In this document: piece after piece, positions 1 through 64,000 of the stretch
Layout of the letters: every line of letters starts with the position of its first letter
How positions within the stretch are numbered: position 1 is the first letter of the stretch
Source of the DNA: Urbifossiella limnaea
GTDB lineage: Bacteria > Planctomycetota > Planctomycetia > Gemmatales > Gemmataceae
Assembly (NCBI RefSeq): GCF_007747215.1
Contig: NZ_CP036273.1
Coordinates: 4,820,322 to 4,884,321, forward strand
Direction of reading: 5' to 3'
DNA length: 64,000 bases
Notes under the pieces: model-generated
Told to the model about the DNA's origin: nothing
What the model saw: the letters and a program-made list of their open reading frames with translations, nothing else
Databases searched by the model: none
Made by a program: the position numbers and the translations under genes

Positions 1-462
1 GGCTACGCCCCGACCGGCGTGCCGCTGGAGACGGTGTGGAATCCGACCTACGCCGTGCCGGAGGTGCCGAGCTTGCTGCAGCGCGGCGAGACCAAGTTGC
101 AGTTCGCCGGCTCCTACGCGACCAACACGCTGCCGAACGTGCAGCGAGGCGGCTGGCTACTGGACTCCAGCATCGCCCTCATCAACCGGCCGCCCACGGG
201 CGCCCCGGTGGTAGTGCCGTTCCGCTCGACGGGCAACCCGCCGGCCGGTGCGCAGATGTGGATTCGGAACGCGAACTTCTACCGCGTCGTGAGCGTGACC
301 GAGACCCCGACGGGGATCGACGTGGAGTTGGAGACGCCCCTGAAGACCGACACGGGCTGGAAGACGAACGACCCGCAGTTGCCCCTGTCGGAACGCCGCT
401 TCACGTACTTCAGCGGCGTGGCCGAGGTGTTCGTGCGCGACCGCCCGCTCGACCTGAACTGA
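1..462 (+). CDS. C-terminal part of an unidentified protein (start outside window)
   Basis: The frame is open from base 1 and ends with TGA at 460-462, so this is the tail (153 residues visible) of a gene that begins upstream. I do not recognise the fold. The segment is rich in Pro, Thr and aromatic residues, has no membrane segment, and ends in a beta-like stretch. It lies 50 bases before a pseudopilin gene on the same strand, so it is probably part of the same pseudopilin/secretion-like cluster, perhaps the preceding minor pseudopilin. That role is inferred from position only. Confidence 0.6.
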   Translation, partial: GYAPTGVPLETVWNPTYAVPEVPSLLQRGETKLQFAGSYATNTLPNVQRGGWLLDSSIALINRPPTGAPVVVPFRSTGNPPAGAQMWIRNANFYRVVSVTETPTGIDVELETPLKTDTGWKTNDPQLPLSERRFTYFSGVAEVFVRDRPLDLN

Positions 463-512
463 CCCGCACCCCGACCCCGGCCGCCGCCCCGGCCCCGACC
501 CGCGAGGGGATC

Positions 513-1832
513 ATGCTGACCACCGCCGCCCGCCGTGCCCGCCCCGGCTTCACCCTGGTGGAGTTGCTGGTCGCCGCCGCCGTGTGCGTGCTCATCATGG
601 CCGTGATGGCGACCGCCTTTTCGCTCGGCATCGACACCGTCCGGCACATGAAGAGTTCCGGCGACATGATGGACCAACTCCGCGGCGCCGGCGTGGCCCT
701 GAAGACCGACCTGGCCGCCAACCACCTGCTCGACGCAGACGGTACGCCGAAGAAGCTCAGTAGCATCCGGGCCGACCAGACGAAGATTAAGGACAACGGC
801 ACCGGCGTGACGCCGCGCTACACCTTCGAGAACGGATACGAGTGGAAGTGCCCGACGAACGGCTTCTTCCGCATCTGCAGCACGCCGATCACGTACCAGA
901 CAGACGCCTCGGGGAACCCGCTGCCCGACGCGGATCAGCTCAGTGCCGGCACGGGCGTGGCCACCACGCACTACCTGCACTTCACGAGCATCCTGAGCGG
1001 CAACTCGGACGACGAGTACTTCCGCGCGGCGGTGCCGGCGAACGGCCAGACGTACCACTCGATCGCGGCCGAGGTGGCGTGGTTCCTGGAGCCTATGGGC
1101 GCGAGCGTCGGCGGCGGCCCGACCCTCCACCGCCTGATCCGGCGGCAGCGGCTGGCCGCACTCAGCGACACCGACCGCCGCGACCGCCCGTGGCCGAACA
1201 TCCCCGACGAGGCGGTCCTGAGCCTCCGCCGCCCGAACCAGACGACGACGTACCTCAGCACGCTGGCCGAGCTGACGAACCCGTCGAACCGGCTCGGCGG
1301 TACCAAGTGGACGTCGGCGACGAACCAGGTCGGCCCGGGGTACGCGTTCCAGGGCACGCCGCCACAGGATGACATCCTGGCGCCAATGGCGTCGCGGCCC
1401 GGCGAGGACACGGTGCTGTCGAACGTCATCTCGTTCGAGGTGCAGGTTCACTGGACGCCGTCGAGCTTCACCAAGGCGGACAACGACCTGCTGCCGTACG
1501 GGCCGACCGACCCGACCGTGAAGCCGAACCGCTACCCGGACGACTTCAACCCGACGCCCGCGAAGGGCGAGACGCGGAAGACCGACCACCCGTTCGACAC
1601 GCTGCCGCGAGTGCTGCCGACGTGGACGAACGGCGGGCTGGCCGGGACTCACACCTACGACAGCTGGACCAACGACCCCAGCCTGGACTGGACAACGAAT
1701 TACGACCCGGCCACGCCGGACGCGAAGCGGCCGCCGCTGGTCATCACCGTGCGGGCCGTACAGGTCCGCATCCGGGTGTGGGACCAGAAAATGCAGGCCG
1801 GCCGTCAGATCACGTTCGTCCAGGACCTGTAA
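513..1832 (+). CDS. Prepilin-type N-terminal methylation-domain protein, GspJ-like pseudopilin
   Basis: A 439-residue protein starting at ATG 513, preceded by a GAGGGGA ribosome site. After a short basic leader it has the type IV prepilin signal, GFTLVELL, followed by a hydrophobic helix (about residues 13-40). Prepilin peptidase would cut after the Gly and methylate the Phe. The remaining roughly 390 residues are a periplasmic domain far larger than the usual 200-residue GspJ. Together with the giant downstream gene it suggests a type II secretion or pilus-like tip complex. The family is clear from the signal; assignment as GspJ rather than another minor pseudopilin is inference. Confidence 0.8.
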   Translation: MLTTAARRARPGFTLVELLVAAAVCVLIMAVMATAFSLGIDTVRHMKSSGDMMDQLRGAGVALKTDLAANHLLDADGTPKKLSSIRADQTKIKDNGTGVTPRYTFENGYEWKCPTNGFFRICSTPITYQTDASGNPLPDADQLSAGTGVATTHYLHFTSILSGNSDDEYFRAAVPANGQTYHSIAAEVAWFLEPMGASVGGGPTLHRLIRRQRLAALSDTDRRDRPWPNIPDEAVLSLRRPNQTTTYLSTLAELTNPSNRLGGTKWTSATNQVGPGYAFQGTPPQDDILAPMASRPGEDTVLSNVISFEVQVHWTPSSFTKADNDLLPYGPTDPTVKPNRYPDDFNPTPAKGETRKTDHPFDTLPRVLPTWTNGGLAGTHTYDSWTNDPSLDWTTNYDPATPDAKRPPLVITVRAVQVRIRVWDQKMQAGRQITFVQDL

Positions 1833-1902
1833 CCGCCCCGGGCCGCGCCCGGCCCGCCACCCGTACCGTCGCCCGACCGCCCAGGCCACCGGAGCCGCCG
1901 CC

Positions 1903-4900
1903 ATGTATCGGCCGACCACCGCTCGCCGCCGGCCCGCCGCCCGCCGCGGCGCCATCCTCGTCGTCGTGCTCGCCCTTCTGACGATCTTCGCCGTGGTGGG
2001 CATCGCGTTCGTCTTCTACTCAGACGGCGAGATGGTCGCCGCCCGCTACGCGAAGGAGGCCGAGAACCGCAACGGGCAGATGACGCCCACGCCGCCGGCG
2101 TTCGACGACGACGCCGAGCTGGCGCTGTCCTCCGTCATCTTCGGGGCGTCGCCGACCGACCCGACGGCCCAGGTCACGAACTCGCTCCGCGGGCACGACC
2201 TGCTCGGCGGCATGTACGGCACCCACGGCTGGCGACAGGACAGCCCCACCACGAAGCAGTTGAACCCGCCGTACAGCGGCGCCGGCCTCATGCACGAGGA
2301 CCTGACCAAGACGACCGTCACCACCCTCGGCGCCGTCTCGGACCGCGCCCGCGTGGTGAACAACACGGCGATGAACGTCGGCGGCGCGTACTACGTCGTG
2401 GACCCCGAGATCAGCGACGGCCCGCGCGAGATCGCCAAGACGCAGCCGAGCGACCCGACCAACAACGCGACGATGACGGGCAAGAAGTACGTGCCGAAGA
2501 ACGCGCCGTACACGTACCCCGACCTGAACAACCTGTACCTGGCAAGCGTCAGCCCGGCCACCGGCGACGTGATGGTGCCGTCGTACTTCCGGCCCTGGGC
2601 GTTCAACGACCGGCCGGCCACGCTGAACGGCCAGAAGACGCCCGCACCCGCCCCGCTCGGCGGCCGCCTCGCCCCGTGGAACCCGTCCGACCCTGTCCTC
2701 GTCGCCAACACCGACTGGGTGACGGCCGAGGGCCGCGCCAAGATCCTGCGCCCGCGGCCGATCGACCAGCTGACCCCGGCCGAACTCACCGCTGCCTGGG
2801 GGAAGGCGTGGGTTCCGACCGTGGCCGAGTACGGCGCCGCCGGGTTCAACGCCGTCGGGCTTTACAACAAGATCGACGAGAAGGTTCGTGACGGCTCGAT
2901 CATCGGCTACCCGCGCCCGAACGCCGACAACAGCACCACCGGCGACGTGTTCAGCTCGATCGGCAACGTCGGCGTGCAGAAGAACGACAGCATCCTGATC
3001 GATTTCGGGGCCACCGCGTTCGAGTGGCCGAAGGGGAGCGGCAAGATGGTCAAGCCGCTGGCCGCGGTTCTCGTCACCGACACCGACGGGTTCCTGAACG
3101 TCAACGCCCACGGTAACGTCCGCGACGCCGGCAACCACGCCTCGTACCACGGGTTCGGCCCGTGGGAGATCAACCTGGAGTCGGCGACGGCGAACAAGGG
3201 CGAGGCCAGCACGATTGTGTCGGCCCGGTACGGCAAGTGGGGCTCGCCCGGGGCGCGAAACGCCGTCCTCAAGACGGCCACCGAGGCCGCGTTCGACCGC
3301 TCCTCCCGGCGGCTCGGGCAGTACGGCCAGGTGAACTGGGACTCGACCGGCGCGCTCGCCATGGGCGTCAGCAAGGCGGTGCTGGTGCCGTCGTTCACGG
3401 CCGGGGCCAACCCGTTCGCCGTGTCGCCGAACTACGCGGCCGGGTTCTTCGACGACAACACCGACATCAAGAAGGCACAGAATCACCCGTCGCTGTACAA
3501 CCCGGCCGACTGGTCGGCGTTCTCCGAGGGGCAGTCGCTCAACCCGCTCCCGAACGGCGGCACCACGACGATGCCGTACGGGTACACGTACCCGCACACC
3601 GAAACCCGCCGCCTCCGCCAGCGGTACGCCGGCGAGCTTGACCTGTACCAGCAGACGACGTTCCACAAGCTGGCCGGCGCGCCGAGCGGCACGCTGGTCG
3701 GGTCGTTCCCGGCCGGGGCGACGTACCGGCAGGACCCGGCCCACCCGCGGCGGATGTTGTTCACGTCGCTGAGCGCCGGTCTCGACCTGCCAGGCACCAT
3801 GCCGCAGGGGCAGAACACCGGAACCCAGTTCGGGTTCAAGACTCCCGGCGCGTACCCGCCGGCGACACTGCCGGCGCCGGCGCACGCGTCGAACAGTGGG
3901 CTGGTGTCGTCGCAGTCGTGGGCCTACGGCGGCCTCGGCGGCGTGAACCTCAACCGCCCGCTGGCCGACTACCGCGACAAGACGAACGCGCCGCTGTCGT
4001 CCACGAACATCACCGCCACGAGCGCCAACAAGGCGTGGGCTGACCGGCAGAATATGGCCCGCGACGTCTTCGTCCGGCTCGTGTTCGGCGTCGGCGCCAG
4101 CGGCGTCAGCATCGACACCGACCCCACGTCGAAGGACTACGGCAAGGTGTCGCTGCCGACGGAGACGACCACGACCGACAGCTACAACGGCCTCCGCTAC
4201 CTGGCCCAGCTGGCAGCGAACGTCGTGGACTACATCGACGGCGACGACATCTCGACCGTGTTCGTGTGGAACCCGGCCACCTCTGGCACGGACTCGACGA
4301 ACAACGTGCTCGGCTACGTGACCGATGCTAACGTCGCCAGCATCGCCGCCGCCTCGATGACCGACCCGACCAGGTTCGGCGAGCGCGTCGTGTTCGGCGT
4401 CGAGGTGCCGCGGTTGGTCATCAACGAGGTCTACTCGGAGATCGTGGACGACCCGAACGGCCCAAAGGGCAAGGGCAAGGGCAAGGGTCAGGGTAAGGGC
4501 TCGGACGACGACGGCATCGTCCGCTTCTGGGTCGAGTTGATGAACCCGACATCGCCGGCGATCCCGACGGGGGCGCCGGACGGCGTCCTCGGCACCGGCA
4601 AGGTGGTGATCAAGGACTTCGCCACGCCCGGTGTGGTGCCGTACAAGCTGACCATCGCCCGCGGCAAGAAGGGGGGCAAGACCCTCGCCGACGACATCCG
4701 GTACAACCCGGCCAACGTCGCCGGAGCCATCCCCGCCGGCGACCAGGACATCGACTACACCTTCAGTGACGCCACCGACGGCACCGGCATGACGCCAAAG
4801 AACGCCGAGGTGGAGCCGAACAACGGGCTCTACGACCCGGCCGGGAACGCCGCCCAGGGCGTCGTCGTGGTCGGCTCCGAAGTGAAGAGCGCCCCGACGA

Positions 4901-6966
4901 CCACGGAGTTCGATCCGAAGAACATCAAGCCGGCGCCGCCCGCGTGGGCCAACGGCATGATCGTGGCTCCGGCCCTTCAGTACGTCATTCCGAACGCCCA
5001 GTTGAACAGTGTCGATCTGAAGAATCCGGCAGACGAGTACCGCCGGCACGTCGTCCTCCTCCGCCGGCTGGCCAACCCGTACCTGCCGGAGAACACGGCG
5101 ACGAACCCGTACGTCACCGTCGACTCGTCGGACTGGGTGCCGGCGAACAACGCGCTCTTCAGCGGCAATGGGGCCGGTCCGGGTCTCGGCGGCGTACTGA
5201 TCACCGATCGCGTCGCGCTCGGCCGCGTGCAGCCGTACTCCGGCCACGCCTACCCGGACGACATCGCGGCAGCCGCGCTGCTGACCTACTCGTTCCCGAC
5301 ATCGATGAGCCTGTACCAGGCCCCGACGACGGCCGCGATGACCGAGCCCAAGCACACCCTCGGCCGGCACAACGGCACGGGCGCCACCGCGCCGGCGGCG
5401 GCGACGTACACGCCCGCCACGATTCCGCCCGCCGCGGCCGCGCCGGCGAAACTGACCGACACCGTGATGGCCCCCTACGACTGGCTCGTCCACCTGGACC
5501 GGTCGCTCGTCAGCCAGATGGAGTTGCTCACGCTCCAGGCCGGGAAGCCGCACGAAGTGACGTACTACTTCCTCCAGCCCCCGACGGCGACGAACGAGAG
5601 CATTCGCAAGCAGGTCGGCTTCGCCCCCTGGTTCGGGGTGGCTCCCGAAGGCGCAACGGCCCCCCAGATCGGGGGCCACCCGTACACCCTCCTCGGCCGC
5701 TCGGCCGTGGACATGGGGGGCCGGTCGAACAACGGCCTCGTCCGCGGCCTGGAGTACCTGCGGGTGAAGCCGTGGACCTACGGCGTGCCGGCCGGCGGCC
5801 GCTTCCACGGCAAGCTGAACGTGAACACGACTCAGGACATTCGCGTCTGGAACGCCCTGTCCGACCCGCAGGAGCCGCGGAAGGTTCAGGAGTTCACGCA
5901 GGCCGACTCGGACAAACTGTGGACGAGTCTGTTTACGTCGCCGACCACTGGCGGTACCCCGGGCAGCGGCGTCCGCACGTACACCTCTCAGCAGTTGACA
6001 GACGCCATCAGCCAGAAGTGGACGGTGCCGGCGCCGGGCGAGACGGTGGACGACGCCGACCCTTACATCGACCCGGAGGCGAAGAACTACAACGCCCGGC
6101 TGGCGTCGCTGGACCGGCCGTTCAAGCCGTTCGGCGGCGTCGACGCGGCCCGCCCGCCGGCGGCCGGGATGTGGACTCCGCCGATGATCGCCCCCGGCGG
6201 GGCCGGCTTGCAGGACACCATCTTCCGGGCCGACCCCACACTGATGACGGTGACGGGCCAGCCGCGGCTCTACGGCTCGACGGCCCACCCGTACCTGGAC
6301 GCCGAGTTGACTCGGAAGATCGCCAACAACACCACGACGGTGAGCAACATCTTTACCGTCCACCTCACCATCGTGTACCACCAGGTGCGGGTGGGCAATG
6401 ACGAGCAGGTGCAAGTCCTGGAAAACGACGGCACCACTGTTTCGACGAAGCTCCGCAACCGGATCGGAGCGGAAGCGTTCCGCGAGGTGCCCGGCGACAT
6501 GCGGCAGCAGTACATGGCGGTGGTGGATCGGTCGAGCGCCGTCGTGAAGCCTGACACGAACTACACCGGCCAGACGCTGCAAAACATCCCGTACTACGTC
6601 GCACTGGACGCGAACGTGAACAAGGGTGACACCGACTTCACGATTACTAACGGGACGGCGAACGGCACGAACTCGGTGCTCGTGTACGCCGACGGCAACC
6701 TGATGGAGATTCGGCCCGGCGATACGATCGTGGTCGGCAGCGGGGTCGAGGCCGAGTTGGTGACCGTGAGTAGCATCCCGTCAGCGGGCACGCTTCGGCT
6801 CGGAGCTGGTGGCTTCGCTCGGCCGCACCCGGCCGGGACGGTGGTAACGAATGCGGCGTTCGGCAGGCCGACGCAGCCCGGGTCGTTGTTCAACCCGATC
6901 AAGGCGCCGGACACCTTCCGGCGGAACTACCCGCTGCTCATCCCGACGGCCACCCGGGTGCGGTAG
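1903..6966 (+). CDS. Very large GspK/PilX-like membrane-anchored protein
   Basis: A 1,687-residue protein with ATG start at 1903, 70 bases after the pseudopilin gene. A basic N-terminus (RRPAARRGA) leads into one hydrophobic helix at about residues 24-45, the arrangement seen in PilX/GspK minor pilins that begin near Arg-Gly-Ala. The rest is a huge Thr/Pro/Asn-rich extracellular region. It holds a Gly-Lys low-complexity run at about residues 855-866 encoded by hexamer repeats. GspK proteins are usually 300-400 residues, so this is about five times larger. Function is not known; a surface or pseudopilus-tip component is a reasonable guess from context. A strong hairpin follows the stop. Confidence 0.65.
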   Translation: MYRPTTARRRPAARRGAILVVVLALLTIFAVVGIAFVFYSDGEMVAARYAKEAENRNGQMTPTPPAFDDDAELALSSVIFGASPTDPTAQVTNSLRGHDLLGGMYGTHGWRQDSPTTKQLNPPYSGAGLMHEDLTKTTVTTLGAVSDRARVVNNTAMNVGGAYYVVDPEISDGPREIAKTQPSDPTNNATMTGKKYVPKNAPYTYPDLNNLYLASVSPATGDVMVPSYFRPWAFNDRPATLNGQKTPAPAPLGGRLAPWNPSDPVLVANTDWVTAEGRAKILRPRPIDQLTPAELTAAWGKAWVPTVAEYGAAGFNAVGLYNKIDEKVRDGSIIGYPRPNADNSTTGDVFSSIGNVGVQKNDSILIDFGATAFEWPKGSGKMVKPLAAVLVTDTDGFLNVNAHGNVRDAGNHASYHGFGPWEINLESATANKGEASTIVSARYGKWGSPGARNAVLKTATEAAFDRSSRRLGQYGQVNWDSTGALAMGVSKAVLVPSFTAGANPFAVSPNYAAGFFDDNTDIKKAQNHPSLYNPADWSAFSEGQSLNPLPNGGTTTMPYGYTYPHTETRRLRQRYAGELDLYQQTTFHKLAGAPSGTLVGSFPAGATYRQDPAHPRRMLFTSLSAGLDLPGTMPQGQNTGTQFGFKTPGAYPPATLPAPAHASNSGLVSSQSWAYGGLGGVNLNRPLADYRDKTNAPLSSTNITATSANKAWADRQNMARDVFVRLVFGVGASGVSIDTDPTSKDYGKVSLPTETTTTDSYNGLRYLAQLAANVVDYIDGDDISTVFVWNPATSGTDSTNNVLGYVTDANVASIAAASMTDPTRFGERVVFGVEVPRLVINEVYSEIVDDPNGPKGKGKGKGQGKGSDDDGIVRFWVELMNPTSPAIPTGAPDGVLGTGKVVIKDFATPGVVPYKLTIARGKKGGKTLADDIRYNPANVAGAIPAGDQDIDYTFSDATDGTGMTPKNAEVEPNNGLYDPAGNAAQGVVVVGSEVKSAPTTTEFDPKNIKPAPPAWANGMIVAPALQYVIPNAQLNSVDLKNPADEYRRHVVLLRRLANPYLPENTATNPYVTVDSSDWVPANNALFSGNGAGPGLGGVLITDRVALGRVQPYSGHAYPDDIAAAALLTYSFPTSMSLYQAPTTAAMTEPKHTLGRHNGTGATAPAAATYTPATIPPAAAAPAKLTDTVMAPYDWLVHLDRSLVSQMELLTLQAGKPHEVTYYFLQPPTATNESIRKQVGFAPWFGVAPEGATAPQIGGHPYTLLGRSAVDMGGRSNNGLVRGLEYLRVKPWTYGVPAGGRFHGKLNVNTTQDIRVWNALSDPQEPRKVQEFTQADSDKLWTSLFTSPTTGGTPGSGVRTYTSQQLTDAISQKWTVPAPGETVDDADPYIDPEAKNYNARLASLDRPFKPFGGVDAARPPAAGMWTPPMIAPGGAGLQDTIFRADPTLMTVTGQPRLYGSTAHPYLDAELTRKIANNTTTVSNIFTVHLTIVYHQVRVGNDEQVQVLENDGTTVSTKLRNRIGAEAFREVPGDMRQQYMAVVDRSSAVVKPDTNYTGQTLQNIPYYVALDANVNKGDTDFTITNGTANGTNSVLVYADGNLMEIRPGDTIVVGSGVEAELVTVSSIPSAGTLRLGAGGFARPHPAGTVVTNAAFGRPTQPGSLFNPIKAPDTFRRNYPLLIPTATRVR
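4465..4500 (+). repeat. Six tandem copies of an AAGGGC-type hexamer inside the giant gene
   Basis: Hexamers AAGGGC, AAGGGC, AAGGGC, AAGGGT, CAGGGT, AAGGGC run in register with codons and encode alternating Lys/Gln-Gly. Such in-frame repeats are prone to slippage in multiples of two residues without breaking the frame. Confidence 0.85.
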
Positions 6967-6985
6967 TCGTTCTGTCGAGTCGAAA

Positions 6986-7020
6986 CCGAACGCCCGGGGT
7001 AGTTGTCCCCGGGCGTTCGG
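6986..7020. terminator. Perfect 14-bp hairpin between convergent genes
   Basis: Arms 6986-6999 and 7007-7020 are perfectly complementary around the 7-base loop TAGTTGT. It sits between the stop of the giant gene (6966) and the stop of the minus-strand peptidase (7032), so it can serve both directions. There is no long T run. Confidence 0.75.
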
Positions 7021-7031
7021 CATTGGTGCTA

Positions 7032-7955
7032 TTAAGCGGTCGGCGGCACTTCCTTCGCCCGCAGCATCTCCACGCGGCCGTCGCGGCCTACGGCGTACAC
7101 GAAGTCGGCGCGGCTGGTACACGCCGCCCCCGGCACGCCCTGCCGGTCCAGCGCCAGGAACGCTACCTGCGCCGGGTGCACACCGCGGCGGGCGGCGGCG
7201 GCGTTGACGCGCCGGCAGGCCAGCTCACACGCCTCCTGCGCCGACTTCCCGGACCGCATCTGCTCGACCACGAACAGGCTGCCGCCGATGCGGATGATCT
7301 CTTCGCCGACGCCGGTCGCGCCCGCGGCGCCGGCCTGGTCGTCGACGTACAGCCCGGCCCCGATGATCGGGGAATCCCCCACGCGGCCCGGCAACTTATA
7401 GGCCAGGCCGCTGGTGGTGCACACGCCGCCGAGGTTGCCGCGCTGGTCGTGTGCCAGCACCGTCACGGTGTCGTGATTCCCCTCGTCCACCTGCTGCGGG
7501 GGGGCGGGGCCGTCCTTCTTCGGGGGCGGGGGCGCGGGCCGGCGGTTCGGGTGCTTCTCCTCCCACTCGCGCATCGCGGCCACGGTGTACGGGTACTCCA
7601 GCGGGAACCCCTCCTGCAGCGCGAACCACTTCGCCCCCTCGCCGACGAGGAGGATGTGCGGCGTCTTCTCCATGACGCGGCGGGCGACCGCGGCCGGGTG
7701 GCGGACGTGTTCGAGCCCGGCGACGGCGCCGCACGACAGGGTGCGGCCGTCCATCACACAGGCGTCGAGCGTCAGCCGGCCGATGCGGTCCGGGAGGCTG
7801 CCGAAGCCGACGGACGTGCGGCTGGCGGTGTCGTCCTCGACGGCCTGCGCCCCGGCGAGGGCGGCATCGAGTGCAGCCTCCCCTTTGATGAGCCGGGCGA
7901 GTCCCGTCTCGACGGCCAATTTCCCGAAGGGCCAGGTGGCGATGATGGTGGGCAT
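7032..7955 (-). CDS. Isoaspartyl peptidase / glycosylasparaginase-family N-terminal nucleophile hydrolase
   Basis: A 307-residue Ntn-hydrolase. The autocleavage site is visible as NHDTV, cutting before Thr163, which becomes the nucleophile of the beta chain. It is followed by the family's conserved GNLGGVCTTSG block and the GDSPIIGAG substrate loop. A Pro-rich linker (about residues 139-155) precedes the cleavage site, which is typical of the flexible end of the alpha chain. Such enzymes hydrolyse beta-aspartyl peptides or N-glycosyl-asparagine; the substrate cannot be fixed from sequence. I chose ATG 7955 because it gives the usual family N-terminus; an upstream in-frame start at 8195 would add 80 atypical residues. 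Confidence 0.88.
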   Translation of the reverse strand: MPTIIATWPFGKLAVETGLARLIKGEAALDAALAGAQAVEDDTASRTSVGFGSLPDRIGRLTLDACVMDGRTLSCGAVAGLEHVRHPAAVARRVMEKTPHILLVGEGAKWFALQEGFPLEYPYTVAAMREWEEKHPNRRPAPPPPKKDGPAPPQQVDEGNHDTVTVLAHDQRGNLGGVCTTSGLAYKLPGRVGDSPIIGAGLYVDDQAGAAGATGVGEEIIRIGGSLFVVEQMRSGKSAQEACELACRRVNAAAARRGVHPAQVAFLALDRQGVPGAACTSRADFVYAVGRDGRVEMLRAKEVPPTA

Positions 7956-7974
7956 GCGGTGGTTCTGGGGTTCG

Positions 7975-8057
7975 GAGTTTCGTGTTACGGCCCTGGATAG
8001 CGTACCAGCCTGCGCTAGGCGGCGGAACCACTCGATCAAACACGAATCACGAAACTC
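7975..8057. repeat. Inverted repeat GAGTTTCGTG / CACGAAACTC in intergenic DNA
   Basis: A 10-bp perfect inverted repeat (7975-7984 and 8048-8057) separated by 63 bases, between the divergent peptidase and the gene at 8146. The GAGTTTCG core is shared with the repeat block at 27938-28031. Confidence 0.6.
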
Positions 8058-8145
8058 TGCCCCGGCCTTGATCTCGTCTTCACCCACGACCCCAGGCCGC
8101 GGACGAAGTACCCTGTAGAGCCGACCCAGACACCCACGGTGCCCC

Positions 8146-8424
8146 ATGACGCCAGACCGTGCCGCGCTCCTCGCTCGGGTCGAAGCCTTTGACATCGGCG
8201 GCCCGACTAACCCTGCCCTCCCCTTCGCTGCACGGCTGGCGCGCGAGCACGGCTGGAGCCGGCCCTACGAAGACCGCGTGCTCCACGAATACAAGCGGTT
8301 CGCGTTCCTAGCCGCGGCCGGGTTCGGGCCGGTGTGCCCGTCCGAGGACGTTGACGCGGCGTGGCACCTCCACCTGACCTACATCCGCAGTTACTGGACG
8401 CGGTTCTGCGGCGAGGTGCACTGA
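8146..8424 (+). CDS. N-terminal fragment of a glycine-rich-domain membrane protein (TIGR04222-like)
   Basis: Ninety-two residues from ATG 8146 to TGA 8424. The C-terminal half carries the hallmark of TIGR04222-like proteins: a tyrosine/basic helix (YKRF) followed by DAAWHLHLTYIRSYW. Intact family members then continue into a TRGGE-like motif, membrane helices and a Cys/Gly-rich tail. Here the frame closes just after FCGEV, and the missing features appear in another frame directly downstream. The gene therefore looks truncated by a frameshift or small deletion near 8415-8425. Family assignment is from memory of the motif. Confidence 0.6.
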   Translation: MTPDRAALLARVEAFDIGGPTNPALPFAARLAREHGWSRPYEDRVLHEYKRFAFLAAAGFGPVCPSEDVDAAWHLHLTYIRSYWTRFCGEVH

Positions 8425-8726
8425 CGCGGCGAGGCGAGGCGGCGCTGCACCGGACGCGGGACCGGCACTGGAACCTGAGCGAGAAGGTACCCGCTGGGGC
8501 CGACGTGGGGTTGGCGGTAGCCCTGTTCGGGACGGTCGTACTGACGGGCACAGCCCACGACTTCCTACGGTCGTGGTACCCACGGCAAGCGCATTCCAGG
8601 TCGAGCGGCGGTTGCGGCTCGGGCTGTGGCGCGGGTGGAAACGGCGGCTGTGGCGTGGGCGACGGCGGAGACGGGGGATGTGGCGGCTGCGGCGGTGGGG
8701 GCTGTGGTGGCGGTGGTGGCGATTGA
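8425..8726 (+). pseudogene. Frame-shifted C-terminal remnant of the gene at 8146
   Basis: Frame 3 (the frame containing 8361-8726) reads TRRGEAALHR immediately after the upstream stop, then a hydrophobic stretch (GLAVALFGTVVLTGTA) and a tail of about 45 residues almost wholly Gly and Cys, ending at TGA 8724-8726. These are the features expected to follow the upstream fragment in an intact protein. The segment between the TRRGE motif and the helix is shorter than usual, so DNA may also have been lost. It has no start of its own at a sensible place. Confidence 0.5.
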
Positions 8727-8811
8727 GCCGACGGGCGTTTGACCGCGGTCGAATCGGGTGCTACGGGTTGAGGTGGGCGACGAACCGCCCGCTCGCCCGA
8801 GACCGCCGCCG

Positions 8812-9534
8812 ATGCCCTTGTCCCCGACATCCGACCCGAACCCGTCCATCCCGGCGACGCGCCGCAGGGTGTGGGCTGCGCCGGCTCTCCGCTCGCACGG
8901 CCTCATCGTCCTCACCGCCGACCAACTCGTTCTCTCGCCCGACCGCGGACCGCCCCGCCCCGAGGTGCGGGCGGCTGCCGAACTCGGCGACGACCTGGAC
9001 GAACTGTTCGGCCCGCTGGCGACGACAATCGAGCTACGGAGCGTTGGGCGGGCGACGCTCGACCTGCTGCGGAACGCGGTCACGCTGGCCTATGCCGGCC
9101 CCGCGGGCACGACCCGGGTGCGGATCGAGTTCGATGCCGCCGACGCGGCCGATTCCTGTTTCACGAAACTCTGGCGTCGCATGGGCCAGGACTGCGTGCT
9201 CCGCCCCTACCGCCGCGAAGGGTGGGCACTGGCCGCAGCCCCGCTCGGGCTACTGGCAGCCGTGCTGCTTCTGACCGCGGTACTCACCTTGACCGTGAGC
9301 TCGTTCGACGAAAACGCTCACGACCGCCCGACGGGGGTGGTGAGCATTCCCGCCGCGGGCAGCCTCGGCAACCCGGGCGACGCCGCGATGTCACCGTTGG
9401 AGCAGTGGATCGGCTGGATGGACTGGCGGGTGATCTGCGGCTTCGGCGGTGCGGCCGCGGCGGGGACACAAGTGTGGTTGTACCGCCGGCTCACGGCACC
9501 GCCGCGGGCGCTGGTCGTGGTTCGCAGTTCGTAG
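8812..9534 (+). CDS. Hypothetical membrane protein
   Basis: A 240-residue protein from ATG 8812. I recognise no family. A soluble N-terminal region of about 140 residues is followed by a strong hydrophobic helix (APLGLLAAVLLLTAVLTLTV, about residues 143-165) and a weaker one near residues 205-225. It lies in a run of plus-strand genes of unknown linkage. An in-frame start at 8758 is possible but would give an Arg/Pro-rich leader typical of read-through in high-GC DNA. Confidence 0.55.
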   Translation: MPLSPTSDPNPSIPATRRRVWAAPALRSHGLIVLTADQLVLSPDRGPPRPEVRAAAELGDDLDELFGPLATTIELRSVGRATLDLLRNAVTLAYAGPAGTTRVRIEFDAADAADSCFTKLWRRMGQDCVLRPYRREGWALAAAPLGLLAAVLLLTAVLTLTVSSFDENAHDRPTGVVSIPAAGSLGNPGDAAMSPLEQWIGWMDWRVICGFGGAAAAGTQVWLYRRLTAPPRALVVVRSS

Positions 9535-9562
9535 GCCGGCTCCGTTTCGCGCGAGGACGACG

Positions 9563-10051
9563 ATGCGGCGTGAAGACTGTGTGGACCTGTTCGGCAAGAT
9601 TCCGCAGGTGTACCACCCCCAGATCAACCTGATCCTGCGCGGGCAGGGGATGATCACGGTGGACGTGGTCATCCGGTTCGAGTCGCACTACGTCGTGCTC
9701 CGGGGCCGCGAGCAGGGTTCGACCGACGAGGGGCGGGCGTTCTTCGTCCCCTACGAAGAGATCGCCTACTTCCGGCTCGAGCGCGTGGTAAAGCTCGGCG
9801 AGATCAAGTCGATGTACGGGGAGAGCGGGTTCGTGGACGCGGAGGACGCTCTGCTCGCGGCGGCCGACAAGCCGGACGCCGACCCCGCTGCGGAGACGTC
9901 GGCCGGCGACGCGTCGAAGACCCCGCCGCCGATGGCGACGCCGCTCGGCCCGACCGACCCCGGCGCGATCGCCCGGCAGAACCTGCTCGAGCGCATCCGC
10001 GCCGCCCGCGCCAACGTCGGCGGCGCGACCGGCCGGGTGGGCGGCCGGTAA
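9563..10051 (+). CDS. Hypothetical protein
   Basis: A 162-residue protein with ATG 9563 preceded by a GAGG-type ribosome site (GCGAGGACG). The first 90 residues look like a compact alpha/beta domain with the beta-rich stretch ITVDVVIRFESHYVVLRG, then a Pro/Ala-rich linker and a short basic C-terminus. No known domain was recognised and there is no signal or membrane helix. It ends 13 bases before the M67 peptidase gene, so the two are probably co-transcribed. Confidence 0.7.
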   Translation: MRREDCVDLFGKIPQVYHPQINLILRGQGMITVDVVIRFESHYVVLRGREQGSTDEGRAFFVPYEEIAYFRLERVVKLGEIKSMYGESGFVDAEDALLAAADKPDADPAAETSAGDASKTPPPMATPLGPTDPGAIARQNLLERIRAARANVGGATGRVGGR

Positions 10052-10064
10052 ACTTACTCTCGCC

Positions 10065-10478
10065 GTGTCGCCGCTCCGCATTCCCGCCGAGGTTCTCGCC
10101 GCCGTCGTGGCGCACGCCCGCGCCGAGGCGCCGTACGAGTGCTGCGGCCTTCTCGCCGGCTCGCCCGATGGTCGCGTCGGGCTGCACTTCCCGATCCGCA
10201 ACGACCTCGCCAGCCCAACCGAGTATTTGACGAACGCCCACGACCTGCTCGCGGCGGCGAAGGCCGTCCGCTCGGCGGGGGCCGAGGTGCTGGCGATCTA
10301 CCACTCGCACCCGACTTCCGCCCCGGTCCCGAGCACGAGAGACGTGGCCGGTAACCACTGGGGCGACTCCGTCGTCCACCTGATCGTCGGCCTCGCCGGC
10401 CCGGAGCCGGACCTTCGGGCTTGGCACATCACCGAGGGCGGGTACGAACAGGCCGAGTGGATTCTTGCCGGCCGGTGA
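10065..10478 (+). CDS. M67 family (JAMM/MPN+) metallopeptidase
   Basis: A 137-residue protein with GTG start. The JAMM zinc motif is complete: an upstream Glu in the APYECCGLL block and HSHP-x6-S-x2-D (HSHPTSAPVPSTRD) ligating zinc. Bacterial relatives cleave C-terminal extensions or thioester/isopeptide adducts of small sulfur-carrier proteins such as ThiS, MoaD or CysO. No ubiquitin-like carrier or E1-like activating gene lies next to it here, so the substrate is open. The ferredoxin gene begins 162 bases downstream. Confidence 0.85.
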   Translation: MSPLRIPAEVLAAVVAHARAEAPYECCGLLAGSPDGRVGLHFPIRNDLASPTEYLTNAHDLLAAAKAVRSAGAEVLAIYHSHPTSAPVPSTRDVAGNHWGDSVVHLIVGLAGPEPDLRAWHITEGGYEQAEWILAGR

Positions 10479-10640
10479 CCGGCTGGACGGCTGCTCGAGG
10501 CGCGGAAGTCGGAAAAAAACCTCGGAGCAGGACTGGCGTCGGAGCGATTCCGTTGGCATAACGGGATAAACGCCCGTCCGCGCACGTCAGGCCGCGGGCG
10601 GGCCGTGGCCCCGAAGCCCTGAGCCCGGAGGTTCCCGCTA

Positions 10641-10949
10641 GTGCCGCACGTCGTCACCGCCAACTGCAACGACTGCAAGTACACCGACTGCTGCGTCGTC
10701 TGTCCGGTGGAGTGCTTCTACCAGGACGAGAAGATGCTCTACATCGACCCGGCGGACTGCATCGACTGCGAGGCGTGCGTCCCCGAGTGCCCGGTCGAGG
10801 CCATCTACTCCGAGCCGAACGTGCCCGGGCAGTGGCAGAGCTACATCCAGCTGAACGCCGACAAGAGCGCCGCCCTCAAGGGCTCCGGCGGCCACATCAC
10901 CGAGAAGGCCGACCCGCTCGAGGGGCCGGACTGCTCGGCGAAGAAGTAG
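10641..10949 (+). CDS. fdxA: Seven-iron ferredoxin (FdxA type)
   Basis: A 102-residue ferredoxin. The N-terminal half shows two cysteine sets, CNDCKYTDCCVVCPV and CIDCEACVPECPV, the arrangement that binds one [3Fe-4S] and one [4Fe-4S] cluster. The approximately 45-residue tail is also typical of the FdxA family. It is a small soluble electron carrier; its partner is not indicated. The start is GTG 10641 with a GGAGG ribosome site at 10627-10631. A stem-loop with T run closes the transcript. Confidence 0.9.
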   Translation: MPHVVTANCNDCKYTDCCVVCPVECFYQDEKMLYIDPADCIDCEACVPECPVEAIYSEPNVPGQWQSYIQLNADKSAALKGSGGHITEKADPLEGPDCSAKK

Positions 10950-10985
10950 TGGCCGGCGGCGAGTGGTTAGTGTCCAGTGCGACGC

Positions 10986-11020
10986 AGCGGCTCCGGTATC
11001 ACCGGGGCCGCTGTCTTTTT
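10986..11020 (+). terminator. Rho-independent terminator after the ferredoxin gene
   Basis: Twelve-bp stem 10986-10997 / 11001-11012 with one T-G wobble, a 3-base loop ATC, and five T at 11016-11020. Confidence 0.8.
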
Positions 11021-11100
11021 CGTTGCAGCGGCCCCTACCATCTCCTTAGCGACGTCGTGGTCCCAACTGCCCGCTGTCCTCTGACCGCTGTCCACTACTC

Positions 11101-12069
11101 ATGACTGGCCTCCTCCTCGTCCAGCTCGGCACCCCGGACGCCCCCACCTACCGCGGGCTGTTCCCGTACCTCCGCCAGTTCCTCTCCGACCGCCGCGTCA
11201 TCGAGGTGCCGCGGCCGGTGTGGGTCCCGCTGCTGTACGGGTTCATCCTGCCGTTCCGCAGCGGAGCCTCGGCCGCGAAGTACCGCCGCATCTGGAGCCC
11301 CGACACCGGCTCGCCGTTGATGCACTACACGACCCGCCAGGCGGCGTTACTGCAGGAACACTTTCCCGACACGCCTGTCCGCTTCGGCATGATGGTCGGC
11401 AACCCGTCGGTCCGCGATGCGGTGAGGCAGATGATCGAGTCCGGGGTGGATCGGCTCGTGGCGCTGCCGATGTTCCCGCAGTACTCGGCGACCACGTCCG
11501 CCAGCGCGACCGACGCCCTTTTCGGGGCGTTGATGAAGGAGCGCCGCGTACCCGCGGTCCGTGTCGTGCCGCCGTACTACGACCACCCGGCGTACGTCGA
11601 CGCAGTCGTCACGAACCTCCGCGACGACATCGCCGGCCTCGGCTGGGAGCCGGAGCACGTCGTCATCAGCTTCCACGGCATTCCGCAGAAGTACGCCCAA
11701 AAGGGCGACCCGTACGCGACGCACGTCGTTCGCACGACACAGGCGCTGGTGAAGCGGATGGGCTGGTCGCGGAGCTACTGGACGCAGACGTACCAGTCGC
11801 GATTCGGCAAGTCTCCGTGGCTCAAGCCCTACACGGACGACGTACTCGAACGCCTGGCCAAGCGGGGTGTGCGGCGCGTCTACGTGCTGCTGCCCGGGTT
11901 CACGGCCGACTGCCTGGAAACGATCGACGAGATTGGGCACGAGAGCCGCGAGGTCTTCCTCCACGCGGGCGGCGAGATGCTGCACAACGGCCGCTGCCTC
12001 AACGACCACCCGCGCTGGATTGAGGCGATGGCCCGAATCGTCCGCGACGAAGCGGCCGGCTGGATGTGA
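11101..12069 (+). CDS. hemH: Ferrochelatase
   Basis: A 322-residue ferrochelatase, which inserts Fe2+ into protoporphyrin IX (or coproporphyrin III) at the end of haem synthesis. It opens with the family signature LLLVQLGTPDAP. The metal-site His192 is in ISFHGIP and the catalytic Glu273 in ADCLETIDEIG. Length is normal and no transmembrane tail is present, so the enzyme is soluble or peripheral. ATG 11101 directly precedes the signature. Its stop lies 3 bases from the stop of the convergent vWA gene, with no hairpin between them. Confidence 0.95.
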   Translation: MTGLLLVQLGTPDAPTYRGLFPYLRQFLSDRRVIEVPRPVWVPLLYGFILPFRSGASAAKYRRIWSPDTGSPLMHYTTRQAALLQEHFPDTPVRFGMMVGNPSVRDAVRQMIESGVDRLVALPMFPQYSATTSASATDALFGALMKERRVPAVRVVPPYYDHPAYVDAVVTNLRDDIAGLGWEPEHVVISFHGIPQKYAQKGDPYATHVVRTTQALVKRMGWSRSYWTQTYQSRFGKSPWLKPYTDDVLERLAKRGVRRVYVLLPGFTADCLETIDEIGHESREVFLHAGGEMLHNGRCLNDHPRWIEAMARIVRDEAAGWM

Positions 12070-12072
12070 CCG

Positions 12073-12897
12073 TCAGCGGAACTCGACGGGAGCAGCGACG
12101 CCGTTCGGCCCGACTCGTGCCGTGACAAGCGTCACCGGCTTCCTCACCCGCCGCAACTGGGTGCGGACCGCAGCCGTCGGTAGGTCGTAGGCGTCGGTGA
12201 ACCAAACGACGAAATCCGGCATCTGGTCGAGGGCGAGTCGCAATCCGGCGAGGTGGTCACCCCTTCCAGCCGGTGAGCAGGTCGCGAGCCGGGTAAGCGT
12301 AACGACCTCAGCACTCGCGGCGTAGACCACAACTTTCACGTCCACAGTCGCTGGTTGAGCCGCGGTAGTTGCGGCGAGTACGTCACGGGCCGCGCTGAAC
12401 TTCCCCCACTCGCCCATGCTGCCGGACGCATCGAGGAGGTAGACGACACGCTGGCCCGCGGTCAGCGTGCCGTGAACCGGTCGGGTGACGGCCGCCGCGG
12501 GTCGAACACCCGGGTCTGAGATCGGTCCCGGAGCGGGAGCGACGCGGCGAACGTGCGCCAGCACGGAGTCCGGCAGCGCCGACGGCACGTACGTCATGCG
12601 CGGAGCACAGCGGGTAGATATACCTTCCTTGGCAACGGGTACATCTTGCGACTCGGCAATCGTGGGCACCTCGACCGGTGCTACCAACTCGGCGTCCGCC
12701 AGCACCGTCATTTGCACCTGAACCGGCACCTCGGGGATCGGCTCGGCGCCGATCCGCACACACGTGTCGAGAGCCGGCCGCGCAGTCGGCGGAAGCTCGC
12801 CCGGTGTCGAGAACGACACAAGGGCGACGATCGTGGCGTGTATCGCGACCGACGCGGCTACCGCCCAACTTGCCCGGCTTCGCACACGCATCGGCAT
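12073..12897 (-). CDS. Membrane-anchored von Willebrand factor A domain protein
   Basis: A 274-residue protein. One N-terminal hydrophobic helix (WAVAASVAIHATIVALVSF, about residues 9-28) resembles the anchor of TonB-like proteins. It is followed by a Pro/Val-rich linker and a C-terminal vWA domain with the MIDAS motif DASGSMG. The domain is short (about 130 residues), but a DAYD metal-site loop is visible near the end. The role is unknown; vWA domains usually bind protein partners through a metal ion. Start chosen at ATG 12897 (MPMRVRS, basic residues before the helix); longer starts add an implausible leader. It is divergent from the secreted protein at 13020. Confidence 0.75.
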   Translation of the reverse strand: MPMRVRSRASWAVAASVAIHATIVALVSFSTPGELPPTARPALDTCVRIGAEPIPEVPVQVQMTVLADAELVAPVEVPTIAESQDVPVAKEGISTRCAPRMTYVPSALPDSVLAHVRRVAPAPGPISDPGVRPAAAVTRPVHGTLTAGQRVVYLLDASGSMGEWGKFSAARDVLAATTAAQPATVDVKVVVYAASAEVVTLTRLATCSPAGRGDHLAGLRLALDQMPDFVVWFTDAYDLPTAAVRTQLRRVRKPVTLVTARVGPNGVAAPVEFR

Positions 12898-13019
12898 CCC
12901 TCCCACCGGCCCGATACCGGCCCTCGGCCCGATCCGCAAGAGCCCACTGGTTGGGGTTGCGGGTTCCGTCCGCCGTCGGCATGGTCCGTAGGCTTCACAC
13001 AGATCGGAAAGGAGTCCGC

Positions 13020-13457
13020 ATGTCACGTCGGACACTCCCGCGGGCCGTCGTCGCCGGCCTGCTCGTCGCCGCCCTCGGCGGCCCCGTCGCCGGCAAGGCG
13101 CCGAATCCGTGGCGCGGCGAAAGCACGACGCTGCCGACCGCGCCCGCCCCGCGCCCCGTCATGAAGCCGACACGACAACTGATCATCGGGATCGGGATCA
13201 ACAGCACGAGTGGCCTGACTGGGAGCGTCGAGGTCCGCGGGTTGTCGCGTGCGGAACCGGTCGAGAGTGCCCCGATGCCCCTCCGCGTCGAGCATCGCTC
13301 GCGGCCCGTCGCGCTCCCGCCTTTGCCCGAGACAACGCCCGCCCTGCCGACAATCACCTCCTCGGGGGTCGTCCCGGCAGGTTACGTCCGGGTGCCGGAG
13401 TACATGCCCCCGCCGAAGCCGCTTCCGGTGCGGGCCATCCCCCCGGCGGCGCCGTGA
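13020..13457 (+). CDS. Small secreted Pro-rich protein
   Basis: A 145-residue protein starting at ATG 13020 behind an excellent ribosome site (AAAGGAG, 6 bases upstream). An Arg-rich N-terminus and hydrophobic core ending AALGGPVAGKA form a signal peptide (about residues 1-24). The mature part is Pro-rich with a short beta-like segment (QLIIGIGINSTSGLTGSVEV) and ends in a Pro-rich tail. No family recognised. It is divergent from the vWA gene, with 122 bases between the starts. Confidence 0.7.
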   Translation: MSRRTLPRAVVAGLLVAALGGPVAGKAPNPWRGESTTLPTAPAPRPVMKPTRQLIIGIGINSTSGLTGSVEVRGLSRAEPVESAPMPLRVEHRSRPVALPPLPETTPALPTITSSGVVPAGYVRVPEYMPPPKPLPVRAIPPAAP

Positions 13458-13523
13458 GTCGTTGCGGGCGCGGGGTGGCGGGCGTAGCATCTTCCACGCC
13501 CACCCACCCGTGCCCGGTTCGCG

Positions 13524-15455
13524 ATGACGCACGACCCGCTCGCCGATACCCGGCCTCACCCGCCGGCGGCGAACCCGAGTGACTCTTCCACCGCCCCACG
13601 GCCGGGCCACGACCCACACGTCCCTGCAAGCCCGCTCCCCGCCACTGCTCCCTGCGACCACTCGGTCCGTCCGAGCGTGGTGGACCTTCCGAACGCCGGG
13701 ATGGTGGTCGGCGAGTTCGAACTGTGCCTGGAACTCGGCCGCGGGGCATTCGGGCGCGTGTTCCTGGCCGACCAGAAGGGGCTGAACCGTCGCGTGGCGC
13801 TGAAGGTGTCGCTCGGCCGCGAGATGACGGCCGAAGAGGGGAAGTCGCTCGGCGGCCTCGAGCACGACCACATCGTCAAGGTGTACTCGTCGTTCGCACC
13901 ACCCGGCACCAACTGGCACTGTCTGTGTCTGCAGTACGTGCCCGGTACCGACCTCCGTGGCGTCATCACACGCCTGCACCGTGACGGGGCTCCGCTCTCG
14001 GGGCAGGACATTCTCGATGCCGTAGACGATGCGGGACGGAAAGACGCGGGGTTCGATCCGGCCGCACTCCGGGACCGCGAGGCGCTGTCGGCCGACGACT
14101 TCGCACAGGCCGTGTGTCGCCTCGGCGGCCGGCTCGCGGAGGCGCTGGCGTTTGCCCACGGCCGCGGAGTATTGCACTGCGACGTGAAGCCGGCGAACAT
14201 CCTCGTCACGCCCTACGGCCGGCCGATGCTCGCCGACTTCAACGTCGCCTTCGACCGGGCGAAAGTCGGCCGCGGTGTCGGCGGGACGGAGGCGTACATG
14301 GCCCCCGAGCACCTCGCCGCGTCCGAGGCCGGCGCCGCCGGCACGGTCGACGAGCGGTGCGACATCTTTTCACTCGGCGTCGTGCTGCACGAACTGGCGA
14401 CCGGTTTGCGTCCCGACCAGCAGCCTGCTACCGACGCCCTCGCCGCCCTTCCCCAAGAAGTCGCTCAGGTGATCCGCTGTTGCCTGGAGCCCGACCCGGC
14501 GGCGCGGTACTCCAGTGCCGGCGCGCTGGCCGGAGCCCTCGCGGGGGCATGGCACCTGCTCGCGGCGCGGCGGGCGATGCCGAAGCCCGGTCAGTTCGGC
14601 CGCTGGGTCGTAGCCAACCCGGTGTGGGCGCTGGCCCTCGCCGGCCTGGTGCCGCACCTCGCGGGGTCGGTCGTGAACATCAGCTACAACGCGGTTCAGA
14701 TTGACCTGACGAAGCCGCAGGAAGCCGCATTCAACGCACTCGTTATAGGGTACAACGCCGTCGTCTACCCGGCGTGTGCGGCGTACCTGTTCCTGCTCTT
14801 GCGCCGCATCGGCAATGGCATCCGGGCGCTACCTGCGTCTCGCGTCGCGGCAGCCGACGGGCTCCGCCGGCGCTGCCGACACCTCGGCTGGGTGGCAATC
14901 GGCCTCGGCTGCGTCGGCTGGTTTCCGGGGGCCGTCCTCTTCCCCCTCGGCATCGATCTGGCGACCAGGGGCACAGCACCGATCGAGCCGGACAAGCGAC
15001 TCGCTCTCTACGGTCACTTCGCCGTTTCGTTCGTGCTGTCCGGGCTGATCGGCATTGTGTTCAGCTTTCTCAGCGTGATGTACGTGCTACTCCGGGCCGT
15101 GTTCCCGATCGCGGGTAACCCGGACACGTATCGCCCCGGTCAGGTCGGCGCCGAACTCCGGCCACTGGCCTGGTGGTTTGGTCCGTTCGTCCTACTGGCT
15201 AGCGCCGTGCCGCTGACCGGGGCGATGATGCTCGTCAGCCTCAGTGACGACCGGATGACTCTGGCGTTCCGCCTACTCGTGGTCGGGCTGATCGGCTTCG
15301 GTGTCGTCGCGGTCGGGATGGCCGAGCGGTTGACGCGCCGCATCGCCCGCCTGGCCGCGGTATGGGAGGTGGAGACGGACCCGGAAACGCCTGCTCAGGT
15401 GCCGTGGGACTCGCGGCGGTCGAGCACAGCGGTCCGCGCCGCACCGCGTCAGTAG
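13524..15455 (+). CDS. Transmembrane serine/threonine protein kinase with atypical DFN motif
   Basis: A 643-residue Hanks-type kinase. A Pro-rich 60-residue leader precedes the kinase domain (about 64-350): glycine loop GRGAFG (72-77), Lys94 in VALKV, catalytic loop HCDVKPAN (Asp220, Lys222, Asn225) and APE (260-262). The metal-binding DFG is DFN (238-240), and HRD is HCD, so it is a non-RD kinase. The C-terminal half (about 375-630) has four to six membrane helices instead of a PASTA or TPR sensor. Its last 7 bases overlap the stop of the convergent ABC permease gene. Confidence 0.9.
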   Translation: MTHDPLADTRPHPPAANPSDSSTAPRPGHDPHVPASPLPATAPCDHSVRPSVVDLPNAGMVVGEFELCLELGRGAFGRVFLADQKGLNRRVALKVSLGREMTAEEGKSLGGLEHDHIVKVYSSFAPPGTNWHCLCLQYVPGTDLRGVITRLHRDGAPLSGQDILDAVDDAGRKDAGFDPAALRDREALSADDFAQAVCRLGGRLAEALAFAHGRGVLHCDVKPANILVTPYGRPMLADFNVAFDRAKVGRGVGGTEAYMAPEHLAASEAGAAGTVDERCDIFSLGVVLHELATGLRPDQQPATDALAALPQEVAQVIRCCLEPDPAARYSSAGALAGALAGAWHLLAARRAMPKPGQFGRWVVANPVWALALAGLVPHLAGSVVNISYNAVQIDLTKPQEAAFNALVIGYNAVVYPACAAYLFLLLRRIGNGIRALPASRVAAADGLRRRCRHLGWVAIGLGCVGWFPGAVLFPLGIDLATRGTAPIEPDKRLALYGHFAVSFVLSGLIGIVFSFLSVMYVLLRAVFPIAGNPDTYRPGQVGAELRPLAWWFGPFVLLASAVPLTGAMMLVSLSDDRMTLAFRLLVVGLIGFGVVAVGMAERLTRRIARLAAVWEVETDPETPAQVPWDSRRSSTAVRAAPRQ

Positions 15456-16444
15456 TCCATGTGCCGGAACTCATACCCGGCGACCGCCAGGGCGGCTGCA
15501 GCAAACACCAGCGAGGTGAGGACTGCCATCTCCGGGTGATATGTACCGCGGGCCTTCGCCGCAGCCAGTTCCGGGATCGGGCTGGCGTACTCCTCGGCCT
15601 TCATCGCGTCGAAGAAAATACCGCCCATGTCCAGCGGTTTCGGCAGCGTCCAGTACCCGGCTTGAACCAGAACGCTCGCGGCCCGCGTCGAGCCGGGCAC
15701 CGGGTCGGACGCGAGTTTGTGGTGGGTGAAGTTCATCGCCCAGCAGAGGAGCCAGAACAGGAGCGTGCCGAAGACGCTGACGACGGTACTCCGGGTACAG
15801 ACAGCCAGCAGTGCGCTGACGGCGTAAAACACGGCAAAGTTCACGACCAGGAGCGGAACCGCGACCCAGTACGTGCCCTCCCAGACGCCCGTCGCCGCGC
15901 CGGTGGCGAGCCACGTCGCCCCGACGAACATCGTCGACTGCAGCGCGACGAACAGCACCACCCCGATGTACTTGCCGGCCAGCACCGCCCAGCGCGGGGC
16001 CGGCTTGGCGAGGAGGACGGTAACCGCCGCGGGTTCGAGGAACGTGGGCAGAAAGCCCGCCGTCCACAGCAGCGCCAGCAGTACGCCGACGGTGTCGGCT
16101 ACAATTCCGGCGAGCCACACGAGGATCACGCGGACCGCGTCGGACTTGTTCTTCGTGATCGGGTACTCGAACAGGCCGAATCCGAGCGTCACCTTGCCGT
16201 CCGCGACGCGGACCCCCTCGGCGACCACCTCGGGTGTCTTCTCCCCTTTCGGCAGGTACGTCGGCAACTCGGCCGGATGGCGGGGTCGTTCCGTGGCCGC
16301 CTCGACGGTGAGACTGAAGCAGAAGGCCGCGCACAACAGCGTGAGGCCGAGCATGGCCCAGAACAGCTTCGTAGCGACCGACTGGCGAAAGGTGTCTCGG
16401 ACCATCCAGCGGACGGTGCGGATCGCGTCCGGGTACTGGGTCAC
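15449..16444 (-). CDS. ABC-2 type transporter permease
   Basis: A 331-residue membrane protein with about six hydrophobic helices, including an N-terminal one (FWAMLGLTLLCAAFCFSL) followed by a roughly 70-residue loop. This is the layout of ABC-2 permeases of the exporter/Nos type. The start is GTG 16444, overlapping the stop of the ATPase gene by 4 bases (GTGA), which implies translational coupling. Substrate unknown. Its far end overlaps the convergent kinase gene by 7 bases. Confidence 0.85.
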   Translation of the reverse strand: MTQYPDAIRTVRWMVRDTFRQSVATKLFWAMLGLTLLCAAFCFSLTVEAATERPRHPAELPTYLPKGEKTPEVVAEGVRVADGKVTLGFGLFEYPITKNKSDAVRVILVWLAGIVADTVGVLLALLWTAGFLPTFLEPAAVTVLLAKPAPRWAVLAGKYIGVVLFVALQSTMFVGATWLATGAATGVWEGTYWVAVPLLVVNFAVFYAVSALLAVCTRSTVVSVFGTLLFWLLCWAMNFTHHKLASDPVPGSTRAASVLVQAGYWTLPKPLDMGGIFFDAMKAEEYASPIPELAAAKARGTYHPEMAVLTSLVFAAAALAVAGYEFRHMDY

Positions 16445-17211
16445 GCCGCTCCCCCCTTGTCGTGCTGCTCGTACAGCGGCCGCAGCGCCCCTTCGAGCGC
16501 CCGGTCCTTCCCCACCTTCGCGTCCTTCAGCAACTCTGACAGCGGCCCTTCGTGGACGACTCTGCCAGCGACAAGGACCGCGATTCGGTCGCACAATTCC
16601 TGCACTTCAGGGAGGACGTGCGACACCAACAACACCGTCTTCCCGGCGGACTTGAACTCGCGGACGACTTCGCGGAGGAGTTGCCGGCCTCCCAGGTCGA
16701 GCCCCTCAGTCGGCTCGTCGAGGACGAGCAGGTCGGGGTCGTTGACGAGCGCCTGGGCCAACCCGAGCCGCTGAACCATCCCCTTGCTGAACCGGGCGAT
16801 TGGCTCGGACTTCCGGTCCGCGAGACCGACCCGCGCCAGCAGATTCTCGACCCGGCCGTCCAGTTCGGCGGACGGGACGCCCGACAGCCCGCCGTAGAAC
16901 GCCAGCAATTCGGCCGCGGTCAGGTAGCGCGGGAAGGCGTGATTCTCGTGCATGTAGCCGACGCGCCCGAGCGTGCCGCGGTGGTCGAGTGGCTGCCCGA
17001 GCCTCGTCACCGTGCCCGCGGTCGGTGCGGACAGCGACAACAGCAGCTTGACGAGGGTCGTTTTCCCCGCGCGGTTCGGGCCGAGGAGGCCGAAGACGCC
17101 GCCGGCGGGAACTGTCAGTGTGACTCCGCGGACGGCCGCCACACCGCCACGGCCGAACGGGCCGGTCTTGTACGTCTTCTCGACCTTTTCGAAGGTGGCG
17201 GCGGTTGTCAA
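16441..17211 (-). CDS. ABC transporter ATP-binding protein, partner of the permease at 15449
   Basis: A 256-residue ABC ATPase. The Walker A is GPNRAGKTT, where Arg replaces the usual Gly but the GxxxxGKT frame is kept. The signature region is SKGMVQRLGLAQAL, the Walker B LLVLDEPTEGLD, and the switch His is in SHVLPEV. It is of the CcmA/NatA exporter class that pairs with ABC-2 permeases. The start is TTG 17211, giving MTTAATFEKVEKTYK. It drives ATP-dependent export through the coupled permease. Confidence 0.9.
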   Translation of the reverse strand: MTTAATFEKVEKTYKTGPFGRGGVAAVRGVTLTVPAGGVFGLLGPNRAGKTTLVKLLLSLSAPTAGTVTRLGQPLDHRGTLGRVGYMHENHAFPRYLTAAELLAFYGGLSGVPSAELDGRVENLLARVGLADRKSEPIARFSKGMVQRLGLAQALVNDPDLLVLDEPTEGLDLGGRQLLREVVREFKSAGKTVLLVSHVLPEVQELCDRIAVLVAGRVVHEGPLSELLKDAKVGKDRALEGALRPLYEQHDKGGAA

Positions 17212-17285
17212 CGCTGGCCCCCGGTGTTGCCGGACGTTAACACTCTAGCTCACGATCGGAACCGGGCACGCCCCAGAAACGGGAA

Positions 17286-17311
17286 AGCCCGGGGAGAGTC
17301 GTCCCCGGGCT
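17286..17311 (-). terminator. Hairpin after the TadG-like gene
   Basis: Ten-bp perfect stem 17286-17295 / 17302-17311 with loop GAGTCG, 26 bases beyond the stop codon at 17337 on the minus strand. Confidence 0.65.
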
Positions 17312-17336
17312 CGCCGCAACGCTCCACGCACTCGCA

Positions 17337-20300
17337 CTACTCGATCAGTGCCACCGACACGCCGCTCTGGAAGATGCGTTCCATGCAGGACTTCAGAGTA
17401 TCGATCCGGTTCTGGTAGGTGCCGGTAATGACCAGGTAGCTCGGCAGGGTGGTCGTGCCGCTCGGCAGGGTGCCACCCGCGACGCCGACGTTCGAAAGGA
17501 ACTGGTGGGCCGTCGTGCGGAACGTCGCACTCGGGGCCAGAGTCGTGTCGAACAGGTCCCCGAAGCCGATCGGATAGACCCGGGCCGGGGCGTTGCTGAG
17601 GCTGTGCCCGCTGTCCCCGCTCGCAGTTGTGGCCAGCGGCTTGACGATCTGCTTCACGACGTTGACCGCCGAACTCATCGACGGTTCGGTGCCGTTGCCA
17701 GGGCTCCCGCCGTTGGCCAAGTTCGAGTAGTAGGAGTTGTACCCCGCGGTGTTGAGCGTCCCACTGCTGTACGAGTTCGGCACGCCGTCCGTCTCGAAGA
17801 TCACGATCTTGCTCGCCCCGCGCCGGCCGCGGATCGTGCCGTACTCGGCCGGCAGGGAGGACGAGGAGCTGAGCAGGTTGTACGCCACCATCAGCCCCGT
17901 GTTCGGGTCGGTGCTGCCGTTCGAGTTCGGGACCACGTCGATCCCCACGGACGTGTAGGATTGGGTGTACGGCCGCATCTCCGCGGTGGCGTCGCCGGCG
18001 TTGATCTGCGTGAGGAGCGTCCGTGGGAAGAACAGGGCGTTCTTCAGCGCGGTGAAGTTCTGGCCCGTCGGCACCCGCGGCAACTTGTACGCCCCTGCGG
18101 AACTGTACGAGAACATGGTCATGCCCACGGCGTCGTTCGGGTGGTTGTTGCGGATGTCGTCCAGCACCGAGTTCATACCCGCCTTGAGCTGCCAGCACTG
18201 GGCCTCGCGGCAGGTGCCGGGGTTCCAGTTGCCGCCGCTCGTGCCGCCCGCGTTGCCGATGAAGTCCATCATGCTCAGCGGGCCGAACCAGAAGTGCATC
18301 CGCGGCCGGTTCGGGCTGTCGTTGTAGCGCATGTACGGCCGCTGGCTCGCCCAGGTGCCGGTCGGCCCGGTCCACGCCGTCAGGTCGCCGGTGGTCATCG
18401 AGCGGGCGGCGCTCGACCAACTGTCGGCGTTCCCGGCCAGGTTCGTACTCGACGTGTACCGGTACCCCAGCACGTAGTCGATGTACTCCTTCCAGAACCG
18501 CTTATCGAGCTTCTGCTGGGTCGTGCCCGTGGCCGTGTCCACGTCGTTGGGGATGGACGAGTAGTACAGCACCCGCCCGGCCCGGAGGTTCGGCGGCAGC
18601 GCCTGCGGGCCGCTCTTGATCCACCGCAGGATTTGGGCGTAATCGATCCGGTAGCTGTCTACCGTCTGCGTTGTGTTGCCACTTCCACCCGAGGTGATGG
18701 GGATCGACTGGTTGCCGGTCGCGGCCTTCAGCGTCATCCCGCTGCCGGTGTTGAAGAGCACCTCGTTAATACTCTCGTAGCTGCCCGACCCGCTCCCGTT
18801 GTAGGGGTTGGCGTCAGTCTGCGGGTCGAACGTGCCGACCGCCCCGTAGTTGACCGTGGTGTTACCGCTGGCCACGGCGGCCGTCACTGTGCCCATCTTG
18901 GCAAAGTACCGGCGGCGCCAGTCGCCCGCCTGGTAGCCGGCGTCGCCGGGGTTACCCACCGGTGCCCGCGGGTCGGGCGGCCAGATGAAGAACGTCTTGC
19001 CCCAATACCCCGGCCCCATCGAGTAGCCTTGGTACCGGTCGGCCGTCGGCACCAGCGTCGTCGTCGCGTCGTACGTCCCGCCCGCGACTTTGGGCAGCAG
19101 CGGGTTGCCCGTCCCTCGGTCCGCCCGGTACTTCACGATGTCCAGGTCGTAACCGTACGCCTCCCACACCGGGTCGCGGAACCGTGCCTCGGCGATGATG
19201 TTCGTACCGCCGGAGGTCCGGACCGTGCCAGAGCTGACGGTGTAGCCCAGCAACTCGAGCGCCGTACCCGCCGCCCGGGTGGTCGCCGCGCCGGTCGCCC
19301 AACTCGTGTTCGTCTTGTTGATCGACCCGTCGGCCCGCCGCCACCGGTCGCCCACGTACGTGATCGCCCCCGAGTCGGTCATCGACTTGAAGTTGTCGGG
19401 CGCCGGCGTCGGGCCCGTCGGGTTGGCGGCGTCGCGGGCACTGAAGGCGTTGTACCCGCTGAAGTCGTAGGTCTGGCTGACGTAGGAGGACGGGTTGCCG
19501 GCCGTCTCCGCCGGACTCCACGCATGGAACGCCGGCTTCAGCAGCGACCGGTCCGCCGGCAGCGTCGTCTCCTCGCTCGGGTCGCCCGCGTTCGCCGGGT
19601 TGAAGTAGTAGTCCCGGACGATCGGCGGGCCGCCCGGCGTCGTCATGGTGTAGTTGTTCCGCGAGATCGCCTCGCCGCTGGCGTTCGTCTCGTTGGCCGC
19701 CGCGATCAGCGAGCTCTGGACGCTGACGTAGTGCCCGAAGGCCGGGGCCAGCGGGTCCGCGTTCAGGTGCTTCCCGCTGTAGTTGAACGTGCTGCTGAAC
19801 GCCATCGACCCGGTCATGTCGAGCACGAACGCCACGTCCCGCGGCCGGTACACGGCCACCGCCCGCGCCCCGCCCGGCATGCTGTTCACGCCCCACAGCC
19901 GGGCGAAGTACGTCGGCTGATCCAGCGACACCGACACCTCGACGGCCGTCCACGATCGACCAGCCGGCGGCGTCGTCGGGTACGACACCTCGAACGTCTG
20001 CGTCGTCGTGTTGTACTCGTACGTCCCGACCCGAATGGACGTCACCGGGGCCGGTGTCGTGGCCTTCGACAACGACGTCGACATGAGCGGGCTGCCGTTG
20101 GCAGCGTCCTTCGCCGCCTGAACTGCGGCCGGGCGGTTGTTGTCGTAGCTCGGGTTTTCCGGCTGCTTGTTGTCGAGCGTCCGGCAGCCCACCAGTGCCG
20201 CCACGTCGGCGGCGTTCTGGCACTGAGTCCGGGCGACGGCCAGCATCCCCAGATCCACCGCCAGGGCGACGAAGGAGAAGATGGCGATCAGGCAGATGCC

Positions 20301-20354
20301 GATCATCGGCAGGACGGTGCCCCGGCGGCGGGTCGTTCGGCGGGTGGCACGCAT
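17337..20354 (-). CDS. TadG-like pilus-assembly protein with von Willebrand domain
   Basis: A 1,005-residue protein. The N-terminus is basic (MRATRRTTRRRG) then a helix (VLPMIGICLIAIFSFVALAVDLGMLAVARTQCQNAADVAAL, about 13-50). This is the TadE/TadG N-terminal pattern, including the conserved QNAADVAALAG-like stretch. A vWA domain starts near residue 185 with MIDAS DMTGSMAFSS. A long Thr/Ser/Asn-rich insert follows and a second vWA-like segment (SKIVIFETDGVPNS) lies near residue 880. TadG proteins sit in Flp/tight-adherence systems, but no other tad genes are nearby, and the size is about twice normal. ATG 20354 is chosen because the upstream frame lacks a plausible signal. Confidence 0.8.
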   Translation of the reverse strand: MRATRRTTRRRGTVLPMIGICLIAIFSFVALAVDLGMLAVARTQCQNAADVAALVGCRTLDNKQPENPSYDNNRPAAVQAAKDAANGSPLMSTSLSKATTPAPVTSIRVGTYEYNTTTQTFEVSYPTTPPAGRSWTAVEVSVSLDQPTYFARLWGVNSMPGGARAVAVYRPRDVAFVLDMTGSMAFSSTFNYSGKHLNADPLAPAFGHYVSVQSSLIAAANETNASGEAISRNNYTMTTPGGPPIVRDYYFNPANAGDPSEETTLPADRSLLKPAFHAWSPAETAGNPSSYVSQTYDFSGYNAFSARDAANPTGPTPAPDNFKSMTDSGAITYVGDRWRRADGSINKTNTSWATGAATTRAAGTALELLGYTVSSGTVRTSGGTNIIAEARFRDPVWEAYGYDLDIVKYRADRGTGNPLLPKVAGGTYDATTTLVPTADRYQGYSMGPGYWGKTFFIWPPDPRAPVGNPGDAGYQAGDWRRRYFAKMGTVTAAVASGNTTVNYGAVGTFDPQTDANPYNGSGSGSYESINEVLFNTGSGMTLKAATGNQSIPITSGGSGNTTQTVDSYRIDYAQILRWIKSGPQALPPNLRAGRVLYYSSIPNDVDTATGTTQQKLDKRFWKEYIDYVLGYRYTSSTNLAGNADSWSSAARSMTTGDLTAWTGPTGTWASQRPYMRYNDSPNRPRMHFWFGPLSMMDFIGNAGGTSGGNWNPGTCREAQCWQLKAGMNSVLDDIRNNHPNDAVGMTMFSYSSAGAYKLPRVPTGQNFTALKNALFFPRTLLTQINAGDATAEMRPYTQSYTSVGIDVVPNSNGSTDPNTGLMVAYNLLSSSSSLPAEYGTIRGRRGASKIVIFETDGVPNSYSSGTLNTAGYNSYYSNLANGGSPGNGTEPSMSSAVNVVKQIVKPLATTASGDSGHSLSNAPARVYPIGFGDLFDTTLAPSATFRTTAHQFLSNVGVAGGTLPSGTTTLPSYLVITGTYQNRIDTLKSCMERIFQSGVSVALIE

Positions 20355-20811
20355 GGTCGTCGGCTCCACAAGGCGGCCCGGCGGGAACGCAGGTCCGCAC
20401 GGAGTACGGGTTGTTGGGTTCATAGAACACGGCCGATCCGGGCGCCGCCCGCGAGATCGGAAATGGCATCGCCGTTGGAGTGATTGAGGTGGCGGCCGAA
20501 GTCGGGCGGGGCGTCAATTCGGCGGAAGCGATTGGCAGGGTTGGAGGTTGCGTCGTGCGGGCGAGAGGTTTGGCGTGAGCTCCGGACGCCCGCAGCTTGC
20601 GGAGCGCGGCCCGGTGGCGGCGGCGGGCCATCCACACCCGCGCGAGCACTTCCGCGGCGCGGAGCACGAACCGCGGATTGTCGCTGCCGAGCACTCGACG
20701 GAGAGCGTGAATGGCGTCCAGGAAGGCGTCCGTAACCGCGTCCCCTGCCCTCGCGGGGGCGACGCCGCGGGCGGCGGCGGCGAGCGCGGCGATGTCGGGG
20801 GCAGCGGTCAT
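18952..20811 (-). CDS. Doubtful gene: plausible helical N-terminus, frame runs on into the TadG-like gene
   Basis: ATG 20811 lies about 43 bases downstream of a TTGACA-type promoter. The first roughly 80 residues look like a real alpha-helical protein (DAFLDAIHALRRVLGSDNPR, then AAEVLARVWMARRRHRAALRKL), resembling small helical proteins I associate with planctomycete mobile DNA. From 20354 leftward the frame is an out-of-frame shadow of the TadG-like gene and its composition looks non-coding. The first stop in frame is at 18952. Either the real stop was lost by a frameshift in the 20450-20580 stretch, or the reading frame is accidental. Confidence 0.25.
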   Translation of the reverse strand: MTAAPDIAALAAAARGVAPARAGDAVTDAFLDAIHALRRVLGSDNPRFVLRAAEVLARVWMARRRHRAALRKLRASGAHAKPLARTTQPPTLPIASAELTPRPTSAATSITPTAMPFPISRAAPGSAVFYEPNNPYSVRTCVPAGPPCGADDHACHPPNDPPPGHRPADDRHLPDRHLLLRRPGGGSGDAGRRPDSVPERRRRGGTGGLPDARQQAAGKPELRQQPPGRSSGGEGRCQRQPAHVDVVVEGHDTGPGDVHSGRDVRVQHDDADVRGVVPDDAAGWSIVDGRRGVGVAGSADVLRPAVGREQHAGRGAGGGRVPAAGRGVRARHDRVDGVQQHVQLQREAPERGPAGPGLRALRQRPELADRGGQRDERQRRGDLAEQLHHDDAGRPADRPGLLLQPGERGRPERGDDAAGGPVAAEAGVPCVESGGDGRQPVLLRQPDLRLQRVQRLQCPRRRQPDGPDAGARQLQVDDRLGGDHVRGRPVAAGRRVDQQDEHELGDRRGDHPGGGYGARVAGLHRQLWHGPDLRRYEHHRRGTVPRPGVGGVRLRPGHREVPGGPRDGQPAAAQSRGRDVRRDDDAGADGRPVPRLLDGAGVLGQDVLHLAARPAGTGG

Positions 20812-20853
20812 GACGGTACCCGGGGGTTAGGGGACGAAATGGTGAACGAATGT

Positions 20854-20881
20854 TCTCTAACCTCCCCTTTCGGGATGTCAA
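20854..20881 (-). promoter_or_regulatory. Sigma-70-like promoter upstream of ATG 20811 and the TadG-like gene
   Basis: On the minus strand, a perfect -35 TTGACA (20876-20881) and a -10-like TAGAGA (20854-20859) are separated by 16 bases. It would drive the doubtful frame at 20811 and, with a long leader, the TadG-like gene. Confidence 0.45.
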
Positions 20882-21065
20882 CTGAGTCGCGGCGGAAATC
20901 TGGAACAACGAGCGACGTTCGGCAGAGCACCACCTGAGCCGGGGCCTTCAACCGCTGAATCGCAGCCAGGGCATCAGCCCGGAGGCTGCCCCAGGCGCGC
21001 CGTCGAACCGGGTGGGCTTTCGCCACCACCCTCGTACACTTTCGCGGACGCTTCCGGAGAACGCC

Positions 21066-22598
21066 GTGACCCGCGGGTTGCTCGCCGTCGTCGTGTGCGC
21101 GCTCGCCGCCGACCCCGCCGCGGCCCAGGCTCCGCCGCTCCGCTGGGGCGGCGACAAGAACGGCGGCGCCCCTTACATCTTCGAGGACGCCGCCGGCCAG
21201 CTCGTCGGCTTCGAGGTCGAGTTCGCCGACTTCCTCGGCAAGGAACTCGGCCGCGAACCCGTCTTCGTCCAGAACCAGTGGGACAACCTCCCGGAGTTGC
21301 TGAAGCGCGGCACCGACCTCGATATTGTCCTGAACGGCTACGAGTTCAGTGCCGAGCGCCACGCCGACACGCCGACCACCGTCCCCTACTTCGTCTACTC
21401 CCTTCGCCTGATCGTTCCCGTCACCAACACGACGGTCGCGTCGTGGGCCGACCTCGGCCGCCAGAAGGAGCCGATGACCGTCGGCGTGCTCCGCGGGTCG
21501 GCGTCCGAGCGCTACCTGCAACAGCGGTTCGGCGACGCCGTGAAGCTGGAGTCGAGCGAGACGGTGACGGAGATGTTCGACCTGGTCAAAGAGGGCCGTG
21601 TAACGGCGACGGTGCAGGACGCCCCGGCCGCGACCTACTACGTGCTCGAAGGCCGCTACCCTGAGCTGAAGGTGGTCGACGAGCCGGCCGGGGCCGGGTA
21701 CTACGTCATCCTCACCAAGCCCGGCGACGACGCGCTTCGGGAGCGGCTGAACGAGGCGATCCGCAAGGGTATCCGGTCCGGGAAGCTGCGGGAGTTGTAC
21801 CAGAAGTACAAGCTGTGGAACGCGGCCCAGCAGCGGCTCAGCTACCTGGCGGAACAGCCGTGGCCCGACGTGACCAACGAGCTGGACGCGGCCGAGGGCG
21901 GCGAGCCGCCGGTGGCGCCGACGTTCCGCGGCGTCCTCGACAAGCTGGCGTGGGCGGCCGGGCGGACGCTGCTGCTCGCGTTCGCGTCGTTCCCGCTGGC
22001 GATGCTTCTGGGCGTGCTGGTGGCGCTCGGCCGGGTGTACGGCCCGTGGCTGGTGCGGGCGCCGCTGGCGGTGTACGTCGAGGTGCTGCGCGGGACGCCG
22101 CTGCTGCTACAGCTGTTCGTCGTGTTCTACCTGTTGCCGCAGCTCGGCGTGCTGCTCGGTTCGGAGACGCTGAAGGAGTGGCTGTCGCTGAACAAGTACG
22201 TGGCCGCGATCCTGACGCTCGCCGTGAACTACTCCGCGGCCGAGGCCGAGAACTACCGTGCCGGACTGCTCGCCGTCCCGCGCGGTCAGTTGGAAGCGGC
22301 ACTGGCGCTCGGCATGACGCCGGGCGTGGCCATCCGCCGCGTCGTGCTGCCGCAGGCGTTCCGCATCGTGATCCCGCCGGTAACGAACGACTTCATTGCC
22401 CTGTTCAAGGACACGGCGGTGTGCTCGACGATCATGATCGTGGAACTGACCGGGCTGTACTACCAGTACAAGATTTACCCGAGCCTCGTGCTGGAGCTGG
22501 CGCTCGCGGTCGGGCTGCTGTACCTGCTGATGAGCTACCCCATGGCCGTGCTGGCGAACTGGCTGGAACGCCGGACCGCGACCGGGGGCGCGCGATGA
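21066..22598 (+). CDS. Amino-acid ABC importer: receptor-permease fusion (GlnH-GlnP type)
   Basis: A 510-residue fusion. A signal peptide (about 1-21, ending AAAQA) leads to a family 3 solute-binding domain (about 25-250; PYIFEDAAGQLVGFEVEFADFL is the usual opening). A HisM/GlnP-type permease (about 290-505) then follows with several helices and the EAA loop (ALALGMTPGVAIRRVVLPQA). The binding domain is thus tethered to the pore, so no free periplasmic receptor is needed. The start is GTG 21066. The stop overlaps the ATPase start (ATGA). Likely substrates are polar amino acids, but specificity is not readable. Confidence 0.9.
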   Translation: MTRGLLAVVVCALAADPAAAQAPPLRWGGDKNGGAPYIFEDAAGQLVGFEVEFADFLGKELGREPVFVQNQWDNLPELLKRGTDLDIVLNGYEFSAERHADTPTTVPYFVYSLRLIVPVTNTTVASWADLGRQKEPMTVGVLRGSASERYLQQRFGDAVKLESSETVTEMFDLVKEGRVTATVQDAPAATYYVLEGRYPELKVVDEPAGAGYYVILTKPGDDALRERLNEAIRKGIRSGKLRELYQKYKLWNAAQQRLSYLAEQPWPDVTNELDAAEGGEPPVAPTFRGVLDKLAWAAGRTLLLAFASFPLAMLLGVLVALGRVYGPWLVRAPLAVYVEVLRGTPLLLQLFVVFYLLPQLGVLLGSETLKEWLSLNKYVAAILTLAVNYSAAEAENYRAGLLAVPRGQLEAALALGMTPGVAIRRVVLPQAFRIVIPPVTNDFIALFKDTAVCSTIMIVELTGLYYQYKIYPSLVLELALAVGLLYLLMSYPMAVLANWLERRTATGGAR

Positions 22599-23311
22599 TC
22601 CGCGTCACGAACCTGGTCAAGGAGCACACCGGGCACCGCATCCTGAACGGGCTGTCGGTCGAGTTCCCGCGCGGCAAGGTCACGGGCGTCGTCGGCCCGT
22701 CGGGGAGTGGCAAGAGCACGCTTCTCCGATGCGTCAACGGGCTCGAACCCTTCCAGGCCGGCGAAGTCGCGGTCGGCGGCGTGCGGCTCGTCGGCGGCGG
22801 CACGCCCCCGAAGGCGACGCTCGTCGAGCTGCGGCGGCGCGTCGGCATGGTGTTCCAGTCGTTCAACCTGTTCCCGCACATGACCGTGCTCGGGAACGTG
22901 ATGAGCGGCCCCGTCCACGCCCTCGGCAAGCCGGCGGCGGAAGCCGAAGCTACCGCCAAGAGGCTGCTCGACCGCGTCGGGCTGGCCGACAAGGCGGCGG
23001 CGAAGCCGGCGCAGCTGTCCGGCGGGCAGCAGCAGCGTGTTGCGATCGCCCGCGCACTGGCGGTTAATCCGGCGGCGATCCTGTTCGACGAACCGACCAG
23101 CGCCCTCGACCCCCGCATGGCCGCCGAGGTCATGCGCGTCATCGACGACCTGGCCGACGACGAACAGCTGCAAACCACGATGGTGATCGTCACCCACGAC
23201 ATCCCCGCGCTGCGGCGGGTGGCCGACACGCTGGTCGTGCTCGACCGCGGAGTGGTCGCCTACGCCGGCGACCCGGCCGCCGCCCCGCCGGGCTACCTGG
23301 ACCACCCATGA
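22595..23311 (+). CDS. glnQ: Amino-acid ABC transporter ATP-binding protein (GlnQ type)
   Basis: A 238-residue ABC ATPase of the polar amino-acid uptake class. Walker A is GPSGSGKST, Q-loop VFQSFNLFPH, signature LSGGQQQRVAIARAL, Walker B ILFDEPTSALDP, switch His in THDIP. It powers import through the fused receptor-permease encoded just upstream. The start ATG 22595 overlaps the preceding stop (ATGA) and its own stop overlaps the next start in the same way, so the three genes are translationally coupled. Confidence 0.92.
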   Translation: MIRVTNLVKEHTGHRILNGLSVEFPRGKVTGVVGPSGSGKSTLLRCVNGLEPFQAGEVAVGGVRLVGGGTPPKATLVELRRRVGMVFQSFNLFPHMTVLGNVMSGPVHALGKPAAEAEATAKRLLDRVGLADKAAAKPAQLSGGQQQRVAIARALAVNPAAILFDEPTSALDPRMAAEVMRVIDDLADDEQLQTTMVIVTHDIPALRRVADTLVVLDRGVVAYAGDPAAAPPGYLDHP

Positions 23312-24162
23312 CCACCCAACTCATCCGCGTCGGCCACAGCCCGGACCCCGACGACGCGTTCATGTTCCACGCGCTCGCCAACGACAAGATTCCCACGGGG
23401 AACCTCCGCTTCACGCACGAGTTGCAGGACATCGAGACGCTGAACCGGCGGGCGCTCAGGGGCGAGCTCGAAGTCACGGCCGTGAGCATCCACGCCTACA
23501 GCTTCCTGTTGGAAAAGTACGCTCTGCTGCCGAGCGGGTGCAGCATGGGCGACAAGTATGGCCCGATGGTCGTGACGCGCGAGCCGATGACGGTCGAAGA
23601 CCTGCCCGGTGTCACGATCGCGGTGCCGGGCACGCTGACTACGGCGTTCCTGACGTTGAAGCTGCTGTTCGAGTCGATCGGCGCGAAGGACCAGCTGAAG
23701 TACGAGGTGATCCCGTTCGACGAGATCATCCCCGCGCTCGCGGCCGGGAAGTACGAGGCGGGCCTCATCATCCACGAGGGGCAGCTGACGTTCCAGAACC
23801 AGGGGCTGCACCTGGCGGTGGACCTGGGCGTGTGGTGGCAGGACCGCACCGGCCTGCCGCTGCCGCTGGGCGGGAACGTGATCCGCAAGGATTTGGGCGC
23901 CCCGCTGATGAGCGAGGTGAGCCGGCTGCTGAAGCAGAGCATCCAGTACGGCCTCGACCACCGCCGCGAGGCACTGACCCACGCGCTACAATACGCGCGG
24001 GACATGGACATCGACCTGGCTGACAAGTTCGTCGGCATGTACGTGAACGACTGGACGCTGGACTACGGCGACCGCGGCCGGGCGGCGATCCGTAAGCTGC
24101 TGGACGAGGCCCACCGGGCGGGCGTCATCCCGGCGCCGGTGGCGGTCGAGTTCGTGGAGTAG
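23308..24162 (+). CDS. mqnD: 1,4-dihydroxy-6-naphthoate synthase (MqnD)
   Basis: A 284-residue protein of the MqnA/MqnD family, with a periplasmic-binding-protein fold. MqnD converts cyclic de-hypoxanthinyl futalosine to 1,4-dihydroxy-6-naphthoate in the futalosine route to menaquinone. The diagnostic opening HSPDPDDAFMFHAL is present, and His156 in IIHEGQLTF matches the catalytic His. There is no signal peptide, so it is cytosolic. Coupling by ATGA to an amino-acid importer is unexpected; no other mqn gene is in the window. MqnA differs in the opening motif, so MqnD is preferred. Confidence 0.88.
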   Translation: MTTQLIRVGHSPDPDDAFMFHALANDKIPTGNLRFTHELQDIETLNRRALRGELEVTAVSIHAYSFLLEKYALLPSGCSMGDKYGPMVVTREPMTVEDLPGVTIAVPGTLTTAFLTLKLLFESIGAKDQLKYEVIPFDEIIPALAAGKYEAGLIIHEGQLTFQNQGLHLAVDLGVWWQDRTGLPLPLGGNVIRKDLGAPLMSEVSRLLKQSIQYGLDHRREALTHALQYARDMDIDLADKFVGMYVNDWTLDYGDRGRAAIRKLLDEAHRAGVIPAPVAVEFVE

Positions 24163-24177
24163 CCAGCCGGGGCGTGC

Positions 24178-24888
24178 ATGGTCTCGTTGCTGACGTTCAC
24201 GACGCCGCCGTACCCGTGCGCGTACCTGCCGGACCGCGCGGCGACGCTCGACTACGAGGTCGTGGCCGCGGCCGACGCGGCTGACTACGCCGCCCGCATG
24301 GCCGCCGGCTGGCGCCGCTTCGGGCACCAGTTTTTCCGCCCCGTTTGCGCCGGTTGCACCGCCTGCCAGTCGCTCCGCGTACCCGTCGCTACGTTCAAAC
24401 CCGACCGCAGCCAGCGCCGCGCCGCGGCCGCGAACGCCGACACCCGCCTCGTCATCGACGCGCCGAAGGTGACGCCCGCGAAGCTTGCGCTGTACGACCG
24501 GTTCCACGTCTTTCAGTCCGAGAGCAAGGGGTGGCCCGGGCACGGCCCGAAGGACGCGCTGGAGTACGCCGAGTCGTTCACGGTGAATCCGTTCCCGACC
24601 GAGGAGTGGCGGTACTTCCGCGGCCGGCGGCTGACCGGCGTCGGGTACGTCGATCACCTGCCGGGGGCACTGTCGGCGATCTACTTCTTCTACGACCCGG
24701 ACGAGCGCGACCGGTCGCCGGGGACGTTCAACGTGCTGTCGATCCTGGGCCGCGCCGCGGAACTGGGGTACGAGCACGTCTATCTGGGCTACTACGTCGA
24801 GGGGTGCCGGTCGCTGGAGTACAAGGCGCGGTTCCGGCCGAACGAGGTGCTCGCCGGCAACGGTGCGTGGCAGCCTTTTCTGACGTAA
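24178..24888 (+). CDS. bpt: Aspartate/glutamate leucyltransferase (Bpt, arginyltransferase family)
   Basis: A 236-residue aminoacyl-tRNA-protein transferase that adds Leu from Leu-tRNA to proteins beginning with Asp or Glu, marking them for ClpS-ClpAP. The N-terminal cysteine cluster is seen in CAYLPDR and CAGCTACQSLRVPV. The C-terminal GNAT-like half has the conserved YVDHLPGALSAIYFFYDPD and a YLGYYVEGC-type motif. Length matches bacterial Bpt. It starts 15 bases after mqnD, so it probably shares that transcript. Confidence 0.9.
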   Translation: MVSLLTFTTPPYPCAYLPDRAATLDYEVVAAADAADYAARMAAGWRRFGHQFFRPVCAGCTACQSLRVPVATFKPDRSQRRAAAANADTRLVIDAPKVTPAKLALYDRFHVFQSESKGWPGHGPKDALEYAESFTVNPFPTEEWRYFRGRRLTGVGYVDHLPGALSAIYFFYDPDERDRSPGTFNVLSILGRAAELGYEHVYLGYYVEGCRSLEYKARFRPNEVLAGNGAWQPFLT

Positions 24889-24966
24889 CCCGCCCGGCGC
24901 GAACCACCCGCCGCCGGCGCCCGTATATCAATTTGTAGCCCGCGCGTGCGGTCCGGAGCCCTCCCG

Positions 24967-25869
24967 ATGTCGCAGACCCTCGTCGTCGAAACCCGGAGCC
25001 TCACCAAGGTTTACCGGGACTTCTGGGGCCGCAAGAAGAAGACCGCCCTCAACGCCCTCGACCTCAGCATCCACAAGGGCGAAATCTTCGGCCTCCTCGG
25101 CCCCAACGGGTCCGGGAAAACGACCACGATCAAGCTGCTGCTCGGCCTCCTGTTCCCCACCGCCGGCGACGCCTTCGTCTTCGGCGAGCCGGCGGCCAAG
25201 GTCGAGAAGAACGAGCGGATCGGCTACCTCCCCGAGGAATCGTACCTCTACCGCTTCCTCAACGCCGAGGAAACGCTCGACTTCTACGGCCGGCTGTTCG
25301 ACATGCCCGCCACGGTGCGCCGCGAGCGGGCCGCCAAGCTCATCGACATGGTCGGCCTCTCCGCCGACAAGAAGCGCATCCTGAAGGAATACTCCAAGGG
25401 CATGCGGCAGCGCATCGGCCTGGCCCAGGCGCTCATCAACGACCCCGAACTCGTCATCCTGGACGAGCCGACCAGCGGCCTCGACCCGCTCGGCACCCGG
25501 TGGATGAAGGACCTGATCCTCGAGCTCCGCAAGCAGGGTAAGACGGTGCTGATGTGCAGCCACCGGCTCGACGACGTGCAGGACGTCTGCGACCGCATCG
25601 CCATCCTGTACAACGGCGACCTGCAGGAGCTCGGCGCGGTGTCGAAGTTGGTCGAGGACCAGAACCGCATCCAGGTGCGGGCCACGTCCGTCCGCGAGAC
25701 GCCGGAGCTCAAGGCCGACCTGGAGGCGCTGTTCCGCAAGCACGGCGGCACGATGGAAGCCATGGGCCACCCGACGACGACGCTCGAAGAACTGTTCCTG
25801 AAGATCGTCGAGGAGTCGAAGGCCCGGCCGGGCCGCCGCTACCTGCCGCCGGCCGAGGCGGCGAAGTAA
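24967..25869 (+). CDS. ABC-2 exporter ATP-binding protein
   Basis: A 300-residue ABC ATPase of the NatA/CcmA class. Walker A is GPNGSGKTT, signature [15 protein letters not shown], Walker [14 protein letters not shown], switch His in [12 protein letters not shown]-terminal extension of about 70 residues follows the ATPase core, common in exporters of this type. It is followed 39 bases later by a large ABC-2 permease, so the two form one exporter. Substrate unknown. ATG 24967 is preferred over an upstream start that would add an atypical leader. Confidence 0.9.
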
Positions 25870-25908
25870 GGAACCCGCCCACCGCCCACCGTCCCCGAGG
25901 TCGCTCCC

Positions 25909-27933
25909 GTGACGTCGCCGGCCCTCTTCGGCATCCTCCAGCTCGACCGCGGCGAGCCGTTCGGGTACTCGCAGGTGCCGGGCCTCGTCCAGGCGTGGCT
26001 CCAGGACGCCGGCGGGTTCGCCGCCGTCGGCCTCGTCCTGTACCTGCTCTACGCCCGCTCGGTGCCGACGCAGCTGTCGCAGTCCGAGAAGCTGCGCGTG
26101 CCGGTCACGTCGTGGATGCTCATCGCCGGCCTCATGGCCGCGATCTGCTACGCCGGCGTGTTCGCCCTGATGCTGCTGCCGGGCAACCGCGGCGCCGTTC
26201 CCGAGCCGCCGCCGCCGCCGCCGGGAAGCGCCGTCATCCTCCCGCCGCCGGTCTGGCACTGGCAGTTACAGCCGATGCTGCTGATGGTCGGCGGCATGTT
26301 CGCCATCGTCGGCCTCGGCCAGCCGTTCGTCCGCGACCTGCTCAAGCTCCGCTCGCGGCGCATCTGGGCGCTGTCGAAGCTCGGGTTCAAGGAGGCGGTG
26401 CGGTCGAAACTGCTGTGGCTCGGGCTCCTGATCCTGCCGTTCTTCCTGTTCCGCAACGTGTGGATGGCCACCGTCCGCCCGTCCGACGAGTTCCGCATCC
26501 TGGTCACCGCGTCGATCTTCGCCATCACCGGGCTGGTGCTCTTCACGGCGGCCCTGCTGGCCGCGTTCAGCATCCCCAACGACATCAAGAACCAGACCAT
26601 CCACACCGTCGTGACCAAGCCGGTCGAGCGGTTCGAGATCGTGCTCGGGCGGTTCGTCGGCTACACGGCCCTGATGACGCTGGCGATGGCGGCACTGACG
26701 GCGTTCAGCCTGCTGATGCTGAACACGGCGACGATCGACCCGAAGGCCGAGGCCGAGACGGCGACGGCCCGCGTGCCGGTCCGCGGGGCGCTCAAGTTCG
26801 GGAGCAAGAAGCTCGACTTCGAGGGGACGAACGTCGGCCGGGAGTTCGAGTACCGCAAGTACATCGCCGGCGACCCCCTCTCGCCCCAGCGCGGCATCTG
26901 GGAGTTCGGCGACGTGCCGGGGGCGCTGCCGCGGGCGGCCAAGGACGCGGTCCGGTGCGAGTTCACGTTCGACGTGTTCAAGCTGACCAAGGGCGAGGAG
27001 AACAAGGGCGTGTTCGCCACCTTCCGGGTGGTGACGCACGCCTGCCCCCAGGTCCCGCCGAAGGACAACAGCGGCGAGTGGGAGTGGGCCGACAAGGACG
27101 CCTTCGCCCGGTACAAGGCTGACCTGGACGCCATGCGGAAGGCCGGCCGTAACCCCGAGGGCGCCCCCCCGGACACCGACGGCTGGAAGGCCGCCAACGA
27201 ACTGGCCGAGAAGTACGGCTTCTACGAAATTCGCAACCGCGAGGCGTTCGACTACGCCGTGGGTTACGTGGACATCCCCGCCGGCCTGTTCCGCAACGCG
27301 CAGCAGGGCAACCCGCCGCCGGTGACGGACCCCACCGGCAAGCAGGTGCCCGGCCCGCGCGTCTCGGTGCAGGTGAAGTGCGAGAGCCGCGGGCAACTCC
27401 TCGGCATGGCCCAACCCGACCTCTACCTGTTGGAGGGGAGCCAGCCGTTCACCCTGAACTTCATCAAGGGCATGGTCGGGCTGTGGTGCCGGCTGTGCAT
27501 TGTGGTGGCGCTGGCCGTGGTGTGCAGCACGTACCAGAGCGGCGTCCTCAGCCTGCTGGTGACGGGGCTGATCTTCCTGACCGGGTACGCCACGGAGCAC
27601 CTGTCCGACCTGGCGCTGAACCGCAACATCGGCGGCGGGCCGTTCGAGTCGATTTCCCGGCTCGTGAAGGCCGAGACGCCGACCGCACCGTCGTCGGACA
27701 CGGCGGGCGGCAAGGCGCTCCAGGTCATGGACAAGGGCTGGGCGTGGGTGGTGAGGCGCATCCAGAACATGATCCCGGACGTGGAATCGTTCGTGTGGAC
27801 GGACTTCGTGTCCGAGGGGTTCAACGTCAACTCCGAGTACCTGCTGGTGAACCTGCTGGTGACCGCGGGCTACTTGTTGCCGTGGTTCGTGCTCGGGTAC
27901 TTCCTGATGAAGTCGCGGGAAGTGGCGAACTGA
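25909..27933 (+). CDS. Large ABC-2 type permease
   Basis: A 674-residue protein with GTG start. Hydrophobic helices are visible at about residues 35-50, 70-95, 122-145, 168-185, 205-228 and 245-270. A roughly 240-residue extracytoplasmic insertion (about 275-515) follows, then further helices (WCRLCIVVALAVVCSTYQSGVLSLLVTGLIF and a last one near 640-665). The long insertion makes it much bigger than a normal ABC-2 permease and resembles the Gld-type permeases of planctomycetes. It probably works with the ATPase just upstream and the anchored protein downstream. Confidence 0.8.
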   Translation: MTSPALFGILQLDRGEPFGYSQVPGLVQAWLQDAGGFAAVGLVLYLLYARSVPTQLSQSEKLRVPVTSWMLIAGLMAAICYAGVFALMLLPGNRGAVPEPPPPPPGSAVILPPPVWHWQLQPMLLMVGGMFAIVGLGQPFVRDLLKLRSRRIWALSKLGFKEAVRSKLLWLGLLILPFFLFRNVWMATVRPSDEFRILVTASIFAITGLVLFTAALLAAFSIPNDIKNQTIHTVVTKPVERFEIVLGRFVGYTALMTLAMAALTAFSLLMLNTATIDPKAEAETATARVPVRGALKFGSKKLDFEGTNVGREFEYRKYIAGDPLSPQRGIWEFGDVPGALPRAAKDAVRCEFTFDVFKLTKGEENKGVFATFRVVTHACPQVPPKDNSGEWEWADKDAFARYKADLDAMRKAGRNPEGAPPDTDGWKAANELAEKYGFYEIRNREAFDYAVGYVDIPAGLFRNAQQGNPPPVTDPTGKQVPGPRVSVQVKCESRGQLLGMAQPDLYLLEGSQPFTLNFIKGMVGLWCRLCIVVALAVVCSTYQSGVLSLLVTGLIFLTGYATEHLSDLALNRNIGGGPFESISRLVKAETPTAPSSDTAGGKALQVMDKGWAWVVRRIQNMIPDVESFVWTDFVSEGFNVNSEYLLVNLLVTAGYLLPWFVLGYFLMKSREVAN

Positions 27934-27937
27934 TTTC

Positions 27938-28031
27938 GAGTTTCGAGCTTGGAGTTTCGAGTTTCGAGTGGTGGCACTTGCCGCCGCACGGAGCACGAGG
28001 CGCCGAACTCGAAACTCCAAACTCGAAACTC
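27938..28031. repeat. GAGTTTCGA-type repeats forming an inverted array
   Basis: The left block (27938-27968) holds four GAGTTTCGAG-like units, and the right block (28006-28038) holds their complement, CTCGAAACTC-like units. About 26 of 27 positions pair across a roughly 40-base loop. The array fills the gap between the permease and the next gene and abuts its start, leaving no clear ribosome site. Confidence 0.7.
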
Positions 28032-28042
28032 GAAACTCTGCA

Positions 28043-30130
28043 ATGAACCCGCTCCAGAAGGCCGCCGTCCGCCGCAAGCTGTGGTACCTCGGGGTCATCC
28101 TCGGGCTTTTCACCGTCAGCATGTACTGGCGCGGCACCCTCGACATCCCGCTCGCCGGCAAGGTCGGGTTCGCCACCGCTCTGGCCGAACGCACCATCAA
28201 GTACCAGGCCACCCGGCACGAGCTCCGCGAACTGGAGCAGGGCGACCCCGAAATCCTCGGCACCGTCGCCCGGCTGCTCCTCACCGGTTCCCGCGGGTTC
28301 GCGATGACGGCGCTATGGTACAACGCCATCGACCAGCAGAAGCGGAACGACTTCCACAAATTCGAGCAGTCGGTCAAGGCCGTCACCACGCTCCAGCCGC
28401 ACTTCATCACGCCGTGGATCTTTCAGAGCTGGAACATCGCCTACAACGTGTCCGTCGAGATGCAGTCGATGGGCGACATGTACTTCTACATCGCCCGCGG
28501 CATCGAGCTGCTGTCGGAGGGCGAGCGGCGGAACAAGAAGTCGCCGGACATGCGGTACCAGATCGGCTTCTACTACCAGAACAAGTTCGGCGTCGCCGAC
28601 CAGGTGCAGACGCTCCGCTGCCTGTACGACCTGAGCAACATCCCGACCGGCGAGCGGAACCCGGCCGACTTCCTGGACAAGGACGGCGGCGTCGACCTGA
28701 AGCGGTTCCAGACGTTCTGCGAGAAGAACCCGCTCCTGGTGCGGCGGCTCCGCGGCGAGGAGCGGCGCGACCGCGACCGGAAGGACAAGAGCTTCGAGAC
28801 GCTCCGCGCCCGCACGCCGGCGGACGTGGTGGACTTCCTGCGGACCAACTACAAGGTGCCGAGCCGGTTCCGCAACGCCGGCGGCGAGCTGGCCGACCCG
28901 GAGCGGCAGTTCCCGGCCCTGCCGCCGAAGTTCGACGAGGGCCGCGACGAGGCCAGCGCCGGCGAACTGACCCGCGACCCGGCGTTTACCGGCTTCATGG
29001 CGGCGCGGGCGTGGTTCGCCTACGCCAACACGCTGGTCCCTCCGAACCCGAAGGACGCCAACGACAACCCACTGCCGGCGTCGACGCCGCGGCCGGGCGA
29101 GTTCGACCAGTTCAAGTACCGGGTGCCCCGGCTGCCGATGCTCATCATCTTCCGCCAGGGGCCGCCGCGGGCGCAGTCGTACCAGGCCGAGATGTTGACG
29201 AAGGACGGGTGGTTCGACAAGGACGGCTGGGACGTGGACGGCCGGGTCGACGAGTCGAGCGCGTGGTTCGCCGAGCCGAGCCCCGGCGGGCCGCGGAAGC
29301 GGACGGTGGTCATCGGCACCGGCCGGGACTGGTCCCGCGAGGCGTGGGAGCAGGCGGCGCAGATGTGGCGGACGCACGGCGAGAACTACGGCCAGCTCCT
29401 CGACGCGGCCCGGCTCGCGCGCTACCGTGAAGACGCCCGCATCCCACTGGGGGCGTCCGACTTCGTGCCACTGCCACCCGAGATCACGCCCGATCAGGCG
29501 GCCGCGGACCCGGCGTTCGCCCGCCGCCACGCCGCCACGACGGCGCTGTTCTTCTACCACCAGAACCGGACGGTGACGAACTTCCCGTACTACCTCGCCA
29601 ACGCTCAGGCCGAGGCGCGGGCCGACACCGTCCGCGCCCGCAAGACTCTGTTCGAGGCCGACCAGTCCCGCCGCGCCGGCAACCGCCTGGAGGCCATCCG
29701 GCTGTACAAGGACGGGCTGGAGCAGTGGAAGAGCGTGTTGCTGGCGAACCCGGCGTACCACCGCCCCGAGCGGTTCGACCGCGTCGAGGAGGAGACGTTC
29801 GAGTTCGAGTTGGACTACCTCCGGCTGCTGGCCCAGGACGACCGGCGGGTGCAGGACAAGGCGCTGGAGGTGCTCCGCGAGGGCGTGTCGGCGGTCCTGC
29901 CGTTCCAGGGTGCCAGGGTGGCGATCCCGGTGTCGTACGACCTGAAGCTCCGTGTCGCCGACGAGTTCTTTTCGGTGTTCGGCGGGACGATGCCGACGAC
30001 CCTGACCGACGGGCGCGGCGGCACGCCGTGGATCCGGCCGGACATCCGCAACACCGTACTCGGCCGTCAGGGCGTGGTGGTCACGCCGCCCAGCGGTCCG
30101 GGCACGACGCCGACTCCGGGCCAGCCGTAA
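28043..30130 (+). CDS. Large membrane-anchored protein of unknown function
   Basis: A 695-residue protein from ATG 28043. One N-terminal helix (LWYLGVILGLFTVSMYW, about residues 13-30) anchors a long, mostly alpha-helical region rich in Trp, Tyr and Arg, perhaps TPR-like in places (WIFQSWNIAYNVSVEMQSMGD; RRAGNRLEAIRLYKDGLEQW). Orthologous-looking proteins in planctomycetes sit beside such ABC exporters. No enzymatic motif is seen. It follows the permease by 109 bases of repeat DNA, so it is probably part of the same unit. Confidence 0.65.
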   Translation: MNPLQKAAVRRKLWYLGVILGLFTVSMYWRGTLDIPLAGKVGFATALAERTIKYQATRHELRELEQGDPEILGTVARLLLTGSRGFAMTALWYNAIDQQKRNDFHKFEQSVKAVTTLQPHFITPWIFQSWNIAYNVSVEMQSMGDMYFYIARGIELLSEGERRNKKSPDMRYQIGFYYQNKFGVADQVQTLRCLYDLSNIPTGERNPADFLDKDGGVDLKRFQTFCEKNPLLVRRLRGEERRDRDRKDKSFETLRARTPADVVDFLRTNYKVPSRFRNAGGELADPERQFPALPPKFDEGRDEASAGELTRDPAFTGFMAARAWFAYANTLVPPNPKDANDNPLPASTPRPGEFDQFKYRVPRLPMLIIFRQGPPRAQSYQAEMLTKDGWFDKDGWDVDGRVDESSAWFAEPSPGGPRKRTVVIGTGRDWSREAWEQAAQMWRTHGENYGQLLDAARLARYREDARIPLGASDFVPLPPEITPDQAAADPAFARRHAATTALFFYHQNRTVTNFPYYLANAQAEARADTVRARKTLFEADQSRRAGNRLEAIRLYKDGLEQWKSVLLANPAYHRPERFDRVEEETFEFELDYLRLLAQDDRRVQDKALEVLREGVSAVLPFQGARVAIPVSYDLKLRVADEFFSVFGGTMPTTLTDGRGGTPWIRPDIRNTVLGRQGVVVTPPSGPGTTPTPGQP

Positions 30131-30145
30131 CCCGACCCCCAGTCC

Positions 30146-30175
30146 AACGCCCACCCGCCCCGACGGGTGGGCGTT
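30146..30175 (+). terminator. Hairpin after the anchored protein gene
   Basis: Perfect 12-bp stem 30146-30157 / 30164-30175, loop CCCCGA. It starts 15 bases after the stop and 30 bases before the next gene. Confidence 0.65.
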
Positions 30176-30205
30176 GCCCACCTTCCCCCCTCGTCACCGC
30201 TCGTC

Positions 30206-30970
30206 ATGACCGACATCGCGCTCGCGATCCTCGCCCACCCCGACGACGCCGAATTCCTCTGCGCCGGCACCCTGATCCGCCTGGCCAAGGAGAAGGGTTG
30301 GGCCGTCCACGTCGCCAGCATGACGCCCGGCGACTGCGGCTCGGCCGAGCACACGCCGGAAGAAATCGCTCGCATCCGCCGCGGCGAGGGCGCGGCCGCG
30401 GCGGCCGCGATCGGCGCGGCGTACCACTGCCTCGAGGAACGCGACCTGCGCGTGATCTACAACGAGCCGGCGCTGGAGAAAGTGGTGCGGCTTCTGAACA
30501 AGGTGCGGCCGCGGGTCGTGTTCACGCACAGCCCCGACGATTACCACCTCGACCACGAGCAGACGAGCAAGTTGGTCCGCGCCGCCACGTTCGCCGCGCC
30601 GATCGGCAACTTCCTCCACAACCGCCCCGGCGCGGACGAACGCCACCCGCCGCTCGACCACATCCCGCACCTCTACTACTGCGACCCGCTCGAGGGCGTG
30701 GACGCTTTCGGAAACGCGATCGCGCCGGCGTTCCGCGTGGACGTGTCGGCGGTGATCGACGACAAGGGGCGGATGCTGGCGTGCCACGAAAGCCAGCGGG
30801 CGTGGCTGCGGAAGCACCACGGCGTCGACAACCTCGTGGACTCGATGAGGGCGTGGGGCGCGACGCAGGGGGCGGCCGCGGGCGTCGCCTTCGCCGAGGG
30901 CTTCCGCCAGCACCTCGGCCACAGCTACCCGCACGACAACCTCGTCGCCGAACTCCTCGGCCGGGTGTAG
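30206..30970 (+). CDS. PIG-L (LmbE-like) N-acetylglucosamine deacetylase family protein
   Basis: A 254-residue zinc deacetylase. The two metal motifs are plain: AHPDDAEF near the N-terminus and HSPDDYHLDHEQ in the middle. Relatives deacetylate GlcNAc-containing small molecules (BshB in bacillithiol, MshB in mycothiol) or antibiotic intermediates. The ending with SYPHDNLVAELLG resembles the BshB1 subgroup, but no bshA or bshC is nearby. ATG 30206 sits next to the first strand; the upstream in-frame GTG is less likely. Confidence 0.85.
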   Translation: MTDIALAILAHPDDAEFLCAGTLIRLAKEKGWAVHVASMTPGDCGSAEHTPEEIARIRRGEGAAAAAAIGAAYHCLEERDLRVIYNEPALEKVVRLLNKVRPRVVFTHSPDDYHLDHEQTSKLVRAATFAAPIGNFLHNRPGADERHPPLDHIPHLYYCDPLEGVDAFGNAIAPAFRVDVSAVIDDKGRMLACHESQRAWLRKHHGVDNLVDSMRAWGATQGAAAGVAFAEGFRQHLGHSYPHDNLVAELLGRV

Positions 30971-30979
30971 CTCCGACCG

Positions 30980-31043
30980 TGGGACAGAGGGACTCAGGGA
31001 CAGAAAGCTGAAGAATGCTCTGACTGCCCGTCCCTCCGTCCCA
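30980..31043. terminator. Imperfect inverted repeat between convergent genes
   Basis: Arms 30980-30993 and 31030-31043 (TGGGACAGAGGGAC type) match at 13 of 14 positions around a 36-base loop. It lies between the PIG-L gene and the convergent esterase, and the stop of the latter begins at 31045. Confidence 0.45.
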
Positions 31044-31044
31044 A

Positions 31045-31896
31045 TCACCGCCACAGCCACTTCAAGCTATCCGGCAGGATCACGCCGCCGTGGCGGCCGT
31101 TGTGCCCGCCGTCGCCGTACACCAGGCGGTAGTCGTAGCTCATGTGCCGCAGTGCCGCGGCCATGCTCAGGTTCGCGAGCGGCCAGTGGCCGTGCAGGTT
31201 GTCCAGGTCGCCCGACCCGTCCTGCAGGAATACCCGGATCGGCTTCCGCTCCGTCTTGCGGATCAGGCCCGGGTACACGTCCCCCCCGCGGATGTTGGTG
31301 AAGCTGCCGACGTGGCTGAGCACCTTCGAGAAAAGGTCCGGCCGTTCCCACGCCGCGGTGAACGCGCAGATGCCGCCGGAACTAATACCGCAGATCGCAC
31401 GACCGGCCGCGTCCTGGCGTAGCTTCACGGTTTTCCCCACCTCCGGGAGAAGCTCTTTCTCCAGGAAGCCGGCATACTGGTCGGAAAGGGTGTCGTACTC
31501 GAAGCTCCGGTTGGAGCGGCCCTTCCCGCCGCCCTCGGCCGGGAACGTGCCGGGGTTCACGAACACCGCCACCGTGACGGGCATTTCCTTCCGATGGATG
31601 AGGTTGTCGAACACGACCGGCACCCGGTACTGGCCCTTCTCGGCCACGTAAGAACCGCCGTCCTGAAAGACCATCACGCACGCCGGCTCCGCCTCCCGGT
31701 ACTGGGCCGGCACGTACACCCAGTAGTCGCGCTCGGTGCCGGCGAACACCTTGCTCGGCAACTTCAGCGGGCCGGTGACGGAGCCCTTCGGCACGCCCGG
31801 CTGCCATTCCGAGTCGGGGCCGAGGGTGTAGTCGTCGGCCGCCGGGGCGGGCACGGCGGCGAGAGCGAGTGCGAGCGCGGGTACGAGGCAGCGCAT
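31045..31896 (-). CDS. Secreted esterase (enterochelin esterase/EsteraseD-like fold)
   Basis: A 283-residue alpha/beta hydrolase. The signal peptide is [19 protein letters not shown]. The nucleophile elbow is GISSGG, preceded by a conserved FQDGG and [11 protein letters not shown] pattern seen in Fes/YieL-like esterases. The His is in [12 protein letters not shown] near the C-terminus. Those enzymes hydrolyse siderophore or sugar esters; here the substrate is unknown. ATG 31896 gives a clean signal peptide and follows an AAAGG site, whereas an in-frame start at 32082 would run into the divergent kinase gene. Confidence 0.82.
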
Positions 31897-31937
31897 CGGA
31901 CGGGCCTTTCGCGGGGAGAGGGGACGGGGCCAAGCGT

Positions 31938-33701
31938 ATGGACACGGCCCCCGCCCCGCCAGCGCCGCGGGGCCCGGCCGTGAACACGCCCCACCCCGAC
32001 GAGCGCCTCCAGCGGGCGCTGGACAAGTTCCTGACCAGGGGCGGGCCGTTCGTCCTCCCGGAGGGGCCGCCGCCGACCGCACTCCTCCCCGCGCCGCCCG
32101 GCGGGCTGCCGCCGGACACGAAGCTGAACGCGGCCCTGCCCACGCCCGCGGTCATCCCCCGGCCGGCCCCGCGCGAGCCGTCGCCGACGCCGATTCCGGG
32201 CGCGTCGCGCGCCGTCGTCACGACCGACGCCGTGCTCGCGGGGCTCGACCACGTGGTGTGGTCGGTGTCGCCCGACGGGGCTCTCGTGTACCTCCTCGGC
32301 GGCCCCGTCGAGCGACTGTTCGGCCACCCCGCCGAGTTCTTCCTCGACAAGTCCGACGGCTGGCTCTCCGCCCTCCCCGACGACGACGCCGACCGCCTCC
32401 GCGCCGCGTTCGCCGGCCTCTCGGCCGCCGGGTCGTTCGTCGTCGAGCACACCGCCGGCGGGCGGCGCGTCGTGACGCGTGGCCGGTTGCTGCTCCGCCC
32501 CGACGGCCGACCGATACGCGTGGACGGGAGCACAACCGAACTGACGGAGACGGCCACCGAGCGCGAGTTGCGGGCGAAGCTGGCGGTTGCCGAAGAGGCG
32601 CTGCGGGCGACGGCGCGGCTCGGCACCCTGGGACGACTGGTGAGCGGCGTGGCCCACGACTTCAACAATTGCCTGACGGTCGTGTCCGGGAACGCCGAAC
32701 TGCTCCGCGAACTGCTGCCGGCCGACGACCCGCTCCGCGACACGGCCGGCGAGATCGTCGCGCACGTGGCGTCGGCGGCACTCGTGGCCCGACAGTTGGT
32801 GGCGTTCGGCAAGCCGACGGGGGCGTGCTCGGGCCCCACCGACCCGGCCAACGAGATCCGCGTTCTGGACCGGCTTCTGCGACGGCTCACGGGCGAGGAC
32901 ATCACACTCGACGTGCTTCTCGCCCCCGGCGTTCCGCCGATCCCGGTCGGCGCCGGCTCGCTGGCGCAGGTGGTGCTCAACCTCGTCGCCAACGCCCGCG
33001 ACGCCATCCCGCGCCACGGCACGGTGACGCTTCGCGTTGCTGAGGCGGTCGTCGATCGCGCCCGCGAGGGCTGGCCCGAGGGCCTACCCGCCGGGCGGTA
33101 CGTGGCACTGACGGTAGCGGACACCGGCGTGGGAATGACGGAGGCGGTGCGGGCGCGGATGTTCGACCCGTACTTCACGACGAAGGGGCCTGCCGGGAAC
33201 GGCGTCGGCCTGGCGACCGTCGCGGAGATCGTGCGGACCGCCGGCGGGCACATCGAGGTGGAATCGGCGGCGGGGTGGGGCACGAGTGTGCGGGTGTTCT
33301 TCCCGCCGGCCGACTACCCGCCCGCGGTCGTGCCGCCGACGGCACCCGAGGCGCCGCCGCGGCCTGCGACGGTGCTGCTAGTGCAGGACGCGACGCGCGT
33401 CCGCGACCTGGCCGCGTCGGCGCTTCAGCACGCCGGGTATCGCGTGCTGGAGGCCGACGACGGGGTCGCCGGCGAGGAACGGGCGCGGCTGTACGCCGGG
33501 CCGATCGACCTGCTGGTCACGGACGTCGGCCTGCCGAAGCAGGACGGCCGCGAGTTGGCGTCGGCCCTGCGGGCGGCGCGGCCGGGGCTGCGGGTGCTGT
33601 TCGCGTCGGGCTCGGCGGCCGAGGTGCCGGGGCCGCTGCTTCCGAAGCCTTACACTCCTGCCGAATTGTTGGCCGCTGTGCGGCTGTTGCTGGATGGTTG
33701 A
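31938..33701 (+). CDS. Hybrid sensor histidine kinase with C-terminal receiver
   Basis: A 587-residue protein without membrane helices. A Pro-rich leader (1-90) precedes a PAS-like domain (about 95-205, [22 protein letters not shown]). The dimerisation helix carries the phospho-acceptor His240 in [10 protein letters not shown]. The ATPase domain shows N box [11 protein letters not shown]1 DTGVGM and G2 [10 protein letters not shown] receiver domain (478-585) has Asp529 in LVTDVGLP and Lys in LPKPYT; only one acidic residue is seen in the first pocket (LLVQD). It probably signals to a separate output regulator not found here. Confidence 0.88.
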
Positions 33702-33738
33702 TCATCCCGCAGCGTGGTCACTTCTGGTAGTATCAAGC

Positions 33739-34041
33739 ATGTCCGGCCGAGTGTTCTTTGACGTGGATCCCGGCCCGCTCCGGCTCCCGCGCGAGCGGAT
33801 CGACGGGGCCGACCCGGGAAAGCTCCAGTGACAGATCGCCCGGCACGGCCGGTCACTCGCCGGCATGCCGCCGGTGTACGTGTACCGCGGGTCGGACGGC
33901 GAGTTGCTGATCGCCGACGGCGTGACCCGGGCGACGCGTGCCGCCAAGCTCTGCCCCGGCGTGCCGATCCCCGCGGAGTTGCTCGGCGTGCGACCATACC
34001 CCATCCGGCACCTGCCGACCGTTCAGGAGAAGTTGCCGTGA
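33739..34041 (+). pseudogene. ParB-like small protein interrupted by an in-frame TGA
   Basis: From ATG 33739 the frame reads MSGRVFFDVDPGPLRLPRE through GADPGKLQ, meets TGA at 33829-33831, then continues in the same frame as QIARHGRSLAGMPPVYVYRG, then DGVTRATRAAKLCPGV, to TGA 34039. The two parts together form one 100-residue ParB/sulfiredoxin-like fold that I know from planctomycetes and cyanobacteria, where Arg usually fills the stop position (CGA to TGA would be one change). No Shine-Dalgarno is seen; TAGTAT five bases before ATG could be a leaderless -10. The stop overlaps the next start (GTGA). Confidence 0.65.
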
Positions 34042-34247
34042 ACCCGACGTCGCACGACGAGTTGGTCGAGGCTCTCGCGGAACTTCGCCAGGCGCTGCCG
34101 TCGCTTCGGCTGGGGCAGTTGGTGGCAAACCTGGCGACCGTGGCCCGCGGGCCCGAAGCGGGGGTTGTGTGGGACGTGAATGACGACGAACTCCTTGCCG
34201 CGGCCCGCTGGCAGCTCGCCCAGCTGACGCAGCCGGCGGCGTCGTAA
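34038..34247 (+). CDS. Small partner protein of the ParB-like module
   Basis: A 69-residue helical protein with GTG start at 34038 overlapping the stop of the interrupted gene. The sequence runs as one helical hairpin (LVEALAELRQALPSLRLGQLVANLATVA) followed by VVWDVNDDELLAAARW. I recall this pairing of a ParB-like 100-residue protein with a roughly 70-residue protein of the RLGQLVANLA...WDVxDxELLAAA type in several planctomycetes. Function unknown. With the upstream stop, its translation would rely on re-initiation or independent entry. Confidence 0.7.
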   Translation: MNPTSHDELVEALAELRQALPSLRLGQLVANLATVARGPEAGVVWDVNDDELLAAARWQLAQLTQPAAS

Positions 34248-34257
34248 GGGGACGCGG

Positions 34258-35667
34258 TCAAAACACGAAATAGATGAACGGCCGCCCGGCCGCCGGGCCG
34301 AGGGTGACGAGCAGTACCACGATGCCGACGTAGCAGGTGGCGCGCACCGCCGGGGGCAGGTCGAGCAGCCGGCACGTCGCGCCGCGAAGCCCGCTGAAGC
34401 CGTGCCCCAGCGCCACCAGCGCCACCAACCCCGGCACCCAGACCGGCACGCCGTCGGCGACCACACCGAACGCGCACCACGACCGCAGCAGAAGCTCACC
34501 ACTCGCCCAGTCCGGCATCCGCACCACCACCATCCCCGCGACCGTCAGCCACAGCGTGACCCCCCACGCGACGAAGGCCCACGCCCGGCTGCCGCGAACC
34601 GCATCGGCCCACGGCACGCCCGTAAGGGTGCGGTCCCAGGCGCGGTGGGCGCACACCAGCAGCCCGTTCCACACCCCGAAAGCGAGCCACGCCCACGCCG
34701 CGCCGTGCCACAGCCCGCAGGCCACGAACACGATCATGACGTTCCGGTACGCCCGGAGTCCGCCCCCGCGGCCGCCGCCGAGCGGGACGTACAGGTAGTC
34801 GCGCAGCCACGCCGACAGCGACACGTGCCAGCGGCGCCAGAAGTCGGGCACGCTCGTCGCCAGGTACGGGAAGCGGAAGTTCAGAGGGAGTGTGAACCCG
34901 AACCACAGCGCCAGTCCGACCGCGATGTCGGAGTAGCCGCTGAAGTCGCAGTAGAGCTGCGTCGCCCACGCCAGACACGCCCAGCGGTGCTCCGCCGGGC
35001 CGAACGCGGCCGGGTCGGCGAACACCGGCGACACGACCAGCGCGTCCAGCTGGTCGGCGATGAGCAACTTCTTGAACAGCCCCAGGAGCAGGAAGTGGAG
35101 CCCGTCCGCCGCGTGTCGGGCGGTGACCGCCGGCGGCGTTGCCATCTGCGGCAGGAACTCGGCGGCGCGCACGACCGGCCCGGCAGCGAGTTGCGGGAAG
35201 AACGACACGAACAGGGCGTAGTCGAGCGGCGAGCGGACGGCGCGGACGGCGCCGCGGTACACGTCCACGGTGTACGCGATCCCCTGAAACGTGTGGAAGC
35301 TGATCCCGAGCGGCAGCAGGATGTCCCACGCCCGGGCGGGGAGCGGGCCGCCGAGTGACACCACGTTGTCGTAGATAAACGCCGTGTACTTGAAGGCGAC
35401 GAGCAGGCCGAGGTTCGCCGCGACGCTGGCGGACAGCCAGCGCCGGCGGGCGCGACCGGTGGCGGCGTCCTCGATGCGGACGGCGGCGACGTAGTCGATC
35501 GCAGTGCAGAGAAGGATGACCCACAGGTACTGGGGGCTGAGCCAGGCGTAAAAGAGCCACCCGGCGGCGAGCAGGACGCGGTACTTCGGCGCGCGGCCGC
35601 GGGCGGCGTGGTACAGCACCAGCACCGCCGGCAGGAACAGCCAGAACGCCTTCGTGGCGAAGACCAC
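34258..35667 (-). CDS. MBOAT-family O-acyltransferase (AlgI-like)
   Basis: A 469-residue polytopic membrane protein with about ten helices. Family marks are PLGISFHTFQGIAYTVDVYRG, FPQLAAGPVVRAAEFLPQ, the DFSGYSDIAVGLA block, and the catalytic His in CGLWHGAAW. AlgI-type proteins carry acetyl groups across the membrane for transfer to an extracytoplasmic polysaccharide by an SGNH partner, which is encoded immediately upstream. GTG 35667 is chosen because GGAGG lies five bases before it; ATG 35715 would overlap the upstream gene. Confidence 0.92.
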   Translation of the reverse strand: MVFATKAFWLFLPAVLVLYHAARGRAPKYRVLLAAGWLFYAWLSPQYLWVILLCTAIDYVAAVRIEDAATGRARRRWLSASVAANLGLLVAFKYTAFIYDNVVSLGGPLPARAWDILLPLGISFHTFQGIAYTVDVYRGAVRAVRSPLDYALFVSFFPQLAAGPVVRAAEFLPQMATPPAVTARHAADGLHFLLLGLFKKLLIADQLDALVVSPVFADPAAFGPAEHRWACLAWATQLYCDFSGYSDIAVGLALWFGFTLPLNFRFPYLATSVPDFWRRWHVSLSAWLRDYLYVPLGGGRGGGLRAYRNVMIVFVACGLWHGAAWAWLAFGVWNGLLVCAHRAWDRTLTGVPWADAVRGSRAWAFVAWGVTLWLTVAGMVVVRMPDWASGELLLRSWCAFGVVADGVPVWVPGLVALVALGHGFSGLRGATCRLLDLPPAVRATCYVGIVVLLVTLGPAAGRPFIYFVF

Positions 35668-35683
35668 CACCGCCTCCGTGCGG

Positions 35684-36793
35684 TCAGCGTGCGAGTTCGT
35701 CGCGCACCCGGTCACTCAGCCGCGCCGCGCCGCGCCGGTTCAGGTGGATCACGTCCGCGAAGTCCGCGTCCGTCAGTCCCGCGGCCGGGCGGAGCACGCG
35801 CACGCCGCGGTCGCGCTCCAATTCGGTCAGCCGGGCACGGTACTCGGCGAACGCCGCAGGGTACGCCGCTTCCAGGTCCGCCGTCACCGGCACGTCGAGC
35901 AACAGCAGTTCGGTTCCGCCGTCGGCGCACCAGTCGATCAGGCGGTGGAGGTACTTCAGGTGCGAGCCGGTGCGGTAGTTCTGCAAGAACGGGAACGCCT
36001 GCGGCCGCACACCGGCCGCCTTCGCGGCGTCGTAGCGACCCGCCGCGAACCCGCGGGCCGGCACGTAACCGTTCCCCGCCCGCAACAACACGGCCCGTTC
36101 GCGCAGCTCGTCCGCCTCGCGGAACGCCTCCGGCGCCTGTCCGGGAAACACCTCCTCGGCCCGGCACGCCGCCCACATGCGGATGCCGTGGCGGTATTGC
36201 ACGAGGTTCGACACCCTCGCCGCGCGCCCTTGTAGGAAGTGCCGCGACACCCACTCGGCTGAATCGGGGCGGAGCCGAATCCAGTCGATCCAGTCGCCCC
36301 AGGTCATGAGCGAGTGCGGGCCGTGCGGCTCGTTGCGGCCGTCGTTCAGGTCGGTGGCGGTGATGCCGTACACGAGCACCCGCGGCTGGGTCGGGCACGC
36401 CCGCAGCACCGCGTGGTACACGTCCGAGGTTGTCGCTCCGGAGAGACCCACGGCGTAGGCGGAACGCAGTTCCCGCCCGTCGCGGACGACCCCGGCGACG
36501 CGGCCGGGGTCGATCCCCTCGGCGACCGGCGACCCGCCGACGAACACCAGGTCGCGCGGCTCGCGGGCGCAGGCCGTGACTCGGGCGGCGTAGTCGTCCG
36601 GGGAGTGCCGTTCCCAGACGTGCGCGAACCGGCCGACGAGGACGTCGGCGAGCAGCAGTAGAGCGGCGAAGTATACGAGCGTGCGGTGGCGGCGCAGAAA
36701 CCCCTCGCGGGCCGGCGGTGCGACCACGACCGTGGCGCGGACCGTCGGCGTGTGTCGGCCGAAGGGCGTCGTCTCGGTCAGCACGCGGGGCAC
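35684..36793 (-). CDS. Membrane-anchored SGNH-hydrolase-like partner of the MBOAT protein
   Basis: A 369-residue protein. A Pro/Arg-rich N-terminus leads to one helix (TLVYFAALLLLADVLVGRF, about residues 37-57), then an extracytoplasmic domain. SGNH-like marks are GGSPVAEG (possible nucleophile Ser), GLSGATTSDVYH, and DVIHLNRRGAARLSD near the C-terminus with the expected Asp and His. It ends 16 bases before the MBOAT start and is co-directional, matching AlgI-AlgX/AlgJ style pairs that O-acetylate a glycan. GTG 36793 has a GAGGG site seven bases upstream. Confidence 0.75.
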   Translation of the reverse strand: MPRVLTETTPFGRHTPTVRATVVVAPPAREGFLRRHRTLVYFAALLLLADVLVGRFAHVWERHSPDDYAARVTACAREPRDLVFVGGSPVAEGIDPGRVAGVVRDGRELRSAYAVGLSGATTSDVYHAVLRACPTQPRVLVYGITATDLNDGRNEPHGPHSLMTWGDWIDWIRLRPDSAEWVSRHFLQGRAARVSNLVQYRHGIRMWAACRAEEVFPGQAPEAFREADELRERAVLLRAGNGYVPARGFAAGRYDAAKAAGVRPQAFPFLQNYRTGSHLKYLHRLIDWCADGGTELLLLDVPVTADLEAAYPAAFAEYRARLTELERDRGVRVLRPAAGLTDADFADVIHLNRRGAARLSDRVRDELAR

Positions 36794-36879
36794 GAGCAAA
36801 CCCTCGGGGGCCGCCGAGTGTGCCAGAACCGCGACCCGCCGGGCAAGTCGAGTTCGCGCCCCGGAATTCGCCCCCGCCC

Positions 36880-36907
36880 TTGCCCGGCCCGGCGGTCCGG
36901 GTAGAAC
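36880..36907 (+). promoter_or_regulatory. Possible sigma-70-like promoter for the gene at 36963
   Basis: TTGCCC (36880-36885) and TAGAAC (36902-36907) with 16 bases between them. It lies in the 169-base divergent region between the SGNH and DUF6263-like genes. Weak by itself. Confidence 0.3.
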
Positions 36908-36962
36908 AATCGGACTAACCCACCCCGGCCCCGGCCGGACGGTCACCGCGGAGGTCGCTATC

Positions 36963-37982
36963 GTGTCGCGCGTTCGAGTCGGCGTCGCCGGCCTGTTCCT
37001 CGCCTCCCTGGCGGTGGTCGCCCTGGTCGCCTCCCGGGCCGACGCCCAGGACAAGCAATCCTTCACGCTCAAGCTCGAGAAGGACAAGGCCTTCTACCAG
37101 AAGACCGACACCGTCGTCGCCCAGATTATCAAGGTCCAGGGCCAGGACCTGACCCAGAAGCAGCAGAGCACGTTCTTCTTCAAGTGGACCCCCGAGAAGA
37201 TCGAGGGCGAGAAGGCCACCCTCAAGCAGAAGGTCGAGGGGCTGTTCATGTCCATCGACATCTCGGGCAACCCCATCATCTACGACTCGGCCAAGAAGGA
37301 GCCGGCCGGCTCGGCCAGCAACCCCGGCCTGATGGACTTCTTCAAGGGGCTGGAGGGCACCGAGTTCACCGTCGTCCTGAACACCAAGAGCGGGGCGGTC
37401 GAGAAGGTGGACGGCAAGGAAGAGCTGGCGAAGAAGCTCGGCGCCGGCAGCGCCCAGATGGACAGCCTGCTGAAGAAGATTCTCACCGACGACTCGCTGA
37501 AGCAGATGGCCGACCCGACCGCCGGCCTGCTGACGGACGCGGGCCGTGCCGTCGGCGACAAGTGGGACCGCAAGACGACCCTGAACCTCGGCCCGGTCGG
37601 CTCCTACGAGGTGAAGTACGACTTCACCTACAAGGGCAAGGACGAGAAGCTCAAGCACCTCGACCGGATCGAGGTTTCGCCGACGATCACCTTCAAGTCG
37701 CCGACCGAGAGCACCGAGGGGCTGCTGTTCAAGATCAAGTCGGGCACGCTGGAGACGAAGGCTCTGGACCCGGACCAGACGCCGAGCGTGATCCTGTTCA
37801 ACTCGGCGCTCGGGCGGATCGAGAAGGCCACCATCAGCCTGAAGATGGAAGGCGAGCTCCTCGTCGGCATCGGCGGCAACGACACAAAGGTTGCACTGTC
37901 GCAGCGGCAGACGACGACCGTCGAGCAGCAGAACGACCCGTTCCCGCCGGGCCAGGGGAGCCCGACCCCGGCGAAGAAGTAA
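36963..37982 (+). CDS. Secreted DUF6263-like protein
   Basis: A 339-residue protein with GTG start and a GGAGG site. A signal peptide (about 1-26: VGVAGLFLASLAVVALVASRADA) precedes a beta-rich, Lys-rich domain containing FFFKWTPEKIEGEKATLKQKVEGL. This type of periplasmic or outer-surface domain of unknown function is frequent in planctomycetes (DUF6263 by recollection). No catalytic motif. A GC hairpin follows at 38009-38031. Confidence 0.65.
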   Translation: MSRVRVGVAGLFLASLAVVALVASRADAQDKQSFTLKLEKDKAFYQKTDTVVAQIIKVQGQDLTQKQQSTFFFKWTPEKIEGEKATLKQKVEGLFMSIDISGNPIIYDSAKKEPAGSASNPGLMDFFKGLEGTEFTVVLNTKSGAVEKVDGKEELAKKLGAGSAQMDSLLKKILTDDSLKQMADPTAGLLTDAGRAVGDKWDRKTTLNLGPVGSYEVKYDFTYKGKDEKLKHLDRIEVSPTITFKSPTESTEGLLFKIKSGTLETKALDPDQTPSVILFNSALGRIEKATISLKMEGELLVGIGGNDTKVALSQRQTTTVEQQNDPFPPGQGSPTPAKK

Positions 37983-38008
37983 CGACCGACTGAGTTCGGT
38001 CCCCTGCC

Positions 38009-38031
38009 CCGCCCGGCCTCGCGCCGGGCGG
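38009..38031 (+). terminator. Short GC hairpin after the DUF6263-like gene
   Basis: Nine-bp perfect stem 38009-38017 / 38023-38031 with loop CTCGC, 21 bases before the rfbD start. No T run beyond GTTTC. Confidence 0.4.
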
Positions 38032-38051
38032 CGGCGTTTCCCGGAGCCGTC

Positions 38052-38918
38052 ATGCGCGTCGCCGTCCTCGGCGCGGCCGGCCAACTCGGCCGCGACCTGT
38101 GCCCCCGCCTGTCGGGCACCGTGGTGCCGCTCTCTCGCGCCCACATCGACCTTGAGAAGCCGGAGACGATCGCGGCGCACCTCGCCGCCGACCGGCCGGA
38201 CGTCCTCGTCAATTGCGCCGCGTACAACTTTGTGGACAAGGCCGAGGCCGACCCCGGCCCCGCGTTCGCGGCCAACGGCCTCGGCGTGCGCCTGCTCGCG
38301 CAGGCGTGTGCCACGGCCGGCGTGAAGCTCGTCCACGTCAGCACCGACTACGTGTTCGGCCTCGACGCCGACCGTACCACGCCGTTCACCGAGGACGACG
38401 CCCCGGGGCCGGTGAGCGCCTACGGGCTGAGCAAGCTGGTCGGCGAGTACGCGACCCGTGCGGCGCACCCCGGGCACCTCGTGGTGCGAACGTGTGGCCT
38501 GTACGGCGTGTGGGGGAGCGGCGGAAAGGGCGGCAATTTCGTGGAGACGATGCTCCGAGTCGCCGGCCAGGGGAAGCCCTTGCGAGTCGTGAACGACCAG
38601 CGCTGTACCCCGAGCTACACCGCCGACGTGGCCGAAGCCGTCGCCGGGCTGGTGCGGGCCGGGGCGAGTGGGTTGTACCACGTAACCAATTCCGGTTCCT
38701 GCACCTGGTACGAGCTGGCGGCCGAAATCTTCCGCCGCGCGGGAGTGACGGCCGACCTGTCGCCGATCACGAGCGCACAGTTCGCCGCTCCGGCGCGGCG
38801 GCCGCCGTACAGCGTGCTGTCGAACGCGAAACTGGCAGCGGCAGGCGTGCCCGCACCGCGCCCGTGGCCGGAAGCGCTGGCCGCATACCTGGAGGAAAGG
38901 GCCAGGCCGCGAGCGTGA
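38052..38918 (+). CDS. rfbD: dTDP-4-dehydrorhamnose reductase
   Basis: A 288-residue short-chain dehydrogenase/reductase. It shows the nucleotide-binding loop GAAGQLG at residues 8-14, STDYVF, and the catalytic YGLSK (Tyr/Lys). It performs the last step of dTDP-L-rhamnose synthesis, reducing dTDP-4-dehydrorhamnose with NAD(P)H. The other rml/rfb genes are not in the window. ATG 38052 begins the first strand directly. Confidence 0.92.
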   Translation: MRVAVLGAAGQLGRDLCPRLSGTVVPLSRAHIDLEKPETIAAHLAADRPDVLVNCAAYNFVDKAEADPGPAFAANGLGVRLLAQACATAGVKLVHVSTDYVFGLDADRTTPFTEDDAPGPVSAYGLSKLVGEYATRAAHPGHLVVRTCGLYGVWGSGGKGGNFVETMLRVAGQGKPLRVVNDQRCTPSYTADVAEAVAGLVRAGASGLYHVTNSGSCTWYELAAEIFRRAGVTADLSPITSAQFAAPARRPPYSVLSNAKLAAAGVPAPRPWPEALAAYLEERARPRA

Positions 38919-38932
38919 TTGTTCACACGAAC

Positions 38933-38962
38933 GAAACCCACCGGTCCCAGCCGGTGGGTTTC
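38933..38962 (+). terminator. Terminator after rfbD
   Basis: Perfect 12-bp stem 38933-38944 / 38951-38962, loop TCCCAG. It starts 15 bases after the stop. Confidence 0.75.
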
Positions 38963-39013
38963 TCACTTCCCCTCCTTGACTCCGCCCGCTCCACAGCGGA
39001 TACTACACGTATC

Positions 39014-39028
39014 TGAGATTGCGTCTCA
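39014..39028 (+). promoter_or_regulatory. Fur-like inverted repeat before the feo operon
   Basis: TGAGA-TTGCG-TCTCA, a dyad of 15 bases, 23 bases before the feoA ATG. The outer arms match the TGAGAATnATTCTCA form of Fur boxes, while the centre does not. Placement before ferrous-iron genes supports a metal-responsive operator. Confidence 0.45.
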
Positions 39029-39051
39029 ATAAGCCGTCGGCCGAGGTGGCG

Positions 39052-39291
39052 ATGCTGCCGCTGGACATGCTGCGGGCCGGGGAGTGGGCCGAGGTCGAGG
39101 ACGTCAGTGGCCAACCCGCATGGGTCGGCCGCCTGGCCGAGCTCGGCATCCGCCAGGGCTGCCGTGTACAGGTCGTGCAGCCGGGCTCGCCGTGCCTGCT
39201 GAACGTGGCCGGGTGCAGGCTGTGCCTCCGCCCCGGCGAGTGCTCGCAAATCCTCGTCCGCCCGGTGGACGACACGCCGGCAGTCGTCTGA
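39052..39291 (+). CDS. feoA: FeoA-domain protein (first copy)
   Basis: A 79-residue SH3-like FeoA protein, a cytosolic partner thought to modulate FeoB. It has the typical LAELGIRQGCRVQVVQPGSP turn and ends in a beta strand with an acidic tail. ATG 39052 is preferred: a GAGG site lies five bases upstream and the Fur-like dyad lies outside the coding region. TTG 39019 would extend the protein by 11 residues into the dyad. Its stop overlaps the next start by one base (TGATG). Confidence 0.88.
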   Translation: MLPLDMLRAGEWAEVEDVSGQPAWVGRLAELGIRQGCRVQVVQPGSPCLLNVAGCRLCLRPGECSQILVRPVDDTPAVV

Positions 39292-39518
39292 TGCCCACCC
39301 TCGCCGACCTCCGCCCCGGCCAGTCCGCCACCGTCGTGTCCCTCGCCGGCGACCCCGCCCTCGTCCAGCGGCTGTACGAACTCGGCCTGTTCGAGGGCGA
39401 GCCGGTCGAGGTGCTGGCCCTCGCCCCACTCGGCGACCCGGTCGAGGTGCGCGTCGGCAACAGCCGGCTGTCGCTCCGCAAGGCCGAGGCCGCGAACGTC
39501 ACCGTGACCGCGTCCTAG
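39291..39518 (+). CDS. feoA: FeoA-domain protein (second copy)
   Basis: A 75-residue FeoA protein (VQRLYELGLFEGEPVEVLALAPLGDPVEVRVGNSRLSLRKAEA) with ATG 39291 overlapping the stop of the first copy. The two copies share the LGxxxGxxV turn but are otherwise different, so this is an old duplication, not a recent one. It precedes feoB by 39 bases. Two small SH3-like proteins may pair with the FeoB G domain and its C-terminus. Confidence 0.9.
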   Translation: MPTLADLRPGQSATVVSLAGDPALVQRLYELGLFEGEPVEVLALAPLGDPVEVRVGNSRLSLRKAEAANVTVTAS

Positions 39519-39557
39519 CTTCCTGCCCCCTTCCGACGGCTGACGCCGCCGGCTCGG

Positions 39558-41759
39558 ATGATGACCACCATCAAGACGCTCACTGTCGCGCTCGTCGGCA
39601 ACCCGAACGCCGGAAAGTCGACGCTGTTCAACGCCCTGTCCGGGCTGCGGCAGCGCGTCGGAAACTACCCCGGCGTCACCGTCGAGTTGAAGAAGGGCCG
39701 CCTCGACGCCGGCGAGACGCCGGTCGAGCTGATCGACCTTCCGGGCACGTACAGCCTGGCGGCCCGCAGCCCGGACGAGATGGTCGCCGTCGACCTGCTG
39801 TTGGGCCGGCGCCCGGAAGAACCGCGGCCGGACGTGGTGGTGTCCGTCGTGGACGCGACCAACCTCGACCGCCACCTCTACCTCACGAGCCAACTGCTCG
39901 ACCTGGGCGAACCCGTCGTCGTCGCCGTGAACATGACCGACGCGGCCGCGGCGCAGGGCGTCCGCATCGACTACGAAAAGCTGTCGCGGGAACTCGGCGT
40001 GCCCGTGGTGCCGATCCAGGCGAACAAGGGCGTCGGCCTCGACGTGCTGACGAGACGGATTCTCACCGCCGCGGGCACCGAGCCTCCGCGCGGGCCGGCC
40101 TTCCCCGTCGAGTTCGAGAAGGAAGTTGCCGCGCTGCAGCCCGCGCTAAGCGACGTGCCCGGCGTCCTCGTGCGGCGGTTGATCCTCGACGTGAACGGCT
40201 ACGTCGAGCAGTGGCTCGTCGGCACCCAGGGGGACGGGCTGAAGGCGCGGCTGGCCGACGCCCGACAGCGGCTCGCGGCGGCCGGCCACCCGGTTCCCGC
40301 GGTCGAGGCGCGGACGCGCTTCGGCTGGGTGCGAAACGCCGTCGCCGCGGCCGTGACCAGACCCGCCGTGCGGCCGACGACGTGGACCGACCGGCTCGAC
40401 CGGGTACTGACGCACCGCGTTTGGGGCACCCTGGCGTTCCTGGCCGTGATGTTCCTGGTGTTCCAGACGATCTTCACGTGGGCGAAGCCGCTCATGGAGA
40501 CGATCGACGCCGGCCGTGAGTGGGCGGCGAAGGGCGTGGAAGGGTCGATGGACCCAGGCCCGCTGCGGGCGCTGCTCGTGGACGGCGTCGTGAAGGGCGT
40601 CGGCAGTGTGGTCATCTTCCTGCCGCAGATCCTGATCCTGTTCGGCTTCATCGCCGTGCTGGAAGACTGCGGCTACATGGCCCGCGCCGCGTTCCTGATG
40701 GACCGGCTGATGAGCCGGTGCGGGCTGAGCGGCAAGTCGTTCATCCCGATGCTTTCGTCGGTGGCGTGCGCCATCCCCGGCATCATGAGCACGCGCGTGA
40801 TCGAGAATCGTCGCGACCGGCTGACCACGATCCTGGTCGCCCCGTTGATGAGCTGCTCGGCCCGGCTGCCGGTGTACGTGCTCCTCATCGCCGCGTTCCT
40901 GCCGGTGAAGTCGGACGAGAATCCCGACGGCTTCGGCTGGTGGGTTCCGGGGCTGACGCTCTTCGCCATGTACCTCATCGGCTTCGTCGCCGCCCCGGTG
41001 GTGGCGCTGCTGTTGAAGCGGACGCTGCTCCGCGGCGCGACGCCGGTGTTCGTGATGGAGTTGCCGGCGTACAAGCGGCCGACGCTGCGGGCGGTCGTGC
41101 GGCGGATGGTGGAAGCGGGCTGGGCGTTCGTCCGCCGGGCGGGCACGGTCATCCTCGCGGCGATGGTCCTGATCTGGGCGTCGCTGTACTTCCCGCACAC
41201 CGACGCGGCGGGCGTCTCCTACGAGGACCGCGTCGCCGGTGCGGAGGCGAAAAAGGACGCGGCCGGCGAGGACGAGGAGGCGGTCGCCGCGGCCGAGAAG
41301 GAGCGGAACGCGATCAACGGCGAGTGGAAGCGGAACAGCTACCTGGGCCGCGTCGGGCGGGCGATGGAGCCGGCGTTCGCGCCGCTGGGCTGGGACTGGC
41401 GGATCGGCACCGCGGCGATGGCGAGCTTTCCCGCGCGCGAGGTCGTGGTCGGGATGCTCGGCATGGTGTACGACGTGGGCGAGTACACCGGCGAGGACGG
41501 CTCGGCACTCGCGGAGGTGATGCGGAAGGAGTGGGCGGCGAGCGGCGCGGCGGCGAGCTACCCGGTGCCGGTCGCGTTGTCGCTGATGGTGTTCGTGGCG
41601 CTGTGCCTCCAGTGCGTCTCGACGCTCGCCGTGATGCGCCGCGAGACGGGGAACTGGTGGTGGCCGGCGTTCACGTTCGCGTACATGACGGGGCTGGCCT
41701 ACGTCGGGGCGCTGGTGACGTTCCAGGTCGGGCGGTTGGTCGTGGACGCGATGAAGTGA
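39558..41759 (+). CDS. feoB: Ferrous iron transporter FeoB
   Basis: A 733-residue FeoB, the inner-membrane Fe2+ importer. The N-terminal G domain shows G1 GNPNAGKS (14-21), DLPG (60-63) and NMTD (125-128). A GDI-like helical region follows, then eight or more helices with two Gate motifs, including FLPQILILFGFIAVLEDCGYMARAAF and CSARLPVYVLL. A charged insert (about 558-590, AEKERNAINGEWKR) sits before the last helices. Start ATG 39558. It ends 27 bases before a small Cys-rich gene that belongs to the operon. Confidence 0.96.
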   Translation: MMTTIKTLTVALVGNPNAGKSTLFNALSGLRQRVGNYPGVTVELKKGRLDAGETPVELIDLPGTYSLAARSPDEMVAVDLLLGRRPEEPRPDVVVSVVDATNLDRHLYLTSQLLDLGEPVVVAVNMTDAAAAQGVRIDYEKLSRELGVPVVPIQANKGVGLDVLTRRILTAAGTEPPRGPAFPVEFEKEVAALQPALSDVPGVLVRRLILDVNGYVEQWLVGTQGDGLKARLADARQRLAAAGHPVPAVEARTRFGWVRNAVAAAVTRPAVRPTTWTDRLDRVLTHRVWGTLAFLAVMFLVFQTIFTWAKPLMETIDAGREWAAKGVEGSMDPGPLRALLVDGVVKGVGSVVIFLPQILILFGFIAVLEDCGYMARAAFLMDRLMSRCGLSGKSFIPMLSSVACAIPGIMSTRVIENRRDRLTTILVAPLMSCSARLPVYVLLIAAFLPVKSDENPDGFGWWVPGLTLFAMYLIGFVAAPVVALLLKRTLLRGATPVFVMELPAYKRPTLRAVVRRMVEAGWAFVRRAGTVILAAMVLIWASLYFPHTDAAGVSYEDRVAGAEAKKDAAGEDEEAVAAAEKERNAINGEWKRNSYLGRVGRAMEPAFAPLGWDWRIGTAAMASFPAREVVVGMLGMVYDVGEYTGEDGSALAEVMRKEWAASGAAASYPVPVALSLMVFVALCLQCVSTLAVMRRETGNWWWPAFTFAYMTGLAYVGALVTFQVGRLVVDAMK

Positions 41760-41786
41760 GCCGGGCGCGCCGAACAGGGGGACGTG

Positions 41787-41957
41787 ATGCAACTCGCTGC
41801 CGTGATCGTGATCGTGAGCCTGGCGGCCGGCTACGTGCTGCGGTCGGCCTGGCGGACGGTCGTGGGCCGCAAGGCCGGTTGCGGCTCGGGCTGCGGGAAG
41901 TGCGCCGCGCCGGTGGTACCGACGGTTCCCGGGCGTATCTCGCTCCCGCTTGCGTGA
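41787..41957 (+). CDS. FeoB-associated Cys-rich membrane protein
   Basis: A 56-residue gene often missed because of its size. Translation gives one N-terminal membrane helix (MQLAAVIVIVSLAAGYVLRS), a basic stretch, then the cluster CGSGCGKC (Cys at 32, 36 and 39) and a Pro-rich tail. Small single-helix proteins with a CxxxCxxC cluster directly after feoB are known as FeoB-associated Cys-rich proteins, often taken as FeoC-like. A GGGGG site lies about six bases before ATG 41787. Confidence 0.8.
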   Translation: MQLAAVIVIVSLAAGYVLRSAWRTVVGRKAGCGSGCGKCAAPVVPTVPGRISLPLA

Positions 41958-41967
41958 CAACCCGCTG

Positions 41968-43650
41968 TCACTTCAGCGGCCGCACCGGCCGGATCCGCAC
42001 GGCCAACCGCACGCCCGTCTCCGTCCCGCGGACCACCACGTCGGCCCGCTCCACGGGTTCGAGCAGCACCATCAGTTGGTCGAACGTGCGGCCGGCGTCG
42101 GCGTCGCCGAGCACCCGCGCGAGTGCGTCGCGGTGCTCGCCCAAGTACGCCCCCAGCGCCCGCCCCGAGAGTCGGGCGATCACCGCCTCGCCCGCCGGGG
42201 GCTCCGCGTCCGACGGCGGGCGGAAGCGGCGGACCGCGTCCGGGGTGGTGGCCAGAATGAGGTACCCGCCCTTCACCGCGAACGCCGGCCGTACCCCCGC
42301 CGGGAACGCTTTCTCGCCGCTCAGCGTCGTCACCCGGCCGTCCGCAGTCACTTCGTCGTCGATCTCGATCTGGTCGGCGTGCTTTGCGTTGTACGCCACC
42401 CGCGCCGCCGCGAACCCGAAGCCCACCGCCCGCTCGACCGCCCGCGTCACGTCGGCGTCCCCCTTCAGCCGAACCGCGCCGACGAGTACGGGCAGCGGCC
42501 CGGCCCCCGCCGCGGGCGGCTCCGCCCACACGGTCCAGTCGGGGCCGAGCGCTTCCAACACCCGTGGCAACCGGTCCCGCCCCAGCACCGGGCCGAGGTA
42601 GCTGCCGAGCGTCGAATCGATCGCCGCGCGCCCGGGCTCGGGCAGCACGGCCCGCAGCGCCTCCACCGCCTCCGCGGCCCGGAAGCGGACTGCGACCGCG
42701 CCGAGGGCGTGGTCCGGCACGGCCGCCCACAGCGCCGACGGCGCGCGCCCGCCGGTCAACCACGCCCGCGCCGCCGGCGCCAGTTCGCCGGGTCGGAAGT
42801 CGAGCGCCACGCCCGCCTCGATCCCTTCGCCGAGCGTCAGATAGATTGCAGCCGCGTCGAGCGCCCGCCACGCCTCGCCGAACCGCCCGAGGAACGCCCG
42901 CTCGTCCGCGCCCGCGGCAGCGGTCTTGGCGGCGAGTTCGGCGTCGAGCGGCCGCGGGTTCACCAGCACGACGACGACCGCGTCAGCGACGCCGAGCCGG
43001 CCGAGCTTCGCCGCCAGCGCCGGGGCGCGGTCGGTGGGCTCGGTGCGGTCGCGGTCGATGACCGCCCTCACGTCGGCTTCCGACCGCGAGAACGCGAACA
43101 CGCCGTTCCGCAGGGTGTAGAACTCGTCGGTACCGTCTGTCCGGCGGCGGACGTGGTACGCGGCCCCGCCGTGCTCGCGGCGCTCGACCGCCTTGAGCTC
43201 CCCGTCGCGCGTCTGGAGGTCGTTCAGCCGCTCGACCAGTCGCGACAGCGTCGCCGGAACGCGCGGGCGGATCAGGATCACCATCCGCTCGGCAGCGGGG
43301 TTGTTGGCCGGGGCTGGTGAGTACGCGAAGCCGACGGCGTCGCCGAGCACGTCGGCCGCCACCTCGTCCGGCGTCGTGCCCAGCGCGGCGAGGGCCGTCC
43401 GAAACCCGTCGCGGGCGTCGCCGAACTTCAACCCCGCAGCCACTGACTGGCCGAGCGGCGTCGACGGGAACCACGCCGCGAATGGCGACCCCATCACGGC
43501 CTTGGCGTGTGACGCGCCGTTCTGCACCAGGCCGACGACGGCCGCGTCCGGCGGCACGACGCGGAGGAGGTCGTCGCGCGGGGCGGCGGTCGACGGCGCG
43601 GCCGCGACCAGCGCGACGGCCAGCGCGGCGAGAGAGCGGACCCGCGTCAT
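41968..43650 (-). CDS. Secreted protein of unknown function downstream of the sigma/anti-sigma pair
   Basis: A 560-residue protein with a signal peptide (MTRVRSLAALAVALVAAAPSTAA). The rest alternates helical and beta segments with Ala/Arg/Asp-rich composition. Lines such as DDLLRVVPPDAAVVGLVQN and SGEKAFPAGVRPAFAVKGGYLILATTPDAVRRF resemble the DUF3352-like secreted proteins of planctomycetes. No catalytic motif. It is the third gene of the minus-strand set sigma - anti-sigma - this, with only 14 bases before it, and is probably a target or companion of that regulon. Confidence 0.7.
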   Translation of the reverse strand: MTRVRSLAALAVALVAAAPSTAAPRDDLLRVVPPDAAVVGLVQNGASHAKAVMGSPFAAWFPSTPLGQSVAAGLKFGDARDGFRTALAALGTTPDEVAADVLGDAVGFAYSPAPANNPAAERMVILIRPRVPATLSRLVERLNDLQTRDGELKAVERREHGGAAYHVRRRTDGTDEFYTLRNGVFAFSRSEADVRAVIDRDRTEPTDRAPALAAKLGRLGVADAVVVVLVNPRPLDAELAAKTAAAGADERAFLGRFGEAWRALDAAAIYLTLGEGIEAGVALDFRPGELAPAARAWLTGGRAPSALWAAVPDHALGAVAVRFRAAEAVEALRAVLPEPGRAAIDSTLGSYLGPVLGRDRLPRVLEALGPDWTVWAEPPAAGAGPLPVLVGAVRLKGDADVTRAVERAVGFGFAAARVAYNAKHADQIEIDDEVTADGRVTTLSGEKAFPAGVRPAFAVKGGYLILATTPDAVRRFRPPSDAEPPAGEAVIARLSGRALGAYLGEHRDALARVLGDADAGRTFDQLMVLLEPVERADVVVRGTETGVRLAVRIRPVRPLK

Positions 43651-43664
43651 GGGGAATCCGTGGC

Positions 43665-44339
43665 TCAGGACTTGGGGCGGGCCGACGACGAGAACACGTT
43701 CACGTCGCGGAGCAGCCGGCTGAACGCCTTCTGTGTCGTGCCGGCGACCGGTTCGAGGCCCGTGCGGGCGGCGGCGGGAAGCTCGGCGATCGACGCCGCG
43801 GCGGGGGCCACGGTGTCACCCGCCGGCGTCGGCATCGGCGGGAACATGGCGTCGGCGATCGACGCGAGCACCTTCGGCGCCGCGGCCGCGGGCTCGGTCA
43901 GCGGCCGCGACGACTCGCGGAACGCGTCACCCGCCTTCGCCAACTCGGCCGACACCCGCACCGGCGGCGCGGACCGCGTCGCCTCGACGACCACCTGTCG
44001 ATCGGCAGTTGAATTGAGCAGCCACGCGGCGACCAGCAGCGACGCGGCGACCGCGAACCCGGCACCAGCCGTTGCCAGCAACCGTCGGCTGCTCGGTTCC
44101 GGGCGGTCGGCACGGACGGCCGCCAGAACGCCGTCTGCGAACCCGGGCGGCACCGCGATCGGTTCCGGCGGCACTGCCAGCGCCGCGAGCAGTACCCGCG
44201 CTTCGGCCACGCGCGCCCGGCAAGCGGCGCACGTGAGCACGTGGGCGTCGGCGTCGAAGTCGGGGCGGTGGCCGTCGAGCACGGCTTGAATCGCCGAGCC
44301 GACGCGGTCGCAGTCGGCGATCGGAAGCGGGGCGGGCAT
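43665..44339 (-). CDS. Zinc-finger anti-sigma factor
   Basis: A 224-residue protein. The cytosolic N-terminal part has HVLTCAACRARV, the HxxxCxxC zinc motif of ZAS/zf-HC2 anti-sigma domains. One helix (GAGFAVAASLLVAAWLL, about 91-108) crosses the membrane, and an Ala/Pro/Thr-rich external part follows. It would hold the ECF sigma factor encoded 6 bases upstream until a signal triggers release. ATG 44339. Confidence 0.85.
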   Translation of the reverse strand: MPAPLPIADCDRVGSAIQAVLDGHRPDFDADAHVLTCAACRARVAEARVLLAALAVPPEPIAVPPGFADGVLAAVRADRPEPSSRRLLATAGAGFAVAASLLVAAWLLNSTADRQVVVEATRSAPPVRVSAELAKAGDAFRESSRPLTEPAAAAPKVLASIADAMFPPMPTPAGDTVAPAAASIAELPAAARTGLEPVAGTTQKAFSRLLRDVNVFSSSARPKS

Positions 44340-44345
44340 GTCAGA

Positions 44346-44903
44346 TCACCCGGTCGGGCGTGTCGGGGCGTCGTCGGGGACCAGGCCGCGGGTGCGGAGG
44401 CGTTCCATCAGTTCGAGGCGGGCGCGGTGCAGCCACGTCTTCACGGTGCCGACCGGCCGACCCACGGCCTCCGCGATCTCCTCGTACGGCCGGGCGTGCT
44501 CGTGGAACAACACGAACACCGCCCGGTAGTCCGGCCGCAGGGCGTCGACCGCGGCGCGAAGTTCGGCGGTGAGTTCGCCGCTGTCGTCCTCGGGGCGGTG
44601 GTCGGCCGTCTCGTGGAGGTAGTCGGCCAGCTCCGGCCCCTTTGCCCGCTTCGCGGCCCAGGTGCGGCAGCGGTTCACGGCGATGCCGAGAATCCACGGC
44701 CGCAGCGGCCGCGACTCGTCCCACCGCCGGAGGCTGCGGAACACGCGGAGGAACACCTCCTGCCCCACGTCTTCGGCGTCGTGCGGGCTGCCGAGCAGCC
44801 GCGTGCAGAGGCCGAACACGTCCGCCTGGAACCGCTCGACCAACGCGCGCTCGGCGGCGGGGTCGCCGGCGAGGCACCGTCGGACCAGGGCGGCGTCGGA
44901 CAC
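44346..44903 (-). CDS. RNA polymerase ECF sigma factor
   Basis: A 185-residue sigma-70 family protein. Region 2 is seen in DVFGLCTRLLGSPHDAEDVGQEVFLRVFRSLRRWD, and region 4 in LRPDYRAVFVLFHEHARPYEEIAEAVGRPVGTVKTWLHRARLEL. There is no sigma 1 or 3 region, as expected for ECF factors. It is the first gene of the set with the zinc anti-sigma factor. The target promoters are unknown. Confidence 0.93.
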   Translation of the reverse strand: MSDAALVRRCLAGDPAAERALVERFQADVFGLCTRLLGSPHDAEDVGQEVFLRVFRSLRRWDESRPLRPWILGIAVNRCRTWAAKRAKGPELADYLHETADHRPEDDSGELTAELRAAVDALRPDYRAVFVLFHEHARPYEEIAEAVGRPVGTVKTWLHRARLELMERLRTRGLVPDDAPTRPTG

Positions 44904-44997
44904 GGGCGGCCCTCTACCGGGACTTACCCGAATGAGGCAGGTTGAGTTTCAACGGAAGTGATTCGCTCGGCGGGCGGCAGTATTGGGCCGGCTCGGG

Positions 44998-45267
44998 TCA
45001 CCGGCCCGTGCGCTCGATCGCCTCGCGGAGCAGGTCGATCGCCTCGCGGACGCTCGTCTGCGGCAGCGGCTTGCCCCGCTTCTCCAGTTCCTCGGAGAAC
45101 CGAATGGCCGTCTCCTGCATCCGCTCGTGCGTCTCCTCCGAGCCGCCGACCAGCACCATCTCCTCGGTCTTCGTGACGCGCTTGTGGCCGTCGGTGTTGT
45201 CGAGGCCGACGCCGAGGATGCCGCCGACCGTGGGCTCGGCTTTGCGGCGGCTCTTCTTCTTCGCCAT
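44998..45267 (-). CDS. Small conserved hypothetical protein
   Basis: An 89-residue basic protein: a Lys-rich head (MAKKKSRRKAEP), a Gly-rich turn (GGILGVGLDNTDGHKRVTKTEEMVLVGG) and a charged amphipathic helix to the end. No family recognised and no signal peptide. It is minus-strand between cyclophilin and the sigma factor. Confidence 0.65.
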   Translation of the reverse strand: MAKKKSRRKAEPTVGGILGVGLDNTDGHKRVTKTEEMVLVGGSEETHERMQETAIRFSEELEKRGKPLPQTSVREAIDLLREAIERTGR

Positions 45268-45342
45268 GACCGGTTGCCTTCGCGGGGTGGGGACGGGGGG
45301 CGGGCGCCGCCCGACACCCCCATTCTACCCGCGCTTCGGCCG

Positions 45343-45939
45343 CTACTTCTTGTCCGCCCGGCGGATCGACTTGATCGTCACGTCCTCGACCGGCACGTCG
45401 TCGTACCGACCCTTCCGGCCGGTCTTCACGGCCTTGATGCGGTCCACGACGGCCATCCCCTCGACGACTCGGCCGAACACCGTGTACCCGGACGGGTCGG
45501 CCTGGCCGCGGTCGAGGAACTTGTTGTCGCCGACGTTGACGAAGAACTGGGCGGTGGCCGAGTCGGGGTCGGGGGTGCGGGCCATGGCGAGGGTGCCGCG
45601 GGCGTTGGTGAGGCCGTTCCCGGCCTCGTTCTTGACGCCGCCTTTGGTCGGCTTCTCCTTCATGGCGGCGTCGAACCCGCCGCCCTGGATCATGAAGTCC
45701 TTGCCGCTGTTCTCCTTACCGATGACGCGGTGGAAGATCGTGCCGTCGTAATGCTTGGCGTCGACGTAGTCGAGGAAGTTCTTGACGGTGAGCGGCGCCT
45801 TGTCGGGGTACAGCTCGACCTTGACCGCGCCCATGCTGGTGTCGATGACGACGACCGGGTTGGCGCCGGGCTGCGACATGGCGGTGGCGGCTCCGAGGGT
45901 GAGGAGAATGCAGGCGGCGGCGAGCCTGTACGCGAGCAT
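45343..45939 (-). CDS. Peptidyl-prolyl cis-trans isomerase, secreted cyclophilin
   Basis: A 198-residue cyclophilin with a signal peptide (MLAYRLAAACILLTLGAATA). Core motifs are FHRVIG (substrate loop with the catalytic Arg), FMIQGGGFD and GTLAMARTPDPDSATAQFFVN, with the usual Gln/Ala run. It catalyses proline isomerisation in the periplasm. ATG 45939. Confidence 0.93.
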   Translation of the reverse strand: MLAYRLAAACILLTLGAATAMSQPGANPVVVIDTSMGAVKVELYPDKAPLTVKNFLDYVDAKHYDGTIFHRVIGKENSGKDFMIQGGGFDAAMKEKPTKGGVKNEAGNGLTNARGTLAMARTPDPDSATAQFFVNVGDNKFLDRGQADPSGYTVFGRVVEGMAVVDRIKAVKTGRKGRYDDVPVEDVTIKSIRRADKK

Positions 45940-46033
45940 GCGGTCGGCCTCCGGTGGGTGGGGCGGACCGAGTGCCGCCCGGCGGGTGCAGTTTACTCAC
46001 TGCGCCGGATACTGACGCGGACACCCAAATGAA

Positions 46034-46059
46034 AACCGGCGGCCTTGCGGCCGCCGGTT
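46034..46059 (-). terminator. Terminator after the EF-G gene
   Basis: Perfect 11-bp stem 46034-46044 / 46049-46059 with a 4-base loop. On the minus strand it is followed by a TTTTC stretch, 37 bases beyond the stop at 46096. Confidence 0.7.
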
Positions 46060-46095
46060 CGCGTTCCCGTGCAACGCCGCAGGCGGCGCTACGGG

Positions 46096-48255
46096 TTACT
46101 TCTTCGCGTCGGGCTTCGGCAGGTCGGCCAGTTCCACCGACACTGGGGCGTAGTGGCTGAACTCCATGCTGAAGCTCGCCTGGCCCTTCGTAGCGCTGCG
46201 GAGGTCGCTGGTGTACCCGAACAGGTTCGCCAGCGGGATCTTCGCCATCACCTGGGCCACGCCCTTGTCCTCGCTCGTCTCCTCGATGATGCCGCGCTTC
46301 GACGCGATGTTCCCGCTGATCTGCCCCTGGTAGTCCTTCGGGCTCACCACCACCACCTTCATGATCGGCTCCAGCAGCTGGATGCCGGCCTTGCTCTCGG
46401 CCTCGCGGAAGCACTCCAGGGCGCACAGGTAGAACGCGTCCTGCGACGAGTCCACGTCGTGGTACTTGCCGAAGTGGAGGTCGAACTCCAGGTCGACGAA
46501 CGGGAACGGGTACTTGTACCCCTTCTTCGACGCCTCCCGCAGACCTTCCTCGACGCTCGGGATGTACTCCTTCGGGATCGCCCCCTGGCTGATGCTGTTC
46601 ACGAAGTACACGTTGTTCGGGTCCGGCTTGATCTTCGGGTCGCCCAGCTCCTCGATCTCCTTCACCTTCTCCTCGATCTGCTCCGGCGTCAGCGGCGAGA
46701 ACTTCACGTCGATGACGGCGAACTTGCCGCGGCCGCCGGTCTGCTTGGCGAACTTGTACTGGAAGTCCACCATCTTCGCCAGGCACTGCCGGTACGCCAC
46801 CCGCGGCCGGCCCAGGGTGATCTGCTTCGTGTCCTCCTGGGCCACGCCGACGGCGCGCTTCAGCTTCTCGATCGAGATTTCCAGGTGGAGCTCGCCCATC
46901 CCGCTGATGATCGTGTCCTTCGTCTCCTCGTCGGTGTGCGTCTTCAGCGTGGGGTCGTCGCGCACGAGGCGGTTCAGCGCCTCACCCACCTTGCCGGCGT
47001 CGAGCGTCTTGGCGAAAGTCAGCGCCTGCGAGATCACCGGCTTCGGGAACTGGATGGCCTCCAGCGCGATCGGCTGGTCAACATCGCACAGGGTGTTCCC
47101 CGTGAACGTGTCCGCCAGGCCCATCGCGGCCACGATGTCGCCGGGGCCGGCCTTCTCCAGCGAGATGCGCTTGTCGCCCATCATCCGGTAGAAGCGGGCG
47201 ATGCGCTCCTTCTTGCCGTTGATGACGTTCAGGTACGTCTCGCCCGGCTTCATCTCGCCGCTGTAGACGCGGATGTAGACCAGGTCGCCGTTGCTCTCGG
47301 CGACGGTCTTGAACGCTAGGGCGCTCATCGGCTCCTTGGCGTCCGGGGCGCGCTTCAACGCCTCCTTTGTCTTCGGGTGTACGCCGTCCACCGGCGGCCG
47401 GTCGAGCGGGCTCGGCAGGCAGTCCACCACGAGGTCGAGCAGGTGCTGCACGCCGTGGAACATCTTGCTGCTGCCGCAGTGGACGGGCGTGAAAACGTTC
47501 TCCAGCGTCCCCTTGCGGAGCGCGGCGCGGATCATCGGGATCGGCACCTCCTTGCCGTCGAGGATCAGTTCGGTGACCTCGTCGGACGCGGCGGAGAGGC
47601 CGTCGAGCATCTGCTCGCGGCGCTTCTCGGCCTCGGCCTTGTACTTCTCCGGCACGTCCACCGTGAAGAACTTCCGGTTCGTCGGGTCGGTCAGGTCGCG
47701 GGTGATCAGCTTCATCTCGATCAGGTCCACGATCCCCTCGAGCGCCGAGTCCTGTCCGGCGGGGATCGTGACCACGACCGGGTTGGCGTGGAGCTTCGTC
47801 TTCATCTGCTCGACGCAGGCCCAGAAGTCGGCCCCCATGCGGTCGAGCTTGTTGACGTAGGCGACGCGCGGCACCTTGTACTTGGTGGCCTGCCGCCACA
47901 CGGTCTCGCTCTGCACTTCGACGCCGCCCTTGGCGCAGAACACGCCGACGGCGCCGTCCAGGACGCGCAGGCTCCGCTCGACCTCGGCCGTGAAGTCCAC
48001 GTGGCCGGGGGTGTCGATGATGTTGATGGCGATGTCGCCGCCGGACCGGTCGGCCCAGTCGATGGACACGGCCGCCGAGTTGATCGTGATGCCCTTCTGG
48101 CGCTCGAGCGGGTCGAAGTCGGTCGTGGTGTCCCCGTCGTCGACGTCGCCGACCTTGTGCTTGGTGCCGCTGTAGTACAGGATCCGCTCCGTGGTGGTGG
48201 TTTTACCCGCGTCCACGTGCGCCATGATCCCGATGTTGCGTACTTTGTCGAGCAT
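46096..48255 (-). CDS. fusA: Elongation factor G
   Basis: A 719-residue EF-G GTPase that moves tRNA and mRNA through the ribosome. G1 is AHVDAGKT (12-19), DTPGH (81-85) and NKLD (135-138); the P-loop and switch regions are intact. Switch I reads DGDTTTDFDPLERQKGITI, which differs from the more usual MDWMEQEQERGITI type and resembles the spdEFG/mitochondrial-type variants noted in planctomycetes. It stands alone, not in the usual str operon with rpsL, rpsG and tuf. ATG 48255. Confidence 0.93.
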   Translation of the reverse strand: MLDKVRNIGIMAHVDAGKTTTTERILYYSGTKHKVGDVDDGDTTTDFDPLERQKGITINSAAVSIDWADRSGGDIAINIIDTPGHVDFTAEVERSLRVLDGAVGVFCAKGGVEVQSETVWRQATKYKVPRVAYVNKLDRMGADFWACVEQMKTKLHANPVVVTIPAGQDSALEGIVDLIEMKLITRDLTDPTNRKFFTVDVPEKYKAEAEKRREQMLDGLSAASDEVTELILDGKEVPIPMIRAALRKGTLENVFTPVHCGSSKMFHGVQHLLDLVVDCLPSPLDRPPVDGVHPKTKEALKRAPDAKEPMSALAFKTVAESNGDLVYIRVYSGEMKPGETYLNVINGKKERIARFYRMMGDKRISLEKAGPGDIVAAMGLADTFTGNTLCDVDQPIALEAIQFPKPVISQALTFAKTLDAGKVGEALNRLVRDDPTLKTHTDEETKDTIISGMGELHLEISIEKLKRAVGVAQEDTKQITLGRPRVAYRQCLAKMVDFQYKFAKQTGGRGKFAVIDVKFSPLTPEQIEEKVKEIEELGDPKIKPDPNNVYFVNSISQGAIPKEYIPSVEEGLREASKKGYKYPFPFVDLEFDLHFGKYHDVDSSQDAFYLCALECFREAESKAGIQLLEPIMKVVVVSPKDYQGQISGNIASKRGIIEETSEDKGVAQVMAKIPLANLFGYTSDLRSATKGQASFSMEFSHYAPVSVELADLPKPDAKK

Positions 48256-48636
48256 CTGATTCGGCCGGTCGGGGGCCGCCGGCTCCTGCTACGGGGAAGG
48301 TCGGTCGCGCCCGGGGCCACACGGCCCGGGGGTTCTGGAGATAGAGTGTTCCGGGGGGCGATACGGTTCGGCCGGCCGGGCGGAACGGGGTCAATCGTTT
48401 ATCGTAGTGTCGGCCGCACCCGCGTCCAGAGTGGGGTTCGTGAAGGTCCGGCGGTGGTCGATTCGGGAACTTTCCGCGGCCGGCGGCGTCGCACCCTCAG
48501 GGCTCTCCCCGCACGGCCGCCGGCGCTGGAAAAACTCTGGCACGGGCTTCCGGGTTTGCTCTACACTGAAACAACTAACCCGCCACGTCCCGGGCCGAAC
48601 CCGCCCGCCGACCCGATCCTCACGGGGGTAAACCGG
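48256..48636. other. Divergent intergenic region between fusA and the DUF1549 gene
   Basis: About 380 bases without a gene. It holds the 5' leader of fusA, a GC-rich imperfect hairpin around 48306-48330, and a TACACT -10-like hexamer at 48562-48567, but no convincing -35. I see no further structure. Confidence 0.4.
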
Positions 48637-50628
48637 ATGAACCGCCTCACCCTCGCCCGCGCAGCCGCCGCGGGCGGGCTCCTCGCCGCCCTCGCCGTCG
48701 GCACCGCCGCCCAGCAGCCGGCCGCGAAGTCCGAGGTGCCGACCGGCCCCGCCGCCCTCCAGGTGGTGAAGATCAACGAGTACATCCAGAAGGGCTACGA
48801 GTCGGCCGGGATCAAGCGGCCGGCCGACAAGGCCACCGACCACGAGTTCTGCCGCCGGGTGTTCATCGACCTGATCGGTCGCATCCCGAGCATCGAGGAG
48901 GTCGTCGACTTCGAGCGGGACAAGAGTTCCGACAAGCGGGTGAAGCTGGTCCGCCGGCTCATGCACGACAGCGACTACCAGCCGAAGAACCTCAACGGCG
49001 TGCCGGCGTTCAGCGAGTACCTCGACGGCAACGGCAAGAAGCAGAAGGAAGCCCTGAAGTTCAACTACAAGCAGGAGTACGCTGACCACTGGGCCGAAAT
49101 CTGGACCGTGTGGCTGATGTCCCGCAGCGGGCACCAGACGTACCGCGACCAGATGCGCGTGTGGCTGGAGGAGAAGTTCGCCAAGGACACGAACCACAAG
49201 GAGATCGTCACCCGCCTCCTGACGGCAACCGGGCAGGTCGGCGGCGGCCTCCCCACCACCGAGAAGGGGTGGACGTTCAAGGAGAGCTACGCCGCGAACT
49301 TCCTGGTCCACCACCTCGGCGACCCGGTAAAGGACGACAAGGACAGCGGCGACGTGAACGAGAAGATCGAGGACGGGGCGTTCGACGCCGTGCCGATCAC
49401 GTCGCGGTCCACCAAGCTGTTCCTCGGCCTCCAGACGCAGTGCGTCCAGTGCCACGACCACCCGTTCAACAAGGAATGGGTGCAGAAGGACTACTGGGGC
49501 GTGAACGCCTTCTTCCGCCAGACCGTCCGCAGCGCCACGCCGAGCGGCCCGCCGGTCGGCAACAACGCGAAGATGGCCAACGCCACGTCCGTGACGCTGA
49601 CCGACGACCCGTCGCTGAACCCGAAGATGATCGTGAAGTACGACAAGCGGAACGGCGCCCGCGACGGCACCTTCCCGGTCATGCTCAAGGACTACGACGC
49701 GGCCCTGAACGGCCTGAAGTCCACGAAGATGCTCGCCGGCACGCCCGAGGGCGGCAAGACGCGGCGCGCCCAGCTCGCCGAGTGGATGACGACGCACGAC
49801 AACTTCGGCAAGGCGTACGCCAACCGGATGTGGGCGCACTTCTTCGGCCGCGGCCTGAACAAGGAGCCGTCGGCCGACGACTTCGGCAGCAACAACGAGA
49901 TCGTCCACCCCGAGCTGTTGCAGTACCTCGGCGACGAGTTCGTGAAGTACGGGCACAACCAGAAGGCGCTGATGGAGTGGATCTGCACCAGCGACGCGTA
50001 CTCGCTGAGCCACGTGGCGAAGAAGGAGTATTCGGACATGAAGTACGAGCCGTACTTCGCCCGGATGCCGCTGAAGGCCATGTCGCCGGAGGTGCTGTTC
50101 GAGTCGCTGATGACGGCGACGAGCCCGCGGAAGCTGACGCCGGCCGCGAAGAACGCCCGGATGGACGCCCGCGACGCCTGGATGCGGAAGCTGGTCCGCC
50201 AGTTCGGCGACGACGAGGGGAACGAGCTGAGCTTCAACGGCACGATCGTGCAGGCGCTGCTAATGATGAACGGGGCCGAGTTGAACAACGAGATCGGCAC
50301 CGGCCGCGGCGCCGCGCAGCAGAACATCGTCCGCGACCTGCTCGGGAAGAACGGCGCGGCCCCGGTCCGGATGTACGACGACCTGTTCCTGCTAACTCTA
50401 AGCCGCCATCCGACGCCCGCCGAGGTCGCACGGCTGGAGGAAGTTCGGGCCGGCAAGGCGGCCGTGTCGCTCGGGCCGCCCACGGCCGCACCGAAGGGTA
50501 AGGGTCCGGCCCCGAAGGGCGGCGGGCCGGTCGCGTACGCCTCGGGCGCGGCCCCCGGCGACGAGAACTTCTACCGCGACGTGCTCTGGGCGTTGCTGAA
50601 CACGAACGAGTTCATGATCAACCACTAA
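48637..50628 (+). CDS. DUF1549/DUF1553 domain protein
   Basis: A 663-residue protein of a family expanded in planctomycetes and seen with surface enzymes. A signal peptide (about 1-24: AAAGGLLAALAVGTAAQQ) leads to the DUF1549 part (FIDLIGRIPSIEEVVDF, then WTVWLMSR) with a CVQCHDHPF motif, a CxxCH that could bind haem c or a metal. DUF1553 follows (AYANRMWAHFFGRGL, SADDFGSNNEIVHPELLQYL) and a helical tail. The function is still unclear. ATG 48637. Confidence 0.85.
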   Translation: MNRLTLARAAAAGGLLAALAVGTAAQQPAAKSEVPTGPAALQVVKINEYIQKGYESAGIKRPADKATDHEFCRRVFIDLIGRIPSIEEVVDFERDKSSDKRVKLVRRLMHDSDYQPKNLNGVPAFSEYLDGNGKKQKEALKFNYKQEYADHWAEIWTVWLMSRSGHQTYRDQMRVWLEEKFAKDTNHKEIVTRLLTATGQVGGGLPTTEKGWTFKESYAANFLVHHLGDPVKDDKDSGDVNEKIEDGAFDAVPITSRSTKLFLGLQTQCVQCHDHPFNKEWVQKDYWGVNAFFRQTVRSATPSGPPVGNNAKMANATSVTLTDDPSLNPKMIVKYDKRNGARDGTFPVMLKDYDAALNGLKSTKMLAGTPEGGKTRRAQLAEWMTTHDNFGKAYANRMWAHFFGRGLNKEPSADDFGSNNEIVHPELLQYLGDEFVKYGHNQKALMEWICTSDAYSLSHVAKKEYSDMKYEPYFARMPLKAMSPEVLFESLMTATSPRKLTPAAKNARMDARDAWMRKLVRQFGDDEGNELSFNGTIVQALLMMNGAELNNEIGTGRGAAQQNIVRDLLGKNGAAPVRMYDDLFLLTLSRHPTPAEVARLEEVRAGKAAVSLGPPTAAPKGKGPAPKGGGPVAYASGAAPGDENFYRDVLWALLNTNEFMINH

Positions 50629-50629
50629 C

Positions 50630-50717
50630 CCCGTAGTCTGTCGGGGGCCGTGAAACGACGCAGCCCGGGGAGACATCCCCGGGCTGCGTCGTTTCACGGC
50701 CCCCGACAGACTACGGG
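50630..50717. terminator. 88-base perfect palindrome: 42-bp stem between convergent genes
   Basis: Arms 50630-50671 and 50676-50717 pair at every position around a 4-base loop (GACA). The right arm includes the stop and last two codons of the minus-strand SH3 gene; the left arm starts one base after the stop of the DUF1549 gene. Both transcripts end in the same hairpin. Confidence 0.9.
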
Positions 50718-51904
50718 TTCGGGTTCACGTCCGTCGCCACGATGTACGGCTTCGACAGGTCGCGCCGCGTAAGCGTCGCGCCGTACACGTCCACCCGGCG
50801 GTTCGCGTACCGGTCCAGATCGACGCCGGGACCGCCCACCACGTAAGTCCGCACCACGCCCGGCGACGACTCCAACGCGTACGTCCGCCGGCCATCCAGC
50901 GCCAGCGCCGACCGCGTCAGCATGCCGACGCCCGACCAGCGCGGCGCCGCGTCCGCGGCCGAATCCTTCGGCTGCGGCGTCACTGCCGGCGGGGGCGCCT
51001 TGCCGGTGTTGCCGACCGGCGGCAGCAGCGTCGGCCGGTCCTCTTTCGGCAGGTCCGTCGCGCGCCCGGGACCCGGGATCGAAACCGCGGGTGCTGTGAC
51101 GCCGGTGCTGCCGGTCCGCCGCCGCTCGCGGATACCGTGGATGCGCGTGTAGCACAGGTTCGCCAAGTCGTGGTCGCCGTTCGGCTCGTTCATGAGCCGG
51201 GCCAGCTGGAAGAAGAGCCGCTCTGCGTCCTCGAACCGGCCGTCCTTCTCGGCCGCGTCGGCCTGCGCCCACAACGGGTGGTTGCTTCCCGCCTTCGACG
51301 CCGGCTCCGTCCCGACCGCGGCTGCGGGGAGCACGCCGCTCGACGCCGGCGGCGTTACCGCTGGCAGGCCCGGCGGGGCGGTGTCGCGGACGACGAAGCT
51401 GGTGTTTGCCGGCCCGGCCGCGTGGACCGCCGACTTCGGCACGTACCGGTAGTCGCCGGGCACCGGCAGCACCGGATACCAACTCTTGCCGTCGAACGCG
51501 GCCTTGTCGCCGATCACCGTCAGGATCGTCCCGGCCGGCACGCTGACGCGGCGGACCTCGGCCAGCGGCTGCGCCAGCCCCACCTTCCCCGGCGCGAGTG
51601 TGACCTCGGCCTGCGTCGTCACGTCCTGCGGGGCCTTCCGCGACGGGTCGTAGTCCACGAGGGCCATGGGCACCCAGCTGACGGACCGCGGTGCCTGGAC
51701 GGCGACCCAACCGTTGCCGGCGTCCTCGTGGACGACGAGTTCGGTGCCGCGGGCGAGGCGGCCGGTGTTCGGGAAGCGGTCGCTGGGGCCGGCGTAGAGC
51801 GTCACCTCCGGGTCGGCGACGACCGCCCGGTACGGCAGCGTCTGGGCGACGGCAGAGGCCGGCAGGGCGGCCAGAACGAACCCGGCCAGGGCGGCGCGGC
51901 GCAT
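50711..51904 (-). CDS. Secreted bacterial SH3-domain protein
   Basis: A 397-residue protein with a signal peptide (MRRAALAGFVLAALPASAVA). Two SH3b-like units are visible (VTLYAGPSDRFPNTGRLARGTEL, then VSVPAGTILTVIGD to YRYVPKSAVH). A short TPR-like segment (QADAAEKDGRFEDAERLFFQLARLMNE) and a C-terminal beta domain (YALESSPGVVRTYVVGGPGVDLDRYANRRVDVYG) follow. SH3b domains usually bind cell wall or peptides. Its last codons lie in the long palindrome. Confidence 0.75.
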   Translation of the reverse strand: MRRAALAGFVLAALPASAVAQTLPYRAVVADPEVTLYAGPSDRFPNTGRLARGTELVVHEDAGNGWVAVQAPRSVSWVPMALVDYDPSRKAPQDVTTQAEVTLAPGKVGLAQPLAEVRRVSVPAGTILTVIGDKAAFDGKSWYPVLPVPGDYRYVPKSAVHAAGPANTSFVVRDTAPPGLPAVTPPASSGVLPAAAVGTEPASKAGSNHPLWAQADAAEKDGRFEDAERLFFQLARLMNEPNGDHDLANLCYTRIHGIRERRRTGSTGVTAPAVSIPGPGRATDLPKEDRPTLLPPVGNTGKAPPPAVTPQPKDSAADAAPRWSGVGMLTRSALALDGRRTYALESSPGVVRTYVVGGPGVDLDRYANRRVDVYGATLTRRDLSKPYIVATDVNPNP

Positions 51905-52006
51905 GCTCTCCTCCGTGGGACGGGCGGCACCTGCATAGCACGCCCGCCCGCCCCGTCAAGCTCGCCTATACTGCCCCCGTCCCCTGTCCCCGTTCCCGGG
52001 TGCCCG

Positions 52007-52687
52007 ATGCCGACGCTCGCCGAACTGGCCAAGATGTTTGACCACTCGCTCCTCCAACCGCACCTTACCGACGCCGACCTGGAAGCCGGCTGCGCCCTCG
52101 CCGCCGAGTACAAGGTGGCGTCGGTGTGCATCAAGCCCTACGCCGTGCCGCTGGCCGCGAAGCTCCTGGCCGGCACCGGGGTTTTCGTCAGCACCACCAT
52201 CGGCTTTCCGCACGGCGGCCACCTCACCAAGGTGAAGGTGTTCGAGAGCGAGGCCGCAATGGACGACGGGGCCGTCGAGCTCGACATGGTCGTGAACGTC
52301 GGCAAGGTGCTGAGCGGCGACTACGGCTACGTGGCGGCCGACGTAACGGCCGTGGTCGACGCCGCGCACCGGCGCGGGGCCAAGGTGAAGGTGATCTTCG
52401 AGAACGCGCTGCTGAAGGACGAGCACAAGAAGGAACTGTGCCGCATCTGCGGCGACGCCGGGGCCGACTGGGTGAAGACAAGCACCGGCTACGCCGAGAG
52501 CGGCGCGACGATTGACGACCTGAAGCTGATGCGCGCCTTCAGCCCGCCGCACGTGCAGGTGAAGGCCGCCGGCGGCGTGCGATCGTTCGACACGCTGATG
52601 GCCGTGCGCGAGGTGGGCGTAACGCGGGTGGGGGCGACGGCGACGAAGGCGATTCTGGAAGACGCGCGGGCGAAGTTAGGGCTTTGA
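52007..52687 (+). CDS. deoC: Deoxyribose-phosphate aldolase
   Basis: A 226-residue class I aldolase that splits 2-deoxyribose-5-phosphate into glyceraldehyde-3-phosphate and acetaldehyde. The TIM-barrel has the Schiff-base Lys157 in WVKTSTGY, Lys186 in VKAAGGVR and Asp93. It is usually linked to nucleoside salvage, but no such neighbours occur. ATG 52007; a hairpin follows. Confidence 0.95.
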   Translation: MPTLAELAKMFDHSLLQPHLTDADLEAGCALAAEYKVASVCIKPYAVPLAAKLLAGTGVFVSTTIGFPHGGHLTKVKVFESEAAMDDGAVELDMVVNVGKVLSGDYGYVAADVTAVVDAAHRRGAKVKVIFENALLKDEHKKELCRICGDAGADWVKTSTGYAESGATIDDLKLMRAFSPPHVQVKAAGGVRSFDTLMAVREVGVTRVGATATKAILEDARAKLGL

Positions 52688-52694
52688 ACGAAAC

Positions 52695-52720
52695 CGGCCC
52701 CGGGGATCAACCCGGGGCCG
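52695..52720 (+). terminator. Hairpin after deoC
   Basis: Ten-bp perfect stem 52695-52704 / 52711-52720 with loop GATCAA, eight bases after the stop codon. The rest of the 290-base gap to 52978 shows nothing else of note. Confidence 0.65.
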
Positions 52721-52977
52721 CCGGCCTGTCGAGGGCATGAATCGGGCGGGATCCGTTACCGCGCCCGACTGGGGTGAGGGGTCGAGTGCGGTCGGCGCCG
52801 GCTTCCCGGCGACCCGCCCGTTCCCGTCACCACCTCGCACCCCCGCACCGGGGACCCGGGTCGTCTCCGAACCTTGTCACCGTGAAGGCGATGAAACAAT
52901 AGCTCGAGGCGAGCTCGCCGCCAACCCCAAAACCACGCCCGCCCGCGCATTCACAGGACCTTCGCGTTCGGCCGGCG

Positions 52978-54186
52978 TCACCTCGTCCGGCACGCGGCGG
53001 CCGCGGCCCGCCACAGTGCGGCCAGCTTCGGCTCACCCAGCGTCTCCGTTACCGTCGCCAGTTCGAGCCGCACCGCCGCGTCCCACGGTCGGTCCATCGC
53101 CTCGCGGGTCAGCGTCGTCGCCCGCTCAAGGGCCTTTCGGAGTTCCTCGGCCCTGGCCGCGGACCGGGTCGCGTCGGCGGTGCGGCCGGTGGCCGTGTAC
53201 GCCTGCGCGAGCAGGAAGTGCGTCTGGTAGTCCGCCGGCAGCCGTGCCGCCGCCGCCTCGAGTGCGACGACCGCCGCGGGTGCGTTCCCGTCGTCCAGGT
53301 GTAGCTGTCCGCGAAGCCGCAGGAGCGCGCCGTCGGTCGGGTGCTCGACGATCGCCCGGTCCGCAACCGCGACGGCGTCGGCCCGGCGGGCCAGCCCCCG
53401 CAGCGCCTCCGCGCGAGCCAACTCGCCTGCCGGCCCGGGAGCGGGCGGCCCGGCGTCGAGCAGCGCGAGCGCGTCCGCGAACCTCCCGGCCCGGACCAGC
53501 ACGTCCGCGAGTTCAACGACGACCTCGCCACGCGCCGGTTCGGCCAGGCCCCGCCGCATCGACTCGCGATACGCCGCCTCCGCGGGCTCGTAGCGGTTCA
53601 AGTCCTTGTTGATCAGCCCCATCAGCCGGTGCGGCCGGGCGTCGGCCGGGTCGAGCCGGGCGACGGCCTCCAGGTGCTCGACCGCGGCGGGCATCTGGCC
53701 CAGGTCGTAGGCCACGGCCGCGAGCGCGCGCAGAGCGTCGATGTTGTCCGGCTCGGAGTCGAGGACGTGGTTGAGAACCCGGTCGGCCTCGGCGAGGTTG
53801 CCGAGCGCGAGGAGGCAGCGGCCGACTTTCGCCGCGGAGCGGAGGTGGAACGGACTCTCTCGCTTGATCTCGCTGAGGGCGCCGAGCGCAAGGTCGGGCC
53901 GGTCGGTCGCCAGGAAGTACTCGCCGCGCAGGACGGCGGCGTGGTCGCCGGCGCCGGCCGCCTCCAGCCGGTCGATCGCCCGCGAGGCCGCAGCCCAGTC
54001 CCCGGCGCGGACGGCCTCGTCGCCCCGAGCGAGCACGTAGTCGGGGCGCGTCACCCGGTAGCGCCAGCCCCCGACCGCGGCCGCGGCTATCACGAAAGCC
54101 GTGAGAACGAGCCACCCCCGCCGGGCGCGACGGCCGGGCGGGGGCGGGGCGGGTTCCGGCGGTGGTACGACCGGATCGGGAATCAC
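52978..54186 (-). CDS. Membrane-anchored TPR protein
   Basis: A 402-residue protein. A Pro-rich head and one helix (RGWLVLTAFVIAAAAVGGWRY, about 23-43) precede a string of TPR repeats (AVRAGDWAAASRAIDRLEAAG, ALRALAAVAYDLGQMPAAVEHLEAVARLDP and more) to the end. TPR domains bind proteins. GTG 54186 overlaps the stop of the lipoprotein gene (GTGA), so the two are coupled. Confidence 0.8.
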   Translation of the reverse strand: MIPDPVVPPPEPAPPPPGRRARRGWLVLTAFVIAAAAVGGWRYRVTRPDYVLARGDEAVRAGDWAAASRAIDRLEAAGAGDHAAVLRGEYFLATDRPDLALGALSEIKRESPFHLRSAAKVGRCLLALGNLAEADRVLNHVLDSEPDNIDALRALAAVAYDLGQMPAAVEHLEAVARLDPADARPHRLMGLINKDLNRYEPAEAAYRESMRRGLAEPARGEVVVELADVLVRAGRFADALALLDAGPPAPGPAGELARAEALRGLARRADAVAVADRAIVEHPTDGALLRLRGQLHLDDGNAPAAVVALEAAAARLPADYQTHFLLAQAYTATGRTADATRSAARAEELRKALERATTLTREAMDRPWDAAVRLELATVTETLGEPKLAALWRAAAAACRTR

Positions 54187-54689
54187 TTCTTCTTCTCGAG
54201 CTTCAACTCGACCGGCCCGCTCACGGGCACCTGGACGGACAGCGGCGTCGACGTGGGCGACGAGTAGATCGGGGGCAGGTCGCCGATGTCGACCTTTTCG
54301 GCCTTCGCCTTACCGTAGATCGGCGGCGCTCCGTCGGCCGACTTGGCGACCTTGTCGCCCTTCATCTTCTCCAGGTAGGCCTTGTCCACCTTACCGCCCG
54401 CTGCCGGGTCGCCCGGTGCCTGGCCTTCGACGATTTTGGTCCGCGTCACCATGACCTTGTAGGTGCCGGGCGGGATGCCGGGCTTGTTGTCGTACTCCAG
54501 CGTGAACTTGCCGCTGTCGTCGGTCCGCCCGGTCGCCATCTTCGATCCGGTTTCGTTCGTAAACACGACCGCCGCGCCATCGACCGGGGTGCCGTCGTAG
54601 GTCACCGTGCCGCTGACGGGTGTTAGCTTTTCGCCGCACCCCGCGACCAGGCCGGCGGTGAAGGCGAAGAGGAGGAAGGGCCGTCGCAT
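54183..54689 (-). CDS. Lipoprotein with carboxypeptidase-regulatory-like domain
   Basis: A 168-residue lipoprotein. The lipobox LVAGCG places Cys18 at the processed end. The body is a transthyretin/carboxypeptidase-regulatory-like beta sandwich (VSGTVTYDGTPVDGAAVVFTN, then GKFTLEYDNKPGIPPGTYKVMVTRTKI), followed by a Lys-rich arm and a C-terminal beta strand. This type sits next to DUF1559 genes all over planctomycete genomes, as it does here. ATG 54689. Confidence 0.82.
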   Translation of the reverse strand: MRRPFLLFAFTAGLVAGCGEKLTPVSGTVTYDGTPVDGAAVVFTNETGSKMATGRTDDSGKFTLEYDNKPGIPPGTYKVMVTRTKIVEGQAPGDPAAGGKVDKAYLEKMKGDKVAKSADGAPPIYGKAKAEKVDIGDLPPIYSSPTSTPLSVQVPVSGPVELKLEKKK

Positions 54690-54727
54690 GTGGGTGTGTC
54701 CGTGTCGGTCGGGTGTTTGGAGAGAAA

Positions 54728-54761
54728 CCGAGCCCGGGCGGGCAGGCCGCGCCGGGCTCGG
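54728..54761 (-). terminator. Hairpin between the DUF1559 gene and the lipoprotein gene
   Basis: Ten-bp stem 54728-54737 / 54752-54761 with an inner 4-bp stem and small loop. It would end or attenuate the DUF1559 transcript before the lipoprotein gene, whose start is 39 bases further on. Confidence 0.55.
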
Positions 54762-54795
54762 GTAGGTCGTCCGGTGTGTCGGAGACCCGCGACGC

Positions 54796-55830
54796 TTACG
54801 GGGGGGAGACGGGCTGGCCGTCGTTCCGGCAGCCGAGGTACTGGTACGTGCGGATGTCAACGGTCTGAGTCAGGAAGCGGACACTGCCGTCACCGAGGAC
54901 GAAGTTGGCCCCGCCACTGTGCTTCGACTTGAAGCCCCAGGACGTATTCCAGTTGCCGATGTTCTTGGCCGGAACGCTGCCGCAGCGGCCGGCCCGGTCG
55001 GAGGTGTCGAAGTTGATCGGCACGTTCGTCCCGTGGTGGGCCACGCCACCGTTGAAGTGCGTCCACGAGCCGTCCCAGTAGTGGTCGTGCTGCTCGGGGA
55101 GGACTTCGCCGATCATGATCGTGTTGGAGAGGCCGTCAGTCACGGAGGCGAACTTGATCTTGGCCCCGAGTCGGTTGTACAGGCCGCGGATGTCGGCCTC
55201 GCCCCACGCGTTGCCGTGGTCCGGGCTCTCGGCGTAACCGGGGTGGGTAATGCCACCACGGTTGCAGTTGGCGATGTAGATGTCCGCGCCGCAGCCCCCG
55301 GCCATGCATTGCGGGCCAGCGCTGCCGGCGTAGTTGGTCATCCGCCAGTCGGAGTTCCACGCGTCGCTGGGGCAGCGGTAGGTGCTGACGATGCCGCTGC
55401 CGCCGGAGAAGTTCGCGGCGGCGCGCAGCTTGCCGGCCGAGTTGTGCACCGTCTCGGGGGAGCCGCCGAACGAACTCATCAGGTTCCACAGACCCATCTG
55501 CTCCATGTAGGGGAGGCTGTAGGTCAGGAACGAGCCGCGGTCGTCACCCCAGTCGCCGGTCTGGGAGCCGGGCTGGCCCATGAACGGCCCCATCTGTCCG
55601 CCGGGCGGGAAGCGGCCGTTCGTGTCGTTGTAGTTGTGCTGGGCCAGACCCAGCTGCTTCAGGTTGTTCTGGCACTTCGCCCGGGAGGCGGCCTCGCGGA
55701 CCTTCTGGACCGCGGGCAGCAGCAGCCCGATCAGGATGGCGATGATGGCGATGACGACAAGTAGCTCGATCAGCGTGAACGCGGCCTTGCGGGCCGGGCT
55801 GCCACGCGAGTGGGAACGGATCGCTGTCAT
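54796..55830 (-). CDS. DUF1559 pilin-like secreted protein
   Basis: A 344-residue planctomycete hallmark protein. The type III-like prepilin signal is KAAFTLIELLVVIAIIAILIGLLLPAVQ, cleaved after the Ala or Gly before Phe. The remainder carries the DUF1559 body: NNLKQLGLAQHNYND, GSFLTYSLPYMEQ, TNYAGSAGP, the SVTDGLSNTIMIGEVLP block and the C-terminal FVLGDGSVRFLTQTV motif. It is thought to form surface or periplasmic fibres. It has its own TTGACA promoter. ATG 55830. Confidence 0.95.
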   Translation of the reverse strand: MTAIRSHSRGSPARKAAFTLIELLVVIAIIAILIGLLLPAVQKVREAASRAKCQNNLKQLGLAQHNYNDTNGRFPPGGQMGPFMGQPGSQTGDWGDDRGSFLTYSLPYMEQMGLWNLMSSFGGSPETVHNSAGKLRAAANFSGGSGIVSTYRCPSDAWNSDWRMTNYAGSAGPQCMAGGCGADIYIANCNRGGITHPGYAESPDHGNAWGEADIRGLYNRLGAKIKFASVTDGLSNTIMIGEVLPEQHDHYWDGSWTHFNGGVAHHGTNVPINFDTSDRAGRCGSVPAKNIGNWNTSWGFKSKHSGGANFVLGDGSVRFLTQTVDIRTYQYLGCRNDGQPVSPP

Positions 55831-55886
55831 GGCGAACCTGCGAGTTGGGAGAATAGAGCGCGCAGCGGGAGAATCCGCTACATGAG

Positions 55887-55915
55887 ACAATCACCTAACG
55901 CGACACGCGTGTCAA
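55887..55915 (-). promoter_or_regulatory. Promoter of the DUF1559 gene with overlapping 12-bp palindrome
   Basis: On the minus strand, a perfect -35 TTGACA (55910-55915) and a weak -10 GATTGT (55887-55892) stand 17 bases apart, about 57 bases before the start codon. The perfect palindrome GACACGCGTGTC (55902-55913) overlaps the -35 and could be an operator. Confidence 0.5.
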
Positions 55916-56004
55916 GAGGACGGGCGAAAAATGCGCGAAGTTTTTCCCGGATTCAAACCCCTGCCCGGCTGGGCTTTACAGGCAATGTTCAGTGGCATTC
56001 ACGG

Positions 56005-57279
56005 TCAAGGTGATGATCCCGCATGGTGGGCGGCGGCGAGCTCCGGCCGGTGCGTACGCGTGTAGTAATCGGCGAGCAACCGGTGGGTCGGGCCGTGGTC
56101 GGGCCGTACGATCAGCGCCGACTCGAGCCAGCGGACGCCTTCCGCGTCGCGGCCGTTCCGGAGGAACAACTCGCCCATCTCCCGGCGGAGTTCAGGCTCG
56201 GCCGGGTTTGCGGAGATTCGGCGGCCGAGTTCGCGGACGCGGGCCAAATCGTCGCGGAGTTGCTTCCAGCGGGCCTCAGCTTCGGCCGCTTCCTCCGGCG
56301 AGCCCGCCTGCTGGAGGCAACGAAGCAGCGTGAACCGCGCCTCCAGGTCGGACGCGTCGGCGCCGACGGCCCGGCGGGCGAACGGCAGGCCTACGGCAGC
56401 CCGACCGCGGTCGAGGTCCAGCCGGGCCCGGTGCGTCAGCACGGTCGCCGTCGCCGCGGGCTGAGCGGCCGCCCGGTCGAGGACCGAAACCGCCTCGTCG
56501 GTCCGCCCCTCGGCCTCGAGCGCGGCGGCGCGGAACCGGAGCACATCGGGATCGTCCGGAGTCGCGGCCTGAAGCCAATCCAGATGCGGGGCGATTTCCG
56601 CCGGCGGGCGCCGGGCGTCGAGCATCATCCGCACCAGGCCGAGCCGGGCACGGCGGTCGTCGGGAATGGCAGTTACCCACGCGGCGAAGGCGGTCCGGCA
56701 CGCCTCGCGGCGTTCCAGCCGTTCGAGCACATCCGTTCGCGCCGCCCAGGCCCGCGCGTCGGTCGGTGCCAGTTCCACCCACTTTGCCGTCAGCCCGTCG
56801 GCCTCGGTGATGCGGAACTGGGCCAGGTACCCGGTGGCGAGTACGGCGAGTGCGTCCGCGGCGTTCGGGTCGGCCCCCCCGGCGAGTTCGCGGAGGGCCG
56901 GTTCGACGGCGGAGAAGTGCCCGCCGTTCACGGCCGCCTGAAGGGCGCGCTCCCCGCGGACGGCCGTGGCATCCCACCCGTAGCGGTCGGCCTCGTCGAG
57001 GTGACGGGCGGCGGCAGCGCGGTCGCCGGAGCGGCGCGCCGCCACGGCGGCGAGGAAGTGAGCCTCGGCGTCGTGCGGCCGGGTGGCGAACGTCCGGGCG
57101 AGGTGGCCGCGGGCCGCGGCGGGGTCGCCGGCGGCGAGGGCCGCGCGGCCCTGCGTTAGAGCCCGTCCGGCGAGGAGTTGGTCGGCGACCACCCAGCCGC
57201 CGGCGACGAGCGTGACGAGGACCACGCCGAGGACGCCGAGCGTCTGTCGGCGGGAGAGGCGGGCGGGAGGCGTGGCCAT
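56005..57279 (-). CDS. Membrane-anchored TPR protein
   Basis: A 424-residue protein with one helix (LGVLGVVLVTLVAGGWVVADQLLAG, about 14-38) and a body of TPR-like repeats such as ALAAGDPAAARGHLARTFATRPHDAEAHFLAA and RRSGDRAAAARHLDEADRYGWD. It resembles the TPR gene at 52978 in layout, so the cluster has two such scaffolds. It starts 3 bases after the stop of the TlpA-like gene, so both are in one transcript. ATG 57279. Confidence 0.78.
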   Translation of the reverse strand: MATPPARLSRRQTLGVLGVVLVTLVAGGWVVADQLLAGRALTQGRAALAAGDPAAARGHLARTFATRPHDAEAHFLAAVAARRSGDRAAAARHLDEADRYGWDATAVRGERALQAAVNGGHFSAVEPALRELAGGADPNAADALAVLATGYLAQFRITEADGLTAKWVELAPTDARAWAARTDVLERLERREACRTAFAAWVTAIPDDRRARLGLVRMMLDARRPPAEIAPHLDWLQAATPDDPDVLRFRAAALEAEGRTDEAVSVLDRAAAQPAATATVLTHRARLDLDRGRAAVGLPFARRAVGADASDLEARFTLLRCLQQAGSPEEAAEAEARWKQLRDDLARVRELGRRISANPAEPELRREMGELFLRNGRDAEGVRWLESALIVRPDHGPTHRLLADYYTRTHRPELAAAHHAGSSP

Positions 57280-57282
57280 CGG

Positions 57283-57900
57283 TTACGGCTTTTCGAGGGC
57301 ATCGAGCTGGGCGGCAATGGCGGCGTCGACGATCTTATTCCAGTCTCTCGGCGGCGTGTGGTTCATCCGCATCCGCTGGTCGGTCCAGCGGACGACGCCG
57401 TCCGGGCCGACGAGGTAGATGGTCGGGGCGACCTGGTAACCGACCCCTCGCATGCCAGTGCCGACGCCCAGGCGGATGATCGTGTCGGTACTCATCAGGT
57501 AGCCGTTGGCCCACGGGATGCGAGCTCTAGAAACGTACTGGCCGACCATGTCGTCGGGCATGTTCGTGAGGCCGACGAACTGCACGCCGCGGGAGGAATA
57601 CTTCTCGTAGAGCCGGACCAACTGCGGGGCGGAGTTCTTGCAGAACGGGCACCACTCGGCCCAGACGTCGACGAGGAGGAGTTTCTGCCCCGGAGCCCCG
57701 ACGGCCGGGGGCGGGCCGTTGATCCACCCCTTCACCTCGAGCGGCGGGATGACATCGCCCACTTTGAGCTGCGGGGTCGGCGGCACCGGGGTCGTCACTT
57801 CGGGCACGTCGTCGGCGATGTTCCCCTTGCGCGGTGGGGGCGGCGCCGGCTCGCACCCGGCGGCGAGCAGCGCGACAGCGAGGACGACGGCGGCGCGCAC
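57283..57900 (-). CDS. TlpA-like thioredoxin-fold lipoprotein
   Basis: A 205-residue redox protein. GTG 57900 begins a lipoprotein signal with LLAAGCE. A Pro-rich linker is followed by a thioredoxin fold with the WCPFC active site in VDVWAEWCPFCKNSAPQL and the cis-Pro in VAPTIYLVGPDGVV. It reduces or oxidises disulfides in the periplasm or outer surface. First gene of the minus-strand cluster with the TPR protein. Confidence 0.88.
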   Translation of the reverse strand: MRAAVVLAVALLAAGCEPAPPPPRKGNIADDVPEVTTPVPPTPQLKVGDVIPPLEVKGWINGPPPAVGAPGQKLLLVDVWAEWCPFCKNSAPQLVRLYEKYSSRGVQFVGLTNMPDDMVGQYVSRARIPWANGYLMSTDTIIRLGVGTGMRGVGYQVAPTIYLVGPDGVVRWTDQRMRMNHTPPRDWNKIVDAAIAAQLDALEKP

Positions 57901-57990
57901 GGCAGGCTCCGACGAACGGTACAGGTGAAGGGATTATCCGCGTGTGGGGGCGGAAGTTCAACGGTGGCGTGGTGTGGCGTTCAGAAAGGA

Positions 57991-58019
57991 CGAGACCCCC
58001 GGGGTCGCCGGGGGTCTCG
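57991..58019 (-). terminator. Hairpin downstream of the tRNA fragment
   Basis: Perfect 12-bp stem 57991-58002 / 58008-58019 with loop GGTCG. It lies 5 bases beyond the 3' end of the tRNA half on the minus strand, where the terminator of the original tRNA gene is expected. Confidence 0.7.
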
Positions 58020-58023
58020 CGAA

Positions 58024-58068
58024 TAGCGGGGGCCGGAATTGAACCGGCGACACATCGCTTATGAAGCG
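58024..58068 (-). tRNA. 3' half of a tRNA gene (CAT anticodon), probable attachment site
   Basis: Minus strand: the anticodon loop TTCATAA (CAT = 58061-58063) with only the three inner stem pairs (CGC/GCG) left, then a variable loop, a perfect T arm GCCGGTTCAATTCCGGC and the acceptor strand CCCCGC. The 5' half (acceptor, D arm, outer anticodon stem) is absent; upstream sequence is unrelated. This is what a tyrosine recombinase leaves when it crosses over in the anticodon arm. The intact tRNA (Met or Ile2 type) would lie at the other end, beyond 64000. Confidence 0.7.
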
Positions 58069-58144
58069 GACTCAAACGGACCGGCTGGGACGCGAGAACG
58101 CCTGCAAACGAAGGGATTTTACACCGAATCCGCCCCGTTGCAAG

Positions 58145-58215
58145 GCGGTAGTTACCGCGCATGAATCGCTTGGAAATGCGGTAATAGCGGGGGGATGTGC
58201 GGTAGAAGTGCGGTA
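58145..58215. repeat. Five GCGGTA hexamers next to the attachment site
   Basis: GCGGTA at 58145, 58178, 58199 and 58210 on plus, and TACCGC at 58153. The first two form GCGGTA-GT-TACCGC. Clustered short repeats 77-150 bases from a core site are typical of recombinase arm sites; this reading is inference. Confidence 0.4.
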
Positions 58216-58327
58216 GCAAATTCGCGGCGGTCCAGGTGGGTGATTGACCGACGGGCCGGGTTTCGTGTCCGGTTTCCGAACCGCGGCTCGTACAGCCAGT
58301 AGGTGCATCCCCCATACTGGACCGCTC

Positions 58328-59062
58328 ATGTCCCGCCCCGACTCGGCCGCACTCCGCGGCGATGTCCGCCGCCTCAACACCCGCCTTTACTTACTGACCG
58401 TCCGCCAGGGCGCCCGGCGCTTCCTCGACCTCTTCCGGTTCGGCGACGGCGCCGCGGAACGGCTCGCGGCCGCGGCGGTCGTCGGGGCGGTTTTCTTCCT
58501 GGTCATCATCGGCGTGTCGATGGCGACAGGGGCGCCGATCGGCTACGGACTCGGAATCGGCGGCGCCGCGCTGTTGGTCGCGTGGGGTACAAGTGCCGTG
58601 TTCGTGTTCGGGCCGGCCGACAACGTGATAGCCGCGCGGGCGGACCAGACCCGCGCGACGCTCCTCGACACGCGGCTGGAGTTGCGGGAAGCAATCGCGG
58701 AGGAAGAGGAGGCCGCCGAAGATGAGGAGGACCGCCGGCGCCGTCGGGCGGCGAAGCCGGTGCCGTGCGACTACTGCGGCAGCCCCGTCAGCCGGTGGGC
58801 GCTGAAGTGCCGGCGCTGCGGCGAGTACCTCGACGCGGGCCTGCGAGATGAGCGGGAGCGGGCCGGGCGTCGGCAGAGCTTCTACCCCGGGGCCGCGTTC
58901 CTGAGCTGGCTGTTCCCGGGGCTCGGCCAGATGGTGAAAGGGCAGGTCGGCCGCGGGCTGGTGTTCCTGGTTGCCGAAGTGATCGGCTTGTTCTTCTGTC
59001 TCGTCCCGGGGGTCGTCATTCACCTCATCAACATCTTTGACGCGGCGGTCTACAACGAATGA
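58328..59062 (+). CDS. Zinc-ribbon membrane protein of unknown function
   Basis: A 244-residue protein with ATG 58328. Two helices come first (VVGAVFFLVIIGVSMATG, about 50-70, and IGYGLGIGGAALLVAWGTSAVFVF, about 72-95). A charged coiled stretch (EEEEAAEDEEDRRRRRAAK), a zinc ribbon (CDYCGSPVSRWALKCRRC) and a C-terminal pair of helices ending in INIFDAAVYNE follow. The end resembles TM2/DUF-type membrane proteins. First gene on the element side of the attachment site. Confidence 0.7.
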   Translation: MSRPDSAALRGDVRRLNTRLYLLTVRQGARRFLDLFRFGDGAAERLAAAAVVGAVFFLVIIGVSMATGAPIGYGLGIGGAALLVAWGTSAVFVFGPADNVIAARADQTRATLLDTRLELREAIAEEEEAAEDEEDRRRRRAAKPVPCDYCGSPVSRWALKCRRCGEYLDAGLRDERERAGRRQSFYPGAAFLSWLFPGLGQMVKGQVGRGLVFLVAEVIGLFFCLVPGVVIHLINIFDAAVYNE

Positions 59063-59142
59063 CCTTTCGGGTAGTGGGCATTGGGCAGTCGTACACTCTG
59101 GAAATGAGGAAGGGAGTCAGGGGGTTGCGGGCGGGGAAGGAG

Positions 59143-59730
59143 TCACCACGCCCAATTCCGCGTGCAAGCTACGGCGAGTAGTGGCAGAAGGAGAGACGCA
59201 ACCGCACACCCAAAACACCAAGTCGCATTATCCACCAATTCGCCCTTTCGGCGGATGACGACCCGAAGCATGGCGGCAGATAGGTTCCACTGCGGAATCA
59301 AATAGGCACGGGCTTCCGCAGCGGTGGCGTTCTGCTCCGCTCGGCGGGCCAATCGTATCGCTGATGGCAGGGTGTAGACCGGTTCGGACTTGCGGCAACG
59401 GGCAGCAAACACGAGCGCGGCAACCGCGAACAGGATCGTCGGCACTGCCGCAGCAGCGACCGCGGGATGAACGGCGGCTGTGGCCGCGGTGTTCACCGTA
59501 CCGAACGCCGCGAGGCCGGCACCCGCCCCGACGTAGCCGATGATGGCCCCGGCCTTCGCGTCGAGCGCGTCGAAGGCAGCCGCCGTCAGTTCGTATGCCT
59601 TGCGTGCGTTCTCCTCCACCCATGCGTAATCGACCCCCGGCTTCGGCGTGAAGTCCTGAACGAACTGGATAGCCGCGAGTGCGGCGGGGTCGCCTGCGGC
59701 GTCCGCGGCGAGATCGGCTGGGACGCTCAT
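59143..59730 (-). CDS. Multi-helix membrane protein, possibly Pycsar/SLATT-like effector
   Basis: A 195-residue protein with an N-terminal helical segment (YAWVEENARKAYELTAAAFDALDAKAGAIIGYVGAGAGL), three to four helices (59-78, 84-105 and 168-190 region), and a basic middle stretch (RLARRAEQNATAAEARAYL). The pattern of a short charged helix (DAKAG) opening straight into paired helices recalls membrane effectors of Pycsar and SLATT systems. No cyclase lies beside it. ATG 59730 is overlapped by the stop of the small Pro-rich gene (ATGA). The family call is tentative. Confidence 0.6.
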   Translation of the reverse strand: MSVPADLAADAAGDPAALAAIQFVQDFTPKPGVDYAWVEENARKAYELTAAAFDALDAKAGAIIGYVGAGAGLAAFGTVNTAATAAVHPAVAAAAVPTILFAVAALVFAARCRKSEPVYTLPSAIRLARRAEQNATAAEARAYLIPQWNLSAAMLRVVIRRKGELVDNATWCFGCAVASLLLPLLAVACTRNWAW

Positions 59731-59867
59731 TCCCACTCCCGCGGGATGGACTTCACGATCTTCTCCGGCCAATCCGAGTCCACCGGGGGCGGCGACGGAG
59801 GGGGCGGTGGAGGGGGTGACGGGGAGCTGGGTGGCGGTGGCGATGACGCGGCCTCCCGAGCACGCAT
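59727..59867 (-). CDS. 46-residue Pro-rich peptide gene coupled to the membrane protein
   Basis: Read by hand: ATG 59867, a short charged head (MRAREAASS), a tract of mostly Pro with Ser, then VDSDWPEKIVKSIPREWE and TGA 59727-59729. GGAGAA lies eight bases upstream. The conserved-looking amphipathic end, the ATGA overlap and the ribosome site argue that it is real. Its role may be translational coupling or a subunit of the membrane protein. Confidence 0.55.
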   Translation of the reverse strand: MRAREAASSPPPPSSPSPPPPPPPSPPPVDSDWPEKIVKSIPREWE

Positions 59868-60096
59868 GGGCTGTTCTCCGAAACGACCAAGCCGGGGCAA
59901 GCGACGAGGTGGAGAACGCCCTCTCGTTGTTTGCCCCAGCTTTATCGCGGGTAATTACTCCGCGGGCCGTTGCCGGATTGTACCACGCCGGCTGACGCAA
60001 GACACTCGCCATCATGCACCAGTGACGCGACGCCTTTCGGGCGATACGTCTCGCCCCCTCATTGCGGAACAAAGCCACGCACCACCCGCGTCCCTT

Positions 60097-61119
60097 TTAC
60101 GCCTTGGGTAACTCGGTGTCCGAGGTGAACGTGACGTTGAGTGCCGTCGGTGGCGCGACTGCCTGTCCGGCTCGAATCGCTTGGAGCCTTTCGATCTGGC
60201 CGAGGGTGAGTTGGAGCTGCCTGCCGAGGTGAGCCTCGACCCGCATGACCCGCTCGGCCACGTCCGCCCCCGGGAGTAGTGCCGCGTCCGCCCGCCACCG
60301 CGGGCCGAACTCGGCACGGGCCACCAGCGCCGCCTCGGCCGCCCGCCTCGCGGCTGCGTCCCGCATGGCGTCCGCCCGCACCGTCGCCGCGTGGCGGGTC
60401 ACGGTCGCCACCACCCGGGCCGCGGGACAGCCGATTCGGTTGGCGTAGTAGTCGAGCCCGGCGCGCACGAGCCCCACCGTCCACGTCACGTCATCGACCC
60501 GCCGGCAGTCCGCCCCGATCCGCTTTAAGAACGTCGGCTCGGCGGCCGGGAGGGCGTCCCGCCCCATCCCCTCGGCCATCTCCCAGCCGAGCCGGAACAC
60601 CAGTCGGGCCACCCCGGCGGGGACAGGTTCCGCCGCCGGCGTGTCGGCCAGCCGGCCGAGGAGACTCACGAGTTCATCGGCAGCGCCGGCGAGCGCCTCG
60701 GCCGTCGTCGCCAGCCGCCGGGCGTCGGCCAATCGCTCCGGGTCGCGCTTGTAACCCTTGAGGTGGAGGAAGGCGGCCGCCGGGGATTCCTCAACCGGCT
60801 CGGGGACAGCCGAGCCGGCGACCGCGGCCGACAGGGCGCCGGCTTCGTGCCGCGTCACCCGCCGCATCCGCCAGAGGGTCAGCGCCACCCGCTCGGCCAG
60901 GGCGAGCTCGAGGGCGCCGACCGGCGCCAGGGATGCCACCACCCCGGCCCGGTGCTCCTCCCACTCGTCCGGGGACTCACCCGGCACCAGTGCGGCCCCC
61001 GAGAACAGCCCGTGTCCCAGCGCATTCAGGGCGACGGCCGCCTTGCCCGCGTCCGTCCGCGGCCCGGTACTCTGGACCGCGTTCGCCCTATTCGCAACCA
61101 GCCGGCGCTCGGTCGTCAT
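60097..61119 (-). CDS. Conserved protein of phage/element type (STGPRTxxGK family)
   Basis: A 340-residue helical protein. It opens with RRLVANRANAVQSTGPRTDAGKAAVALNALGHGLFSG, an N-terminal block I know from many planctomycete element-borne proteins (NA..STGPRT..GK..). The rest is Ala/Arg/Val-rich helices. ATG 61119 overlaps the terminase small-subunit stop (ATGA), so both are made together. The molecular function is not known. Confidence 0.75.
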   Translation of the reverse strand: MTTERRLVANRANAVQSTGPRTDAGKAAVALNALGHGLFSGAALVPGESPDEWEEHRAGVVASLAPVGALELALAERVALTLWRMRRVTRHEAGALSAAVAGSAVPEPVEESPAAAFLHLKGYKRDPERLADARRLATTAEALAGAADELVSLLGRLADTPAAEPVPAGVARLVFRLGWEMAEGMGRDALPAAEPTFLKRIGADCRRVDDVTWTVGLVRAGLDYYANRIGCPAARVVATVTRHAATVRADAMRDAAARRAAEAALVARAEFGPRWRADAALLPGADVAERVMRVEAHLGRQLQLTLGQIERLQAIRAGQAVAPPTALNVTFTSDTELPKA

Positions 61120-61601
61120 GCCGTTGCCTTTCGTTGTTGTTTGCGGCGGGCGCCCGCCCGCCGGCCGGTCATCCCGAGGAGCTTGGCCAGGAGGGCCAGC
61201 GCCCGCCCCTTGTCCCGGAACGTCACTTCGAGAACCTCGGCCGTCCCGTTCGGCTCGACCCGCACCCGGATGCGGTGGACGGCCCGGCGGGCGGTCGGCG
61301 GTATGTGAGCCATGGGCAGCAGCCGGAGCCCCGGGCCGGTCGGGTCGAACAGGTCCGAAAGGTCCGAGAACGCGACCGCGGCGAGTTCCTCCAGCACGCG
61401 CCGCCGGGTCGCCACCGCCTGCTGCTCCAGTTCGGCGCGACCGTCCGCTACTGCCTTCCAGACCTCAGCATTCCTCAGCAGCCGCGAGCCGTTCGCGGCC
61501 GCGGTGGCGGGTGCGGGCGGCGCGTAGGCGGTGCGGTAGGCGCGGGCCGCGTTCGGATCGGTGAGGTACTCGGCCACGAACCGCCGTTGCCGGTCGTTCA
61601 G
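61116..61601 (-). CDS. Phage terminase small subunit
   Basis: A 161-residue DNA-packaging subunit (Terminase_2 type). The hallmark N-terminus is NDRQRRFVAEYLTDPNAARAYRTAY, then the helix-turn-helix-like SRLLRNAEVWKAVADGRAEL, and later the domain DLSDLFDPTGPGLRLLP. No ATG/GTG/TTG lies at this point: the only codon that fits the N-terminus is CTG 61601, whose A-overlap with the stop of the upstream gene (CTGA) implies coupling. An earlier start within the overlapped gene is the alternative. No large terminase is adjacent. Confidence 0.7.
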   Translation of the reverse strand: MNDRQRRFVAEYLTDPNAARAYRTAYAPPAPATAAANGSRLLRNAEVWKAVADGRAELEQQAVATRRRVLEELAAVAFSDLSDLFDPTGPGLRLLPMAHIPPTARRAVHRIRVRVEPNGTAEVLEVTFRDKGRALALLAKLLGMTGRRAGARRKQQRKATA

Positions 61602-61957
61602 TCCGGCGCGTCGAGGATCGTCACCACCGGCGCCCGGCCGGCGTGCCGCTCCACCGTCACCAGTCCGGCCGCCTCCAGCGCCGCTAGCCCCCGCCGCGCC
61701 GCCGCCCGCGTCCCGGCGCCGAGTGCCGCCAGACGGCTGAGGGTCGCGGCGACCGTCCGCCGCCGTTCGCACCCGGCCAGGAACCACACCACCAGCCCCA
61801 CCGCCAGCGCACGGCCGGGGAGCGCCGCGGCCGCCGTGAGCCAGTCCAGCGGGATCGGCCCGCGGAGGAACTTCACCCCGGGCCGGGGGCGCGGCGGGGA
61901 TGTCGGCGGCGGGAAGTCGGCCGGGGCGAGCCGGGCCGGGTCGAACGGGTCGGGCAT
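61598..61957 (-). CDS. Small winged-helix-like DNA-binding protein
   Basis: A 119-residue protein. An N-terminal Pro-rich head leads to helices (LDWLTAAAALPGRALAVGLVVWFLAGCERRRTVAATLSRLAALGAGTRAAARRGLAALEAAGLVTVER) of a winged helix: the last helix plus beta turn (AGLVTVERHAGRAPVVTIL) is a standard wing. Likely an element regulator. ATG 61957 is chosen (GGTGG at suitable distance); GTG 61969 adds four residues. It ends with a 4-base overlap onto the terminase gene. Confidence 0.65.
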   Translation of the reverse strand: MPDPFDPARLAPADFPPPTSPPRPRPGVKFLRGPIPLDWLTAAAALPGRALAVGLVVWFLAGCERRRTVAATLSRLAALGAGTRAAARRGLAALEAAGLVTVERHAGRAPVVTILDAPD

Positions 61958-61974
61958 CGGGCATTCCACCGCCC

Positions 61975-64000
61975 CTATAGGGGAAGAGAACAGAACTCAG
62001 AGATAACACTGGGCGGGGGTATCACCGGTGGTACGGGTCCGGTGTCACCGGTGGTACGGGTCGGGTCCGCCCCGAGCTCGGCCAGGAGCCCGCACACCAG
62101 CCCCCACATCCGCGCCCCGCGCGCGTCCGTCCAGCGGTCCGGGTGCCGCACGATCTTCGCGTCCGTCCGCAGCGGGAAGCCGGGGAGGACGAGCTCGGAC
62201 GCCTCCCGCATGGCGTCCCGCATCCGCTCCGTTTCATCCTCGGCGCGGTCGTCTGGCGCCTCGATCAGGAAGGCGTCGTGAACCGGACAGCACACCGCCA
62301 GCCCGCGCTCGGTGGCCAGGCACGCGGCCAGCCGCATCATCTCCGCGCCGTGGGCCTGCATCGGCCAGTTTCGCAGACTCCGGGGGTTCGCCAGCGGGCG
62401 GCCGGTTGCCGGGTCGAGCCCCGCCGGAACGCCGGTCGCCCACCCGAACCGGGTTCGCAACCGGCCGGTGAGGAGCGCCCGCTCCTCGACCGAATCCGAC
62501 CACTCCCAGAACCGGCGGAACGTCCGGCGGTGGAGGTCGAGCAGCTCGACCCCGCGACCGCGGGGGGCGCCGAGCCGCCGCGCCAGCCCGTCGGCCGATA
62601 GCCCGTAGAGGACGCCGAGGCTCACCACCTTGAACGCCTCCCGCTCGGCCGGGTGGGTGTGCTTCGTGGCGTCCGCCGGGATCGCCCCGGCCATCTTGGC
62701 GAACGTCGTGTAGAAGTCGCCGCTCGTGTACGCCTCCATCATCTGCGGGTCGGCCGACAGCGCCGCGGCGATGGCGAGTTCCTGTTGGGACCAGTCCACA
62801 TACACGACCGCTCGCCCCGGGCCGGGTCGAATCAGGGACCGCAGCCACGCGGCCGGGCCGAAGATGAACGCGGTGTTCGACGGCTGGTTCCGCCCGGTCC
62901 GGGACCGGAACGCGGACAGGAGGCACCGGTTCCGCCCGTCGGGGCCGACGGCCAGCTCGTTGAGCCGGAACTCCCCCAGCGAGTGACGGAGGTCGCGGAT
63001 CGGCCCCACCTCGGCGGGGAACCGCTTCGCCATCTCGCGGAACGTGTCGTCCTTCAGGTCGAGCGACCCGGACGGGAGCCGGGGCCAGGGGATGCGCTTC
63101 CGGGCCAGATACCGCGCCCACCGGTCGGCCGAGAACGACAACGGGCCGGGGGGCCGGGTGGCGCCGTCGTCGGGGCCGAGTCGGTCCGCGGCGTCGCGGA
63201 TCAGCCCCGGGTCGTGCCGCGGCCGCGGGGCCGGGTCGGGGTCCGCCAGGACCGCCCACAGCTTCGGGGCGTAGTCGTCGTCTACCCCGTCTGGGTCGTA
63301 CCCGCCGCCGATGCCGAGGTCCGGCAGCTCGCCGGCGAGTTCCCGCGCCGCCACGTCGAGCCCCGGCACGTCGAGGTGGTCGCGCCCGGCGTCGAGGAGC
63401 CGACCGACCCGTGCCGAAGTGAGCCCGGTAGCGGCGCGGGCGGCGCGGACCGCGGCCAGCCGGCCGGCGGTCGCCTCGACCTCCTCCCGGTGGAGGTGGT
63501 CGGCGGCGGCCGCGAGCGCGTCCGGGTCGAGTTCCCACTGGCGGGCCGCATCGATAACAGCGGCACCGAACCGGCTGGCCGGGTCGAGCTGGCGGCCGGT
63601 CGGGGCGAACACCCGGTAGTCGGCATCCACCACGCGGACGAGTCGTTCCTTGATCCCGCTCCAGTGTTCCCGGAGTGCGGCGAGCGCCGCCGCGTCGATC
63701 GGAACCCCGGTCCACTCCATCCGCGCGGCGGCCGTCATGTACCGCCCGCGGAGCAGCGCCCGCGAAAGGTCGAGCCGCGGGGCCATCCGCGGGAGGAGCC
63801 GGGCCAGCGCGTCCACGTCCGCCGCGCAATAGTCGAGCAGCGCGGCCCGCTCGGCGGCGGTGAACGGGCCGCCGCGGATCGCCAGCGCCCGCAGCTCGTC
63901 CTTCTCGCCCGCCGCCAGCCCGTCGAGCCGGAAGTGAGCCAGCGCCCCGAGGAGCCCCGAGCCATGCGGCGTCGGCCCGCCGTTCGTCAGGAGCCGGAAC
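61975..64000 (-). CDS. Family A DNA polymerase with 3'-5' exonuclease (5' end outside window)
   Basis: The frame is open to the window edge, so the N-terminus is missing; 674 residues are visible. The exonuclease domain shows LLDYCAADVDAL with the last catalytic Tyr/Asp pair. The polymerase motifs are A: VYVDWSQQELAIAAALS; B: REAFKVVSLGVLYGLS; C: VHDAFLIEAP. Motif C has Ala in place of the usual Glu (HDE) while the essential Asp is kept. It is an element or phage polymerase rather than the housekeeping PolA, as no 5'-nuclease is seen. Ends 17 bases before the winged-helix gene. Confidence 0.9.
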   Translation of the reverse strand, partial: FRLLTNGGPTPHGSGLLGALAHFRLDGLAAGEKDELRALAIRGGPFTAAERAALLDYCAADVDALARLLPRMAPRLDLSRALLRGRYMTAAARMEWTGVPIDAAALAALREHWSGIKERLVRVVDADYRVFAPTGRQLDPASRFGAAVIDAARQWELDPDALAAAADHLHREEVEATAGRLAAVRAARAATGLTSARVGRLLDAGRDHLDVPGLDVAARELAGELPDLGIGGGYDPDGVDDDYAPKLWAVLADPDPAPRPRHDPGLIRDAADRLGPDDGATRPPGPLSFSADRWARYLARKRIPWPRLPSGSLDLKDDTFREMAKRFPAEVGPIRDLRHSLGEFRLNELAVGPDGRNRCLLSAFRSRTGRNQPSNTAFIFGPAAWLRSLIRPGPGRAVVYVDWSQQELAIAAALSADPQMMEAYTSGDFYTTFAKMAGAIPADATKHTHPAEREAFKVVSLGVLYGLSADGLARRLGAPRGRGVELLDLHRRTFRRFWEWSDSVEERALLTGRLRTRFGWATGVPAGLDPATGRPLANPRSLRNWPMQAHGAEMMRLAACLATERGLAVCCPVHDAFLIEAPDDRAEDETERMRDAMREASELVLPGFPLRTDAKIVRHPDRWTDARGARMWGLVCGLLAELGADPTRTTGDTGPVPPVIPPPSVISEFCSLPL
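62022..62063. repeat. Two 18-base direct repeats at the end of the polymerase gene
   Basis: TCACCGGTGGTACGGGTC occurs at 62022-62039 and 62045-62062, a 23-base period. They fall in the C-terminal Pro/Thr tail of the polymerase, in different frames. Confidence 0.8.

What the first reader, a model, noticed from the sequence alone, without database searches (positions are those of the whole stretch)
33739..34041. In-frame TGA inside an otherwise intact ParB-like gene that is coupled to a small partner
The frame is coding-like on both sides of TGA 33829-33831 and continues to a natural stop overlapping the next gene (GTGA). From memory, relatives carry Arg at this position (CGA), so one transition explains the stop. 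It could be a recent pseudogene, an assembly error, or programmed read-through/re-initiation producing two pieces. The partner of 69 residues remains intact, so the module can be tested for function without its first half.
Basis: partly seen in the sequence, partly recalled or inferred. Interest (0 to 1): 0.55.

Follow-up and report, generated by a model that had tools for sequence, protein, structure and literature searches.

The report
Broken ParB-like gene beside intact partner
A small ParB/sulfiredoxin-fold gene of a planctomycete carries one recent premature stop codon while the little gene joined to it stays whole, and across its bacterial class this unnamed gene pair breaks in the same lopsided way, as expected if the first gene is costly and the second protects or is useful alone.

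Summary
The in-frame TGA at 33829-33831 is real. It interrupts a conserved family of ~100-residue proteins whose predicted fold is ParB/sulfiredoxin-like. In 36 other members collected the residue is Arg in 28, never a stop. Other nonsense copies in the class carry their stops at other codons, so this is ordinary decay, not a programmed signal. The window copy keeps every invariant residue, and its lineage evolved under strong purifying selection (omega about 0.04), so the stop is recent (or a sequencing error, which I could not test). The Shine-Dalgarno site of the partner lies in the last ParB-like codons and is intact, so the partner can still be made.

Beyond the finding: the pair is a patchy cassette, unnamed in Pfam and NCBIfam, mostly in Planctomycetota, with a 4-base ATGA/GTGA overlap. 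Decay is lopsided: among 146 distinct partner genes held, 72 follow a ParB-like gene without visible lesion and none of those 72 is broken; 55 intact partners follow a broken or undetectable ParB-like gene, often keeping only its last 8-10 codons. I read it, tentatively, as a toxin-antitoxin-like or immunity-like module that has lost its costly half here. Biochemical function is inferred, not shown.

The parts
33739..34041 (+). ParB/sulfiredoxin-fold gene, interrupted (100 codons plus stop)
   Evidence: fold of the closest intact relative in the alignment
33829..33831 (+). premature TGA at codon 31 (Arg in 28 of 36 other members)
34025..34029 (+). AGGAG Shine-Dalgarno-like site of the partner, inside the last codons of the ParB-like gene, 8 bases before GTG; GGAG-like sites recur there in relatives
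   Evidence: read by eye from the listed 71 upstream sequences
34038..34041 (+). GTGA stop/start overlap of the two genes
34038..34247 (+). intact partner, 69 residues, predicted all-helical

Best explanation
A recent nonsense mutation has inactivated the first gene of a two-gene cassette. The ParB-like protein now ends after 30 residues, before most of its fold; the partner is still open and has its own Shine-Dalgarno site, so it is probably still made though no longer translationally coupled. Shown: the stop, the conserved family, the lopsided decay across the class, the retained partner and its start site. Inferred: that the cassette works like a toxin-antitoxin or toxin-immunity pair, the ParB/sulfiredoxin-fold protein being the costly (toxic) part and the small helical partner its antagonist, so that the first can be lost while the second stays, but not the reverse. 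Which chemistry the ParB-like protein performs (nucleotide-dependent phosphotransfer, or nuclease) is open.
For: Family, position and Arg. Stops of six other nonsense copies at other codons (about residues 12, 12, 27, 32, 46, 95). Window branch omega 0.044, omega=1 rejected (2dlnL 11.6, p 7e-4; part after the stop 5.3, p 0.02; partner 10.7, p 0.001). Decay table over 146 partner genes. ParB-like tail with partner start site kept in about 30 of 50 loci lacking most of the gene. The own genome shows several states: the nonsense copy, an intact pair at 5421286, a 58-residue fragment at 7722205 without partner, a partner alone at 6326520. Fold; ParB profile match of the intact paralogue L002, E 2.1e-4.
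Against: No toxicity, interaction or expression data. The partners of loci that lost the ParB-like gene are still under purifying selection (omega 0.082 against 0.059 in paired ones), which a pure antitoxin of one lost toxin does not need; the partner may have a use of its own. A sequencing error would give the same picture for this one codon. The genome encodes tRNA-Sec and SelA, so UGA decoding is not excluded by machinery alone.
Confidence: 0.6

Rival explanations
1. Pseudogene in a module that is not toxin-antitoxin: the partner is an independently useful small protein (for example a regulator), and the ParB-like gene is an optional accessory that needs the partner to work.
For: Partners without a ParB-like gene mostly stay open (37 open, 9 broken) and keep low omega; one follows an HNH endonuclease ORF plus ParB-like tail; in L038 the partner protein is extended by a Cys_rich_CPCC domain.
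Against: Does not by itself explain why no lesion-free ParB-like gene has a broken partner, though obligate dependence would.
Confidence: 0.3
2. Sequencing or assembly error: the gene is intact in the organism.
For: One codon differs, all other invariant residues are kept and selection was purifying.
Against: The genome is a single 7.8-Mb contig; decay of this family is common, so a real stop is not surprising.
Confidence: 0.08
3. Programmed decoding of UGA (read-through or selenocysteine) making full-length protein.
For: tRNA-Sec and SelA are in the genome; a hairpin lies downstream of the UGA.
Against: Residue is Arg/Gln/Leu/Met/Lys in 36 of 36 others, never Cys; hairpin z-scores only -0.7 and -1.8, and its apical loop lacks the early G that I recall from bacterial SECIS elements; no Rfam match in 33300-34600; stops in other copies lie elsewhere.
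Confidence: 0.01
4. Re-initiation: the stop overlaps a GTG (33828) in the frame of the partner, giving a 139-residue extended partner, or the ATG at 33865 gives a C-terminal piece.
For: Both ORFs exist.
Against: The partner frame is open for 70 or more codons upstream in 12 of 71 intact relatives as well, so the long frame is ordinary; the ATG at 33865 encodes the conserved Met of the GMPP motif and a piece from there lacks invariant N-terminal residues.
Confidence: 0.02

Closest known systems
ParB N-terminal domain / sulfiredoxin superfamily (ParB, Noc, Srx, SerK, SbnI)
   Same: Predicted fold of an intact 80%-identical relative matches Srx, ParB and SerK chains: Foldseek best E 4.4e-4 (2rii), VIA-align Z up to 9.1 (2hwj) and 8.1 (6ky4); DGVTRATRAA motif where ParB has GERRxRAA in a weak profile alignment (hhalign E 0.017 over 61 columns); PHROG ParB-like partition protein hit of L002, E 2.1e-4.
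   Different: Single domain of ~100 residues, no further domain; no Pfam or NCBIfam family over cut-off; no conserved Cys, whereas sulfiredoxin has an active-site Cys (recalled).
Tox-ParB and Tox-ParBL1 of polymorphic toxin systems (PMC3482391; section on ParB domain toxins read in full, other passages seen)
   Same: Small ParB-fold domain next to a small partner gene; that paper gives a conserved DGHHR motif, comparable with DGVTR here.
   Different: Stand-alone gene, not the end of an RHS or filamentous protein; Pfam matched the partner to no immunity family over cut-off (the paper names Imm20, Imm27 and SuFu for Tox-ParB); no recurrent delivery genes in 80 loci.
Type II toxin-antitoxin modules
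   Same: Tiny overlapping gene pair, patchy, multi-copy, first gene lost more readily than its partner.
   Different: No known toxin or antitoxin family over cut-off; toxicity untested.

Membership tests
ParB/sulfiredoxin superfamily | ParB/Srx fold | tested here: met
   Model pLDDT 96; in the 50 Foldseek rows and 36 VIA rows shown, nearly all are ParB/Noc/KorB, Srx, SerK/SbnI or ParB-like entries. Z of 7 to 9 is moderate.
ParB/sulfiredoxin superfamily | Sequence profile of ParB N-domain (PF02195) over cut-off | tested here: not met
   1 of 26 members hits ParB_N at E 0.19, none over the cut-off
Sulfiredoxin (as enzyme) | Catalytic Cys | tested here: not met
   No conserved Cys in the 26 aligned members
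Tox-ParB polymorphic toxins | C-terminal domain of a secreted RHS/FilH protein | tested here: not met
   Stand-alone ORFs of about 100 residues; no recurrent neighbour among 80 loci
Toxin-antitoxin module | Paired overlapping genes | tested here: met
   69 of 71 intact loci overlap by ATGA/GTGA
Toxin-antitoxin module | Toxin not kept without antitoxin | tested here: met
   0 of 72 partners behind lesion-free ParB-like genes are broken; ParB-centred, 3 of 74 have no partner: two at contig ends, one with degenerate ends
Toxin-antitoxin module | Toxicity relieved by partner | not testable with these tools
   needs expression
Selenoprotein | UGA at a position that is Cys in homologues, with SECIS | tested here: not met
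   36 of 36 other members have no Cys there; hairpin not significant

The most novel reading that the evidence does not exclude
A new, unnamed toxin-antitoxin-like or immunity cassette, mostly in Planctomycetota, in which a minimal ParB/sulfiredoxin-fold protein is the toxin and a small helical protein its antagonist, with the antagonist's ribosome-binding site written into the toxin's last codons so that toxin deletions are selected to spare that tail and leave a working antagonist.
Probability: 0.35. Interest if true: 0.6.

Novelty: new variant of a known kind. Interest (0 to 1): 0.36.

Why it matters
The stop codon itself is ordinary gene decay. The useful result is the pattern: an uncharacterised, widespread gene pair whose first gene is repeatedly broken while the second survives with its start signal. 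That makes a concrete, cheap test (is the ParB-like protein toxic alone?) and would add a ParB/sulfiredoxin-fold effector to the known conflict modules.

Tried and rejected
Programmed read-through, selenocysteine and re-initiation: see rivals. RelE-like gene upstream of the partner in L234: suspected by eye, no Pfam family at E 0.001, dropped. Partner fold: no PDB match at E 0.001 or better; Pfam gave only sub-cut-off hits. Mobile-element origin: no relatives in plasmids or phages by tblastn nor in viral contigs; no recurrent neighbours in 80 loci beyond the pair itself and a few families in 4-5 loci each (greedy ORF choice, so antisense ORFs of the pair also appear). Site: the five other genomes of the genus have an MBOAT orthologue, but none of the five fetched stretches holds the kinase or the pair beside it; I did not locate an empty site. 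PADLOC: none for 4 proteins. Promoters: none found. PDB by sequence profile: no ParB-fold hit. Literature: searches (listings seen); only PMC3482391 was opened (passages, one section); no paper describing this pair was seen, but those six searches are all I did.

Limits: one search's match list was cut; nine contig-edge rows are left out of the Fisher test, loci L043, L166 and L298 give two rows each, and 3 of the 72 lesion-free ParB-like genes showed no in-frame start codon; loci are phylogenetically related, so p-values are rough; the background contains real tails, so its p-values floor near 0.03 for clear tails of middling score, and 2 of 52 loci (L261, L295) had no start and were dropped; one search used 22 partner-only or partial loci and 22 of 69 paired ones, chosen by hand, and terminal branches include time before the loss; synonymous sites are near saturation; L085 was dropped because its partner runs off the contig.

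Full report
Observation. The frame 33739-34041 is open except for TGA 33829-33831 and ends in a natural TGA overlapping the GTG start of a 69-residue gene, 34038-34247. The window lies in a single-contig 7.8-Mb genome, and the relatives found are mostly Planctomycetota, several Gemmataceae, by the titles. The neighbours are a hybrid histidine kinase, 31869-33701 (+), and an MBOAT acyltransferase, 34258-35715 (-).

Family. A search with X at the stop found matches in 26 of 99 genomes, own included and, with a 26-row profile, in 60 of 397 genomes of the class. The best whole-gene matches are uninterrupted: 80% identity in G048, 73% in G004. Across the alignment 14 columns are invariant, six of them N-terminal of the stop, and the window copy keeps all of them. 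Residue 31 is Arg in 28 of 36 other members, otherwise Gln, Leu, Met or Lys.

Fold. An alignment-based AlphaFold2 model of the 80%-identical intact relative (pLDDT 96) matches sulfiredoxin, ParB and free serine kinase. Sequence profiles agree only weakly: hhalign with planctomycete ParB domains E 0.017 over 61 columns, PHROG ParB-like hit for L002 at E 2.1e-4, no Pfam or NCBIfam family over cut-off. So 'ParB-like' holds at the level of fold, not of the ParB partition family. The partner is predicted all-helical without a convincing fold match.

Is the stop programmed? Six other nonsense copies carry their stops at about residues 12, 12, 27, 32, 46 and 95; the one at 32 is the next codon to ours and a different change (TAG at Gln). 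Further copies are frameshifted or truncated. The genome does encode tRNA-Sec (ARAGORN) and SelA, so I tested selenocysteine: no homologue has Cys there, and the hairpin after the stop is not significant (z -0.7 and -1.8). Read-through is very unlikely.

Age. A codon model on eight taxa gives omega 0.044 on the window branch and rejects neutrality (p 7e-4), also for the part after the stop (omega 0.039, p 0.02); the partner has 0.093 (p 0.001). The stop is therefore young relative to that branch, or an error.

Partner expression. In 69 of 71 intact loci the genes overlap by ATGA or GTGA. The listed upstream sequences show a GGAG-like site inside the last ParB-like codons in most (read by eye); the window has AGGAG at 34025-34029.

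Lopsided decay. Joining, 91 of 106 ParB-like loci have the partner directly downstream, and 57 of 150 listed partner rows have no ParB-like hit. After fetching most of these loci, 146 distinct partner genes were classified: 69 behind an intact ParB-like gene plus 3 behind one without a visible start codon, all 72 partners intact; 18 intact behind a stopped, frameshifted or partial one; 37 intact with none detectable; 10 broken, all behind a partial or undetectable ParB-like gene; 9 at contig edges. Fisher p 4e-4. Counted from the ParB-like side, 3 of 74 lesion-free genes have no partner: two at contig ends and one with degenerate ends. About 30 of 50 partners without a detectable or complete ParB-like gene still follow its last residues (such as PKIGDLLP) with the overlap, which fits selection to keep the partner's start signal.

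Against a simple toxin-antitoxin reading: partners that lost the ParB-like gene stay under selection (omega 0.082; paired 0.059; equality not rejected, 2dlnL 3.7; omega=1 rejected by 91 lnL units). They may guard against paralogues or have a role of their own. In L038 and L043 the partner is part of a longer protein; in L038 the added part includes a Cys_rich_CPCC domain.

Verdict. The finding is a recent pseudogene, ordinary in itself, inside an unnamed cassette that deserves a direct toxicity test.

Noticed in passing
G000:C1:161043-161136 (L306) and G000:C1:3820884-3821966 (L320): The window's genome encodes tRNA-Sec (anticodon tca) and SelA, so it probably makes selenoproteins.
   Followed up: partly
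L038, L043 (G023:C627, G043:C25): The partner occurs inside a longer protein with a second partner unit; in L038 a Cys_rich_CPCC domain (PF14206, E 6.9e-26) follows.
   Followed up: partly
L108, L109, L111, L121, L155: Relatives of the ParB-like protein in MAGs labelled Terriglobia, Binatota, Acidobacteria, Bryobacterales and Hydrogenedentota: lateral transfer or MAG contamination.
   Followed up: no
L238 (G114:C15): An HNH endonuclease ORF (PF01844, E 1.4e-8) precedes an intact partner that keeps only the ParB-like tail.
   Followed up: partly
L003 (G000:C1:7722205): In the window's own genome a third copy is cut after about 58 residues, followed at once by an M28 peptidase gene; the partner is gone.
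   Followed up: partly
L237 (G000:C1:6326520): A partner in the same genome overlaps by ATGA with a different, unidentified small ORF upstream.
   Followed up: no

Follow-up and report, generated by a model that had tools for sequence, protein, structure and literature searches.

A tRNA remnant without its 5' half, lying on the minus strand of the Urbifossiella limnaea chromosome, raises the question of how it came to be there and what it borders. The window analysed here, a 64-kb stretch at positions 4820322-4884321 of a 7.8 Mb genome held in one contig, yields zero tRNA genes with ARAGORN, and an Rfam scan of the fragment region gives no match. A sequence-only reading had proposed that a tRNA with anticodon CAT is broken here in its anticodon stem, that the break marks the left end of an integrated element, and that an intact counterpart with an integrase would be found past 64000. 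The rest of the genome bears this out. The fragment matches, base for base, the 3' part of a complete tRNA-Met(CAT) gene on the same strand (G000:C1:4887475-4887547, minus), which lies 9,130 bp to the right, at 67154-67226 in coordinates carried on beyond the window (window-equivalent), with a tyrosine recombinase adjoining it. The fragment itself had been correctly recognised at 58024-58068; its extent has to be corrected to the 47 nt of 58022-58068. The features that define this end are as follows.

57991-58019, minus strand: displaced native terminator hairpin of tRNA-Met, on the chromosomal side, with a 12-bp stem and counterparts in relatives
58022-58068, minus strand: displaced 3' part of tRNA-Met(CAT), the left attachment site, identical to L003:11473-11519 (67152-67198)
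58022-64000, no strand: left 6 kb of the integrated element, the whole of which measures 9,130 bp, runs to window-equivalent 67151 and is bounded by direct repeats

Read on the minus strand from 58068 to 58022, the identity block is CGCTTCATAAGCGATGTGTCGCCGGTTCAATTCCGGCCCCCGCTATT; it starts at tRNA position 29 and ends 2 nt beyond the last base of the tRNA-Met gene. Just outside it, the intact gene has ATCGC where the fragment has TCCGC, precisely the mismatch in the outer stem on which the sequence-only reading had relied. A 33-nt core pattern, searched across all 7.8 Mb of the genome at a tolerance of up to 3 mismatches, occurs at two sites only, both exact, so that a chance origin of the fragment is excluded. 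The intact tRNA-Met and the displaced fragment bracket the element in identical orientation, and an integrase gene (PF00589, E=4.4e-12) lies within it, with 109 nt separating it from the 3' end of the intact gene. The tRNA islands of the Islander catalogue (PMC4383910) likewise have a rebuilt tRNA and a displaced 3' fragment with a tyrosine integrase between them; the attachment arrangement here differs in no respect from theirs, and the element is a typical case. With the 47-nt repeat, the intact tRNA and the integrase in place, sequence comparison confirms the fragment at 58022-58068 as the scar at one end of an integrated 9.1-kb element.

Which side of the fragment is chromosome is decided by the hairpin directly past it, a perfect 12-bp stem at 57991-58019 that had been taken for the old tRNA terminator. 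In the relative G001, where the tRNA-Met is free, the gene runs straight into GAGAACCCCCGGGGAAACCCGGGGGTTCTTCTTTTC, a homologous hairpin and the closest match among relatives, and the left end in the window, after the tRNA-Met fragment, reads GAGACCCCCGGCGACCCCGGGGGTCTCGTCCTTTC where G001 has its terminator. Hairpins lie directly 3' of tRNA-Met in G002 and G003 as well. The rebuilt tRNA-Met of this genome is followed by unrelated element sequence, and a native-type hairpin is absent from its 3' side. Since the hairpin at 57991-58019 matches that of G001 and the rebuilt tRNA runs into unrelated sequence, the former is the native terminator and the chromosome lies on the left; the earlier assignment of chromosome and element to left and right is thus upheld by the displaced terminator together with the integrase beside the right-hand intact tRNA. 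About 40 nt past the rebuilt tRNA-Met there is a short GC hairpin that lacks a T run (L003:11418-11434).

Beyond the intact tRNA-Met, the right flank carries a large gene that is membrane-bound dehydrogenase-like by sequence, and this neighbour is kept beside tRNA-Met in G001, G002, G004 and G005. In both G001 and G002 the tRNA-Met is free, its terminator follows directly 3' and the right flank is the one seen here; the left flank is not syntenic. The TlpA-like gene of the left flank in the window (57283-57900) was not found near tRNA-Met in the compared relatives, and the free site therefore rests on the tRNA-Met, its terminator and the right flank only.

The history that best accommodates these observations is one in which a 9.1-kb element inserted into an elongator-type tRNA-Met(CAT) through site-specific recombination by a tyrosine recombinase. 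The attP of the element would have borne a copy of the 3' part of tRNA-Met, and insertion would therefore have rebuilt a complete tRNA-Met at the integrase end, while the original 3' part and its terminator would have been pushed to the far end, where the former would now be the 58022-58068 fragment. The sequence-only reading had placed the crossover at the anticodon stem. This needs refining, since the identity block does no more than bracket the crossover, which may have occurred anywhere in its 47 nt. Four identity blocks of displaced tRNA-Met, one in this genome and three in relatives, start at positions 25, 29, 29 and 32, and all four include the anticodon loop; these starts are compatible with a crossover in the loop, where the exchange would probably take place within the 7-bp TTCATAA flanked by its CGC/GCG stem. 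The blocks also fit an anticodon-centred class of tRNA attachment sites that is included in the Islander catalogue (PMC4383910).

Repeats near the two ends of the element offer candidate binding sites for the recombination proteins.

58096-58107, minus strand: 12-nt terminal inverted repeat, TTGCAGGCGTTC, with its partner at L003:11398-11409 (67077-67088)
58177-58215, plus strand: three copies of TGCGGTA (58177, 58198, 58209) clustered near the end, candidate integrase arm sites

An inverted-repeat match of at least 12 nt between the 200-nt element ends arose in 4 of 1000 shuffles, and the repeat may be a site for the integrase or for Xis. Further copies of TGCGGTA lie at window-equivalent 67059 and 67069, so that five of the seven copies in the 9,130-bp element fall in the outermost 200 nt or so at either end, a distribution that suggests integrase arm sites.

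The same tRNA gene has been used by other elements. In G005 it holds a different element, about 25.8 kb long (L060/L061, G005:C1101; 139-183 and 25997-26069), whose integrase is 57% identical to the one described here and which lacks the polymerase trio in the part that was compared. Displaced 3' fragments of tRNA-Met are also present in G003 and G014, and in G004 an integrase adjoins the tRNA-Met. Judged by these arrangements, tRNA-Met is a preferred integration target among the relatives.

The genes of the element, in order from right to left, are the following.

Window-equivalent 65801-67045: tyrosine recombinase of 414 aa (PF00589, E=4.4e-12; PHROG 1)
Window-equivalent 65203-65688: DUF1580-like protein of 161 aa, by sub-threshold similarity to DUF1580
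Window-equivalent 64279-64905: u208, an OB-fold protein by its model, first gene of the trio
61975-64000 and on to 64275, minus strand: family-A DNA polymerase (PolA) of 766 aa with 3'-5' exonuclease motifs (DNA_pol_A, PF00476, E=1.4e-26)
61598-61957, minus strand: u119, a winged-helix protein and third gene of the trio, from family alignments and an AlphaFold2 model (pLDDT 89)
61116-61601, minus strand: terminase small subunit (Terminase_2; Pfam E=1.2e-23, PHROG 51 E=3.6e-25, both scored on the ORF 61116-62009, which contains the gene)
60097-61119, minus strand: ORF of 340 aa with no assigned function; the tRNA-Asp element of this genome and L138 hold partial homologues close to their trios
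59143-60078, minus strand: cargo ORF of at most 311 aa, depending on its uncertain start, that includes hydrophobic segments (PADLOC PycTM, E=0.016)
58328-59062, plus strand: cargo ORF of 244 aa, zinc-ribbon-like with a hydrophobic C-terminal part (sub-threshold Pfam DUF6677 and Zn_ribbon_3)

The DUF1580-like protein is, by its position alone, a candidate directionality factor. The small terminase probably starts at a CTG that overlaps the stop of the upstream gene. The 340-aa ORF matches none of the families searched, and the 311-aa ORF, whose homologues in relatives are sparse, has very weak similarity to a Pycsar transmembrane effector.

The window had been said to hold phage-like genes to the right of the fragment, and this stands for the small terminase. 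It does not extend to other structural or packaging genes, the core being a PolA module: among the principal ORFs of the 9.1-kb element, Pfam and PHROGs give no large terminase, portal, capsid or tail gene, and find only the small terminase, the polymerase and the integrase. As an integrated element the reading is confirmed; a phage nature is not.

Phage satellites of the SaPI/PICI kind are small and carry an integrase and a small terminase without other structural genes. The element resembles them in all these respects, its size being that of a satellite, and it might accordingly be a satellite whose own small terminase redirects the packaging machinery of a helper phage to the DNA of the element. 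In favour of such a role, the tRNA-Asp element of this genome has a relative of the terminase in the corresponding position. However, the small terminase lies outside the conserved core of the family, accompanies the trio at two loci only, both in this genome and the second frameshifted, and has no other close copy in the genome indicative of a helper prophage; nor was any known PICI regulator recognised in the element. We regard the satellite reading as possible but rather unlikely, while packaging by a helper phage could still be a property of an integrative element built around the polymerase.

What is conserved emerges from a search with the polymerase, which returned 47 loci from genome contigs and another three from viral contigs, in addition to copies in relatives; 55 loci were compared, with two duplicate records left out. 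The u208 gene is present in every one of the 55, spread over several phyla, and immediately precedes PolA in almost every one; u119 follows PolA in most loci whose contig extends far enough. A tyrosine recombinase occurs within about 4 kb of the trio in 38 of these loci, and in 18 loci a tRNA or tmRNA gene has a recombinase abutting or overlapping its 3' end, the targets comprising Met, Asp, Cys, Pro, Lys, Glu, Phe, Arg, Ser, Val and tmRNA (more than 10 kinds). No other gene family is widely common to the trio loci. Searches of 50,697 phage and 72,556 plasmid records gave no close homologue of the polymerase. In a survey of Planctomycetota, u208 was found in 6 of 294 genomes, which makes the family widespread but sparse. 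The PolA tree groups by phylum and neither proves nor rules out transfer between phyla.

This distribution bears on whether the element is a decayed prophage, reduced by loss of its head and tail genes to integrase, polymerase and small terminase. Family-A polymerases and small terminases do occur in phages, and phage polymerases have the same polymerase domain, with an identity of about 26%. Against this, the trio and an integrase recur, with no conserved phage structural genes alongside, at dozens of loci from several phyla, none of the phage records encodes a close homologue of the polymerase, and the catalytic residues of PolA are intact; a prophage origin by decay is improbable. A local duplication or pseudogene of the tRNA, unrelated to integration, would appeal to the existence of tRNA fragments that arise for other reasons, and is refuted by the combined geometry of an integrase beside the intact copy, identical orientation, displacement of the terminator and, in relatives, a free site.

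The reading as an integrative element is extended by further copies of the trio, of which this genome holds three, at tRNA-Met, tRNA-Asp and tRNA-Cys, each with a different integrase. The second, at tRNA-Asp(GTC) (L075, G000:C1:3852001-3872000, 576-10821), has a PolA and a u208 that are 91% and 90% identical to those described here and an integrase that is only 47% identical; it carries the frameshifted small terminase, and a Cas3c-like gene and an IstB-like gene come after it. In the third (L098, G000:C1:2212001-2232000, 8739-19962), the integrase ORF at the end overlaps the tRNA-Cys gene antisense, and a QatC-like gene lies just upstream. Because the three trios of this one genome pair with different integrases, core and integrase are interchanged as modules. 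At L151 (8491-10239), a large serine recombinase follows PolA in place of the tyrosine integrase and adjoins tRNA-Met; upstream there is a type IIG restriction enzyme. A second delimited element, L152, spans 6.46 kb at tRNA-Val between 24-nt repeats and holds PolA, u119 and an integrase, while its u208 looks degenerate. Exact repeats of a tRNA 3' end did not reveal the far ends of the tRNA-Asp element and most other trio elements in the stretches examined. Type IIG and type I restriction-modification systems are found beside other trio loci, as are an AriA/OLD-family ATPase, AbiEii, Cas3c and QatC, these defence genes being counted as neighbours, with placement within an element shown only for the delimited ones.

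At one further locus, L159 (tRNA-Met at 10009-10085, minus strand), the 5' half of tRNA-Met is repeated as a 39-nt copy about 2.4 kb from the intact gene, on the side opposite the trio and near a second integrase (11352-12446); the copy possibly belongs to another element in the same gene.

The function of the trio can be approached through its proteins. Across 46 aligned PolA sequences, the exonuclease residues D14, E16, D88, Y149 and D153 and the polymerase residues D494, E499, R545, K549, Y557, H666 and D667 are conserved (H666 and D667 are gapped in one), and the closest solved chains are of the Taq and Klenow type. The u208 model is confident (pLDDT 89.2) and adopts an OB fold; the top row of VIA-align is the weak match to the core of RB69 gp32 (Z 4.9, 133 residues, rmsd 4.4), followed by T4 gp32 and, in many of the lower rows, by other OB-fold or DNA-binding proteins. 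Foldseek gave no significant match for u208 in the PDB and two in BFVD at E<=0.001, to an uncharacterised phage protein and to one without a name, and viral contigs gave no relative of u208. As the Z score is low, similarity of u208 to single-stranded DNA-binding (SSB) proteins is a lead rather than a result, and the resemblance to gp32 may reflect only the common OB arrangement. The u119 model is a winged-helix fold.

The combination of a polymerase, a possible SSB and a DNA-binding protein points to a module that would replicate the excised element, and self-replication may follow from it. There is no obvious primase, helicase or initiator in the trio, so that priming would depend on the host or on other features. 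The replication module of phage T7 combines the SSB gp2.5 with gp5, a family-A polymerase, and the trio is similar in pairing a proofreading family-A polymerase with an OB-fold protein that resembles ssDNA-binding proteins; it differs in having no primase-helicase, in lacking close sequence similarity and in not residing in a phage.

The closer parallel is with pipolins, integrative elements that encode their own DNA polymerase and tyrosine recombinases, are associated with a tRNA gene, and carry variable cargo that includes restriction-modification genes, with little conserved besides the polymerase (PMC7385651, PMC9710591). The element shares with them att-type direct repeats, a tRNA target and a tyrosine recombinase. 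However, pipolins are defined by piPolB, a primer-independent family-B polymerase (PMC7385651, PMC9710591), whereas the polymerase here belongs to family A, has 3'-5' exonuclease motifs and is accompanied by OB-fold and winged-helix proteins; the element is therefore not a pipolin. As a functional analogue, the pipolin remains the best reading: the trio, coupled to an integrase often at a tRNA and with variable neighbours that include defence genes, would replicate the excised form and so make the element a PolA analogue of pipolins.

We place the probability of the explanation as a whole, a tRNA-Met integrative element belonging to a widespread PolA-trio family, at roughly 0.86. Its firmest parts are those read from the sequence itself, namely both ends, the integrase, the displaced terminator, the conservation of the trio and the intact catalytic residues. 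The wider proposal, that the trio is a self-contained replication module defining an undescribed, phylum-spanning family that is the PolA counterpart of pipolins and a vehicle for defence systems, has in our judgement an even chance of being correct. No description of a PolA-trio element family was found in the open literature, and the elements are apparently members of an undescribed family of PolA-bearing integrative elements.

Taken by itself, the attachment site is a textbook case of tRNA-targeted integration. The element is also a small and precisely delimited example of a PolA-bearing integrative family with an SSB-like partner, a family that spans several phyla, uses more than 10 kinds of tRNA and is often found near defence genes. 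At 6.5-9 kb, its delimited members are small enough for direct tests. If the trio does replicate the excised element, it would represent, beside the pipolins, a second and unrelated solution to the self-replicating integrative element.
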